From Lunularia cruciata (Eukaryota > Streptophyta > Marchantiopsida > Lunulariales > Lunulariaceae): 64,000 bases of DNA. Shown piece by piece: positions 1 through 64,000 of the stretch (positions are counted from its first letter, which is position 1; each line of letters begins with the position of its first letter). The notes under the pieces are model-generated. The model was not told where the DNA came from. It saw only the letters and a program-made list of their open reading frames with translations, and searched no databases. A program made the translations under genes and the position numbers. The DNA lies in assembly GCA_948567375.1 (NCBI GenBank), contig OX419758.1, forward strand, positions 62,153,965 to 62,217,964, given 5' to 3'.

Positions 1-187
1 TGCAACAATAGCTGAGTCATATGATGTGCTAGTTGGGGGAGTAGTGTTATACCCCATGGGTTTTAGCATTGACTATTGGGAGGAGACAACCTCTTATAGA
101 CCTGGTTGGTAGTCTGGTGAGGGACGGGTATGTCGCCTACCAGTACACTTCAGTAGTGGCAGTCTTGGCTCACTATAGTCCGGGACC
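1..187 (+). pseudogene. C-terminal flank of the retropepsin region
   Basis: The frame starting at base 2 reads through YDVLVGG and then YPMGFSIDYWEE, a block conserved downstream of the aspartic protease in this element family and found again in the - strand copy near 37150-37230. The catalytic part of the protease would lie left of the window. A stop at about 176 ends the frame just before the methyltransferase region. This is a fragment with no function of its own. Confidence 0.55.
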
Positions 188-1541
188 ATGGCAACATCAA
201 TTTTAGCTTTCAGCGGTGCAATTACTTGGCCTGGTGACTTGTTGGAGGGGAATACCTATACAAAGGATATTCTAGTACCAGAGGAGATCACTCGGCTGTG
301 GAGTACGAGTGGGATTGTTCCATCCACCTTGGATGTTCCATTGTGGAGTTCAAAGGAGGCATTGCAACAATATGCAGATCAGTTGGTGCAGCAAGCTTGG
401 AGTGGAGCCTCGTACCATCAAGAGATGAGTGTGAGGATGAGCTTCCAGAGGCGATTGCTTTGACACCTCTAGATACCACACTCATTGCTTGGCAGTATCC
501 AATAGAAGGGATATGCCTATTGGAGTTGTTTGGTGGGATCAGCACCGGACTAGATGCGGTGTTACAGGCGGTATCCGAGTACAAAGGTACTTGTATGTAG
601 AGAGAGATGAGACTGCTAGGCAAGTCTCTCTACATCATGTGGCACACTTGGCCTATCGGTATCCGGAGTTATTACCTATGTCAGCAATCAGAGGTTACTA
701 GAAGGCCCTACCAGGAGACATTTCCTTAATGGGGGCGCATGACCTAGAGAGACATGGGCCTATTCACTTGGTGATTTCTGGATGGCCATGTCAGGGACAT
801 ACACGTATGGGCCGCGGTTTGGGTCTTCAGAATCCTCATTCTGGTGTGTTTTGGGAGATGTTATGGGTACTACGACATCTCCAGGTTCATCAGTCTGTTT
901 CTCAAGCTTACCTTTTGGAGAACATTCTTTTGATGGGTGATTCTCGCACTAGAGTGGTGGCAAGTACACATCAGGTCCATTCTTGGATGGGACCTACTGC
1001 ATTGTTAGATGCAGCCAGAGTGAGATCATGGGCTCATCGTCTTCGTCTTTGGTGGACAAACCTCTTACCCAAAGAGGTTCTACAGCGCGCGTATGATGGG
1101 ATTCAGCGACTTGACCACATCTTTGTTGATGATATCTTGGATGTTGGGCATCAGTCTCAGATAGTGGTAGTGGCTGATAGGTCACCTATGGCAGTGGTGA
1201 ACCTAGTTGGACAGCCTAGAGCTGCATTTCCCACACTCATGAGTTTCCCAAGCTCTCATGCTTTTTGAGAGGGAGGACCTGGACTTGTTTGGGACTCATA
1301 GTTACAGCAGTTGGTGGAGCCCAATGCTAATGAGAGAGAGCGGGCAATGGGTTTTTGCACCGGTATTATTGCTGTTCCAGTAGTGTCAAAGGCATCCAAG
1401 CGTCAGGTGTTAGGTCAGGCTATGGACCTGAACCGTTTGACCTGGATTGTGAGCCTTGGCTTGGCAAAGCAGCGTAGGATGCGCTTGATAGGCATCACCA
1501 CTTTGACACTTGTGAGCTCTGTGCCTATTGAGACAATTTAG
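188..1541 (+). pseudogene. retrotransposon-encoded C5-cytosine DNA methyltransferase (broken)
   Basis: The enzyme family transfers a methyl group from S-adenosylmethionine to carbon 5 of cytosine in DNA. Motif I (LLELFGGISTGL) is at 517-552, motif II (YLYVERDE) follows at about 580-605, motif IV with the catalytic Cys (GWPCQGHTR) is at 780-806, motif VI (LLENI) at 915-929, motif VIII (HRLRLWWTNL) at about 1038-1067, motif IX (NERERAMGF) at about 1326-1355 and motif X (RQVLGQAMDL) at 1401-1430. Order and spacing match the family, including a target-recognition stretch between VIII and IX. Frames change near 440, near 600 and in 690-730, and a stop falls at about 1266. The domain lies between protease and RT of the element. 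The closest subgroup (DNMT3-like or other) cannot be told by eye. Confidence 0.88.
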
Positions 1542-1879
1542 GCACATGTTGGGGGCAATAGACCGAGTGGGCATAGTATTCTTGGGACACATCCAGTAGC
1601 TACTAGGGAGAGTGGTCTACTTGGAGTCCATCCATGTGAGCGTGGGCTACTTGGATTACATCGTTGGTCCATATGGGATGCAGCTAGAGGACGTGTGGAG
1701 CTTGTAGCCAGAGTGGAGGGAGTTTTTCACATAGAGGTTGGGACCTCTAGTGGTCGGGAGCATGACACTATTGCTCCCAAGGGCTCAGTTTAGCAGCCAA
1801 TCAATACGTCTTCCACTCCTACTACAGTTACAGAGGATACTTGGGAGCTAGATCTTGGACCCAAGCTTATTGGAGAGGA
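1542..1879 (+). pseudogene. linker between methyltransferase and reverse transcriptase
   Basis: A loosely open stretch with a repeated LLGVHP / LLGLHR motif (about 1620-1665), followed by a basic and Ser/Thr-rich part leading into the RT. The same linker is read on the - strand at about 35400-35660 in the other copy (GLLGVHP, GLLGLHP), so it is a genuine part of the polyprotein. No known domain was recognised. A TAG stop near 1791 sits where Gln is expected. Confidence 0.5.
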
Positions 1880-3288
1880 AAGACAAAGGGTTTGGATGTT
1901 CTTGAGGAGTCACACGAGTTGTTTTGCCTTCAATATGAAGGATTTGGGTGCTCTGAAGGGACTTGTTTATACGGATTGAGCTGACTAGCAAAACATTAGT
2001 TTTCCAACGTCCTTATTGATATAGTGAGATGGAGAGGACATTGATTCAAAGCCGGAATAGTGACTTTTTTGAGGCTGGTTTGGTGGAGATTTCACATGGA
2101 GAGTATGCATTAGCGACGGTGATGCCAACCAAGAAGGATATGCATGGCAACTATACAGATAGGCGGATGTGTGGAGATTACCGTCCTATCAACCGACAAA
2201 CAAGGGCTGATTGGTATGCCATGCCTACAACGGAGGAGATTTTTGATGCAATTGGGCATGCAAAGGTCTTCAATACTTTGGATCTTCAAGCGGGATATCA
2301 TCATTTGCCAATCAAGGAGGAGGATAAGTCCAAGACAACATTTTGGGCTATTGATCCTCACGGCAAGGATGTGTTATATTAGTGGAGGTTCTTACCATTT
2401 GGGTTAAAGAACACTTCTGCTAAGTTCCAGAGGGTCATGGATAGGATCCTAGCTGGATTGGATTTTTCTCGGTGCTATATTGATGACATTTTGGTTTATA
2501 GCACTACTCTGGAGGAGCATGAGAGACAATTGTTGGAGGTGTTTGAGAGGTTGAGATCTCATGGACTCAAATTACATCCTGGGAAGTGTAGGTTCTTCCA
2601 CGAGCAGGTTGAGTATTTGGGTCACACTATCTACCCCGAAGGACTTGGTGTCCAGCAGACCAAGGTGGAGGTTATTGCACATATTCCTTGGCCTACGGAT
2701 GTGAGTAGAGTGCGAGCATTCCTTGGGTTGGCAAACTTCTATCACCACTATGTTAGAGGATTTAGTGCCATTGCCAAGGCCTTGACAAAGCTGACCAAGC
2801 TTACACAAGAGTGGTGTTGGGAAGATGAGCAGGAGAGAGCTTTTGTAGAGCTCAAGGAGAGGTTGACATCTGCTCCTATTTTGAGGAGACCGATCAGGGG
2901 ACAACCATTTTAGGTTCACACTGATTGGAGTATGTTGGGGCTTGTAGCGGTGCTCACCCAACATGATGATGAGGAGAAGGAGTTTGTGGTGGCCTATGCT
3001 AGTCGCTCCAACAATTCAGCAGAGGTGAAGTATAGTTCATATGAGGGAGAGTGCTTGGCAACAGTTTGGGCAGTAGCACATTTCCGATGTTACCTATTTG
3101 GTAACCCCTTCACTCTCATCACTGATCATCAGCCGTTGAAGTGGTTGATGGAGTCCGACAAGCTTTCAAGGAAGCTTGCACAATGGGCTTTGATTTTAAA
3201 GGAGTATGATTTCACGGTTGTTCACAAACTTGGAGTGGTGAACCGTGATGCAGATGGGCTGAGTAGAAACCCATGTCCCAGCCAGTAG
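1880..3288 (+). pseudogene. Ty3/gypsy reverse transcriptase and RNase H
   Basis: The RT copies the element RNA into DNA and RNase H removes the RNA strand. The palm begins with RMCGDYRPIN (about 2163-2192) and TLDLQAGYHHLPI (about 2275-2313). The catalytic box CYIDDILVYS is intact at about 2473-2502. LHPGKCRFF and YLGHTI follow, then FLGLANFYHHYV. RNase H is recognised from TDWS, SSYEGECLA and TDHQPLKWL (up to about 3150) and ends with DADGLSRNP near 3274. Stops at 2380-2382 and 2911-2913 are TAG codons at places where the family has Gln. The sequence type resembles metavirid RTs of algae and early plants more than the chromoviruses elsewhere in this window. Confidence 0.92.
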
Positions 3289-3339
3289 GATCAGACCGGA
3301 GCACGTTAGCATGGTGAGGCAGATGAGGAGATGGTGCTA

Positions 3340-4560
3340 GGTTGGCATGCATCGGCCTTTCTGTGTATATTTGCAGAGGCTTTGGTGGTATCTTTCTCAA
3401 CGCATATATGAGGAGTTATTGAGGTCACAGATCCAGAGAGTGAAGATATTGGTACAGTTCAGCAAGACATTCATGATGATGTCTTAGTGATGGACTATCT
3501 TTGCATTGGTGTTGTGGGTGGCACAGTTGGGGCCAAGGAGAGAGACCATGTTCTTCAACGAGCCAGACGGTTCAGATTGGAGGGTAGACACCTTTTGCAT
3601 GTATGGGAGGATGGTAGAGTGCGAGTTATACCACTTCCATCACAGAGACCACAGTTGGTCCGTCATCTCATGAGGAGCTAGGACATTTTGGAGTAAAGCT
3701 TACGTATAGCTTACTCCAGAGTCATTATTGGTGGTGTGGTATGCAGACCGAGGTACAACAGTTTGTTGCCATATGTCTGGTTTGTGACAGAGTTAGAGCA
3801 TCATTCAATGCTCCTACGCCACAGTTATACCCATTACCTATCATGGGATTGGGTAACCGTTGGAGTTTGGACTTTGCCAAACCTTTACCGCTGACTGTGA
3901 GACATCATCGGTATGTTTTGGTGATGGTAGAGCACTTCTCCAAGTGGATTGAGTTGGTGGCACTTCTTGACAAGTCTAGTGAAGGGACAGCTTAATCATT
4001 CCTGGATTGAGTTCTTAGTCATTTTGGTGCACCAATTGAGGTTTTGACTGATCAGGGTACAGAGTTCTTGGGGGAGTTTCAGGTTTTGTGTGACAAGGCT
4101 TTGATTGATCATTGTACTACATCCCGAGATCACCTTGAGGCAGATGGCTTAGCAGAGAGAGTAGTTTAGACGGTGAAGAGAGGATTGCAAAAGTATGGTT
4201 TGCAGAGAGGCCACTTAGGAGATTGGGATCTCCAATTACCTTGGTTGGCCATGGGCTATTAGTTCAGCCGGCAAGCCTCCTTAGCATCCTTCTCTCCATA
4301 CTTTCTACTTTATGGATGAGATCTTGATTTACCTACAGCCATTCGTCAAGATGCTACTGTAGTTTTGGACTTGGATGACCCCGATGTATGGATGAGCACA
4401 TGTTCTCAGCGGGCAGAGATCTTTCAGAGAGTGATGCCAATGGCTTTTGAGAACTTGGCAATTGCTCAACATAGAGATACTTTACGCTATGCTACCATTT
4501 GAGGAGGAGGTTATAGACCCTCGATCCGTTGATTTCATCCAGGTAACTATGTATATCTAT
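3340..4560 (+). pseudogene. Ty3/gypsy integrase
   Basis: The integrase inserts the DNA copy into the host chromosome. The zinc-binding HHCC part is seen as HEELGH (about 3670-3690) followed by CLVC near 3775. The catalytic DDE residues lie in SLDFA (about 3867), LTDQGTEF (about 4040-4070) and ADGLAER (about 4140-4160), so all three acidic residues survive. Downstream is a C-terminal part ending in FHPGNYVYL near 4525-4555. Several stops (at about 3993, 4008, 4168, 4259 and 4317) sit at positions expected to be Gln or Arg. Not active. Confidence 0.88.
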
Positions 4561-4899
4561 AGCAGATAGCACCAACAACACTTGATGTTTCTACATGCCG
4601 TACTATCTTGAGTGCGTGAGGTTTTGCCATCTGGAGTCCTTGTGTTAGAAGGACGTGATGGTGTTGTTTAGAAAGATCATGTGTGCAATTGTGCGCCATG
4701 CCACCTTCCAAACATTGATGGTACTATGGACCCAAGCTTGGCACTTATACGTGCAGGCTTGAGGTGTATGTTATGTGGCTCTTTTGGTGGAGCTACTACT
4801 ATGTTAGTGTGTGATTGTTGTTCGAGAGGATGGCATATGGCATGTATGACTCCTCCCCTCATGGTGGTTCCTTAGGGATAGTGATTATGTCCTAGATGT
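4561..4899 (+). pseudogene. C-terminal PHD finger domain of the element
   Basis: PHD fingers bind two zinc ions and commonly read the histone H3 tail. The zinc ligands follow the C4HC3 pattern: CMLC at 4765-4776, then CDCC, then a His four residues later with WHMAC, and finally CPRC at 4888-4899. The aromatic residue before the last Cys pair appears as a stop (TGA in place of TGG), and two TAG codons just upstream fit ancestral Gln. The block before it (TTLDVSTCRTIL and VLVLEGRDGVV) joins it to the integrase. The same fold in decayed form is found at the matching place of the copy ending at 22880. A role in choosing chromatin targets is inference. Confidence 0.8.
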
Positions 4900-5076
4900 A
4901 CTTGACCTATAGCTAGTTCATTCTTTATATGGTATAGATTGTAGACAGACGACTAACGATGAGGCTCCATAGCACCTGGCCTCCTGATCTTTGCCCATTA
5001 GAGGGTATACCATATACTTAGAGTAGATGGCTATCTGGAGTTAGAGGGACCTAACCACCAGCTAGGGGAGCGATTT

Positions 5077-5178
5077 TGGCACTTTAGAGTCTATGTATGA
5101 CTTATGTGTGAGTTGTGCTTCTATAGTATATGATGTTGACAGCGATGTATTTGTGTAGCGATGTATATATGCACGATA
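5077..5178 (+). repeat. ~103-bp direct repeat, copy 1
   Basis: Begins TGGCACTTTAGAGTCTATG and runs to the ATATATGCAC segment. An almost identical copy starts at 5638, 561 bp downstream. This could be an internal duplication of the element's 3' end. Confidence 0.85.
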
Positions 5179-5590
5179 GCTATCATGCCATTTGTAGTGC
5201 CGCATCTGGATGCTCGGACACTAGAGTTCCAGTGATAGTAGTTAGAGTTATTTCAGCCGTTTCTCAAAGACTACTTTCTGAGGGTTAGATTTTGTGTTCG
5301 GAGTATTGACTTCACCGTGGGGCCCACCGTCACTTTGCACCGTTTGCACCATCGAGTGTGCCATCAACGGGACCATTAGGGTTTCAGAGCTAGCTCGAGT
5401 CCAGGGAGTATAGTTTTGAAGTGAGCTCCAAAGAGCTCACTTCTTTGATGTTGAGCCTTTGAGTTCTTGGCTATGGTGGACAGAGGCCGGCGAGCGTCAC
5501 CTAGATTCTCTATGCTTGAGTGGGTGTGGCTTGACTGTAATCAGTGCCCAATTGTTGGCAGTTTATAGAGTGACAGATCAAGTACTGATC

Positions 5591-5615
5591 TGAGTTGAGT
5601 TGAGTTGAGTTGAGA
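5591..5615 (+). repeat. GAGTT pentanucleotide microsatellite
   Basis: About five tandem TGAGT units in the 3' flank of the methyltransferase element. Confidence 0.8.
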
Positions 5616-5637
5616 GTGGTAAGCAATCTGATTATTG

Positions 5638-5741
5638 TGGCACTTTAGAGTCTATGTATGACTTATGTGTGAGTTGTGCTTCTATAGTGTATGATGTTGA
5701 TAGCGATGTCTGTTTTGTAGTGATGTATATATGCACAATAT
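5638..5741 (+). repeat. ~103-bp direct repeat, copy 2
   Basis: Second copy of the 5077-5178 repeat, with a few substitutions near its right end. The 92-bp minisatellite begins directly after it. Confidence 0.85.
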
Positions 5742-6112
5742 CCTGCACACCCTATCTCAATTCAAAAATTCATGTACATTCTTGTTTTCCTCTCCCATTG
5801 TCCTGCACAAGAGCACTTCAAAAATTTCCCCTCTCCTGCACACCCTATCTCAATTCAAAAATTCCTGCACAGCCTTGCTTCCCTCTCCCACTGTCCAGCC
5901 CAAATCACTTCTAAATTTCTCTTCTCGTGCACACCCTATCTCACTTTGAAAATTCCTGCACAGCATTGCTTATCTCTCCCACTGTCTAGCCAAAGCACTT
6001 CTAAATTTCTCTTCTCCTACACACCCTATCTAAATTCAAAAATTCATGTACATTTCTGTTTTACTCTCCCACTATTTTGCCCAAGGCAATTTGAAAATTC
6101 ACCTTTCTGGCC
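5741..6112 (+). repeat. ~92-bp minisatellite, about 4 units
   Basis: Units begin with CCTGCACACCCTATCT or a close variant at about 5742, 5835, 5927 and 6018. Each contains a CTCTCCCACTGTC block and a TTCAAAAATT block. Open frames across this stretch come from the repeat and are not genes. Confidence 0.85.
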
Positions 6113-6275
6113 TTCACAATCTCAAGCCATACTTGCCTGCAAAAATTTCCCTTTTGATGTTCACAATCTCAAGCCATACCTATCAAAATCCTCTCTTGCC
6201 CTGCACCTCAAGGCATACGAAATTCTTCTCTCATAGCATTTTCTCTCCAAGTTTCTTCCTGTCCAACCACAAGAT

Positions 6276-7150
6276 CTCTAACTTGAAATCCTCCTTATTG
6301 CCCTCTCTCCTCAGCCAAACAACTCCCAAAACCTTTCTCCTCAGTTCCTGTCCAAGCCGACCTTCCTAACTTAAGAATCTCCTTGTTGCCCTCTGTCCTT
6401 AGCCAGACAACTCCCAAAACCTTTCTCCTCAATTCCTGTCCAGGCCGACCTTCCTAACTCAAAAATCTCCTTGTTGCCCTCTGTCCTTAGCCAGACAACT
6501 CACGAAACCTTTCTCCTCAGTTCCTATCCAAGCCGACCTTCCTAACTCAAAAATCTCCTTGTTGCCCTCTATCCTCAGCCAGACAACTCCCAAAACCTTT
6601 CTCCTTAGTTCCTATCCAGGCCGACCTTCCTAACTCAAGAATCTCTTTGTTGCCCTCTGTCCTCAGCCAGACAACTCCCGAAACCTTTCTCCTTAGTTCC
6701 TGTCCAGGCCAACCTTCTTAACTCAAAAATCTCCTTGTTGCCCTCTATCCTCAGCCAGACAACTCCATAAACCTTCTCCTCAGTTCCTGTCCAAGCCAAC
6801 CTTCCTAACTCAAAAATCTCCTTGTTGCCCTCTGTCCTCAGCCAGACAACTCCCAAAACCTTTCTCCTCAGTTCCTATCTAGGCCGAACCTTCCTAACTT
6901 GAAAATTCTCCTTGTTGCACTCTATCCTCAGCCAAACATCTCCCAAAACCTTTCTCCTCAGTTCCTGTCCAAGCCGACCTTCCTAACTCAAAAATCTCCT
7001 TGTTGCCCTCTGTCCTCAGCCAGACAACTCCCAAAACCTTTCTCCTCAATTCCTGTCCAGGCCAAACCTTCCTAACTTGAAAGTTCTCCTTGTTGCCTTT
7101 TGTCCTCAGCCAAACATCTCCCAAAACCTTTCTCCTCGGTTCCTGTCTAG
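6276..7150 (+). repeat. 88-bp minisatellite, about 10 units
   Basis: The unit contains CCTTGTTGCCCTCTGTCC, CAGCCAGACAACTCCC and AACCTTTCTCCTCAG. The GTTGCC box recurs about every 88 bp at roughly 6294, 6383, 6471, 6559, 6648, 6735, 6823, 6911, 6999 and 7089. The strand is C/T-rich. The period is not a multiple of three, so the - strand open frames across it cannot code a regular repeat protein. Confidence 0.9.
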
Positions 7151-8599
7151 GAAAAAAAAACCTCTCCTCCCCAGCTGAGTTCCTTCACTGTCCTCTCTCA
7201 TTTTCCTGTTGTTATTCCACAAACCTTTCACTGTCAAAACTCCTCTAAAGCTTCCCAAAGTATTTCCAACTCAAAAGAATCTTTTTTTCTCCTCCACTAA
7301 GGAAAATACTCTTCACTCCAATAACATATAACAAAACCTGAGCTTGTGTAACCCAACATTATTTCTTGGCTCAAGCCACATTAAAAGACTCCTTGAGCTA
7401 ATAACACCATAAGTTTTTCCGGGCTTCACAATAATATAGGAAATATCTCCCGTGGCAAGGTAGCATAAAACCACACCCAAGACATATTGACATAAATCCA
7501 TGTTCCTTACAACAACAAGAAGAGAAAAAGAAAATTTATCACACCAAAAGCCTCAAGGGTACACGTGGGCTATTTTCTAGACGACATCGTTTGCTTCTAT
7601 GTTTCTCCTTGTCTTTGGGTTCCACATTGTTGAAATTTTATAAGTGGCCCACTTGCATATAGATGAGTGCCATGTCTCTCTCTTTTGGTCGGAGTTCTTG
7701 GCTTCTTGTGGGGTTACCATGTCAAAGCATTTGGCATACTTTCCCAACTCATTGAAGAATTTTTGCAAAGTTGGTGTAAGTAGAACTCCATCAACTCGGT
7801 AATCCTCTCCTTCTCTATGAAATTGGCATATAGTTGGGACAATAACTCCTCAACCTGTTTGATCTAACTTATCTAAGATTGCTCTTGCAATCACTTTGGC
7901 AGTAAGGTGCTATTTTCCTTGAATAGCAAACCAAGTTTTTTGTTGATTTCTCAAAATTCTTGGCACAATTAGGTCTATTTGCTTGTAATTACCTCCCGAT
8001 AATGAAGTGTCACACTTTCTATCACAACTCCTTTGTGTGGGTGTCAAGGCTTTTGGTTCATAAAGTAAAGAGTGCACCAAATCCTACAAGATAGGAATAG
8101 GATTGCTTCTTGGAAAATTTGCACTTTCTTGCAAAAAGTTCAATTTTCTATTGAACTTTACATTGGTCTTCTCCAAGATTTGAAGCGTTTTGATGATTCT
8201 GGCTTTTTTTTGGATAGATGGTGACAATCATGAATTTCATGTTGTTTGGATATTGGAGACAAATCATCCTTTATGTGGCACCACTTTGAATGTAAAGCAA
8301 TATGTCCCTTAATTGCTATAGGGCCTTGAAGATTCCCATAACTCCATGTCAGTCCATTTCCTTGGGTTATGGGTTTGTGCAAGAGTATCTTGTAATGCAA
8401 AGGCACCTACAATTGGTCCTAAAACAATGTCAAGAGTCCTCCAAATCCCAAAGAAGGGATTTCTTGCAATGGAAGCCCCTCATCACAATGGTGGTCTAGC
8501 AATCATTGGCCTATACCGTTCTGTTTTGTGACAAAAAAGCACTAGGTTTCTTGTAAGATCTTTTTTCCCTACCACATAGTGGAATGAAGGGCGGGTTGT
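7151..8599. other. spacer with no recognised gene
   Basis: Short open frames on both strands (for example about 7577-7768 and 8158-8406 on the - strand) match nothing I recognise. By position this may be the 3' end and LTR of the antisense Ty3 element whose integrase starts at about 8600, but no LTR pair was seen. Confidence 0.4.
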
Positions 8600-9369
8600 A
8601 AGGTTTATACTTTGTGCCATTAGTATGGGATTCCATAATTTCTCCATCTAGTGTCTCCAACTATACTTATATGTTTTGTTTAAAAGTTCATGTATTCTAT
8701 ACAAGCCTAGCCACTTGTCTACAAATTTGCTGGGAAATTGGCACACTTTGTCATAGAATTTTAGAACCCGATCTTTTTTGTAGAGTAGGATCTCTTTGGT
8801 TTTGGAGTCAAAGTGGGTTTTACGCGTAGCTTGGATGGTATATTGTGTGTATAAGGTCCGGTGACATTTTTGTTAGGTTGTGCAGTGTGAAAACTTGTTT
8901 TTTTGTGATCTCTACCTCTTGAGTCTAAGACATCCTTGTCAAATTGCTTGTTAGGACTTTGAGTGATATGATCAAGATTTCATCAGGCAAAATTGCCTCT
9001 TGTTGTAGACAAGCTGGATTAGGGTGAAGCTTGTTGTGAGCTTAACTATGATATGATAAGCCCATAACATGCCTATGAGCTTTTCATTCCAATTGGGTTG
9101 GGTTTAAACTCACAATCTTCTTGAGGATGGTTAGCAAAATAATGTTTACTCATTTCCTTGTGAGCGATAAGAGATAGAGTGGTGATAATGAATCTTGTAG
9201 GTGGTTGTCAAGTCTTGTACACCTTTTTTGATGAAGAGTGACCCTTTGTCCATGACAATAGACAAGGGCATGCCAAATTTAAATATGATATTTTTATGCA
9301 AAAATTAAATGGAGAACATGGCAAAATTGTTGATGAAAGACTTGGCTTTTGCACATTTTGTAATGTAAT
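8600..9369 (-). pseudogene. antisense Ty3/gypsy integrase, C-terminal part
   Basis: On the - strand the frame containing KNIIFKFGMPLSIVMDKGSL (about 9200-9310) fits the integrase core, and a later stretch (KLIGMLWAYH, then a KFVDKWLGLYRIHE block near 8690-8720) fits the C-terminal end. Several stops are present. The frame stops abruptly at 9369 because a chromovirus inserted there. It resumes at 15937, where the residues just before the break (YIIVMVDYITK) continue in frame. The style fits a Tat/Athila-like Ty3 lineage, but the clade is a guess. Confidence 0.75.
9365..9369 (+). repeat. target site duplication (GTAAT), left
   Basis: GTAAT directly precedes the LTR starting at 9370 and is repeated at 15932-15936 after the second LTR. 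Confidence 0.9.
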
Positions 9370-10095
9370 TGTAATACCAAGAGCTAGCCATATGATCTAG
9401 ATGTGAAATTTGGTATGGTAACATCTGGAATGATGTTATACATGATGGTCAAAATAGATCAGATAGAAGTATGACCAAAAGAGTACTATTAATAGTGCAG
9501 AAACCAAAATACACTTGAAAACCTTAGAACCAATAGCTAGACATATGATTTAAAGGTGAGAATTGGTTTGGTAACATCCAAAAGGATATTACACATGATG
9601 GACTAAACAGATCAAAATGAGATATCACCAAAAGGGGACTTTTGCTATTAGAGGAGGAACTAAAATATGCCTGAAATCTTTGAATGCAATCTTGGAAGCC
9701 TAAACGGATGAATTAGGCCTCTAAAATGGGCAGATCCCCCTCTCCCCCAATGGAAGAAAGGCTGGCCTTCCTCCTCCTTGCTTTGTCTCATCAAGAGCTT
9801 TCCAATGGTACCTCATCCATGTGATTTTGACATTCCTACATGAAGATTCCCTCCAATCAAAGCTTGTTTGACCAACCAGATAGGACCAGGACCGACATGT
9901 CACCCATCCAAGTAAGTAATCCAAGGGTGGAGCTTGCTGACATGTCACCTATCTGTGTGCTTAATCCTATGGTGGAGCTTCCTTGGATGAGATCTTCTTT
10001 GTCTATATAATAAAGAGAAGGTGCTTCTTTGGGGCATCGGATGATTGAGTGTGAAATTTGTGTTTTCTCTCTTCTCTTGTCCTCAAAGTATTACA
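9370..10095 (+). repeat. 5' LTR of chromovirus 9370-15931
   Basis: Begins TGTAATACCAAGAGCTAGCC and ends with CCTCAAAGTATTACA. It is the counterpart of 15193-15931 and is about 13 bp shorter. A TATA box is at 10004-10012. Confidence 0.93.
10004..10012 (+). promoter_or_regulatory. LTR TATA box
   Basis: TATATAATA lies 83 bp before the LTR end, a usual place for the element promoter. The same motif occurs in the 3' LTR at about 15840. Confidence 0.6.
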
Positions 10096-10096
10096 A

Positions 10097-10110
10097 TGGT
10101 ATCAGAACAA
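10097..10110 (+). other. primer binding site (initiator-Met tRNA type)
   Basis: TGGTATCAGAACAAG starts two bases after the LTR. The first ten bases match the usual plant TGGTATCAGAGC site and the next bases have drifted. Confidence 0.85.
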
Positions 10111-10697
10111 GTGTTTTAGTCCAAGAGAGTGGATCATGCCTCTTGGAAGAACATAAACTGCTAAAAATGAGTAAGTTAAGGTGGAGAACATAGAGTAATT
10201 GCTAGACTTAAGAAGGACTTTAGAGAGTGGAAGGGATGGATGTACCGGGAGGATAATTTCCTACACCTAGCTTTCCATTCTTCAATCTATTCCACATCAA
10301 GGTTATATATATCCAATGTGAGCAATGAGAGTATCACTAGTTTATCACTTTGGAGCAGAATTCATAGAAAGGGTGATGAACTCACCAAACTCGGTGATTC
10401 TACCTATGGTGGTATACAACAGAGAGTGGGATTTGATAATCTACATTCTATTATGATGTTATGGATGTGAATGTCACAAATCCTCTCCCTTTCAACACTC
10501 AAGTAGAAATTTGTTATGTAGTGAGACCAAAAGTGATGTTTAGAGATTTTATGGTTAGGAATTTTGGTGAGGAGTATTATCAACAAGTGATAGCTTCTAA
10601 GGTCCTAATGGTAATTTTGATAGTTTTTGCACCTTCCAGAGTGATCATATTGACTCTATATTGAAGTAGACATTAATAATTGAGTGTTGCAGGAACC
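10111..10697 (+). other. 5' untranslated leader of the chromovirus
   Basis: Sequence between primer binding site and gag. It has a small open frame at 10240-10470 that I do not recognise. Possibly leader, possibly a small insertion. Confidence 0.4.
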
Positions 10698-11780
10698 ATG
10701 GATCCGCAATTGTAAGAGCTAGTCCAAGGAATGCAAGGGATGTTGAATGAATTTTGAGAGATTAAGATAACCATGGAGACATCACAAAGTCAAGTGCAAA
10801 TCCTCAAGAATGATCAAGCAATGCAAGAAGAAGAGCCGTCTCAAAACCCAATACCTGCATCAAAAGTACTTGGGGAGTCACCCGTGCGTATGAACCTTGT
10901 CAACAATGAAGCCACATTGCTACTCCAAATGAAGAAGGCCTGCAACATTGAGCCTTACAAGGGACAACATACGATGGGAGTAATGGAAAATTGGATCTTG
11001 AGAATGAATCAATATTTTTAATTGTTCTCAATAGAGATCACTGAGCATGTTGTAGATGTGTTTGCATGTGGGTACTTGACCAATAAATCCCTTACATGGT
11101 ACAATGCTTGGGAATGATCCATGTTGGCAGAGAGAAGGGAAGTCACGTGGACAACAATGCAAGAAGGATTGCTAAAGAATTTCCAATCGGTGGATTCCGT
11201 GCAGATGGCTTGAATCCGACTACGGGGATTGAGATAGAAGAACAACATACAAGAGTATGTGGAGGCATTTTTGGATCTACAAGTCACAATAACCGACATG
11301 AGTCCAACAAAGGCTCTCAAAAATTTCAAACAAGGTTTGAAGGAGCGGATTCACCAAGAAGTCACGGTGCAAAATCCTTGCATGGTATTTGAAGCCATTG
11401 CTTGTGCGCAATGAATAGCAAGAGCATTGGATGGAGGTGAAGGAGTAGTTCCACCTCAACATTATTGGGCAGAAATGTCACACATGGGTGGACCAATACC
11501 AATGGAAATAGGCAACCTTTGATTTTGAGATTGAGGAGCACGACCGCTTCAAGGAGAGCCTGGACGGGTAGAAGAACAAAGAGATGGAGTCCCACAAGAA
11601 GAAGGAACTCAAGGAGAACAACGCCATTGTTACAATTTGTGACTGTATTGGGCACATATCTACCAACTATTGCGCTCATTTCCCTAGAGACCCTTGGCCT
11701 TCATACATGCAATCTTTGAACAACATGGAGAGACGCACTAAAGAAGAGGAGGTGGAAATCATTTTGGAAAATGAAGATTG
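10698..11780 (+). pseudogene. chromovirus Gag
   Basis: Gag forms the virus-like particle. An ATG at 10698 opens MDPQL followed by an in-frame stop. Later blocks include NIEPYKGQHTMGVMENWI, a Trp-rich middle (SLTWYNAW near 11090) and FLDLQVTITDMSPTKALKNF (about 11265-11325), which are typical Gag pieces. A degenerate zinc knuckle (CDCIGHISTNYC) is at about 11640-11676, with the first Cys shifted into another frame. At least four stops break it. Confidence 0.75.
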
Positions 11781-11889
11781 CTAGTAAATGTACCTCACAG
11801 CCTTATTGGCTCAATAAAGAAGCAAAGAAGCAAGGGAAGGAAGAAGAAAAATGTGCAAAGGTCTTGAAAGGCAACCTCACAATTGATTG

Positions 11890-12180
11890 TTGTGAATGGA
11901 GTCCTAGAAGGCAATCAAGTGAGAGTATTAATAGATCCGGGAGCAACAAAGAATTTCTTGTCTAGCTCTGTTGCAATAAGATTGGGAATGGATCTAGAGA
12001 GAGATGAGAGTGAAGAAGTAGAGTTACTTAATGGGAAAACATAGAGGATTGAATCATTACCTAGATGGGTAATACTCTCTGTAGGAGAATATCAAGAAGC
12101 AATTGAGTGGTGATTGATACAATTAGCTCATTATGATGCAATCTTAGGCATGCCATGGATGAAGCATTACAACCATATGG
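11890..12180 (+). pseudogene. chromovirus aspartic protease
   Basis: The active-site box reads VLIDPGATKNFL at about 11925-11960, where the family has D-S-G, so Ser is changed to Pro. The usual [10 protein letters not shown] block follows at about 12126-12155. This retropepsin cuts the polyprotein. Frames shift near 12110. Confidence 0.75.
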
Positions 12181-13740
12181 TAGATTGGAGGAAGAAAGTG
12201 GTGAGAACCAACCAATGGTTAATCATTGGGGTTAAAGAAAAATCACACAAGCAAGATTTGCCTCTATATGTCAGAGTTACAGCAACTGTTTGTAAGATCG
12301 ATAAATGTTTCATGGGTCTGATAAGAGAAGTCCAGAGTGCACAACTTGATGAACAAATTCTTGAGAAATTGAAAGATGTGGTGGATGAGTTTCAAGATGT
12401 CTTTCTCGATGATCTACCCTCAAGATTACCACCAAAAAGGAGAGAAGATCATAAAATTGAGACACTCTTGGGGAAGACACCTCTTTGTAAGGCCCCATAC
12501 CGTTTATCACCTCATGAGTTGGAGGAATGTAAGACTCAAATTGAGGAGATGTTGCAGAAAGGGTTCATCCAACCTAACATATCACCATATGGTGCTCTTG
12601 TCTTGTTTGTGAAGAAGAAGGACGGTACAATGTGCATGTGCATTGACTATCAAGATCTCAATCAACAAGCAATGAAGAACAAATACCCCTTACCTTGTAT
12701 GGATGACCTATTTGATCAACTCCAAGGAGCAAGATACTTTGCCAAATTGGACTTGCAAAGTGGTTACAATCAAATCTGAATTGTGAAAAAAACTGCCTTT
12801 TGAACCAGGTATGGCCACTTTGAGTATCTTGTGATGCCTTTTAGCCTCACCAATGCACCTGCCACTATCATGAGTCTAATGAATGACATATTCCATACTT
12901 GGATAAGTTTTTTATCATCTTCTTGGATAGCATCCTAGTATATAGTAGCACAATGACAAAACACAAACAACATCTACAAGAAGTCCTCCAGATTCTAAGA
13001 CAAAATTGATTGTATGCCAAAATCTCAGAGTGCAAGTTTGGCAAGTCTAAAGTAGACTAATTGGGGCATAGAGTAAGTGCAGAGGGCATTCAAATATTGA
13101 CGCATAAAATTGAGGTCATTCAAAAGTAGAGTGCCCCAAAAGATCAGACTCAACTCAAGAGCTTCTTGGGGTTGATGGGATTCTATCATAGATTTGTCAA
13201 GGACTTCTCCAAGGTTCCACAGCCTTTAACGGCACTACTTGGCAAGGGGAAGAAGTGGACATGGAGAACCGCACAAGAGTTAGCCTTTTAAGAATTGAAA
13301 GCCACCTTGCTACATGCACCAATCTTGAAGTGGTATGATCCAAAACGTCCAATCAAGTTGGCTATAAATGCATCAAGCGTAGCAATAAGAGCAGTCCTAC
13401 AACAAGAGTGGCATGACGGATGGCATCCAATTACATATTTCTCTCAAAATTTGTTATTGGCAGAGTGATACTACCACACCACAGAACAAGAAGAGTTGGC
13501 TATCATTCTTGCAACCAAGCATTGGAAGCACTATCTGGGCAAGAAGGCATTTGTAGTAGAGACAGACCATAAACCTCTAGTCTACCTTGAGACATAGAAG
13601 CATCTGTCTTGTCGCCATATATGATGGGCAGAGTGGCAATAATGCTTCAACATGATAGTTACCTATGTGGAAAGTAAGAAGCAACTTGTAGATGCATGCA
13701 CCTGCATGCCAATGGCAAACAACTTGGTGGTAGAGGTTAA
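12181..13740 (+). pseudogene. chromovirus reverse transcriptase and RNase H
   Basis: RT boxes seen: [22 protein letters not shown] and [13 protein letters not shown] (to 12776). A TGA at about 12777 stands where Arg is expected. [11 protein letters not shown] follows, and the catalytic box reads FLDSIL (about 12920), with Ser in place of the second Asp. RNase H shows WHPITYFSQNLL, HYLGKKAFVVETDHKPL and the end of the domain near 13720. Many stops. The defect at the catalytic aspartate alone would inactivate it. Confidence 0.88.
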
Positions 13741-14960
13741 GATTAACCCTAATTCTGGCCTGAAATTCTGGTTGCTACAAAAATTGATCTATAGATTGTA
13801 GAAGAACAATCATCCAAAGGTATCACCAGCACCTAAGGACTCACCTTTCATGATGAAAGATTATAGATCCCAAATGTCCTAGAATTATGCACTATCATTC
13901 TAGCAGAATGTCATGATTTGGCCATTGTAGGTCATGTCGGAGTGGACAAGACCTTGGATAGAGTCCAGTGCCATTACAATTGGCCCAAGATGAGCAACAA
14001 TGTGATGGACTACGTGCGTAGTGATCTACTTTGTCAAAAGAACAAAGCTTCTAATCAAGCTCATGCAGGGCTCCTTCAACCTCTCTTCACTCCTACCCAA
14101 CGTTGGGAAAAGGTGAGTATGGATCTCGTCTGTGAATTACCCAAGACCACCTCAGGGTTTGACTCCATTGTGGTCTTTGTGGACTAGCTCAGCAAAATGG
14201 TTTATGTATGCCATACCACCAAGGATGTAACCGCTCCACAACTAGCTAAATTATACTTAGATGTAGTCTTCTCTCACCTTGGCTTGTCTCAAGTACTCAT
14301 CACCGATAGAGGTACTCAATTCACTTGTTTGTTTTGGCAAACACTCTTTGGTTTCTTCAAAACCAAGTTGGCCATGTCCATAGCTTACCACCCACAAGTA
14401 GATAGACAAACAAAGCGGGCTAATTGCACTATTGAAGACATACTATGTGGCTTCACCTTAGAAGAGCAAGAGAGGTTGGACACGCTACTCTCGTTGGTGG
14501 AATTTGCTTACAAAAATTTAGTGAATGCATCCACCTAAGTCACTCTATTCTTCCTCATGTATGGTGAACATCCCTTCACACCTTCTAGCTTAATGAAGAT
14601 TTGTTTGGTGGCTACCAAGGTCAACGCAATCAACACATTTGTTTCTAGAATCCAACAAGGTGTGGAAAGCGCCAAGCACAGATTACAGATTATGCAAAAT
14701 TGACATAATCAGTATGTTGATGCACACAGTAGGCACATGGACTTCAATGTTGGGAATCAGGTGTGGCTATCAATAGCCAACCTCACATTAGTTGGACCTT
14801 GTTTTATTGGGCCTTTCTTGATTCTTTGTCGAGTTGGCGCTATGGCCTATCACCTCGAGCTACCACCACACATGAAGATCCATCTAGTGTTCCATGTTTC
14901 CATATTATGTAGATATGCTCCCCAATCAAGCCAGGGTCATTCCACACAAGACATTTGACC
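13741..14960 (+). pseudogene. chromovirus integrase
   Basis: The zinc-binding region (GHVGVDKTLDRVQCHYNWP) is at about 13930-13990. Core residues are SMDLVCELP (14118), LITDRGTQF (about 14299) and HPQVDRQTKRAN (about 14390), where the expected catalytic Glu is Lys. The C-terminal part contains FNVGNQVWLS and LELPPHMKIHLVFHVS, a usual run-up to a chromodomain. One stop interrupts the core at 14185. Confidence 0.88.
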
Positions 14961-14974
14961 TTGTCCGACACTCA

Positions 14975-15175
14975 TTGATGGCACAGAGGAATATGAAGTG
15001 GAGCATATTCTTCAAAAATGCATGTGTGGTACTCTCTATCCACGGGTGGACTATCTAGTACATTAGAAAGGTACCCTCTCTATGAAGCAACCTGGGAACC
15101 TACTGCCAATTTGACTCATGCACCGATGTTGGTGCAAGCGTTTGAGCAACAATTGCACAACGAGGATGTTGCTTC
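14975..15175 (+). pseudogene. chromodomain at integrase C terminus
   Basis: EEYEVEHILQK (about 14986-15020) and, after a stop and a frameshift near 15065-15080, a YEATWEPTANLTHAP stretch make a classic chromovirus chromodomain. In chromoviruses it is thought to steer integration toward particular chromatin. The element stops shortly afterwards. Confidence 0.8.
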
Positions 15176-15177
15176 TT

Positions 15178-15190
15178 AAAAGGAGGGGGG
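15178..15190 (+). other. polypurine tract of chromovirus
   Basis: AAAAGGAGGGGGG sits two bases before the 3' LTR, the place where plus-strand DNA synthesis is primed. Confidence 0.85.
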
Positions 15191-15192
15191 TC

Positions 15193-15931
15193 TGTAATAC
15201 CAAGAGCTAGCCATATGATCTAGATGTGAAATTTGGTTTGGTGACATTTGGAATGATGTTATACATGATGGTCAAAATAGATCAAATAGAAATATCACCA
15301 AAAGAGTACTTCTACTAATAGGGCAGAAACCAAAATAGACTTGAAAACCTTAGAACCAATAGCTAGACATATAATTTAAAGGTGATAATTGGTTTGGTAA
15401 CATCTAGAAGGATGTTACACATGATAGACTAAATAGATCAAAATGAGGTATCACCAAAAGGGGACTTATACTAATAGAGGAGGAACCGAAATATGCCTGA
15501 AATCTTTGAAGGCAATTTTGAAGGCCTAAACGTATGAATTGGGCCTTGAAAATGTGCAGATGCCCCCCCCCCCCCTTCCCATGCAAGAAATTTTGGCCTT
15601 CCCTCCTCCTTGCTTTGTCTCATCGAGAGCTTTCCAACGGTACTTCACCCATGTGATTCCTACATGAAGATTCCCTAAACGATTCCTCCTTATCAAAGCT
15701 TGTTTGACCAACCAGATAGGACTAGGACCAACATGTCACCCATCCAAGTAAGTAATCCAAGGGTGGAGCTTGCTGACATGTCACCTGTCTATGTGCCTAA
15801 TCCTATGGTGGAGCTTCCTTGGAGGAGATCCTCTATGTCTATATAATAAAGAAAAAGTGCTCCTTTGGGGCATCGGATGATTGAGTGTGAAATCTGTGTT
15901 TTCTCTCTTCTCTTGTCCTTGGAGTATTACA
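15193..15931 (+). repeat. 3' LTR of chromovirus 9370-15931
   Basis: Starts TGTAATACCAAGAGCTAGCC and ends GGAGTATTACA. A run of C residues (about 15566-15578) replaces the shorter CCCCC runs of the 5' LTR. Substitutions between the two LTRs are frequent, so the insertion is old. Confidence 0.93.
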
Positions 15932-15936
15932 GTAAT
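15932..15936 (+). repeat. target site duplication (GTAAT), right
   Basis: Exact repeat of 9365-9369. Confidence 0.9.
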
Positions 15937-16480
15937 CAACCATAACAATGATGTAATTGTACATTGTTCTATTGGCTGTGGGATTGATAGGTGTCACAAA
16001 ATCAATTCTCCATCTCTAAAATGGTTGAGTGGCCTAGACCAATTGGAGGAGCATGCGGTATCTAGAAAAGTGCTTCCCATGTGTTGACAAGCATCACACA
16101 TGTGAGTGTTCCTATTAGCATCCTAAGAGATAGATAAGATGTGATATTCTACTCTAGTCTTCTATTCTCTTATCTCTCTCCTTGGTCTTTTACAAGCAAA
16201 ATGTGATGCTAAACCAAGAGTACCATCAGCCAAAAGACATGGAGAGAAGTGTTGATAGTCCATATCACCAAAACTTTCATGACCAAATCCCTTGAAGAAC
16301 TGTCTTGTTCAAAAGGCTCAAATTTAGTTGTCTACCAAGTTTCAGCATGATCAGAAATTTTGACAACAATTTCTTTTCAGGCCAATATATTCCAAACAGA
16401 ACCTTCCTAGATTTCACCTATAGGAAATATAACTAGCAATAAGGGTGGGATACCCAACCAAGCAAATTGTGGAAAAACAT
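15937..16480 (-). pseudogene. antisense Ty3/gypsy integrase, N-terminal part
   Basis: Continuation of the integrase split at 9369. The - strand shows CDACQHMGST (about 16077-16106), the second half of the zinc-binding motif, followed by a block around 15970-16010 that fits the stretch before the catalytic core. Stops are frequent, and upstream similarity fades by about 16480. Confidence 0.65.
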
Positions 16481-16779
16481 TTAGAATTTTAAGGTATTTT
16501 TTCCATATTCAAAATCTAAAATCCACATTTTCTTGATGTTTCTTGGTGTGTTTTGCCTTTGATCACCATTTTGGAAGTCTTTTTTTTATCAATTGTACTT
16601 CAAATGGGTGTTTTTTGTATGTTTCATCATAGATTCTTGCCTTTTTGGTCTTCTTTCAAGATCACCAAATGTACATGTTTAGAGGTGGGAATAGAGTTAT
16701 CTTTGTGCATGAGGAGGTTATGCTCAATTAGAGTAGATAGCTTAGTAGTTAACTTTCTTTTTTGAGTAAAGATCAACCA

Positions 16780-17840
16780 TGGTTGAATTCAGTGCAAGCT
16801 CTATCTCAAGCAAGAAGCTTGACAAGTGCAACTATGTTATATGGAAGCTGCACATGAAGTATTTCCTTATGGAATAAGAACTATGAGACATTATCACAAG
16901 GGTGGAGATGCAACCTGAAGGAGATGATAAGATCTCAAAGGTGAGAAAATGGAAGAAGCAAGCCAACCATGTGATGCATTACCTTACAATTTCCATTTCT
17001 GCCTCTATGGAATGGTGCATGCCTATACCAAGGCTTGGTGCAAAATTCTAATGAGCAATGTAGCCCCAACCAATATTATGGTGTTGTTATTGTTGTATGA
17101 CAGTCATAAGCATAGTGGCCTTTTGCACCACAATGGTTACATGGTACAATTTCCATTTTTGCCTTGGTATAAGGCTTGCACCATAGTCCCCATGATATAG
17201 GTCATTGTCAATTTTCACTTGGGTGTATTTCTTGTAGCAAAAATCTGAGGAGTTATCTATTTTCAAAACCTTTAAGACCCTTGTAGAGAAGCAATCCACA
17301 CACCATATCCTTCAATTTAGGTTGGATGAAGGTAGTGATTACCTATATGTGGAATTCACAACATTTTGCAACATCATGGCATCCAATGCTAATAGAGCTA
17401 TAGTTACAATCCATAGTAAAATGGAGTTGCAAAACACAAGAACCATCATATAATAGAGGCAACATGTGCTATGATAAATGAGACTCATATGCCTAAAATC
17501 TATTTGGCAAAAGCCATTGCATGTGCAATTTCCTTGATGAATAAATGTCCATCTATAGTAGTTGCTTCTTGTACCTCATAGAGGCATTTGCAAGCACTAA
17601 GCTTGACATGAAACATCTAAAATCCTTGGTTGTGTGTGTTTTGTGTACATTCCAAATGAGAAGCAAAGCAAGCTTGATCCCAAAGCTATATGTAGTATAT
17701 TCTTAGGCTATACTCTCTAGGCACATGGATATAGATTTTATGATCCCTCCATGCAGTAGCTTTATGTGATTAAGGATGTTATGTTTGATGAGCAAAATAC
17801 TTGGTATGCATTTCTTGAGCCTTGCACTGCTCCTTGATTG
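16780..17840 (+). mobile_element. Ty1/copia remnant (gag and integrase pieces)
   Basis: At 16780-17010 the + strand gives a Gag start (KLDKCNYVIWKLHMKYFL, then KVRKWKKQANHVMHYL), typical of copia Gag. At about 17610-17830 it gives the end of the integrase domain (PNEKQSKLDPKA, then FLGYT, GYRFYDPSM and DVMFDEQNTWY). The RT is missing and the parts between are degraded or deleted. No LTRs were seen. An old relic. Confidence 0.78.
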
Positions 17841-20030
17841 TGTGACAACTTAGCTAATATCACTTTTGCAGTAATTCGGTAAGTAAAGTTTGTTCCCACT
17901 AAGATACAAGTCAAAATGGGCAAATAAAAAGTAAAACACAACAATTTAGTTCTTCTTAGTTGCATCTTTAATCTCTCAGGTAGAAACCACACCCAAAAGA
18001 GAGTAACAAGCATTGATCATAGTCTCGTTACAAATTAACACTCCATAATCACAATACTATCAAATCTTTCCAAACAACTTTTGATTGTGATGATTCAGAT
18101 TCTCCCAAAGACGGTTACTTGATTGCAAAATGACTTCACCTCAAAACTTTGTTCCATCCCTCCATTGAAGGCACAACGTCCATGATCAAAATTGCTTTGC
18201 ATCAAACTCACGTTGCACTCACAAATGTAGAATACTACCAACACTACAATTTCTCTCAGATCTATCAAGGCATTACTTCGATTACACTTCACTCAGGATC
18301 AAACACACAAAATGAAGATAAGCATTATGGAATCCAACATCCAACAAGCTCACTAACTTGCACTTCAAAATTCTCCAAACACTCACAAACACAAACACAA
18401 ACATAAACTTGTTATTCAAAATTAAGCTCAAGCGACAAGCATTAAGAATCAGCACTTTGCTTTATCTATCTTTGTAAATTATGAATACAAAATAACATGT
18501 TACTGTGAATGCCTCCTTTAAATAGGCAGAGCATTTCAACAGTTAGCTAACTAATATACCGTTCTATAACAACTCTTCCAACCTATAGATCCAAAATGAC
18601 AATGCACCTCTTCATATTTGCCTTTTCAAATCTCAAATCTGTTACTTCTCAGATCTGATGTCAACCTCAACTTTGGCTTCCAAACCCAATGGTCTTCCTA
18701 TCACTTCTCCTTCTTTGGATCTCTCTTCTACTAACTCCTGTACTATTTCTACTACTTGTTCACTTTGATCTGCAATTTCACAAATGGATAACCTTTCTAT
18801 CTCTTTATCTTTTGACCCACTCTTCTCTAATGTCTCAAGTGACTAATCTAAAGACACTTGCAATCCTACTTTTACTACTTCAGACTTCTTCTCTTCCTTC
18901 ACTATACTCCAAGGTCTCTCTAACTTTGAATTTACTCAGTCTAATCTGAGACTTATATTATCTCCTACCTCTAACATTTTTCTATCAACTCTTTCTCTCC
19001 AACAAATCAATCATTCAATCAATCAATTCATATCTACATCCTTCACTCCACTCTTCCAAGTTTCCTACACAAGCAACTTTAATTCATGTAGTCCTGCTTC
19101 CTCTAGCTTCCTTTCAGATTTTGTGCTCAACATTGCTCTCATTCTCCCAACAACTTCTCCTACCGACTCTGATGCATATCCTTGAGATTGTTCTACCTTC
19201 AATTCTTCTCTATACATCTTAAACTCATCTTTTTACTTGGTTACCAACATCTTCTTCTCCTCCACACCCACACCCTCCCCTACATACCCAAGTGCACAAT
19301 TTATGCACTTGGGTATGAATTTGACCCCCTTCAATTTGATCAACTATATTGCATTGATAATCTACTCACATCACTTGCTTTTTATCTTCAATTTATAGCC
19401 TATTAGCATCTCTCTCCAATGATGGTCTTCACTCTCCAATTTTCCTTCCTTAACTCTCTCAATTGTTGAAGAACTTTAGACTTTCTCTCTTGGGACCTAA
19501 GCACTTGCAATTTTATCACTTAGTTTTTTTTTTTTGACAAGTGGACCTCACAACTCCACCTTGAAGCTCTTGAGTAAGATTAAGTCTTTCCCTTCCTATA
19601 AGAGCACATCAATTATCAAGTCCTAAACCTATTCATAAGTAAACACCATAAGGATGATAAGATTTGGGTTCTCCATCATTCACTTTGGCCCAAAATGTGT
19701 CACTATCCAATCTCATAAGCGGTCATGGTATAGAATCTGAAGCTTGATGAGAAAATGATTTGGGAGTGGCAGATTGGGAGCACATGACATTTCCTACTCA
19801 AGTTCTTCTTTTGATGCTCTAGTGGCCACACTCTACTACAACTCTCACTCTCAACGTTCTCCTCTTGCTCAAGACTTCTATAACTAAAATACACATCCTA
19901 TCAAATCTCCACCACTTATATATGTAAGAGTAATCAAAGATGAGAAGACCATAATCCATATGGCCAATTGTATACATGTACATAGATTGTTCTCATGGCA
20001 TTAGCTTAACCATGGGAATTGTCCTACAAT
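17841..20030. other. spacer, CT-rich, no recognised gene
   Basis: Strong T/C bias on the + strand between about 18600 and 19500 gives several open frames of low complexity that do not look like proteins. A perfect 14-bp inverted repeat is at 19283-19317. Parts may come from an antisense LTR element, but I cannot prove this. Confidence 0.4.
19283..19317. repeat. perfect 14-bp inverted repeat with 7-nt loop
   Basis: CATACCCAAGTGCA, then CAATTTA, then TGCACTTGGGTATG. The arms match without mismatch. It could fold as a hairpin or be the trace of a small palindromic event. Confidence 0.85.
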
Positions 20031-20455
20031 CTACTCCAATAATATGGAGAGAAAATATACTAAACTCATTTTTCTAATTACACAAACTACAACATGACAC
20101 AATATATGGTGTGTTTGCAATTTTTTTGAAGGTCTTGGCGGAGATTGAGTTGTGACAACCAAGGAACCAAAGCACTTAGCCAATTGCATGGCTTCCTCTA
20201 AGTTTTTGGGCTTATGCATGGTTACTTCCAATTTGGTGTGTGCTTTCAAATCATTCACAAATCAATCTAGAGCTTCACTTTGTAATATCTCTAAAATTTA
20301 TTATAGTGTTTTGGAATTGAGTGTTATAATTCTATACACAACCAATCTAATTTAATTTTATAAATTTATTTTGTGCAACTCATGTAACATTCACCTATTG
20401 AAATCTCCCAATTATTGCTATCTTGAATTCTTCCCATGTCAAGATTGGAGCAATA
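20031..20455 (-). pseudogene. antisense chromovirus gag fragment
   Basis: The - strand reads THTKLEV-like and EEAMQLAKCFGSLVVTT pieces that closely parallel the gag of the chromovirus at 57557-63248 (TKLEVTIREP, EAIQLVEHFDSLVATT). DNA similarity to that gag goes on to about 20455 and then stops. No intact frame. Confidence 0.7.
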
Positions 20456-20469
20456 AACTACCATAGAAT

Positions 20470-20765
20470 GTTCTAGAACCACCTATGAAATTTCATGGTA
20501 GGAATCTTCTAGGGACCTTCCAAGGATTGGGTAACTTGCACACCAAGTTAATAGCTAACTTAGCTTGTATGCCAAGTAGACAACTTCTAAAAGAATTCCT
20601 TGGAAGCTTCTCAAGAGCCTTGCATTGCTTCACTATAAATACCAAAGTCCAAATTCATGTTAGGCATTTGGAGTTTCTTTCAGTTGAGAGTTTTGATATG
20701 ATCTTCCCTTCTGATCTTCCATTTGCAAATTTCTCTCCTTGGTCTTTTAAAAAGCTTTGTCAAAG
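20470..20765 (+). repeat. partial chromovirus LTR
   Basis: The stretch with AAGCTTCTCAAGAGCCTTG, a TATA box at 20633-20640, CATTTGGAGTTTC and TTCTCTCCTTGGTCTTTTA matches the LTRs at 40138-40621 and 62823-63248 (the latter inverted). The left part is degraded, and no matching partner or target duplication was found. Confidence 0.7.
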
Positions 20766-20787
20766 GTCACCAAGTTTCACAAACATA

Positions 20788-22370
20788 ATGTTGGGGAGAT
20801 GAGCAAGAGAGAGCTTTTGTAGAGCTCACGGAGAAGTTGACATCCTCTTCCATCCTTAGGAGACCAATCAAAGGATCCATATTCTAGGTTCATATTGTAT
20901 GTTGGAGCTTAAAGTAGTGCTTACTCAACAAGATGATGAGGGGAGAAGTTTGTGGTAACTTATGCTAGTTGCTCCAACAATTTAAAAAAAGCAAAGTACA
21001 ATTCATATGAGAAGGAGTGTTTAGTAGTAATGTGAGCAATTGCACATTTTTTATGTTACTTGTTTAAGAATCACTTCATTCTCATCATTGACATCAACCA
21101 CTAAAGTTGTTGATGTGGCCAACAAGCTTTGGGAAATCTTGCACAATGGGCTCTGATTTTATATGAGATGATTTCATGATTTTTCATAGACCTAGAGTGG
21201 TAAAACATGATGAAAATGGGTTGAATAGAGCTAGCATGATTATATAAAGGCACATTGGCATGGTGAGATAGATGAGAGATGGTACTAGGTTGGCATGAAT
21301 TTTCTTTTTTATCTATTTTGATTGAAGCTTTGATGGTATCTCTATCAACACAAATAGGAGGAGTTGTTGAGATCTCCAAGTCGGAGAGTAGATATTTTGG
21401 TATAAGTCAACAAGATATTCATGATGATATCTTGGTGATGGACAGTCTTTGCATTTGTATTGTGGGAGGCACAACTAATACCAAGAAGAGAGACCATGAT
21501 TTCAACAAGCCATGTACTTCATATTGGAGAGCAAACATATTCTTAAGACATGGGAGGATGGTATAGTGAAAGTAGTTCTTCTTCCATCTTAGAAACCACA
21601 ATTATATGTCATACTCATGAGGATCTAGGACATTTTGGAGTGAAGCAAATATTTAGCTTACTCTTAAGTCATTATTGGTGGTACAATATGCATATTGATA
21701 TGCAATAGCTTGTTTCAATATGAATGGTTTGTGACTGAGTTAGAACATCACTTAATGCTCCCATGCCATAGTTGCACCCTTACCTATTATGAGGTTGGGT
21801 TATCATTGGAGTTTGGAATTTTTTGGACCTTTACCATTGACTATGAGATATCATCATTATGTTTTGGTTATGGTGTAGCATGTCTTTAAGTGTGTTGAGT
21901 TAGTGGTACTTCACAAAAAGTCCAATGGATTGTCAACTTATTTGTTCTTGGATCAAGTTCTTATATGCACCCATTGAGGTCATAAAAAATTATGGTATAG
22001 AGTTCTTAGGAGAGTTTCAGGTCTTGTATGACAAAATCTTGATTGATTACCATACTACATCTTGAGATCACCCTAAGGCAGATGGTTTGGCAAAGAGAGT
22101 TGTTCAAACAATGAAGAGAAGATGCATAAGTATGGTTTGCAAAGCAATCATTCTAATTATGTTGGTTTGCAATGGGTTATTGGTTCAATTGGCAAGCATC
22201 CTTAGCATCATTCTTATTTTCTTACTTTATGGACAAGATCCATATTTAGCTACAATCATTCGTTGTGATGGTAGTGTAGTTTTGGACTTGGATGATCTTG
22301 AGGTATGGGTGAGAGCATATTCTCAACATGTAGAGTTTTTGGAGAGTGATACCAACTGATTTTACAACTA
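20788..22370 (+). pseudogene. RNase H end and integrase of copy 2
   Basis: Recognisable pieces are the YASRSNN-like block near 20960, the spacer IHDDILVMDSLCIC-like stretch (about 21418-21460) shared with copy 1 at 3469-3510, the zinc-binding segment near 21660-21740, and a C-terminal block with VVLDLDDLEVWVRAYSQ at about 22276-22326. Every domain contains stops. No function can remain. Confidence 0.75.
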
Positions 22371-22599
22371 CTCAATATAAAGATACTTTAGATTATCTCA
22401 CTATTGAGGGTGATATTATAGATCCACAATCCATCAAAGTATAATAAACTTCATAAACTAGATATCTATATTTCAATATAGATTTATATCTATAATAGAT
22501 TGCACAACAAATCTTGATGTGACTACATGCCGTACTATCTTGAGAGAGCATGAGATTTTGTCTTTTGGAGTCTTCATGTTAGTATTATGCAATGGTGTT

Positions 22600-22840
22600 T
22601 TTTTTGGAAGGATCATGTGTGTAATTGACCATCATGCCACCTCCTAAATATTGATAGTACAATGGACCCAAGCTTGGTAGTTGTATGGGCAGGCTTGTCA
22701 TGTATGTTATGTGGCTCTACCTATAGAGCTACTACAATGTTAGTGTGTAATAGTTGTTCAAGAGTATGGCATATAGTATGTTTGACTCTTCCCCTCACAA
22801 TAGTTCCTTGAGGGCAATGGCTATGTCCTTAATGTAGTTG
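22600..22840 (+). pseudogene. PHD finger remnant of copy 2
   Basis: Aligned with the PHD finger of copy 1: a CMLCGS piece near 22706-22723 and the VCNSCS-like and WHI-like continuation near 22744-22775 keep the first, second and third ligand positions. A TAA now splits CxxC number two, and the final Cys pair is damaged. It confirms that the PHD finger belongs to the element. Confidence 0.65.
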
Positions 22841-22885
22841 ACACTTTAGCTAGTTCATTCCTTAGGTGATATAGATTTTGTTGTG

Positions 22886-25010
22886 CACAAGAAACTCCTT
22901 TTGGGTTGATCTCAAAGCTAACATGATAAACTAAAGTTAGAAGACTTGAAACCAAGGTGTTTAGTTAGAGATTATGATCAAGTTTGGAGTTTTGATCCTA
23001 TCTCAAGTTCTAGTTTGAATCAACTTGTGTAACTTGATAGTAATATATGTGCATCAAACTTCAGTAAAAATAATGTCATAAGCACTAATAGGTTTGTTTC
23101 AATAATACCTACTAGTAAATTTGGAAATTACACATAAATTGCAAATTTTCTCACATGAAGTCATGGTTGAAGGAGTAATAACTTGTTAGAAAAGTGCTAT
23201 TACTTACTTGAACCTCTAAGCCAAGACTTTGGCAAAATTTGCAAGAACCAAGAATGGCACCTTGATTAGGGTTTTGAATTAAGGTTTGAGCTATAAGAAT
23301 CCAACTAAGTTCAAGATGTTTTCCAAAGAGCTAAAATAATCAAGTTCATATGTATCACATATCATTAATAAGCTTATCTTGTGGGCTATCTATTCAGCCT
23401 TAGAGATTTTGATTTAGAGCTATAGTGAAAAAGTTATCTCAAACCAAGCACCAAAATTAATTCCTCATTAGAACACCATAAAATTATCCTATTTGAAATA
23501 CAAGTTGAAAGTAACTCTTGGAGTATAAGTTGGAAGTAACTCTTAGACAAGCAAGAATGCTCTAAATTTTACCAAAAGAATGGAAGGTTTTGGTTTAAGC
23601 TGCTTGTCTTTAGATCCTCTAAATGCTTTGCTTACGTGATTTTCCGTTGGAGTTGATTTAGATTGGTGATTCAGATTGGTATGTGAATGTTTTACTTAGG
23701 TTCCTTTTTTTGGGCATGTGGTATATTTCTCTTTTGTAATGCTAGAAGTGATGACTAGCAAATTATTAATACATGTTGTGATGATATGTTAGGTTACCTT
23801 TTTCAAATCAAATAGAAGGGAAATTAAGAATTGGACTAGAATTTTTGGGTGGTTGGGATTACATGTGAGTACAACCATCCAAGTCTAGGTGCAACTTCTT
23901 ATCCATAGGATCCACAACTAGACACTTGATGTGTTTTAGAGAGAACAACACAAAGTATGACATCGGGTTGCCTTTTCAAAATATCCATGGCTGTTTTACA
24001 ACTATGGTTCCTTCATTCATAAAAGAATTCCGATCCTTCAGTATGTTATCCATAACATTTTTTCAATTTTAAAATTTACCCCTACAAAAATTTATGGATT
24101 TTTATGACTATCCATAAAAAAATAATTAAAATCTCTTGTTGTTTACCATTGTCTTAATTAGACTCTCCATTTAACAAGAACTATCAGTGAAGAGAATCTA
24201 CCCGCGAGACAAAGTTTGTTTGATAGGAAAGATTATTTACCTTTCAACTTTAAGAAGCTTAAAACCTTTCATTACACTCTTCCATGTAGTTGACCTAAGA
24301 TTTCTATATTATAGACTAAATAGTTGAAATTAATATAATTCATATTTTATTAAGTTTTATATCTATTCAAATATAATGGTATGAAATATAGAATTTAGTA
24401 TAAAAACATGCCTTAAATTACTTTACCTCCTTGGTATGCAATTAGACCATATTCTTATTATAGATATTTAATTCATAAGTGAAATAGATATATAATGACA
24501 TAATAAAATTTATGATATAATAAATTGACTTAAAAATAATATAACATATCATGTTTCTTGCTTTAATAAATTATTCATATCAAACTCAAAGTTAAATATT
24601 AATTTCTCAATATTTTTATGGGAAATTTTCCAAAATACTCTACTTAAAAATAGTATTCTCCAAAATGCCTCAAGTAACCTAAGTTATTACTTGAATCCTC
24701 TCTTTGCTCGACGAACTTCAACTCATGCAACAGTGCCACAACAAAATTTAGGCCAAAATGACACATTGAGCAACATGAATGTCCAGCTTAACCTAGCAGA
24801 GCGCTTTGACAACATGCACATATTTCACATGCCATTAGACACCATTGTCGTGTCATGGTTTGGTTTACGTATGCATGAAAGGTAAACTAGTGTGATTTAT
24901 CTCCATCAAGATGGACTAGGTTGTATGACATATGCCACATTTGAGATACTGCCATATGAGCAATCTATGTGCATTTAAGTGGCTGCCCATGTGGAGTACA
25001 ATCTTATCCT
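22886..25010. other. AT-rich intergenic DNA
   Basis: No open frame, repeat unit or known domain recognised. The stretch from about 24000 to 24680 is especially AT-rich. Confidence 0.5.
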
Positions 25011-25751
25011 TCTCACTCAAGGGCTCTGATTTATCTTTAGGTGGTGGAAAGTTGAGAGAAAAGTGTGTTTTAGTTGTTTGAGGGATGTCGACGACAACAA
25101 CATTCTTCCATGTGCGAACGGAGGAAAAGGCGACCCAATTACAGCAATGGTCATGAGAACAAAATATCTAATCGCTGCGGAGTTTAATGCGACGCTGAAT
25201 TGCTCCCTCCATGGCAGCGCAGGATCAGCTTCCGGATCAGGCTCCATCCAATCAGAGTACGGTCAACTACCTAGCAGCTATGACCTTCCTTGTCGTTTCC
25301 TTCTCCCACGAGTGTATCCCACCGAACTCAGAAGATTGTCAACGCGCTCCATGGATTTTAAGATCCCACCTTCTCGATCAAAAGTCTTCCAAGTCATATC
25401 CCTGTAGGCATGTACTTCGCACCCTCATTCTATTCTCTATATACAGTCGACTCTGTCGTGTACTGAATTTTTGTGGGTTCTTGCACTCACTCATCAACTT
25501 AATTCCAGTGTTAGACCACCATTCGATCGGACAAATCATCAACTGTCTCAGATTTGAATCCCATAGCTAGATGTTAATTCCCTTGGAGATTCCAGATTAT
25601 GATGCACTCCCAGCGAGCTTAGTTTTCTTGAAGGTAGGGAGCAGTGGGAGCTGGGAGTCCACGGGGTTGTGTAATCTGTGGGTTTGTGACGACATTTTGT
25701 TGATGCGGTGCAAGAAACAGTGAGAGAGAGGAGGATTCAGTCGGCTTACAA
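25011..25751. other. upstream region of the peroxidase gene
   Basis: Base composition turns richer in G and C than the flanking TE DNA. Overlapping open frames exist on both strands (25063-25407 +, 25017-25247 -), but neither resembles a known protein. Promoter and 5' UTR of the peroxidase are expected here; I could not place a convincing TATA box. Confidence 0.4.
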
Positions 25752-27997
25752 ATGATGAAGGTTGTGGTATGGTTAGTGGCAGCTGCTGTGGTATCGCAGG
25801 GGCTATCAGCTGCTGAGTTCAGCACTAAGCTGAGAGCCGATTATTATGATCAGACTTGCCCGCAGCTTTACTCGACTGTGGCGAGAACATCATGGTATAA
25901 GTACAACAATTCGGCGGTGGTTGCAGCTGGAGTGCTGCGTATCTACTTCCATGACTGCTGGGTCGCGGTAAGATTAATCAACCCGTTAGCATCGCTTTCT
26001 TGAAAGCTCGAAATGGTTTTCACGTCGTGAATTTTGGTCGTTCAAATTACGTTTGTCATGGCTGATTTGAGTCGTTGCGATTGACTACAGGGCTGCGATG
26101 CATCAGTGATGCTTATGGCCACGGAGGAGAATCAGATGCCAGAGAAGGATGCACAGGAGAACTTGTCCCTATCTGGAGATGGTTTCGATGCCATCACTCA
26201 AGCTAAACTTGCAGTTGAGGAAGTTTGCCCTGGTGTGGTATCCTGTGCCGACCTCATATCTGTCGTTACCCGCGAGCTCATTATTTTGGTACGTACCACC
26301 GAGGACTTTCTTTCAGCTTGAGTAGAACTAATTTCGTTAGTCTTCTGGACCTTGAGTGTTAACACGTCCTAACCTCCCGTTCCAACAGCTGATTTTAGCT
26401 CAATCGAGATGACCGTTAGTCTTTGTCGATACAAATTGGACTGATTGTTAGAAAGCTTGGGAAGCTATGACACGTTTGGACTTCTATGCGAGCGATGTGC
26501 AAGCGAAGATGCTAGAGGTGCATAGACGGACATTTCACCCCTGTACAGTGCAATTTTTTAATACATGGACTGAAACTGCAGCTAGATTCAACTTATCGTC
26601 AAGAAAAATTGATGCCGTGTGGCCTAAGTTGTTCCTGTTCAAAGGCTTGACCTCCGGAATTGAATCCTGTAACTCCTAATGCTAAAGAGTCCTTGTTTAT
26701 GAAATAGCACAGGTTGAGGAAGAAATTCGGCCACCTCACTCTGAACTGGGCTTCGGGTAGTCCGGTTGTCTCATAACATATGCCGAGTCTGATAGATCCA
26801 TATGGCACCCATTCAGTTCTGCAACAGTGCTCAGGCCAGTACCGATTCAACAGCATTCTGGTCCTGCTGAATTGGGGCAAGTCCTTGTTTGAATGGTAAA
26901 TTAGCATTGACTGGTGCTTCGGAAAGAGTTTGCCGTCCAGTCTGACCAAGTTTCCCTAATTGTTTCCACAGATCCCATTGTGAGAGAATTGGGTTAAAGG
27001 AACGGTGAGATATTTTATAAGAGCTCGTATCAATCAGAAGTGCTTTTATATTCCACATATCGACCCGGGAACAGTTTATCCCTAACGTTGCGTTGACAAC
27101 CTTAACTGATCGGGCCAGTAGACGTTCGGATTGTGTTGTTGTTTGTATGTTCGAAGTTGATGTGATCTGCTTCGTGGCCTGTTCAGGCGGGAGGACCAAG
27201 ATATAAACCTTTACTCGGCAGGCTTGATGGGAGAACGTCGACTGCAGATGCGGCTATAGCTGCTCTCCCGCGTGCGAGAGATCCTATGACTAAACTCATT
27301 GCGAATTTCGCTTCGCAGAATTTCAGCTCTCGAGAAATGCTTGCTCTCCTTGGTATGTCCATGTCCATGCCGGTATACCTTGCTCTCTCATATTCCGCTT
27401 GAACGTCGTACACAAATCTTTGGTATAGTGTAATCTTCATTTGTGGACCTAATCAGGGAACATCAAGGAGCAAACAAATCTCTGCTGGAGCTGAAACTCG
27501 GGTAACAAGTTCCTTAATATTCAGGTAGAGACTGACTTTGGGTTGGGCAACTTCTTGCTAATGCAGGAGCACATACCATAGGTTTTGCACATTGCATAGA
27601 ATATGACTATCGAGTCTACAACTACTCGAGTTCAAGCAAGATCGACCCCAAAATGAACGACACTGCCATCGAATCAGCCCTCGGAGTATGCCCAGTGGGA
27701 GTAGATCCCCTTATTGTTGGGAATTTGGACAACACTACCCCCGAAGACTTCGACAACTCGTATTATGGTAATTTACAGAGAGGGGAAGGGGTGTTGGAGT
27801 CGGATCAGCTGCTATATGAGGATTCTCGTACCAGAGCTGGAGTCAACAGTTATGCCTCCAACCAGACAATGTGGTACAGGGACTTCGTTGCAGCCATGAT
27901 AAAGCTCGGGAATCTTAATGCGAAGACCACTTTAGGTCCGGATGCAGAAATTAGAAAAGACTGTGCATTCATAAATCCTGGTCCTCCTGCTGTGTAA
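25752..27997 (+). CDS. class III (secretory) peroxidase, 4 exons
   Basis: Class III peroxidases are secreted haem enzymes that use hydrogen peroxide to oxidise phenolics, for example in lignin and cell-wall cross-linking. Exons are 25752-25967, 26091-26288, 27187-27352 and 27567-27997. All introns are GT-AG, phases agree, and the product is 336 aa, normal for the family. The first ~21 residues form a signal peptide. The distal site is RIYFHDC and the proximal haem His lies in GAHTIGFAHC. VVSCADLI and eight cysteines are in place. Three introns match the ancestral peroxidase gene structure as I know it. FHDCW has Trp where Phe is nearly universal (FHDCF), and RELIIL replaces the usual RD box; neither removes a catalytic residue. 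Intron 2 is 898 bp. No frameshift or stop, so probably functional. Confidence 0.93.
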
Positions 27998-28662
27998 GGG
28001 CGGTCTGGTGTATACAGATCTTTTCTTTGGAGAAATCTGAAGGTTTGTAATTTTTTTGACTTGTAGAAATATCATTCATGCCATTCTTTGGTCGAAGTCT
28101 TCTGGTGGCTGGAGAATCAGCTGTCACTTGGCCCAGACTGGACCGCCTTTTGACTCAACGAGAATTCTAAGCCTGAGTTAATTCGAAGAAATTGAATCCG
28201 AGTTTTCATTGATATGCCTCTGTAGTGACTTCTCTGCCATACTTTTCTTCCGTGTCGTTTGCAAAAGGCCAAACTTCGCGAAAGATTCTCAATGCTTACT
28301 TCGTCAAAACAGAAAACGGAGAGAGAAAGAAGAGTATGCCCATGAACAATAGAATGATGACCCGAAATGTAATGGGTCTGCATTTGCGTCCTTGAACCTT
28401 AAAGGCAGGGTAGTGTTCGCAAGTCGGATGATAAATTCATATGGACATTGTAAGAAGAATTTTGGTGTACGGGTTTATTGTTTGTTTTCTCCAAGATCAT
28501 CCATTGACTTCTAACACATTGGTATGTAAGAAGCAAGGTGAGTTATACAGATGGGTATGCATTAGCGAATGCATTAGCATGGTATACATAATATTTTGTA
28601 GTTGAGGGTCAGTCCAATATTCCAATGTTTCACGTCTAGCAGAACGTATTTTCCAACTTTCA
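27998..28662. other. convergent intergenic region between peroxidase and reductase genes
   Basis: This spacer holds the 3' ends of two genes that face each other. AT-rich stretches near 28040-28060 and 28590-28610 could hold poly(A) signals, but none is certain. The small - strand frame at 28117-28383 has no recognisable features. Confidence 0.4.
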
Positions 28663-30838
28663 TCACAGGCAACTGTCTAGAAACTCCTCTATGCTCTTGT
28701 ACTTCATATCTGGGTATAAGTCCGTAACCTCCACTTCATTCGGCAGAAGCGGCAAATCAAGATCACCTTTGTAAAAGATAGCATACCGGATTGCCATAAT
28801 CTCGCCCAAGCTATAATCAACTCCTGGTATGATCGCTGCAGATTCACAGGATTGAATTCCGATACAGAGCTGTCAGTTACGCCTTGGGATAACTCTAAAG
28901 CACATCTTTCCCAAGGAGACTTAAGTGAAGTGAAAAGCGAACAAAAGATCGATGAAAACAAAGGTTTGATGCTTTCTTACCATCATTTTTCTCATACTCT
29001 GGTTAGGCACAAGATTACAGTCAAAGACAAAGATGTCAGTAAGACTCTGAATCACATACGATCCAAGGTGGAGAGCAGGAGAAAGTAAACGTGAGTAAAA
29101 GTTAGGAACGATTTAAAACATGAGTTGATACTCTCGTACCTGCAACCATTTCGAGTACCTTCTCCTCAGAGAGATATGTCTTCTCAAGAGGATGTCCAAG
29201 TTTCTTCTCCCAAAGAGAAACAACTTGCTTTGGAGACATAAGATTCAACTTAGGCCGGAGGTTGAGAACTTTATTAAGCGTTCTTGGGTCATCTACGGTC
29301 GTGATGGTGTAAGCAGCGATATCCTGCTCAAACACAAAAGAAACTGGAAAGCACACACAGGTTTACCAAGACCCCGGCAAAGAATATGCTCAATGCGTCA
29401 TAGAATCAATTTCTTATTCTAGTATTACTTGAAACACTGGCAGCTACATGATCGTAAAAACGTAACCTTGAGAAAACTCAAGCTTAGGAAGACCTGCAGA
29501 TTTGTATGACAGTAAACTTGAACATCTTCCACCTCTGCAAACGCGCAATTCAAACCTAGTAAACTGAAAAGATGTACTGATGCATACCGTTTAATTCACC
29601 GTCACCGAAGAGCTCTATCTTGTCTTTCGGTGGAGAGGGATTCTCAAGATTCCAGAAAGTGGCAAGGAAAACGGACGCAAAAGCACAACTGGTCACGTAA
29701 GTGTAAGGGATTCCAGCCTTCTCAATTTCCCTGCGAACTTTCGTCTTCTTCTCCATAAACTTCTGAAGAACTGGCAAAATGGTTGCCCTATCGGGATTCA
29801 AACCAAACTCAGATGGGATGAATCTCTGCAACAGAGGATGCAGCAGAGACATGAGCAAAAATAATTCAGCTTTAATCACACAGATCTGAGCCTTACAGTC
29901 CCATGAACAAATTGAACTCTCTCAGTTCTGCCTGATCTATACCTCTATGGTGATCTGGCGACTACTCCCCCTGAGGACTGTAACGGAAAGAAACAGGATT
30001 TAATTATAGAGAATTTGTTATCGTGAATTTGTTATCGGTCAGAGCACCTTAATTGTTCCTGCTTCCGTGATCGCCTCGATCAGATTCAGCTGTTTGGTGA
30101 CTTCCCCAACAGCTGCTATTACTACCTCCACCTTCTTTAGGGCAGCCACCAAGGTCTTTCTATCGTCCAACGTACCCTGTACACAGATAGCGTACCTTGC
30201 CAGATCAGAGACTATCCCTGGCCTTGATGGAAAATAGACCTCAGCAGTAGGAGTACCAACTACAATTTATTGAGGTAACCCCCAAATTGCGATCCTGAAT
30301 TACAACAGCTTCAGCGGATATCGAATGTGAGCGTATTCAGCCGATAAATCGAGACGTTTCTTTCAACTTCCCGGATGAAAATATAACGAAATAAATTTCC
30401 ATCGTCCTATGTGAGAAAGATAACGGAAAGTTATTGCACTGCGAGAGGCACCATCACCTATCGTTTTAACAGAGGATAATTATAGTTACTCAATGAAATC
30501 ATAGTGATGGTGCGAGGGGACAACTGGAAAATCACAAAGATGCATCATGAAGGGGTGATTTCAGTAAAGAGACTAAGCAGCTAATTCCTATAATACACGA
30601 CATTGCATATCAATCTTAGACTAACAGAGGGGAGCAGCATTTGTTTAGGCACCTCCAAATTTGTGATACCCAGGTTCTTAAACTCATCCAGAAGGGCAGC
30701 CTTAGTCGGCCCTGGATTGGACAATGTCTCTGATCGCACAAGCACATATGTCGGGTGGCCTGCAGCTGCACTGGCCCTTGCCATATGCTGGCCGAGGCGG
30801 CCAGTGGCACCAATAACCAAAATGCTACTTCCAGCCAT
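28663..30838 (-). CDS. isoflavone-reductase-like NADPH reductase (PCBER/PLR family), 5 exons
   Basis: This family (atypical short-chain dehydrogenases) reduces phenylpropanoid-derived substrates such as isoflavones, pinoresinol or dehydrodiconiferyl alcohol with NADPH in the cytosol. Exons in transcript order are 30838-30653, 30176-30048, 29825-29588, 29343-29140 and 28835-28663. Introns are GT-AG, phases agree, and the product is 309 aa, the usual length. The NADPH loop is GATGRLGQ near the N terminus. The catalytic Lys region is KKTKVRREIEKAGIPYTYV, preceded by RFIPSEFG. DIAAYTI and DDPRTLNK are family signatures. The C terminus is EFLDSCL. The Rossmann loop has A and R where many members have G and Y, and the substrate cannot be told. 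The last acceptor (at 28836) was chosen by phase and is the least certain splice. Intact, so probably functional. Confidence 0.9.
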
Positions 30839-31568
30839 TGATCCCCCTCCCTGCTCCGAACCTATTACAATGACTCTCGCCTCTGTTCAGACCCCTCTGA
30901 CGATTTCAGGGTCCTTGAACGTCAAAACTGCGAACAAGCACACACACATTCTGGGACTTTGAATTGTCGAGAACTGTGAATGGAGGTCACATGAATAGTT
31001 TGAGGAGCCTAGTCCTAGAGGAAGGTGAAAGTCATGACAGCTCTACCATAGGTCTGGTCTGTGTCCTCGTTTGACCATAACTAAGGTGAAAACAACACAA
31101 GATACAGTATATTCCAAGTTGCTCCAGAGAACTGTGTCGGCAGAGTATATGGAACTCCTCAGTCTGGACTGTAAAAGAGGAGAAACACAGGGTTAGATTT
31201 CAAGTTGCTCTAGGAAGTGTGTCACCAGTATGTATGGAACTCCTCTCCGCCAGTGTATATGGAACTCCCATCGGACAATTCTCCATTGAAGGGAGCAACT
31301 AATGTGTCAGTATCACTACAATGCTAACGTTTGTCTGTTCAGAGATGTCGCTGAATCGTTATATTGATATCAACAAACAGTATATTAGGGGGTTTCAATT
31401 ATAGTTTCCATGGATCGTTTCTTCGGGTAGAGAGGAGTGAGATTTGCAAATCTTTTTCCAGGTACCGGTAAAGCCGAACAATCATGGACGATGCACGTAA
31501 AAAGTTTTATGGGTGACATATTTTCTGAGTTTTCATTTCTAGTTCAGCTGGGTGGAGTAAATGAGGGA

Positions 31569-31592
31569 CCTGACCTGACCTGACCTGACCTG
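31569..31592 (+). repeat. ACCTG pentanucleotide microsatellite
   Basis: Four to five tandem CCTGA units in intergenic DNA. Confidence 0.85.
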
Positions 31593-31778
31593 ATTCATAT
31601 TTACTAAGTAATGGTACGCTGGGCAGTAATGACCCCAACATGCAACGTGTAGGACGTTCAAATTTCGTCATTTCTAAGTTTTCTCGATTCCATGGTTCTT
31701 TCATGTAGCTAATTAATTTTCTTTTGTTATATTCCCATCGCATATTGATTTGTGGTTGTTGTGCACGTACAGACACTG

Positions 31779-31905
31779 AGAATTTGGGGTTTGGTGTGGT
31801 TAAGTTTGTTTCACTTTTGATGCTAATTGATTTCTTTTTCTTCAATTCCGTAATTTGGGGTTTGGTGTGGTTAAGTTTGTATCACTTTTGTTGCTAAATA
31901 ATTTT
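31779..31905 (+). repeat. imperfect ~70-bp tandem duplication
   Basis: AATTTGGGGTTTGGTGTGG with the following GTTAAGTTTGT and CACTTTTG occurs at about 31783 and again at about 31853 with few changes. Confidence 0.8.
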
Positions 31906-33519
31906 TTTGATTTCAATTTTCCATGCTTTCCTCCTTACGAACATCACAAATCAATTTTTGTGGTTGTTGTGTGCACCAAATTTGAGTTTTGGTATAGTTG
32001 AAACTATGGAATATCCTTCGTCTCCTCTAATTCCCATAACAGTTCTTTCTCCTCTCATGCTCCCTCTTTGCTATCTCTCCTTCCTATCTTGCTTTTGTTT
32101 CCACTCCATCACAAAGAGGTTAGATTCTAAGAGTTCTTGATAATGTACTTCGTGTCTTTGCTGTGAAGCAAAGTAAAATCGAGGAAGATAGATTTAGGAT
32201 GATCCTTTTATCACTTTATCACATTATGTCCAAATTTTAGACTACTTTGATGAATTCAAGCATTTCAATCAAATTCACGGGCTTGCAAAAGCTAGTTCTA
32301 AAGAGCACCGCATTTACTGATATGATCACTTATCTCACGAGGAATAATAAGAGAGGATTCCTATCGTTGATGGCAAGATAGAAATTGTACAAATTTATGC
32401 AAGATAAATAAAGTCTTACAAATCTGCCAGAGGCGGATGGACATATGCATAAGGGAAAGTCCCACGAAGAAAAGTTGAAACATGGATGGAGGGAGAACCG
32501 TTTGTGTATATTATCTATGTCTCGTTTAGAGAGAATAGATATTATGCTTGGATGCAACGCTAACATTTCCCCATGTTTGTAAGCATGGGAACAAGGTGAA
32601 TTTTTGCGATTTGATAGGCCAAGGTGGATAAACATATCCAGATCCAGATAAAAGATTCTAAACGATGAAGATCTTTTGTTAGTAATTACCGAATTATTTT
32701 CTTTCATAATACCTAATATGAAAAGGTTAGAAAAAAAGAGTCCATTGTGTTCTAAATTTCCATATGAGAATGTTCTAAGTGAGAAAGTCACGAGAAACAA
32801 AGAGTATTTTCTATCATAAGAATGAGACAAAGAAGGAGAGGAAGATGGATAATCACATAAATGTTGTAAATGGTACTCCAAGATGACACCTTTAGTTGCA
32901 GCTATGAGCTATAACACACAGTTTATGAGTTAAATATGTGAGTTAATACCCAATTTTATTATGATTATGTTTTTATTCGTGTGGTTTGGTGTTCCTTTTT
33001 GTCTCCAATAATTTGATTCAAGTATTTTGATTGACAAAATGAATCTACAAGGGCGGAAAAGTATGCTTTGTCTACATTGAAGTGCACCAAGACTACAATA
33101 CTATGTGCTTGCAAAAATAGATTGTATATTAGGATGTGCTAAGATTGTGTTGGTGTATGCTCAAAAAATTAATGTGTTCATTGGGATGTGCTAGGACTAT
33201 GCTGATATGTGCTCATGAAAATGGTGTGTTTGCTAGGATGCACTACAAACAATTTTTCTCATGTGAGTCTGCCTCTTTATATCAATATTCTATGTTGCAT
33301 GAGTCTATGTCTCTATATTGATAGTTTGTCTCCCATGATTGTGTATCTTTATTCCTATCTAGATTCCAACATCTTATGTAGTGTAAGAACTCACCTTAGA
33401 CTCATATAGAGTTGTGGAAGACTCCACTAAAAAAGACCTAGTAATTCTCTAACATTAAACTCCTTAGTACTTCTCAACTCCTCACACAACCTCTCTCTTC
33501 TCTTGTACATTGTGTGGCC

Positions 33520-33960
33520 CTAAAGAGCGTGCCACCAATAATGACTATGGAGTAAGCTTTATGTATGCTTTACTCCAAAATGTCCTAGCTCTCATGAGAA
33601 TGACGGACCAACTATGGTCTTTGAGATGGAAGTGGTACTACTTGCATTCTACCATCCCCCATACACAAAGATTGGAGTGCAGACACACAAAGAAGATGTC
33701 TGCCCTCCAATCTGAACCATTTAGTTTGTTGAAGAACATGGCCTCTCTCTTTGGTCCCAAATGTGCCACCCACAACACCAATGCAAAGATAGTCCATCAT
33801 TAAGACATCATCATGAATGTCTTGCTGAACTATACCACTATCGCCACTCGCTGGATTTGTGATCTCAATAATTCCTCTTGTATGCATTGAGAGAGATACA
33901 ACCAAAGCCTCAAAAAATATACAAAGAAAGGTAGATGTATGCCAACTTGGCACCATCTCC
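33520..33960 (-). pseudogene. RNase H-integrase spacer and start of integrase, copy 3
   Basis: Contains the spacer IHDDVLMMDYLCIGVVGG (about 33765-33820), shared with copy 1 at 3469-3520 and copy 2 at 21418-21470, then the first His-containing part of the integrase before the break. The reading frame around 33612-34073 is open for 153 codons. Confidence 0.7.
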
Positions 33961-35250
33961 TCATATGTCTCACCATGCCAACATGCTCTAGTCTGATCTT
34001 GTTGGATGTGACATGGGTTTCTACTCAACCCATCTAGATCACGGTTTACCACTCTAGGTCTATGAATAACCATGAAATTATACTCTTGAGCCCATTGTGC
34101 AAGCTTCCCTAAAAGCTTGCCAAACTACATCAACCACTTTAGTGGCTAATGATCATTGATGAGAGAAAAGGGGTTACCAAATAGGTAACATTGGAAATGT
34201 GCTACTGCCCATATTGCTACCAAGCACTCTCCCTCATATGAACTATACTTTACCTTTGTTGAATTGTTGGAGCGACTAGCATAGGCCACCACAAACTCTT
34301 TTCCTAATTGTCATGTTGGATGAGCATTGCTTCAAGCCCCAACATATGTGTGAACCTGAAATGATTGTCCTTTGGTATATCTCCTCAAAATAAGAGTAGA
34401 TGTCAACCTCTCCTTGAGCTCTACAAAAGCTCTCTCTTGCTTATCTCTCCAACACCACTCATATGTAAGCTTGGTCAGCTTTATCAAGGCCTTAGTAATG
34501 GCACTAAATCCTCTAACATAGTGGTGATAGAAGTTAGCCAACCCAAGAAATGCTTACACTCTGCTCACATGCGTAGGCCAAGGAATATGCATAATAGCCT
34601 CCACCTTGGTCTACTAAACACCAAGTCCTCTAGGGTAGATAGTGTGACCCAAATAATCAACTTGCTCATGGAAGAATCTACACTTCCTAGATGTCATTTG
34701 AGTCCATGAGATCTGAACCTCTCAAACACCTCCAAAAAATGTCTCTCATGCTCTTCCATAATAGTGCTATAGACCAAAATGTCATCAATATAGCACTAAG
34801 AAAAATCCAATCCAACTAGGATCTTGTCCATGGTCCTCTGGAACTTGGCAAGAGTGTTCTTTTACCCAAATGGTAAGGAGTTCCACTAGTACAACACATC
34901 CTTGACATGAGGATCAGTAGCCCAAATGGTTATCTTGGACTTATCCTCCTCTTTGATTGGCAATTGATGATATCTTGCTCAAAGATCCAAACTACCAAAG
35001 ACCTTTTGCATGCCCAATTACATCAAAGATCTCCTTCGGTGTAAGCATACCATACCAATCAGCCCTAGTCTATCAATTGATAGGATAGTAATCTCCACAC
35101 ATCCATCTATCTATGTAGTTGTCATGCATATCTTTTGTGGTTGGCATCACTATAGTTGATGCATATTCTCCATGTGAAATCTCTACCAACAAGCCTCAGA
35201 AAGGTCTCTACTCTAGCTCTAAATCAATGCTCTCTCCATTTCATTATATC
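33960..35250 (-). pseudogene. reverse transcriptase and RNase H remnant of copy 3
   Basis: On the - strand the fragment ANFYHHYVRGFSAITKALIK (about 34470-34540) and the following WCWRDKQERAFVELKERL block match copy 1. The RNase H end (VVNRDLDGLSRNP) is at about 34010-34050. The palm region with the position of the YIDD box is near 34770-34800 and includes a stop. Not functional. Confidence 0.8.
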
Positions 35251-35789
35251 AATAGGGATGTAAAAAAATTGGTGTATTGTTAGTCAGCTTAGTCCAAATA
35301 CCAAGTCCTTTTAGAGCACCCAAATCCTTCATATTGAAGGCAAAACAACTAGTGTAGCTCCTCAAGAACCTCCAAACTCTCTGTCTTTCTCCTCTTGTAA
35401 GCGTGGGTCCCAAGTATCCTCTATAAGTGATGTAGGAGTGGAAGATGTATTGAGTGGCTGCTACACTTGGCCCTTGGGAGCAATAGTGTCATGCTCCCAA
35501 CCACTAGAGGTCCTAACCTCCGTGTGAAAAACTCCCTCCATTTTGGCTGCAAGCTCCACATGTCCTCTAGCTGCATCCCAAGTAGACCAAGGGTGTAATC
35601 CAAGTAGACCATGCTCACTTGGATGGACTCCAAGTAGACCTCTCTCTCTAGTAGCCATTAGATTTGTCCCAAGAATACCCTATCCACTTGTCCCATCACC
35701 CTAGCATACGCTTGAATTGTCTAGATATGCATAGAGCTCACTAGTGTCTAAGTGGTGATGCCTATCAAGCACATCCTATGGTACTCTGC

Positions 35790-36760
35790 CAAACCAAGGC
35801 TCACAATCTAGGTCAAACAATTCAGGTCCATAGCTTGACCTAACACCTAATTCTTGGATGCCTTTGACACTACTAGAACAACGGTAAGACCAGTGCAAAA
35901 ACCTATTTCCTGCTCTCTCTCTCTCTCTCATCTACATTTAGCTCCACCAACTGCTATAACTATGAGTCCCAAACAAGTCCAAACTCCCTCTCAAAAAACA
36001 TGGGAACCTAAGAAACTCATAAGTGTGGGAAAAGCAACTTGAGGCTATCTAACTAGGTTCACCACTACCATAGGTGACCTATTAGCCACTACCACCATCT
36101 GAGATTGACACCCAACATCCAAGATGTCATCAACCGTGAGGTGGTCTAGTTGTTGAATCCCATCAAAAGCACACTATAGAACCTCTTTGGGTAAGAGGTT
36201 CATCCACCAAAGACAAAGATGATGAGCTCATGATCCCACTCTAGTTGCATCCAACAACACGGCAAGTCCGACCCAAGGATAGACCTTATGTGTACTCGCT
36301 ACCACCCAATTGCAAGAATCACCCATTAAAGAGATATTCTCCAAATGTAAGTTGGATAAATGGATTGATGAACCTCAAGATGTACCTCAAGATGTTGTAG
36401 TATTTATAATATCTCCCAAAACATAACATCACATATGTATCCCTAACATGGCTATCTAAAAATCACCAAATGAATAGGACCATATCTCTCTAGATCATGC
36501 AACCCCAACAAGGAAATGTCTATAAGTAGGGTCTTTTGGTAACCCTTGAGTTTTGACATCAATAATAGCTCAAGATACCGATAGGCAAAGTGTGTCACAT
36601 GATGTAGAGAGACTCACCTAGCAGTCTCATCTCTCTCCACATAAAAGTACCACTATACTTGTTTACTTGTATACTTGTCTGTAGTACCGCAACTAGTTCA
36701 GTGCTAATCCCACCAAATCCATTAAACATACTCCCTCTATTAGATATTGCCAAGCAATGA
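35790..36760 (-). pseudogene. C5-cytosine methyltransferase remnant of copy 3
   Basis: Compared with copy 1, motif I survives as GFGGISTEL (about 36710-36735). The motif IV site is at 36441-36456 and keeps Pro-Cys, but the flanking Trp and Gln codons are both TAG. Motif VI keeps LENI (about 36330-36350), and motif IX keeps a GFCTG end near 35890-35900. Many further stops. It is an independent copy of the same domain in the same place of the element and therefore supports the architecture of copy 1. Confidence 0.8.
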
Positions 36761-36949
36761 GTGTGGTATCCAAAGGTGTCAAGGTAATCAACTCTAGAGG
36801 CTCATCCTCATATTCATCTCTTGGTGGTACAAAGGCTCCACTCCAAGCCTATTGCACCAATTGATTGGCATGTTGGTGTAATGTCTCCTCTCAACTCCAC
36901 AATAGAACATCCAAGGTAGATGGAACAATCCCACTCATACTCTAAATCT

Positions 36950-37483
36950 AAGTGATCTCCTTTGGTATCAAAGTATCCTTTGCATGGGCATTCCTCTCCA
37001 ATAAGTCAATAGGCCAAGTAACAAAACCACTAAAAGTTGAAATTGATGCCGCCATGGTCTAGGACTATAGTGAACCAAGATTGCCACTATTGAAGCATAT
37101 TGGTAGGCAACATACCCATCCCTCACCTGACCGCCAACCTGGTCTATAGGAGACTATCTCTTCCCAATAGTCAATATTGAAACCCATGGGGTATAACATT
37201 GCTCCTCCAACTAACAAATCATATAACTCAACTACGGTTGTAATGGCCTGGCCACCATGGAGTTATCAATCAAATGACTATGCTGAATCTGAAAAACAAG
37301 CTCTCCACATGTGATGTACTCTATAGAACCACCCCCTAAAGATATCTGGATCTAAAATGGACACCTTTCCACATCGATCTTTAGGAACTCCAAACTGACA
37401 ACTATAGCCTTCCCAAAAGTCTAGCACACCTAAGTCTAGTAAGACCCTTTGTGGTGTATAGACCTTTCTTGAATGTCCCATGT
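36950..37483 (-). pseudogene. retropepsin region of copy 3
   Basis: The - strand frame from about 37505 down contains [16 protein letters not shown], which fits the active-site D-(S/L)-G box of this family with LDLG, followed by a later ATTVVELYDLLVGG-like block and YPMGFNIDYWEE (about 37150-37230). The end of this region is shared with copy 1 at 1-187. Stops interrupt it near 37275. Confidence 0.6.
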
Positions 37484-38640
37484 ACATCTCCTTTGGGAGC
37501 ACCAATACTATTTGTCCCTAAGAAGGATGGGAGAATTTGCTTTTGTATTGATTACCATGACCTCAATAAACAAAAAATGAAGAATACATACCTTGACCTC
37601 AAATTGATGACTTGCTAGATCAATTGAGTGGAGAAAAATACTTCTCCAAGTTGGATCTTTGAAATAGCTATTGGTAAATTCTCATTGATAGGCAAAAGTG
37701 CAAAAGACTAACTTTTGCGCAAGGTATGGGCATTTTGAATGGATAGTTCCACCATTTGGGCTCACTAATGCTTCAACAATATTCATGGATTATATGCATC
37801 AAGTGTTGGATGTACTATTAGATTGGTATGTGGTGATGTTCTTGGATGATATTTTAATCTATAGCAAGATAGAGCAGAATACACAAATCAGGTGCAAGAA
37901 GTCCTAAGACAACTACGTCAATGGAAGTTTTATTGCAAGAAGTCAAAGTGTACTTTTTGGTAGAAGGAAGTTACCTTCTTTGATCATAGTGTCTCATTGA
38001 AGAGGTATTAAGATAGAAGAGGAGAAAATCAAGGCTATAATTGATTGGCCTACTCCAAAAGACACCATAGAAGTATGGGAATTTAATGGATTGGTAAGTC
38101 TTTACCGGAGGTTCATTCACTACTATATTCATGTGGCCACACCATTGATCAATCTCTTAGGAAAGACCTCAAGTTTTTAGTGGACCACCAAGCACAAAGA
38201 AGCATTCTAGAAGCTGAAACATATGGTGTCTTCAAGACCCATTCTTCAACCATACGGCCTTCAACTACCTTGAGTGGTTGATTTTGATGCTTCTAACTTT
38301 GCCATTGGAGCTATGTTGCAGTAAGAATTTCCAGATGGGTTACATCCATTGCCTTTGTGTCTTGCCAACCAAACATCACAAAAAGGAATTATTCTACTTG
38401 AGATCAAGAAAAACTAGCAAGGGTGTATGCCACCAAGTATGGAGGCATTATCCCTTGGGAAAACAAGTGATCATGCAAATTGATCACAAATCCTTGTTGT
38501 AGACGTTACATTTGGAGTACATGAAGAGTTGACATCATTGATGGGAGGAACAACTATAGTTTTTTGACATCAAACCTGAGTACAAACCCTATAGGTTCCA
38601 TGTCATCCTTGATGCCTTATCACGGTGATATGATTTAAAG
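37484..38640 (+). pseudogene. chromovirus reverse transcriptase and RNase H (5'-truncated)
   Basis: RT boxes: [10 protein letters not shown] near 37540, YGHFEWIVPPFGLTNAS (about 37729-37780) and the intact catalytic box FLDDILIYSK (about 37842-37870). RNase H fragments follow at 38270-38620, with a Gln-rich stop pattern. Frameshifts break the frame at about 37620 and again at about 37980 and 38320. Confidence 0.82.
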
Positions 38641-39915
38641 ACTCTTCCCTTCATCACGGTGGCAATTACAATAGTGTCAATTAATTCAAAGGTCCAAATC
38701 AAGTTTAGAGTTGCTTTACAACAAGACCTTTCCTTTCAAATGGTACAAGTTTGTATTGCAGCACATGACAAGGCATACAACATTTTCTTCTTCAAGTCAG
38801 ACCTTCTATCCTGTGAGAACCAAACTTATGTTCTAACCAAGGGTGATCTACAACTTGTGTGCCTTCAAGAAGCCCATGATTTCCCAATCATTGGTCACAA
38901 GGGTATGGACAAGACCTTGGGTACCCTAAAACACCAATGGTGTTGGCACAACATGGCATGAGAGATTCAAGTGTTTGTCCAATCTTGTAAGAGCTACCAA
39001 TGCAATAAGGCCAGTAGCCAAAACCAAGTAGACTTGTGCACCACTTCTCATCCCATCCTTACCCAAGACAAAGCAAGATCATAGAACAATTGATGTATTT
39101 GTTGATGAGCTTAGTAAGCAAATACACTTTGCACCAACCTTTGATATAGTGGATGCTCCACATTATTCTAGATCTACCCTGAAAATGTCTTCAAGCATCA
39201 TGGAATGCCTCATGTACTCATCTTTGATTGTGATCCTCGATTCATCAGCAAATTTTGTCAAGCAATCTTCTAGCTACTCAGCACCAAGCTTGCTTTATCC
39301 ATGGCCAATCATCCTCAAATTGATGGACAAACCAAACATCCAAATCACACTTTGGAGGATATAATTCATGCTTTGATCAATATTTACCATACTAACTAGG
39401 ATGAATGTCTTGCAATTGTTGAGTTTGCTTACAATAATTCCAAGCAAGCAAGCACCAAATTCTCTCCTTTCTTTCTTAATTTTGGCCACGACCCACTTGT
39501 TCCAGATTCCCTTCTTGCTCTCCCTTCATCTCATTCCCTCATACTTCCACCTTCTTGGCCACAATATCACAATCCCTACAATAAGCCAGTTCTCATCTCC
39601 TTGTTGCTCAAAAACAAGGTTTGCATATTGTCAAAAACAATACGCAAACCAACATCTCACCTTTCAACTTGGTGATAAGGTCATTTTTTCTTCTATTAAT
39701 ATGCCCCTCTCACTTGATACTCAAGTTTGTAAACTTTCTTCTAATTGGATAGGTCTATTTGATGTCACCCAAATCATTTTTCATGTTGCTTATTGACTTG
39801 CCTTGCCTTGCCTTATCATATGTAAATCTACCCTATCTTTCATGTTCCAATTTGAAACCTTTGTTTCTTATCGATCTTCTTTTGCCTCTATGTCCAACGT
39901 CCTCCACTTGTCCCT
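38641..39915 (+). pseudogene. chromovirus integrase
   Basis: The zinc-binding part (LQEAHDFPIIGHKGMDKTLG) is at about 38868-38926, followed by CKSYQCNK. The core is split among frames, with YNNSKQASTKFSPF-like residues of the C-terminal half near 39430-39470 and a QLGDKVIFSS block near 39667-39697. Stops and shifts are many, so it is inactive. Confidence 0.75.
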
Positions 39916-39930
39916 ATCAATGATCATGAG

Positions 39931-40101
39931 GAATATGAAATTGATCATATCCTTGCACATCACTACATTCAACATGGCCGCCAACAACATACTAAGTACA
40001 AAGTCCTTTGGAAAGGGCATCTCCTTCATGATGCCACTTGGGAGCCTCTTTCTCATCTCCACAATGCACAAATGGCCATCCAAGAGATTGAAGCTTTGAT
40101 G
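39931..40101 (+). pseudogene. intact-looking chromodomain
   Basis: One open frame gives EYEIDHILAHHYIQHG, then KYKVLWKGH and DATWEPLSHLHNA, a complete chromodomain fold pattern with the central Trp residues. Chromodomains bind methylated histone tails or other chromatin features and are thought to guide integration. It is the best preserved domain of this fragment. Confidence 0.82.
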
Positions 40102-40125
40102 GTGACAAGGATATCACCAACTAAC

Positions 40126-40137
40126 GGTGAGGGAATA
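40126..40137 (+). other. polypurine tract
   Basis: GGTGAGGGAATA lies directly before the LTR start TGTAACAACATGG. The tract GGTGGGGGAATA of the chromovirus at 57557-63248 has the same form. Confidence 0.8.
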
Positions 40138-40621
40138 TGTAACAACATGGAGTTTACAAAAAAGGTAGTTGAGACTAATGAAGTACCAAACAGACCAAAT
40201 TAGTCAAGAATTATAAGTATATCCTACAATCATGTAGGAAGCTATTTGGTACCTTCCAAGTATCAAGTAATGTGCATACCAAGTGGTGACTTCTAAGAGG
40301 GAGCTTCCCGGCTAGCTTAGTTTGTATGCCAAGTAAGTGGCTTTTAGAGGGAAGCTTCTAGACTAGCTTAGCTTGCATGCCTAGTAGGCGGTTTCAAGAA
40401 AGTAAGCTTCTCAAGAAGCTTCCTAATTAGCTTTGCTTGCACTCTAAGAAGGCGGCTCTTAGAAAACTTCCTTAAAAACTTCTCAAGAGCCTTGTATGTT
40501 CCCTATAAAAACCAAAGCCCAAGCTCATGCTAGGCATTCAAAGTTTCCCTCATTCAAGAGTCTCATTGTGAACTTTAACTCCAATTTTCCATTCTCCTAT
40601 TTCTCTCCTTGGTCTTTTACA
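40138..40621 (+). repeat. chromovirus 3' LTR
   Basis: Starts TGTAACAACATGGAG and ends GGTCTTTTACA. A TATA box (CTATAAAAA) is at 40503-40511. AAGCTTCTCAAGAAGCTTCC-type palindromes lie upstream of it. It is similar to the LTRs at 57557-57968 and 62823-63248, which are inverted. Confidence 0.9.
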
Positions 40622-43600
40622 CTCTTTTGGTAAAAATAACACAAGTTCTCCCTAAGATCAAGTGCTATGCTTCATAAAGTTCTTCTTTAAGCTCTAAAAA
40701 ATTCTTCCAAATTTCTTCTAACCCTTTTGAATGTGAAACATACATTGGTCTACAAAATCATACATTGTTAAGGAGTAAATCTAAGATAAATTGTATTCCT
40801 CAATTGTTAAACCTATTAGTATGTCATTTAGAAACATATTTGTAATTTACACAAATTCTCATCCACCTCCTTTAAAATAGTTTTCTTCATCTCCTTTTGA
40901 TTAACTTATAATTTATCTTTGGTTCAGATTGTAAACATTGGTAAATCTACTTCATAGCCTACACAATTTTCATTATATTTTCTCTTATGTGAAGTATTGT
41001 ACTCCATTATATCTTCAATGAAGATATAAAACATCCTAAATGTAAGAGTTTGTTATATACAATAACTTGAATTTATCATTTTTCCCAATTAACTTGAGCA
41101 CAATGATGTGCAATTATGAATTTTATCAACTATATATACTCTTGTTAGATCTTGGGAAGTAATATATTTAAGAATCCAAAAAGACAGTTCTTTCTTTCCA
41201 TCAAGCATCTAGAAGAAATTCATTTCTTAAGTTTATAAACATCACTAGCATTTACAAAAAAAGTTAATACCATATAATTTCCAAATTCAACCAAATTCAA
41301 CAACCATATATCAAAAAAATTTGACAATGATTATTTTAATCATAAAGTGAACATGAAAAAATTTTGTGCAAGTTGAGCTCTATACTCAATCAAAACTAGT
41401 GAAAAAAACTAACCAAGAGTACCACAACACTAAAACTAGTGAAACTCTTATTTGGTATCATCATTTTCTTGAAGAATCTTTTCTTTTATGCATTTTTGCC
41501 TATGAAATTTATCAAGTTTATTTTATGCAAATTAGATCATAAAAAATGTGATGTTCAAGTTTCTTAACAATAGAAATATCTTTCATTTTGATGTAGTTAT
41601 TCTTTACAAACATTGGTAAAAAGTTCCAACATGAATAGCTTTGCATGACTAATTGAAATTGTAAAGGAAAATGAATAGCTTTGCATGACTTGTTGAAATT
41701 GTAGAGAATAAGGTAAAAAGAATAAGGAAAGCAAAATTCTTTGCCATCTACTTATCTTGTTCTAGTTGCTTAGGTCCCATTGTGATTATCTTCATCTTCA
41801 TCTTTCAACCCTCATCTAAAACAATTCAATGCTTTTTTCAAAAATATTTGTTTTTTGAATAAGATTGCATTGGAGTTAAACAACATAGCTCTTCATCAAA
41901 GAAATCTAGATGATATTTAAGTATCAAAGTGATGGAATTTTTTTTTATGATTTGGAGTTGGTTGTTAAAAAACATCAGATATGATCATTGTCTATTTTAT
42001 TGATTTTACACTTGAAATACATATAAACCATCATTAGAGAATGATTGGATATAAGAGTGTTCTTAAGTATTAGTGAAATTGATTGAACTTAACTCTTTAT
42101 AATTTGCAAGGGAGACTATGAATATTCAAAGTCAAAGGAGTATATCTATGATATTGACTTAATATAATAACAAGATTTCAATGAGACTTTAGAGAAATAA
42201 TCTCATCAAATGAGTACTAACTAAGATGTGCTTACCTTTAACCTTTATTAAGGTTTATCTAGTGCTTTGCACCGTATTACCTATTCCTCCATAGAATGAA
42301 AAACTAGCTAGAGGATAACTAAACGAAGATGCGTGTTCCACACTTTTTCCTCCTTGATGCAAAATACTTATGGTCCAGATATTTTATATAAATAATGCAT
42401 CATTTAGTGCATTGTGTATGTATGCTATATGATGCTTAACAAAAAATTACTTATGTATAATATTGCCTATTTGTTCCGACTCTCTCTTGTTCTACCACAC
42501 ATTTACTTCTTTATAAATCGGTATAGATTAGTTTGATGCAGGACTCGGTGCGATGCATTTTGTAATTCATGTATGAATACATGGGAAGATAAGCATCTGA
42601 TCAAATAATTTATGAACACAATGATTAGGTGGAAATCATGGAGGTTTCTTAAATAATGTATCTACCTCCAACTATATTATATGTTTTAGGAATCCATTCA
42701 GGATGATAACCATATTAGTTATTTGTTCCTCTTACCATATTACTATCAAATAAGGTATTTTCAGAATAAGCTAAGAGGAATATGTGTTACCCTTGACGAG
42801 GAGGAGATTCAGGAGATTGCCTCCCTTCTTCCGAGCTATAATGATTTTATTTGACCTATTTAATTTTATGATAAAGTCTTAAGGTGGGGAAGCTTAGTGA
42901 ATAGAATGAACAACCTTGATGGTGCAGAACCAAAATTTGTGGTTGATAGTAAAAAGTAATGTCTCTTTATGTACGTAATTAAGAAACATATGTATGAGTA
43001 ATATCCATAGATCGCGTGATTGTTAACCTTAGAAAATTTAACGTGCTCTTCGACCCTTGGTCCAAAATGGATATTTGGAAGTGATGGTTAGAGATGTCCT
43101 AAGACTTCCATATAATATTTTTACTTTGGAAGCAATGCAGATGACATACCTATACAAAGTTCACAAAGGTCAGAATGCATAGGATTAAAGTGTAGAACTT
43201 GGCTAAGTATACTCCTTGATTCAAGCTAACATAGGAATGCATTACTTCTACTATCATCTTCATTCAGGAAAAATACCACCAAGGTCCAATGACTTGGTCT
43301 TGTACTATTTAGACGTAATTATAATTACTGAAGGATATCCTATAGATCCATACCCTTCCATTCCTTTGTTTCTTTGGTCAAGGGACTCATTTGAAACCTC
43401 TAGCATACTTTCTTCTAGCATTACTTATCCTCATATTTATATTCTACACATGATTATTCGGGTATCTGGTACATGATTATTCAGGTACCTTATACACATC
43501 CCGTAAGATGCTCTTGTCGATTATTCCGGAATGTTTGGAAATCTTTGATTAGAAAATATTGAGAGTCATTGTAGCATCTTAATATCCTCATTTATTTCAA

Positions 43601-44400
43601 AATCTTTGGAAATCTTCGTTAAGAAGATTTTGATAGTCGCATCTTCAGAATAGGATACCTTCTGATTAGATAGTATGAGTTTCATTAGGAAGACATGTAT
43701 GTAGGTGCCCTCTGAAGTTTCTTATTGGAACGGCCAGTCGTCCATGGAGAAAACAGTTGGCATTACTTTTATAGCAATTGGGCATCCCTCAAGAACCTCA
43801 CTTGGCCTAAAGTTTCATAGATTCGTCTTCAATTTCTAGAAGTCTCAAATGTGTCAGTTGATCTGGATATCCATATACCCTCTTACTCATGTAAAAGGCC
43901 TTTCCTGTTATGAGGTAGCCTATCGCTTGCTTATTCATATAAGCAAGCAATCAGATAGTAACTCCCATTGCTATCTTTCGATCTCATCCAAGATTAGATT
44001 TTGTTCTGAAAGTCATAGAAAAACTAGTTTTCTTAATCGAGATCAAGAGGTGGAATCTTAAGTTTACGTTTTACTCTTTAAAATGAATATCTTGAATCGA
44101 TGTGCGCCTCTCTCCGGTTCGAGTTGCAATGGGTTGCAAACGAACGAATTCTGATCTTCGGAACACATCTGAATGACTGTCACCCTCCACCATTCTCGAC
44201 TCTCGAACCGAACGCTTGGAACGATCTTTTGTCTACTCGAGCGAGCGCAAGTGAAGGACATCTTCCAGGGGATGAATTCAAGGTGCCAGTGATTAGTGCT
44301 CGACAGATACGAAAGAGTAATTACTGGTTGAATGAATTAGCATCAGCTGCGGGAATTTCTGGCAGATTGATTAGGGCGATCACGCCCTAGAGACAGAGAG
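40622..44400. other. AT-rich spacer and upstream region of the hydrolase gene
   Basis: No gene recognised. A short imperfect direct repeat (GAATAGCTTTGCATGACT) lies at about 41633 and 41672. The 43216-43476 + open frame is not recognisable. From about 44090 the sequence becomes richer in G and C, marking the promoter and 5' UTR of the gene at 44401. Confidence 0.45.
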
Positions 44401-46465
44401 ATGATAACGGGAGTGATTTCGAGCTCGAGAAACGTTCTTCGCAGGGGATGGACTGAGAGATGGGAAGTGAAGGGGACTGGAGCGAAGAAGTATTGCAGGG
44501 AGAGTAAGGGACTGGTTACTCTCGCTTATGATGAGATTCTTGTACCGGCGAAACCATCCGATGGGCGGCGTACGGTTATGTTTGTTCATGGGCTTCTTGG
44601 ATCGGGTAGGAATTGGCGTACCTTTGCTAAACAGCTTGCATCCAGTACCCTACAGCAGAGTCCAGCTAACTTCCCAGGTTTGTTTGATTTCCACCGATTA
44701 CCCTACTGCGGTTTTGATCTTTAATTTTGTTCTGTCGGAAATTTCTTGCCAAAACTAACAAGTGGTCTTAGCACAGCGGATAAGAGGAATTCTTCGGCGA
44801 AATGTATAGTTCTGCACATTGTGAAAATCAAGTTAAGGTGAAAAGATTTGGTGGTAGATGGAAAGGGAAGATTTCGTTGGTGATTGTGATTCTTAAACTT
44901 TCTTATTAATATTTTCAGCAGTTGGATCTTGCGATTGGAAGGAGTTTTTTGACCATGTGATTCTGTGCAGGTTGGCGCTTAGTTCTTGTGGATTTAAGAA
45001 ACCATGGGAATTCAGCTAGCCGAGGGTTTGCGCCTCCACATGATATGCCTGCTGCTGCGAAAGATATTGTGGAACTCATTAGGACAAGCTCATGTGGTTG
45101 GCCTGATATTGTGGTCTCTCATTCCCTGGGAGGAAAAGTTGCCCTTGAATATGGTCAGAAATCTGCTGCAGGAAATTATGGAGATGTAGTTGCCCCCAAA
45201 CAGGTAACTCATCTACTCTGCTCATTCTCTTCAGGTTCACATGAATACAAAACGACATGAACATGTCCATGGACCCTAAACCCCTCCGGCTGATCCAGCT
45301 CAAGCTACATGATCACTTGTCATTTCCCAGTTCGAAATTAGTAATGTCAAAATAGTTTCGGTGAAATCCCCATTCAGAGCATGAATTCGCCGGAGAAGAT
45401 AGTCTGCTGAACAGAAAGAAGTAATTGTTGTGCTAATTGTGAAAGTTCTCTGCTTACTTCTTCTGTGTGAAGTAAGCAGCCAACTTGGGACACTTGTGTC
45501 GAAGTCAGGCCCTTGGTTCAGTTGATCAAGTATGAGAGGCGAAATGGAGAATGAGTGATGTGAAGCAGGCTAATATAGTTGGAGAGGACAGCAGGGAGGC
45601 AAGAGTCGGGGTAACAAGTTATTAATGGTGTCCAGAACATGGTGCGCGACAGTTGTGGGTATTGGACTCTGTGCCAGGCAAGGTGCCAACTCGCAATTCT
45701 GAGGGAGAAATCGAGCAGGTCCTTTCCACTATTCAGTCCCTTCCAGACCCTTTCCCATCAAGAAGGTGAGTGAAACTTGTTCGCGTTTCAAGTATTTTGT
45801 GATCAAAGAGACGGCAATGTCTAGGCTGGGAGTTTGAGCTCCTGGATGTCGTCATTATGTTTTCATACCTCTTTCTGCGACATGTTGTTCAAATCCTGTT
45901 GATTGATTGACTGGTTCTTGCTTCTCAGGTGGTTGATACAGCAAATGGTTGAAAAAGGATTTTCCAAGAGCTTATCAGACTGGCTAGGGAGTAATCTGAA
46001 GAGAATTGGGTCAGGTGAGGAGATGACTTGGGTCTTCAATCCGAAAGAAGCCCATGAGATGTTCAACTCTTACAGGTACTAAGAATATAAACCTTGGCCT
46101 TTGTCTGAAGGAGATGAATGAAGAGAGTATCATCATGCAGATAGTGGAGTTGGTCAATCGAAGTGTGCTCATCACATTCCGTTGTGTGCGTGGCTGGCAG
46201 AGATATGGATTATTGGTCTATGTTGGAGAGTCCTCCTAAAGAGATGGAGATTAACATTGTTCGAGCAAGCAGAAGTGATCGATGGTCGCCTGATATTCTC
46301 TCGAAACTAGAGCGGCTCTCGAGTGGCAGCGGCGCAAATCCTGATGGTGGCAGAGTTGGTTATTACACTCTAGAAAACGCTGGTCATTGGTTGCATGTTG
46401 ATAATCCAGATGGTCTAGCTGATATCTTATTGCCATCCTTTTTGAAGGTTTCAAACAGCAGGTAG
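44401..46465 (+). CDS. ABHD11-like alpha/beta hydrolase, 5 exons
   Basis: A serine hydrolase of the alpha/beta fold, related to ABHD11 and its plant homologues; the substrate is unknown. Exons are 44401-44677, 44971-45203, 45653-45765, 45929-46075 and 46201-46465. Introns are GT-AG, phases agree, and the product is 344 aa. The oxyanion loop is FVHGLLGSGRNW (residues ~61-72). LVDLRNHGNS follows. The nucleophile elbow is VSHSLGGKVAL, in which the usual first Gly of G-x-S-x-G is Ser. The acid region is near VLDSVPGK or later, and the base is the His in AGHWLHVDNP. The N terminus is basic with few acids (SSRNVLRRGW), so organelle import is possible. The ATG at 44401 opens the frame; an upstream 96-codon frame at 44100 is in another phase. 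Intact, probably functional. Confidence 0.88.
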
Positions 46466-48721
46466 TGTTGAATGAGGAATTCTGGCTTGTCGACATAGTC
46501 GTTGGAAGCCACCAGACTCTCATATTTATATACCCTTGTTTTGTTTTTAACCAAACGTTCAACCGAGACAAGACTATGGATATGGGTCTGGTTACAGTGG
46601 ATGCTACTATTAATTGCTTATTGAAGAAACTTACTGATGTATAAGAATCTCTTATTAAAGTTCAATTATTTCAAGGGAACAATTTAGGGTAAGTCGCAAT
46701 TTTTAGTCTATTCTAAGATGGTCTCCTTATCACCTTTTCTTCCTTGTAACTATAATGGCTCATAACAACTTTCTGTCTCTGCACTATTAAAGAAAAGTAA
46801 CCCATCAGTTCTGTTTGCCAATAGAGCTACTTGCCCCGCGCGAGTGACGCATTTCTTAACGCTTTCCTGCCAGACGCAGTTGCCACACATATTGCTGGAC
46901 TCATCTCCCACTTCTTCTTGAAATGCTGGATAACAAAGCCACTGGCTCATCTCTTCTCCAAAAGTTAAAGGCTGTCGGGTGCATCTGGTTCTCTGAAATA
47001 TCGCTATCGCTATATCTGCTACTCTCAGCTTTAGGGGTATGGGCTGTGTCTACTTCCCTGAAACTAAAGGTCTGAGCTTTGTCTGCTGCACAGTTGAACT
47101 TCTCTTCTACCTGAACAAATGATGAATATTTGCAACTCGAATCCTCCGTTCTATGAGCAGCTTCTACTCCCATTGTTTGCTACTGGCAAATTGTATGGCC
47201 TGTCTTGCAAGCCATGCGAAAAGATAGACTTTTGTGGAATTGGATAACGAAAGTTCTGAAGTGCAACTTGGCAACTTGTGGAGATTTGAGCTCCCGGGAA
47301 ATGACCCTACCAGTCTCTGAAATGAGTTCGACTTTTCTTAAAGAGTTCCTGTCAGATTCTGTTGCTTAGTTACCCCGACTACCTTCCACTTGCAGTGTTG
47401 GATAACGAAGCTACTGGCTCTCTTCCTTTCCAAGAACTAAAAGGTTTGTGGGCCCTCTCTACTAACTGACTGGGCAGTTGTGAGTTGTATTTACTACCTT
47501 GAATTATAGGTTTGTGAGCTGTGTCTACTACACAGTGAAACGTTAAATCTAGCTTCAAAGTTCAATCATGTACACCTCAGAAATTCCATAGCCTTTGACG
47601 CAAGCAAGGCACGGGAGAAGCCACATTTTATGACAGTTAAGGTCCGAAGGCTCACCCGGGAAAGATTGATACAGATTGACGATTTTATACATGGAAGAGC
47701 GCATCCAACGGCATCAGTACTATTTCGAGGGAACCATCTGGTCTAAAATGTTTCCACCCGTTCGAAGATCCACAGATACCTGCTGCTGCAACGAACTCGT
47801 TTATAATCGACCTAGTTTCCAAATATGATTTGGTGCTCTGAAGTTTCCGGAAACATATCCGCCATATCCAAGATTTTCATATGATCAGTAGGCTCAATCA
47901 AGAGGCGCCGGAAACAATTGGTACTAGTTTACCCAATGTCCTGCGCGACCACCTCATGTCTCATTGATGGTGGAAAGTTCTCATATTCTACTGTAACCAT
48001 GCGTGGTCTGGTAACTTGCTACATTAATTACTGAATTCACAATCTTTTGTAATATCCTCGTCAGAGGAGTAAACTACAGAAGAAGTTTCCTTCTTGCTGT
48101 ACGCAAGAACAAAAGTGGACACTGCCGCCTAATAGTGATGAGAGGTACTCATGGTTGTTGGAGTAATCAGCACTGGTGGAAGTAGTGCTTATATTAAATG
48201 GTACTAATCCCGGCAACTAAAATTGGTTGCAGCCATATGGTACACGGCTCCAAATGTTGAAGCGTGTTACAAAATACCAAAGCTTTAAATCAGAGATTGA
48301 CGTTGGAAGTGCTTGGCCACAACAACACCTACCATGTTGGTTGTTGTCACAGATGCGATGTACAAGTATTAAAAATTGTAACTAATGGTGACTTCTCTAC
48401 TACGGATACATTTTTATTTTTCCCCAGCTCAAGGTACTCCTGGGTGCCTCATGAATGGCGATATGAACGTATGTACAATTTCCATGTACATATGTATAGC
48501 AAAAAATAGCTTCCGGCCCAGTGCTTGATCAAATTAGGATTTTGATTGACTACGTTACAATCCACCGATTCGGAAGCGAGCTGATCTGAATGGATGAATA
48601 TTCATTCATAAATAACTGGTCACGGAATCCAGACATGCCCGCGGATGAAATAAATCGATTTCAGCAAACACCGGATATACCTGCGATTGCTCAGCCTCTC
48701 TCTTCATGGATCCAGCTTTTT

Positions 48722-49069
48722 TCAATAATACTCTTGCTTCTCCAATTTTTCTGTCACTCCTGCGAGGTATCGGAGGAGCGCTTGTCCGAGATATTCTACA
48801 AGGTTGCCGAACCACAAAGTTACAGGCGGTCCCGTTGACGCCCATCGGTTCCTTCTAGTGACGACGATAGCACCAGAATCGGAACCAGCAGCAGCTTCAG
48901 CTACGAGAGGCTCGGTTTTAATTGAAGGTGCAGTAGAAATCAACAGCGAAGTGCTCATCTCACTCCTCTTGCGCATGCTAGCGCTGGTCAGCATTCCTTC
49001 CCGCCTGGAGCTCTCAATGTCTTCGTCCTCAGCAGTGCCCAAGAGCGTCAAAGGCAAGCAATTCCACAT
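48722..49069 (-). other. unrecognised open frame, 115 codons
   Basis: The frame starts MWNCLPLTLLGTAEDEDIES and contains a basic middle (RRNRWAST) and an amphipathic end (VEYLGQALLRYLAGV). It lies in a CpG-richer part. I recognise no family. It could be an exon of a gene read on the - strand or chance; an overlapping frame on the + strand (48804-49121) is nearly as long. Confidence 0.25.
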
Positions 49070-50111
49070 TTTGGGATCGTTGGATTCTTCCCCCTTCTAT
49101 GCAAAAGACTCACAAAGCTGAACAACGAGAGAAAAAACCCGTTCTCTGACAAAATCGGCACTGAAATTTCACAGTTCACTCAAATCTACAATTTTTCCGC
49201 CCGTGTTGCTCTCAAATGATGGACTAGTTGTCGAATGGAGAGGATATGATGGCACCACACAGAAATAAAACACGCAAGGTATCTGATTGAGTTCGAGAAT
49301 GAATACAACAGCTGCGAACACACACACAAATAGACTCCGGGGTCTGACTACAGACACTATCGCAGCGGAAAGATCACCGGAGGAAAAACTGGGACTGCTT
49401 TGTCAATTATGTACGCCAATATATATCGAGGGACTGGAGTCTTCTGATCGAAAACTTGTCCCTTGCGCAAGCTGCTCGCCGGACCCGATCGGATCAGGTA
49501 CTGGGACCGCTCTACTGCAGTTAAAGCGGATGCACATCTGAGGTAACCAGTCCGCCAAAGCTGGGACCGGGACAGTGGAAGCTAAAGTGGTGGTGTTTCT
49601 TTACCCCAAACCGCACGCGTTGGTCCTCCTCCTGCGCTTACTGCACGAAAGCACAGCTTAGTTCCCGTAAACAAGTCATTACGCGTCCCATGACTCAGGA
49701 CTCGTCTTAGGCCTTACTCCAAAGCCTCGGGAGTATCGTACTGCGTACTACACAGTCGTCAAGTTTGAATCCAGACTGACTGACTGACTGTATCAGAGTA
49801 GTGTAGACTGCAATCCGCCTGCCAGCAGGAACCGGTAGACTTCCCGAGAACCTATCTCATCGGTTGCACCGGGTTCTTACAGGCGAGTTAGTGAATATTC
49901 GTTGTTTTCATACAGACCCCGCCTGTTTCATGCTCGACGCCGGTAATACGCGCCGGTTTGTGACAGCAATTTGAAAGTTCCCTGACTATCCGACCAAGGG
50001 CCAGGTCTTGGTCCGAGCATTGTTTTCACCATCTTGGATGAAGGTGTTTCTCTATAAGTGCACGAGGTGGGCTTTGATGAAGCTTCGGTGGGTCGAGAAG
50101 GAGCATGCCTT

Positions 50112-50528
50112 TCACTCTTCACTTTCACGTGGTGAACTTGTAAAATCCATGTTCCCTGTCCCTAGGTTAATAATGATGGGGTCTTCCCTCGCAGAACCCG
50201 TCGAGGAGTCGCGTCTTTTCCCTTGTATGAAGCCGACGGGTGACGACAAGGCAGAGATATATGACTTATCCGCACCCGTAAGTTGACACTTCATTTGATC
50301 CTGGATATCTATATAGACATATCGTGAGTGAGTCACGTGGGTCTCGCCAGTCAAAGCCAGGGTCTGAAATTCACCGACAGCTAAATCATATTCTTGTAAT
50401 GTAAACCAATACAAATCATTTTGGTTCTCCTCAGTGTTGTAGTGAATGAAAATTGTTAGAAATTTCGTGACGCTAAGTATTATCCCAAATAATTCAGCGC
50501 TATCATTCAGTGTTCGTCCATGACCCAT
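50112..50528 (-). other. unrecognised open frame, 138 codons
   Basis: Among the longest - strand frames in the intergenic stretch. It begins MGHGRTLNDSAELFGIILSV and includes the short run FLTIFIHYN. No known domain was recognised, and no splice partner was found. Possible gene relic or chance frame. Confidence 0.25.
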
Positions 50529-50668
50529 TCAACTGTGAAGACGTGCTCTCCTCGTTCGATCGAAAAAGGAGCTTCTTTCGCCCCATGGGGTAAAAAGCAC
50601 TTCAACTCACTCAAGAGATGTTTTCCAAGCTAGTACTGCGACTCTATCCGTATCCTTCCGATGCCTTT

Positions 50669-52111
50669 GAGTGAGTGATTCACACAGAGAAACAGAACTC
50701 GATTAACTAATGCGGACACAAGAGTCGAATGGACTCACTCCAAATGCACACAATTTCAACTATGATGTAAGTCCTTAGAAGTATGAGTGAAACCAAAGAT
50801 ATATATGACTTCCATCGTATTCTTTGATATCAAAACTTGTAAGATACTTAATCTCTTAGTTCTCTCTTTATAACGTTCTTTGACAAACATCACTTACTTT
50901 TTCATTACAAAGTTAGGCTTTATATGAAAGTCCAAACTATCTGACTTATATAAAATTTTCAATTCCCTTTAATTCATGCACCTATTCTCATCGTAAGTCT
51001 AAGTATTTTCTTTCTTCTTTTTCTTCTCACAATTTTCTCTATTATCTATTAATCTATTAAATCTATTAAATCTTTAAAAAAAAATATTTTTTCCACTTTG
51101 CCATCTTTAGAATAAAAAATATATTTGAAATAAAAAGAGAGAATTTATTACATAGGTAGCAGTATATGTCAAGCATAGATTCTAGAAATTTAACTCTTTA
51201 ATACAACTATAATAAAGGTTTTACGATTTGTAGTCCATGGATATTTATGTTATTTGTTCCTAAAAAGCTTTTAACATATATATATGATTTGCTCTTATTT
51301 CTTAGTTTGGAGATAGATAGAATATTATTTAGAGATAATATTATTCCACCTCATGTTTAATTTCCAATTTTATATAAAGCAGAATCATGTTTATATTAAT
51401 TTCTGGTTAGTATTAAAAATTCAACAAGATAACAAGGTAACCATTTGCGTGGACATCTCGTCTCCATGGCGAATATTCTTTATTTGATAAGAACAATATA
51501 GAATGACAAGGAAATATAAGTTTCTTGAATTAAAATATTTTTCAGTTCATATTTAAATTCTGGAATCTTCTCATTTTCTATATCATGTCCGCAAATTATT
51601 GTAGTAGAGAAAAGAAGGCGACCACATAGAACAAACAAAGGATGGGGAGCCCCATCAAGCCTTACAAGGGAGAGACAAATAAGGTAAAAGGGGGCTAAGC
51701 CCAAATAGATATACTAATATATAATAATAATATATAGATCATAAATAATATATAAATTAACTTATCATTTTAAGTTTTACTTTTTTCAGTATTTAATTAG
51801 TAAATAAATTTAAAAATGAATTTTAAAAATGTAAATGCTTAAAATTTATTGTATTTACCATTCATAAGTTGAGCATGGTTTAAATAAAATTACCATGTAA
51901 TAAAATTTGCTATTTTTTTAATAATTACATATTTTCTAATTTATAATAAACTTCATTTCATGTTTAACTTTTTGACCGAATATCAAATCTCAAAAATTTA
52001 CTGATTGAGAAGTCTCTCCAGTTGCTGGACCCACATAAAAATCCAATTGTCATCATTTAATATAAAGCGGATCCACGCAAAGAGAAAGAGACCAAAAAAA
52101 AAAAAAAACAA

Positions 52112-52143
<32 letters not shown>

Positions 52144-52267
52144 AAAACAAAAAACAAAAAACAAAAAACTAAACTAAACTAAACTAAACTTTTTACGGAT
52201 CCACGCAAAGTAGGAAATGCAAACTTAGGTTGTGGTTTCGTATATCCCTGGAAGAAAAGGTCTTCTC
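50669..52267 (+). repeat. tandem duplication, unit A (~1.6 kb)
   Basis: Starts near GAGTGAGT and AGAAACAGAACTCGATTAAC and ends with GGTCTTCTCC. The following unit repeats it in order with few changes. Unit A has extra AAAAC-type low-complexity DNA near its end. The unit has no open frame that looks coding. Confidence 0.85.
52093..52191 (+). repeat. AAAAC / AAAAAAC / ACTAA low-complexity tract
   Basis: A run of A-rich units with period 5, then 7, then 5 (ACTAA), found only in unit A of the tandem duplication. Confidence 0.85.
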
Positions 52268-53672
52268 CGTGAGTGAGTCAAACCGAGAAACAGAACTCGA
52301 TTAACTAATGCGGACACAAGAGTCGAATGGACTCACTCCAAATGCACACAATTTTAACTATGATGTAAGTCCTTCGAAGTATGAGTGAAACCAAATATAT
52401 ATATGACTTCCATCTTATTCTTTGATATCAAATCTTGTAAGATACTTAATCTCTTAGTTCTCTCTTTATAACGTTTTTTAACAAACATCACTTACTTTTC
52501 CATTACAAAGTTAGGCTTTATATGAAAGTCCAAACTATCTGACTTATATAAAATTGTCAAGTCCATTTAATTCACGCACCCATTCTTATCGTAAGTCTAA
52601 GTATTTTCTTTCTTCTTTTTCTTCTCACAATTTTCTAGATAATCTATCACAAAAGATTTTATTTTTTCCACTTCACCATCTTTAGAATAAAAAATATAAT
52701 TGAAATAAAAAGAGAGAATTTATTACATAGGTATCAGTATATGTCAAGCATAGACTCTACAAATTTAACTCTTGGATACAACTATAATAAAGATTTTACG
52801 ATTTGTAGTCCATGGATTTTATGTTATTTTTTCCTAAAATCTTTTAACATATAAATAAATAAATATGTATATCATTTGATATTATTTATTATTTTGGAAT
52901 AAATAGAATATTACTTAGAGATAATATTATTCTACGTCATGTTTAATTTCCAATTACAGAGCAGAATCATGTGTATACTAATTTCTGGTTATTATTAAAA
53001 ATTCAACAAGATAACAAGGTAACCAATTGCGTGGAGGTCTGGTCTCCATGGCGAGTACTTTTAATTTGATGAGAACAATATAGAATGACAAGGAAATATA
53101 AGTTTCTTAAATTTAAATGTTTTCAGTTCATATTTAAATTCTGGAATCTTATCATATTCTATATCCGCAAATTATTGTAATATATAAAATAACTGATTTC
53201 TTTTACTCTTACATTTTTTTGGTATTTAATTAGTACATAAATACACTAAAATTTTTGTTTTTATTACAGATTTATGCTTAAAAATTATTCTATTTACCAT
53301 TTATAAGTTGAGCATGGTTTAAACGAAATTTGCTACTCTTTTTTAATAATTATATATTTTGTAATTCATAATAAACTTCGTTTCATGTTTAATTTTTGAC
53401 TCGAAATCAAATCACAAAAATTTACTGATTGAGAAGTCTCTCCAATTGCTGGATCCACATACTAATCCAATTGTCATTATTAATATTTAGCGGATCCACG
53501 TAAAGAGAAAGAAAAGGCGAAAAGGCGTTTTTCGTAGGAAAAACGAAGGATGGGACCCCCATCGAGCCGTACAAGGGAGAGAAAAAAAGGTAACATAGGG
53601 CCAAGCCCCAATGTAAAATAGGAAATGCAAACTTAGGTTGTGGTTTAGTATATCCCTGGAAGAAAAGGTCTT
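52268..53672 (+). repeat. tandem duplication, unit B (~1.4 kb)
   Basis: Repeats unit A from CGAGAAACAGAACTCG through GAAGTCTCTCCAATTGCTGG to GGAAATGCAAACTTAGG and the final GAAAAGGTCTTCTC. Differences are scattered point changes and short gaps. Unit A also carries the ATGGGGAGCCCCATC segment, but at another relative place than ATGGGACCCCCATC in unit B, so internal rearrangement took place. Confidence 0.85.
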
Positions 53673-55829
53673 CTCTTGTCATCTTCCAACTCTTTCCAAA
53701 AGTCCGTTCCAGACTCACAAAGCCGTCAATATCCCAAGGAGCAGGATCCTGTCCGTAGCGGACAGACAATGCAATCCTTGTTTAGACCGCATAGACGAGC
53801 CAGCGCGCGACGCCGGGTTCCAGTGGGTGTGAGCCTTTCCAGTACGCATGATCGGATACCCACGTCACAGTAGTCTGATGTTCTGTATACGTAAGAAGGA
53901 GACGGGGCCTGCGTTGGATCTAATAAGAGGACTTTGCAGCAACCAAGGACGGGAAACGATTTTGGGCTGAAGATTGGAAAGAAAGTTCTCCCCAAGTGGA
54001 CCATACGCAGCCTCAATAATAACTTTGCATGGAAGACGTGGCTTTATGGTCGGCTTGATCTGGAAAGGCTCAAGAGCAGCGCGGGTGGAGAAGACGAGGA
54101 TGAACTTTGTGCGCCTTTCAAGGTCCAGACAAGACAAGAGGATGTTGATGAGTGATGACTCGCAAAGATGGACTTAGCCGATCCTAGTTGGCACCTCGAC
54201 GTGGCTGACTCCCAAGTCCGCGGGATGGAAAAACCGACCTTGCTTGAAGCCTTGACGGAGAGCGTCAGTTCTACGTGACACCAGACTTCACAAACACGAC
54301 TAGTTGAAAAGCAAAATCGAATTGCCAGCACGAGCTCTCTCCATGCTCTCTCTTACTCACAAACGCCACGCCGGCGATCAGCGAGTACTATCCCCAACTT
54401 GGGGATCGGTTAAGTCCAAGCGCCAAATATAGGGCCAGCTAAGTCTTTCTCTGCTCATTTCAACAATTCCTCTTGCATCGAAATGTTGGTTTCTCACCTT
54501 GTGCTACTCCAACAGGACGGTTGCGAGGAGGAAAACTCATTAGAGACACGTCAGCCTACCAAGATAGGATTGGATTACACAACCTAGAAACTCAGCCACC
54601 ATTGGACAGGGTGTCATGGAATACATGTGCATGGTGGGCGAATATGAACTTCATGACTTCATGTGCTAATGGCCGTAGATACCGGCTGCATCTTGGATAG
54701 GATACTGGATAAATGTAAGCACGATATAATGTAGAGTTGTTCCTTTCCTACGATTGGGAAGTACACGATTCTTGTCCGATAGAGTCTGCATTATTTCCTG
54801 TAGATTTACCTATGAGTGCAATACTAAATGCGTGGAATCAGAGGAAACCATTCTAAAAGACAAAACAACGTAGTCTATGAAATACAGCAGCATTACGACA
54901 GAATCTTCGTAAAGTCTGCACGTAGATTTGAGTATAAGTCCTCCCTGTAACATCTGAATCGCTCTCGACCTTTACTACACTGACAGGCGTGGGTGAAACA
55001 TGGATTCAAAGGCTGACCACGTAGACACTCAACTGAACTCTACTTCGTGGTTTTAAACCTGTGCCTGACACTTTTGTTCTCTCAAAAACTGTCCTCAATC
55101 TCTTTGTGATGTTTATCAGTAGCCATACTTCTGTCGATCTCTATTAATTACACCATCCACCGAATTTTAAACCACCTGTAAAACCATTATGATTCGTTCA
55201 ATGTGTTCTATGTGGTTGTCTTTTTACTCTTTCAATTCGCTTACCATTCGAATCTTAAACGTACTTTATTGACGAAAGTTTATCTTAAAAGTTTTTTCTA
55301 GATTTGTTTGTGAAGTGGAGGTGTTAGAGAGAGAGTGTGGAGACTGGAGAGGAGAGGAGAGATGTGAGAGGAAAGATATATAGTTTCCAAGGGCTCCCTA
55401 GCATATGGTACTTGAGTGAATAGTAGATTCTGTTTGTTTTTCAATTTTGGTTCCATTGGTACCTAAGATTGAAGACTATGGAGAATTGAGTAGAAAGTTA
55501 TGGAGAATTTTGGGTTTTTTAGGGTTTAGAGTGATCATTACACATTGAGAGTGATGGGTTTGGATTTTCATTTTTAGTCTTTTGGTTTTTATGATTAATT
55601 TCAATGGAAATTTAATTTAAAAATTTTGGAGATGTAAATTGAAAGTTATGAGAATTTATAGGTTTTAGGGTTTGGAGAGATTGTATTTATGTGAGTGTGA
55701 TGTGAGTGGTTGTGCTTTTGTAGGTATGGGGAGATATGGAGAGGAGCATGTGTTACTATTGTTATTCTTGTGCTAACCATAGCTACACCTCTCCATGTGA
55801 GGTTGCTTAAAGCGGCACGGGATACCCCA
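53673..55829. other. spacer without recognised gene
   Basis: Overlapping open frames on both strands between 53422 and 54331 occur in a GC-richer patch but match nothing known. 55320-55380 is GA-rich. Telo-box-like TTTTAGGGTTT motifs are at about 55516-55526 and 55663-55673. The part just before 55830 may be the 5' end of the LINE-like element. Confidence 0.4.
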
Positions 55830-55952
55830 TGCTCGATGTGTTGTTGACGTTTTACCTCGCTAGGGGTAAAAACCCATGTGGGAAGGATGCACAAGGACTA
55901 TGAATGGACCACTTGGGATGCACACATGAGGCGAGCGACCACATAGACAGCA

Positions 55953-56705
55953 GTGATACTCAGGATTATGCACACTTCTTCTATCCCTTTGTTGATTGTT
56001 CCAAGGATATCGATCGAGTTGTGGGAGTGGTTAGCTTCTTGGGTAGGTTGCATTTTGGGGTTATTTGAGACTAGTTTTCCATGTCCACGTCTATTCCATA
56101 GGCTACCCCGCACACTCCATGGCGAGTCTAGACATGCTTTTTGCTTACCATTTGATTGTTTGGCATGTGATCCCTCAGAGGAGTTAGCATGGTTCCTATT
56201 CCTCTTACTCCCTCAATGGTGTCTTTGTTATGCTAGAAGAGGAAGTGTGGGGCATAAAGAGGTGGTTGCTATATTTCATCAATTCCAAGCGGGAGATTGG
56301 GTAGCCCTTCAAGTGGAGTCTGTTAGGGATACATGTTTTAGGAGACAAGTTTTGCCACAAGATACCACAGAGTCTACTAGATTACGACAGTGTAGGACGT
56401 TGGGTCAGGCGGGAGAGTTTAGTAGAGCAACACGAGCGCTACACCATTTGTCCATGGCTAGTTGTACTGATGAGACTATCTCTTCCCTATGCTCACTACA
56501 TCCTATGGCAGTAGAAGGACTACCACTAGAGGTCTTAGATTATCAACCTAAGCAGCCTTTATGTCTTGATAGGTCACTTTTTGCACAAGCATTGTGCATT
56601 GGTCCTCGCTTTTCTTCAAGATTCTTGTCAAGGATGGTATATGAGCACCTTAGAGATTTCTTTCATGCAGATGATCCTTCTAGTGGTTTTACCGAGTTTT
56701 TTTAG
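55953..56705 (+). pseudogene. LINE-like ORF, N-terminal half of RT protein
   Basis: This 250-codon open frame is the largest in the window. Its residues ~50-115 (FHRLPRTLHGE, LACDPSEELAWF, LPQWCLCYARRG) and ~145-170 (TRLRQCRTLGQAGEFSRATRA) match the region before the fingers in this LINE class. It ends at a TAG at 56703-56705. Its openness contrasts with the decayed RT that follows. No homology to a host gene was recognised. Confidence 0.7.
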
Positions 56706-57551
56706 GTGGCTACAATAGTAGCAAGAGGAGAAATTTCTATGTCTGTTAGTCGGGTATTAGATGCTAGTTGACTTCTCACGATGGGGAAGGACATGAGAGG
56801 CATTAGACTGATTGCTATTGGAGAAATCTTTTTGCGTTTGGTCATTTGTACCATTTTCCTTTAGAATTATTCTCACTTTTGACAACACCTTAGTCCACAT
56901 CAATTTGGAGTAGCTACACCTAGAGGATGTGAGGCTATATCTCTAAGCATTAGTGCACTCTTTATCTATCCACAATGAGTTGTCCTACATGTGGACATTG
57001 AGAATGCTTTTAATGACATCTCATTGGCATCCATCTTTAGAGAGCTTAGGGAGGCTGGTGGATCCTTGGTGAGTCTTATTCCTTTTGTGTGGTCTTTATA
57101 TGGCTCTCTTGCTTCCCTTTACTACTAGCACAGTTGTTCATAGGAAGGAGTCACCATCTTAGAGTCAACTATTGGTACATCATCAAGGAGATCCTTTAGG
57201 GGGACCCTTATTTGCCATGGCTCACTTTAGAGCTCTCCTATCTACTACTTTGGCCATGCCAGGTTGTTTATTTCTCTCCTTGGCAAATGTTACACACATC
57301 ATGGGCCTTGTAGATCAGATTAGGCAGGCCTTTGACCACTTGACTACCAAGATACATCTAGTAGGCTTGAGAGTCAAGGTGTCAAAGTGCAGGGCATGGT
57401 CCCCTTTAGGTATCCCTCTCCACCTTGAGCTTCCTAGAGGGATGTATCGCATCTGGAGATGGACTATGTGTTCTTGGAGTGCTAGTAGGATTTGAGGATT
57501 TTGTCATCTACTTCTTAGCTATTGCCCTTGCAAAGGATGTTCTCCATGTAG

Positions 57552-57556
57552 ATGAC
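57552..57556 (+). repeat. target site duplication of chromovirus, left (ATGAC)
   Basis: ATGAC precedes the LTR starting at 57557; TTGAC follows the other LTR at 63249-63253. One mismatch in five. Confidence 0.7.
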
Positions 57557-57968
57557 TATAAAGGACCAAAACCAAGGAGAGAAATAGGAGAATGGAAGCT
57601 CACATTTGGATGCTAGTATGAGGGAAAACTCCAAATGCCTAGCATGAGCTTTGGCTTTGGTATTTATAAGTAGCATACAAGGCCCTTGAGAAGCTTCTCA
57701 AGAAGCTTTCTTGAGCCATTTTCTTAGAGTGCAAGCCAAGTTAACCAGGAAGCTTCTCAAGAAGCTTCCTTTTAGAAGTTGCCTACTTGGCCTACAAGCT
57801 AAGCTAGTTGGAAGCTTCTAGAAGCTACTTACTTGAGGTGCAAGCTAAGCTAGTCGAGAAGCTTCACAAGAAGCTTCCTAGATACTTCCAAAATATTCAA
57901 GGCTAATTTGTCTTATTTGCTAGGTCGTTAGCCCTACTAACCTCATCGCTAAATTCCATATTGTTATA
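57557..57968 (-). repeat. 3' LTR of chromovirus 57557-63248
   Basis: Reads TATAACAATATGG at its start on the - strand (TG decayed to TA) and ends CCTTTATA. It includes a heat-shock-element-like GAAGCTTCTAGAA at 57811-57823. It is about 14 bp shorter than the 5' LTR, mainly through a gap near 57830. Confidence 0.9.
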
Positions 57969-57980
57969 TATTCCCCCACC
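57969..57980 (-). other. polypurine tract of chromovirus
   Basis: On the - strand GGTGGGGGAATA lies directly before the 3' LTR. Confidence 0.85.
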
Positions 57981-57984
57981 GCTA

Positions 57985-58200
57985 GTTGGTGATGTCCTCG
58001 TTGCCAGTGAAGCTTCAAACTCTTGGATGGCCGTCTGTGCATTCTGGAGGTGAGAAAGAGGTCCCCATGTGGCATCATGAAGGGATACCCTTTCCAAAGG
58101 ACCTTGTATTTTGTTTGTTGTCGACGGCCTCGTTTAATATAGTGACGTATAAGGATACGATCAACTTTGTACTCCTCATGATCATTGATAGTGATAGGAG
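57985..58200 (-). pseudogene. chromodomain (frameshifted)
   Basis: EEYKVDRILIRHYIKRG and KYKVLWKGYPF are read in one frame, then a one-base shift near 58085 leads to HDATWGPLSHLQNAQTAI. The second Trp motif has G where the related copy has E. Similar to the open chromodomain at 39931-40101. Confidence 0.8.
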
Positions 58201-59555
58201 GAGGAAGAGGTTGGACTCGAGAGGAAAAGAAAGAGCAGTTAGGAACAAAGGGTTTCAACTTGGAAACATGAAAGACACAATGGATACGCATATGACAAGG
58301 CAAGGCAAGTCAATAAGCAATAGGAGAGACAATTTGAGTGACATCAAAAGGTCCTATCTAATTAGGGGTAAGTTTACAAAATTGGGTATCAAGGGGGAGA
58401 GGGAGGTTATTAGAGGATAACATGACTTTATCACCGACTTCAAAGGTGAGATTACAACGATGGTGGTCCGCATATTGCTTTTGATAATTCTGATCAACAA
58501 GGAGGTAAGATTTGGCTTGTTGGAGAGATTGGGATATAGTGGTCAAGAATGTTGAAGTATGAGGAACCTGAGATGGAAAGGGAGTAGAAGAGAATTTGGA
58601 ACAAGCGGATCTTAGCCAGAATTGAGAAAGAAATGAGAAAATCCAGTGCTTGCCTGTTTGGAATTATTGTAGGTAAATTCTGCAATTGCAAGACATTCAT
58701 CTTAATTGGTATGGTGGACATTGACAAAGGTACACAACATATCTTCCAATATATGATTTGCACGTTTGATTTGTCTATCAATTTGAGGATGATAAGCCAT
58801 GGTCAAAGCAAGCTTGGTATTGAGTACCCGAAAGAGTGCTTGCCAAACCTTCCTGGTAAATCAAGGATTGTGGTCGGAGATGAGTACACATGCCATCCCA
58901 TGATGCTTGAAGACATTGTCAAAGTAGATTTGCACTAAGGTTATAACATCCACGGTATCACAAGTTGGTGCCAAGTGGATTTGCTTATTAAGCTTATCCA
59001 CAAACACCACAATTGTTGTGTGTCCTTACTTTGTCTTGGGCAAAGATGTGATAAGATGCAAGCTCATATGCTCTCATCGAGTGGATGGAATGGCAAGTGG
59101 TTGAAGGAGTCCACTTGGCTTCTAGTTGCTAGCCTTGTTGCATAGGCAGCTCATACATGATCAGATAAATTCTCTAACATCTCGTGTCATGTTGGGCCAC
59201 CACCATCAGCATTGGAGGGTACCCAAGGTCTTGTCCACACCGATCTAACCAACTATGGGTAAATCATGGGCTTCTTGAAGGTGCACAAGTCGAAGATCAC
59301 CTTTGGCTAGAACATAGATCCGATACTCATGGAATAGAAGGCCCTCCTTGATAGAGAAGGTGTTGTACTTCTTGTCGCATGTTGTAAGGCGACCATGTAC
59401 CATTTGGAAGAAGGGATCTTGTTGTTGAGCCAACTGAAACTTGTTTTGAACCTTGGAGTCAATTGATACCGTCATAATTGCCGCTTTGATAAGAGGAAGA
59501 GACTTAAAATCAAGTCATCGTGATAAAGCATCAGGGATGATGTGGAACCTGATTT
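58201..59555 (-). pseudogene. chromovirus integrase
   Basis: The - strand zinc-binding region reads LVHLQEAHDLPIVG (about 59245-59290). The core lies in broken frames from about 59230 to 58640. The end of the domain contains TFEVGDKVMLSSNNLPLPL (about 58390-58460). Stops are numerous. Confidence 0.75.
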
Positions 59556-60958
59556 GTACTCAAGTTTGACATCAAAAAATTGGAGTTGTTCCTCCCATTG
59601 ATGATGTTAACTCCTCATGTGTTCCAAGTGTAAGGTCTGCAACAATGGTTTGTGATTAGTTTGCTTGATCACTTGTTTCCCCAAGAGGTAATGCCTCCAT
59701 AACTTGGTGGCATATACCATCGCAAGTTGTTCTCAATCTCAAGCAGAGTAGTTTCTTTCAACTATATTGAGTTGGTGAGACACAAAGGCAATGGGATGTA
59801 GTCCATCTGGGAATTCCTATTGCAACATGGCTCCAATTACAAAGTTAGAAGCATCAAAATCAATCACATAGGGTAGCTGAGGATCACACAGTTGAAGAAT
59901 GGGCCTTGAAAACACCATATGTTTCAACTTCTGGAATGCTTCTTTGTGCTTGGTGGTCCATTGGAAGCTCAAGTCTTTCCCCAAGAGGTCAGTCAATAGT
60001 GCAGCCACATGAGCATAATAATGAATGAATAATCGATAAAAACTAGCCAGTCCATTAAATGCCCGTACTTCTATAGCATCCTTTGGAGTAGGCCAATCAA
60101 TAATGGCCTTGATTTTCTCCTCTTCCATCTTGATCTCCTCCGATGAGATCTTGTGCCCCAAGAAGGTAACTTCCTTTTGCCAAAAGGCACACTTTGACTT
60201 CTTATAGTAAAACTTCCATTGTCATAGTCGTCTTAGAAATTCTTGCACATGATTCACGTGTTTTGCCTCTGTCTTGTTATAGATTAAGATATCATCCAAG
60301 AACACCACCACATACCAATCAAATAGTCCATTTAACACTTGATGCATCTTATCCATGAAGACTATTGTAGCATTAGTGAGCCCAAAAGGTAGAACTTTCC
60401 ACTCAAAATGCCCATACCTTGTACAAAAGGCTATCTTTTGCACATCCTCCTTATCAATGGGGATTTTCCAATAGCCACTACAAAGATCCAGCTTGGATTG
60501 TATCATGCTCCACTCAATTGATCAAGCAAGTCATCAATCCAAGGCAAGGGATATGCATTCTTCACAGTTTGCTTATTGAGCCCACGATAATCAATACAAA
60601 AACCAAGTCCTCCATCCTTCTTTGGAACAAATAGTATCGGTGCTCCCCAAGGAGACGTACTATGTTGTATAAAGTCTTTCTCCAACAACTCTGTAAGTGT
60701 TTTTTGCAACTATTCCAACTTCTTTGGCGAGAGCCAATAGATTGGTTTACTCACTAGAGTACTCCTTGGCAATAACTCAATCTTGAAGGGCATACCACAA
60801 TCGGGGGGTAATCCCTTTGGCAGATTATCCGGAAACACGTACGCAAACTCTTGAACTATCTGATCAACCATTGCTTGTTGAGGCTCTTGGCTCTCCTCAG
60901 ATTGTCCTTGTGCAATAGGCTTGATCCACACCACACAAAAAAACTTATCTTCCTCCAA
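59556..60958 (-). pseudogene. chromovirus reverse transcriptase and RNase H
   Basis: RT starts with VDQIVQEFAYVFPDNLPKGL and GMPFKIELLP (about 60780-60870). [19 protein letters not shown] follows at about 60550-60605, then SKLDLCSGYWKIPI, YGHFEWKVLPFGLTNA and the intact VVVFLDDILIY box (about 60280-60320). RNase H begins in VIDFDASNFVIGAMLQ (about 59817-59865). Two frame changes and a stop at about 60500-60510 disrupt it. Confidence 0.9.
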
Positions 60959-60960
60959 AG

Positions 60961-61182
60961 CTTACTCCATGGTTGCCTTCCTGGCAAACTTCCCATCTAG
61001 GGACTCATTTCTCTTCAAAGCTTGCTCCATGGTTGCCTTCTTGGCAAACTTCCCATCTAGGGACTCATTTCTCTTCAAAGCTTGCAACATGGTTGCCTTC
61101 CTGGAAAACTTCCCATCTTGGGGCTCCTCTCTCTTCAAGGCATGCTCTATGGCTACCTTCTCAACAAACTTCCCATCTTAGG
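60961..61182 (-). repeat. 60-bp in-frame tandem repeat, 3.7 units
   Basis: Units start at 60961, 61021 and 61081, with a partial one at 61141. On the - (coding) strand each encodes about 20 residues rich in Lys, such as ALKRNESLDGKFAKKATMEQ. The frame is preserved because 60 is a multiple of three. It lies between protease and RT, a place where related elements have a spacer. Confidence 0.88.
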
Positions 61183-61228
61183 ATTGACTATTCTTAGGTG
61201 TCTTACTTAGAGATGCCATACAACCTAA

Positions 61229-61621
61229 TTAGAAATTCCTACCTTGGTGTTGTACTTGAATTTTTTGTCGGGTCCAATCAAATTGAACCTTATGACATTC
61301 AAGCCAAGGTAGTCTTAGAATGGCATCATAGTGTAGAGGTGCCTTTATAAACCTCATACACTCCAAATACTCCTTCCCAATCTTAAAAGTAACAAGATGT
61401 GAGGTACAAAATGCAAAACCCTTTCTACCATCCGCCATCATCAATCTACTTCTAATCACATGCTTGATAGGAATACCCAATTCCTTTGCTACTTGCATAG
61501 ACATGCAATTATTTGAACTTCTAGAATCAACCAAAATCCTACAACCCCAATTAGATATCATACCTTGCAAGTGAAGCAAACTTGTATAGTTCAAGCCTTC
61601 AATCCCATTAGAACTAACCAA
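61229..61621 (-). pseudogene. chromovirus aspartic protease
   Basis: GCRILVDSRSSNNCMS (about 61500-61550) is the active-site box with Arg in place of the Gly of D-S-G. AKELGIPI and AILRLPWLECHKVQFDW follow. The 130-codon frame is open, but the changed Gly suggests it no longer works. Confidence 0.78.
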
Positions 61622-61639
61622 GCTCCCAATAGGCGGCTC

Positions 61640-62600
61640 AAAATCTCCTACTGGGATTCCTCTTTTCCTTGATCATTCTATTCCACAAATTCCATTTGTG
61701 CAACTTGTCGAGGTCACCCATTCCTAAGTGGACATTCTGCAATGTGATGTCCAACTTGGCAACAATGAAAAAAACCTCTATTTTTTCACAATCGTTCTCT
61801 ATTTGTTGTACCAAGTGTTCTCCGTTGGATAGCATCAATCTCCATTGTTGTTGGTTCTTCCATCCGTGCGTAGTGTACTGGTATGCTTTGTGTGGGTTGA
61901 GGTCAAAATCAAGTTGTTGCAACCAGGGAATCAAAATGCTCAACCAATTGTATGGCTTCTTTTACATTCTGTGGTTCTCGTATGGTCACTTCCAATTTGG
62001 TTCGTGACTTCAATCCCCGCACAAATTGATCCACAACTTCATCTTCTTGTATATCTAGAATTTGCATGATGATGTTCTGAAATTGTGTGATGTAGCTCCT
62101 TATTGAGCCAGTCTGCTTCAACTCTGCCAATTTATCTCGTGCGACTCGGGTGGCATTTATAGTTTGAAATTGACCAAGTATTGCATCCTTGAATTTTTCC
62201 TATGTCCAAATTGATGCAACAATCTTTCGTTCAGCTTGCTCCACTCAGAATTGCCACCAAAGTTTTGTCACCCCATCCAATTGACTAGAAGCCAAGAGAA
62301 TCTATTTATGTTCATCTTGAAGATTGGTGCCTTCAAAGTAACGTGTGCAAGCAAACACAAAATTCTCCACTGTGCCCGGAAGATTCTTGCCTTCAAACAT
62401 CTTGGGTTTTGGAAATCAAATTTGATCTTCTCTATCTCAAACCGGTGCTCTCTCTATATGTTCTCATTGTTGCTGGTCTCGCTCATCCAACAATCAAGTG
62501 AGGTGCTTGATTTGTTGCTGCATTGCAAGGATAACATCCGATATTGCTGCCATAGCTACTACTCTATCCCACTACTCCTTGTTTATCTAATTGATTAACA
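61640..62600 (-). pseudogene. chromovirus Gag
   Basis: Gag blocks LAELKQTGSIRSYITQFQNI and QFVRGLKSRTKLEVTI (about 61990-62130) are clear, and earlier blocks near 62290-62480 are broken. The zinc knuckle (about 61730-61770) reads FFHCCQVGHHIAEC, with the first Cys changed to Phe. Stops at several places. Confidence 0.8.
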
Positions 62601-62809
62601 CATAGATGCAGTACGTCCACCGTTTTCCATAAGTTACAACTGGAAATATCAAGGGTTCCTTAGACAAGGTGATCATATGTAGAAAATCATACCCAAAGCA
62701 CGAGGTGATGAATTGTGTGAAATGATGCGGATAATATCTAGAAATGAAAATCCCGATGGTTTGGCGGAAGTGGATTTGGTGGTCCATAACTTCTATCCAT
62801 CCCATTCCT

Positions 62810-62821
62810 GCTCTGATACCA
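62810..62821 (-). other. primer binding site (initiator-Met tRNA)
   Basis: On the - strand TGGTATCAGAGC follows the 5' LTR after one base, the standard site complementary to initiator methionine tRNA. Confidence 0.92.
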
Positions 62822-62926
62822 ATGTAAAGGACCAAGATCGAGGAGAGAAATAGGAGAATGGAAGTTCACATTGGGACACTAGAATGAGGGAAAACTCCAA
62901 ATGCCTAGCATGAGCTTTGGATTTGG

Positions 62927-62935
62927 TATTTATAG
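62927..62935 (-). promoter_or_regulatory. LTR TATA box
   Basis: CTATAAATA on the - strand, about 105 bp before the end of the 5' LTR. The related LTRs have CTATAAAAA (40503) and CTATAAAT (20633) in the same context. Confidence 0.7.
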
Positions 62936-63076
62936 ATAGCATACAAGGTCCTTGAGAAGCTTCTCAAGAAGCTTCCTCGAGCCGCTTTCTTAGAGTCCAA
63001 GCCAAGTTAACCAAGAAGCTTCTCAAGAAGCTTCCTTTTAGAAATCGCCTACTTGGCATGCAAGCTAAGCTAGTTG

Positions 63077-63103
63077 GAAGCTTCTCGAAGCTTCCTTCTA
63101 GAA
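63077..63103. promoter_or_regulatory. heat-shock element, perfect four units plus two
   Basis: GAAGCTTCTCGAAGCTTC is nGAAnnTTC repeated with exact 2-nt spacing, four consecutive units. It is followed one base later by TTCTAGAA. It lies about 140 bp upstream of the TATA box in the U3 region. Plant heat-shock factors bind three or more such units. Whether it works here is inference. Confidence 0.6.
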
Positions 63104-63248
63104 GCTACTTACTTGAGGTACAAGCTAAGCTAACCAGTAAGCTTCCCAAGAAGCTTTCTAGATACTTCCAAAATATTCTTGGCTAATTTGTCTTATTTGC
63201 TATGTCGTCAGCCCTACTAACTTTGTCGCTAAATTCTATATTGTCACA

Positions 63249-63253
63249 TTGAC
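63249..63253 (+). repeat. target site duplication of chromovirus, right (TTGAC)
   Basis: Counterpart of 57552-57556 with one mismatch; LINE sequence resumes right after it. Confidence 0.7.
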
Positions 63254-64000
63254 CTTTCGTTATTAGGAGTTCCGCATGTGGCATTTGGTATACTCTTCTA
63301 TAGTGTTGCTTATTGACCAAATTACCTCATCCATACAGTTCTCCCATCCTCATCTTTCCTATCATATTTGAGAGCCTTTGGTAGGAAGATAATGGGAGTC
63401 TTTGGTAATATTATTGGACCAAGGACATATGAGTGTGTGACAAGGGATTTGGCATGTAGACAAATAGCTCTTCCAATCTTTTCTGGGGGAGTTGGCTTGG
63501 TATCTATGGAAGAGATGCACCTATAGTGTTTTTGGGTAATTGGGCTCTCTCGGCATCCCTACTTTCCTCTCATTTTGTGGTTGTTGATAGGCCGGTTTTT
63601 GAGACTTATGTGATAGAGGTGGAAGAGAGATCCATTTCTCTCCAAATGTTATTATAGCAGACAAGAGATAGTCTATCCCCACAAGCACATGAGGACTTTC
63701 CATCTTTTGCTTCATTATTGTCAAATTGGACAAGAGGTTTACAATTTTCCTTGATGGAGCAACAATGTGAGCATACGGTACATTCTCTCTTAGTTGACTC
63801 GTCCATTCCTTAGGCTACTAGAGCATGTCTTTGCTCTTACTCTGGCAAGGATGCAGGCTCTTGGATCCTAGCTTGACCATGCACTAGGGCTTTCCAACTT
63901 GCACTAGCAACTTTCTCTATAGTGATGAGGTTTTGCCTAGGTTTGGTCTACCCATCTACATCTTCATTATTCACTTGTGAGTGTGGTTCTACAATAGATG
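63254..64000 (+). mobile_element. LINE-like element, right part (cut by window end)
   Basis: Continues the reading frame broken at 57556 (LSLLGVPHVAFGIL). It then gives QIALPIFSGGVGLVSMEE (about 63459-63512), a block typical after the RT in this LINE class. Close to the window end it reads RFCLGLVYPSTSS and CECGSTID (about 63920-64000), the C-x-C-G motif that starts the C-terminal zinc-like domain. Stops and shifts are present. The element continues past the window. Confidence 0.72.

Follow-up and report, generated by a model that had tools for sequence, protein, structure and literature searches.

Retrotransposons that carry a captured C5-cytosine DNA methyltransferase (DNMT) have been known since 2018 (de Mendoza et al., 2018, PMC5890265), and the dinoflagellate and charophyte cases mentioned in the first-pass annotation of the present locus are indeed on record there as the elements of Symbiodinium (SymbioDIRS-Dnmt3 and SymbioLINE-Dnmt) and of Klebsormidium nitens (KnitGypsy-Dnmt3). 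The Symbiodinium elements are DIRS or LINE retrotransposons that acquired their enzymes independently, and two of the DIRS-element Dnmt3 enzymes perform de novo CG methylation in yeast (PMC5890265), whereas the element that we describe here, from the liverwort Lunularia cruciata, has a DDE integrase and a gypsy reverse transcriptase (RT). KnitGypsy-Dnmt3 shares with the Lunularia element the Gypsy domain set, a Dnmt3-like DNMT within the polyprotein, methylated copies and, according to the legend of Fig. 4, a DIRS-like arrangement of its repeats (PMC5890265). It differs in that the Lunularia element resides in a land plant and is present in thousands of copies. In addition, that paper does not mention a PHD finger (0 occurrences) or a leaky stop between DNMT and RT, and its sole passage on a 'stop codon' concerns Symbiodinium (PMC5890265). 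The PHD finger, though undescribed there, is probably shared by the Klebsormidium element, because the K. nitens protein P0184, which falls in the same RT clade, carries one. Two further K. nitens proteins, P0082 (CCHC and DNMT) and P0115 (RT, 55% identical to that of the Lunularia element), are probably two frames of one element, because they have consecutive locus tags and the same contig size of 7,497.

With respect to land plants, a 2019 paper describes such transposons as absent from them, such as from tracheophytes; a 2025 survey refers to the 2018 paper for their occurrence in streptophytes and dinoflagellates (PMC12344493); and a Marchantia methylome paper names five host DNMTs (PMC5784723). 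We noticed no earlier report of such an element from a land plant in the literature that we searched, a scope outside which many subscription journals and preprints lie. The suggestion in the first-pass annotation that the find may be new therefore stands for membership in land plants and falls for the kind of element, which dates from 2018. What is new is the land-plant range, the copy number, the leaky stop, the PHD finger and the presence of two domain orders in the clade. Such elements are present in Marchantia, Sphagnum and, with thousands of copies, Lunularia. As Marchantia is grown in laboratories, experiments in a land plant that has its own silencing machinery can now address directly how a retrotransposon benefits from carrying a methyltransferase.

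The window, by which we mean the whole 64,000-nucleotide stretch of DNA analyzed, opens inside a Ty3/gypsy-type element (copy 1) that extends 5' beyond the window start, and it holds a second copy on the opposite strand (copy 2) as well as a third, more distant relative (Table 1). Copies 1 and 2 were mapped domain by domain with tblastn, using open-frame copies from the same genome as queries. The order is protease, DNMT, RT, RNase H, integrase and PHD finger in copy 1, and protease, DNMT, RT, RNase H and integrase pieces in copy 2. This confirms the original observation of a C5-methyltransferase lodged between the protease and RT of a Ty3/gypsy element, and its motifs were also correctly read as running in order, from I to X, without rearrangement. 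The span first assigned to the enzyme (188..1541) is right for the larger part: the DNMT domain begins at 511, while 188-510 belongs to the stretch between protease and DNMT, and the protease motif (DSGA), placed from the frame of a relative, lies about 200 bases upstream of the window start.

Table 1. Features of the DNMT-carrying element and its relatives within the window.
Feature	Position	Strand	Support
Copy 1: C-terminal part of protease and protease-DNMT stretch	1..507	+	tblastn protease 2-409, 406-507, 85-88%
Copy 1: Dnmt3-like C5-methyltransferase domain	511..1538	+	tblastn 88-90%, E 0.0; motifs I, IV PCQ, VI LLENI, VIII, IX/X
Copy 1: TAG closing ORF1, with CAGCCA after it (type I leaky-stop context)	1791..1799	+	window letters
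Copy 1: reverse transcriptase	1972..2694	+	tblastn 89%; Pfam RVT_1 on 2383-2910
Copy 1: RNase H	2695..3294	+	tblastn 92.5%
Copy 1: DDE integrase, frameshift near 3666	3565..4373	+	tblastn 91%
Copy 1: PHD finger, C-terminus of integrase polyprotein	4732..4902	+	tblastn 84%; Pfam PHD 7.4e-10 in open-frame relative
Copy 1: repeat B1, purine-rich stretch just before	5067..5176	+	blastn 94%
Copy 1: repeat A2 (second occurrence of element 5' end)	5178..5634	+	blastn 92%
Copy 1: repeat B2, element 3' end	5634..5736	+	blastn 93%
Copy 2: protease-DNMT-RT-RNase H-integrase pieces	33418..37478	-	tblastn domains; blastn 81.9% over 33528-37478
Copy 2: protease	37417-36735	-	tblastn
Copy 2: DNMT domain, older and more decayed	36729-35712	-	tblastn three pieces, 52-63%, E 3e-98
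Copy 2: reverse transcriptase	35290-34575	-	tblastn
Copy 2: RNase H	34574-33993	-	tblastn
Third, more distant relative: RNase H, integrase and PHD finger	20741..22877	+	tblastn RNase H 33%, integrase 42-62%, PHD 67%

The DNMT match in copy 1 consists of two pieces, 511-570 (frame 1) and 567-1538 (frame 3), that together cover residues 1-343 of the 344-residue query. The domain, whose frame shifts near 567-570, is broken by four stops and one gap, so this copy is unable to make the enzyme. When the Pfam DNA_methylase search proposed as a check was run, the longest open piece of the window (702-1265) reached 15.6 bits (E 0.011) and thus missed the cut-off of 22, whereas the genomic copy L010 passed with 31.3 bits (E 1.9e-7). 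The match in copy 2 spans residues 3-344 of the same 344-residue query. For the third relative, which is 73.5% identical over 20751-22877 (blastn) and cut off on its 5' side, tblastn of the window found no DNMT.

The genome that we searched comprises 565,766,749 bases in 74 contigs; published sizes for Lunularia cruciata are 580 Mb (PMC9985172) and 565.6 Mbp (PMC12885004), and Ty3/gypsy bursts are reported as the source of most of its larger genome (PMC9985172). A Pfam search yielded 123 scored matches out of 2,161 candidates, mostly at profile positions of about 48-120; across the whole set, the frames were 97 to 1,428 residues long. A 33-base pattern spanning the point where the DNMT frame ends, in which any codon was accepted at the stop position and at most three mismatches were allowed, occurred 3,043 times (1,510 + 1,533), compared to 0 for the reversed control; with TAG fixed and 0 mismatches the count was 691, again with 0 in the control. 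If all 3,043 copies were full length, at about 9.9 kb each, the family would occupy about 30 Mb, which is an upper estimate since many will be fragments. In blastn comparisons, identity reaches 94% over 5.7 kb between copy 1 and L014, and about 82% over 4 kb for copy 2, indicating that the family includes both younger and older members. As to intact copies, which the first-pass annotation had recommended looking for in the same genome, each of the two long frames is fully open in some of 20 fetched copies, picked for their long open frames.

The first open reading frame of the element encodes a putative gag (with two CCHC knuckles, the first kind canonical and the other nearly so), a putative protease (with the motif LLDSGA) and the DNMT, and ends in TAG; past this TAG the same frame continues with RT, RNase H, an integrase with an H2C2 finger and, at the protein end, the PHD finger. 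The Pfam order (RVT_1, RT_RNaseH, Integrase_H2C2, rve) is that of a Ty3/gypsy RT-RNase H-integrase module, and the best solved relative on the RT side is Ty3 Gag-Pol (E 9.9e-97). The gag and protease assignments are based on motifs: the Pfam family Retrotrans_gag stayed below its cut-off in L010 (13.8 vs 24.1 bits) and no protease family is listed for this copy, while aspartic protease models matched the Closterium relative P0044. The closest solved relatives of the PHD finger include the fingers of CHD4, KDM5 and ATXR5, several of which are of a type that reads the unmodified H3 tail. A histone-reader-type domain at the integrase C-terminus is also found in chromoviruses, which are gypsy elements with an integrase chromodomain; the Lunularia element differs from these in having a PHD finger instead of the chromodomain, and a DNMT in addition.

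The TAG at the junction of DNMT and RT is present in all 20 fetched copies and in copy 1 of the window. In 100 listed junctions (out of 3,043), read with the codon left free, we found 97 TAG, 2 TAA and 1 TTG; these come first along contig C1 among the places whose flanks match exactly, a choice that favors young copies. Because sense codons are so rare at this position, the copies that amplified had the stop, and their RT was probably made by reading across it. The six bases after the TAG (n=21) are CAGCCA in 17 copies, CAGCTA in three and CAGTCA in one, all of which fit CARYYA, and UAG followed by CARYYA is the type I readthrough context of plant viruses, among them tobamoviruses (PMC5382211). 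Predicted RNA structure 3' of the UAG did not exceed chance (z 0.02 and -0.10). We know of no description of the CARYYA type as requiring downstream structure. The UAG could have started as damage that the active lineage tolerated, since deamination of a CHG cytosine converts CAG into TAG.

Both ends of the element could be read in 10 copies with flanks: it starts with TGTCACGCC and terminates with CGCACGACA, with one B2 end reading CGCATGACA. All 10 copies examined have the repeat layout A1 - coding - B1 - A2 - B2, in which A1, the first about 450 bases (in L009 the first 77 only), recurs as A2 near the 3' end and lies there between B1 and B2, the two occurrences of a 106-base repeat. Where it is undecayed, the B1-A2 junction is the palindrome GACAGCTGTC (copies among L009-L048 and the 5067-5736 region of the window). 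Measured against one reference A, the A repeats of the 10 copies reach 96.9-100% identity, with a single exception, an A2 at 88% (L013). By eye, target duplications of 4 bp flank 8 of the 10 copies (none in L013 and L020), and together with the TGTC...GACA ends they are characteristic of integrase-type insertion. Plain LTRs at both ends are absent, as the 5' end has A only and the 3' end B1-A2-B2. This layout corresponds to what we take to be the split direct repeats of the DIRS/PAT kind. DIRS/PAT elements use a tyrosine recombinase, in contrast to the Lunularia element, which has a DDE integrase, TG..CA ends and 4-bp duplications. Insertion by the DDE integrase apparently involves a molecule with TG..CA ends, yet the repeats are split in a DIRS/PAT-like manner, and we infer that the B1-A2 junction would supply both missing cDNA ends, replacing plain LTR logic.

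Relatives of the element were collected in three protein searches. Among the matches listed, DNMT carriers are Marchantia polymorpha, Sphagnum fallax, Closterium, Klebsormidium nitens and many metagenome sequences; Tetraselmis is a probable carrier on a weak case, as its motif IV cysteine did not align. DNMT identity to the Lunularia element is 71% in Marchantia, 49% in Sphagnum and 35% in Closterium. A land-plant host is thus supported by Lunularia itself and by relatives in Marchantia and the moss Sphagnum, while a vascular case, also considered at first, finds no backing: there is no named vascular plant among the DNMT-carrying matches listed, with many listed matches bearing no species name. 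Calypogeia and Riccia contributed RT-side relatives only, and the closest named RT relatives listed are all from liverworts, namely Calypogeia fissa (80%), Marchantia (71-77%) and Riccia sorocarpa (86%, at a query coverage of 40%). One second-frame protein, P0096 (RT to PHD, 1083 aa, 71%), is named as a transcriptome contig, so a relative of the element seems to be transcribed in some species. The order protease-DNMT-RT is found in bryophytes, Closterium and Klebsormidium. Other sequences among the matches show a second order, RNase H - DNMT - integrase, followed by PHD in one frame, which was checked with Pfam in P0024, P0036 and P0042. A scan of viral contigs for relatives with P0012 returned 12 pattern matches and no relative.

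For the DNMT domain, a quick tree of 82 rows was reduced to a careful tree of 46 rows by dropping long branches, near-duplicates and M.HhaI. In the 46-row tree, all element rows are separated from host DNMT3, host DRM and human DNMT3A by a split with 100/99 support, which answers, for DNMT3 and DRM, the tree comparison advised by the first-pass annotation in favor of the element; in the 82-row quick tree the host/reference trio lay inside the RNaseH-DNMT-integrase group, on a long branch. Elements with the RNaseH-DNMT-integrase order form one clade both in the 46-row DNMT tree (96/84) and in an RT tree of 66 hand-chosen rows (97/92), whose named outgroup is not one clade (Cordylochernes stands apart on a long branch). 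Support of 99/100 unites 11 plain gypsy RTs of the RT tree in a separate clade. Both trees group the Lunularia element with Marchantia, Closterium and Klebsormidium rows, apart from the plain gypsy RTs, and place it in a Gypsy RT clade carrying a Dnmt3-like domain. The 23-row clade of the RT tree that holds the Lunularia element includes 7 rows in which no DNMT was seen and 8 PHD rows with no DNMT in frame. These 15 rows could be second-frame proteins or fragments, since only their downstream parts are seen. As far as the sequences go, this distribution fits one capture and one relocation within the polyprotein, the alternative being two captures.

Building on the observed domain order, catalytic residues, UAG context, copy number, ends, relatives and trees, we propose an ancient capture of a Dnmt3-like enzyme that is supplied at the level of Gag and marks the element's own cDNA, with integration guided by the PHD finger; we give this explanation as a whole a probability of roughly 0.55. 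An ancestor of the liverwort Ty3/gypsy-type family would have captured the Dnmt3-like cytosine methyltransferase long ago. The main translation product would be Gag-protease-DNMT, and occasional readthrough of the conserved UAG-CARYYA would extend it to Gag-PR-DNMT-RT-RNaseH-integrase-PHD. Because the DNMT lies 5' of the leaky UAG, the enzyme would be packaged at Gag-like rather than Pol-like amounts. Its most likely targets would be CG sites in newly made cDNA of the element, methylated by the time of insertion, and the new copy would enter chromatin already marked, while the PHD finger of the integrase would read the histone H3 tail and help to choose the site. A more far-reaching version is possible and we offer it tentatively: the capture may have preceded the split between Klebsormidium and land plants in one green-plant gypsy lineage, which would have kept the enzyme since, moved it once between two polyprotein slots and joined it with a PHD reader of the H3 tail. 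This would amount to a split DNMT3 reader-writer pair that pre-marks its own cDNA, at Gag level via the leaky UAG, in a family that took part in the Ty3/gypsy bursts doubling the liverwort genome. If true, a silencing enzyme on board accompanied success and not extinction.

By sequence, the best solved relatives of the element DNMT are DNMT3A and DNMT3B. When a structure model of the relative P0002 (mean pLDDT 59.8, with the methyltransferase part mostly at 70-90) was compared to the PDB, all 50 fold matches listed were DNMT3 (E 1e-15 to 1e-13, TM by target up to 0.80). Motifs I, IV (PCx), VI (ENV), VIII, IX and X follow each other in the unrearranged Dnmt3-type order. A DRM identity was rejected on the same grounds, as the element does not have VI-X before I-IV, an order that the host DRM (L002) does show. 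This nearest family and fold speak against the alternative that survives best, in which the domain is now mainly a Gag-side module that binds nucleic acid or acts on RNA, packaging or protecting genomic RNA, with DNA methylation not its role. So does the conservation of residues that pure binding would not need: in an alignment of 78 element domains, 71 retain the catalytic Cys, 76 the motif VI Glu and 72 the motif VIII Arg. The position of the domain on the Gag side of the stop, which means a high dose if readthrough is rare, would suit such a role, as would the change of the motif IV proline to Glu (ECQ-like, not PCQ-like) in 31 of the 78 domains, which might alter base handling. That proline is, to our knowledge, nearly invariant elsewhere. 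Closterium rows and rows of the RNaseH-DNMT-integrase clade are among the ECQ-like ones (within P0023-P0204), and in most cases Cys and Glu are otherwise conserved. The closest relative assayed in print that we are aware of is the Klebsormidium Gypsy DNMT. It produced no methylation in yeast, a result that would also agree with a binding or RNA role and that its authors call inconclusive (PMC5890265). Taken together, we consider this role doubtful.

Compared to four agreeing reference copies, copy 1 has 223 differences at 4,788 sites, 175 of which are C>T/G>A. By context, the C>T changes amount to 54/263 in CG, 75/443 in CHG and 46/1667 in CHH for copy 1, and to 90/198, 131/370 and 126/1,322, respectively, for copy 2; in copy 1, CG and CHG are thus hit at far higher rates than CHH. 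Six further, much younger copies show the same lean (CG 0.015-0.049, CHG 0.016-0.061, CHH 0-0.003). The element copies have probably carried CG and CHG methylation in the germ line. This clear scar would be consistent with the self-marking proposed above. It would also be consistent with an enzyme acting in trans on the host or on sister copies, either as self-limitation or by disturbing host silencing, so that the benefit would be tolerance by the host and not the marking of cDNA. That the family nevertheless reached thousands of copies could be read in the same way. However, methylation by host enzymes of the MET1/CMT type accounts equally well for the scar without any enzyme from the element, and the scar is silent on whose enzyme was at work; we regard an action in trans as unlikely.

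In a within-family selection test on the 20 fetched copies, in which shared variants were compared with single ones in seven regions, only gag plus protease fell below 0.05 (p 0.037), and the DNMT alone was not significant (p 0.19). The ratio of nonsynonymous plus stop to synonymous variants, summed by hand over the regions and omitting variants found in exactly two copies, was 405:201 among variants private to one copy, compared to 61:62 among those in at least three copies. In 1 of the 20 copies the motif IV Gln codon was lost to a stop. This loss and the result for the DNMT alone would be compatible with a passenger, captured once and carried along with little effect. Such a passenger is improbable, however, given that the catalytic residues are kept in most rows despite the low identities reached in Marchantia, Sphagnum and Closterium, and that purifying selection with Ka/Ks < 0.2 was reported for the Klebsormidium element (PMC5890265). 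Finally, the outcome named at the outset as fatal to the claim, a host gene fragment lying by accident beside the RT in the two window copies, has no supporting point that we could find and is refuted by the 3,043 junctions genome-wide, by the same domain in the same slot in several species and by the 100/99 branch from host DNMT3 and DRM.

Separate host genes for DNMT3 (L001) and DRM (L002) are present in the genome, and a second DNMT3-like locus (L004) contains a stop in the match. Within the window, further decayed gypsy elements at 12465-14610 and 59547-60784, in which tblastn found no DNMT, have RT pieces that are 24-34% identical to those of the DNMT element. An exon of a peroxidase gene lies at 27536-27997 (Pfam peroxidase, E 2.5e-21).
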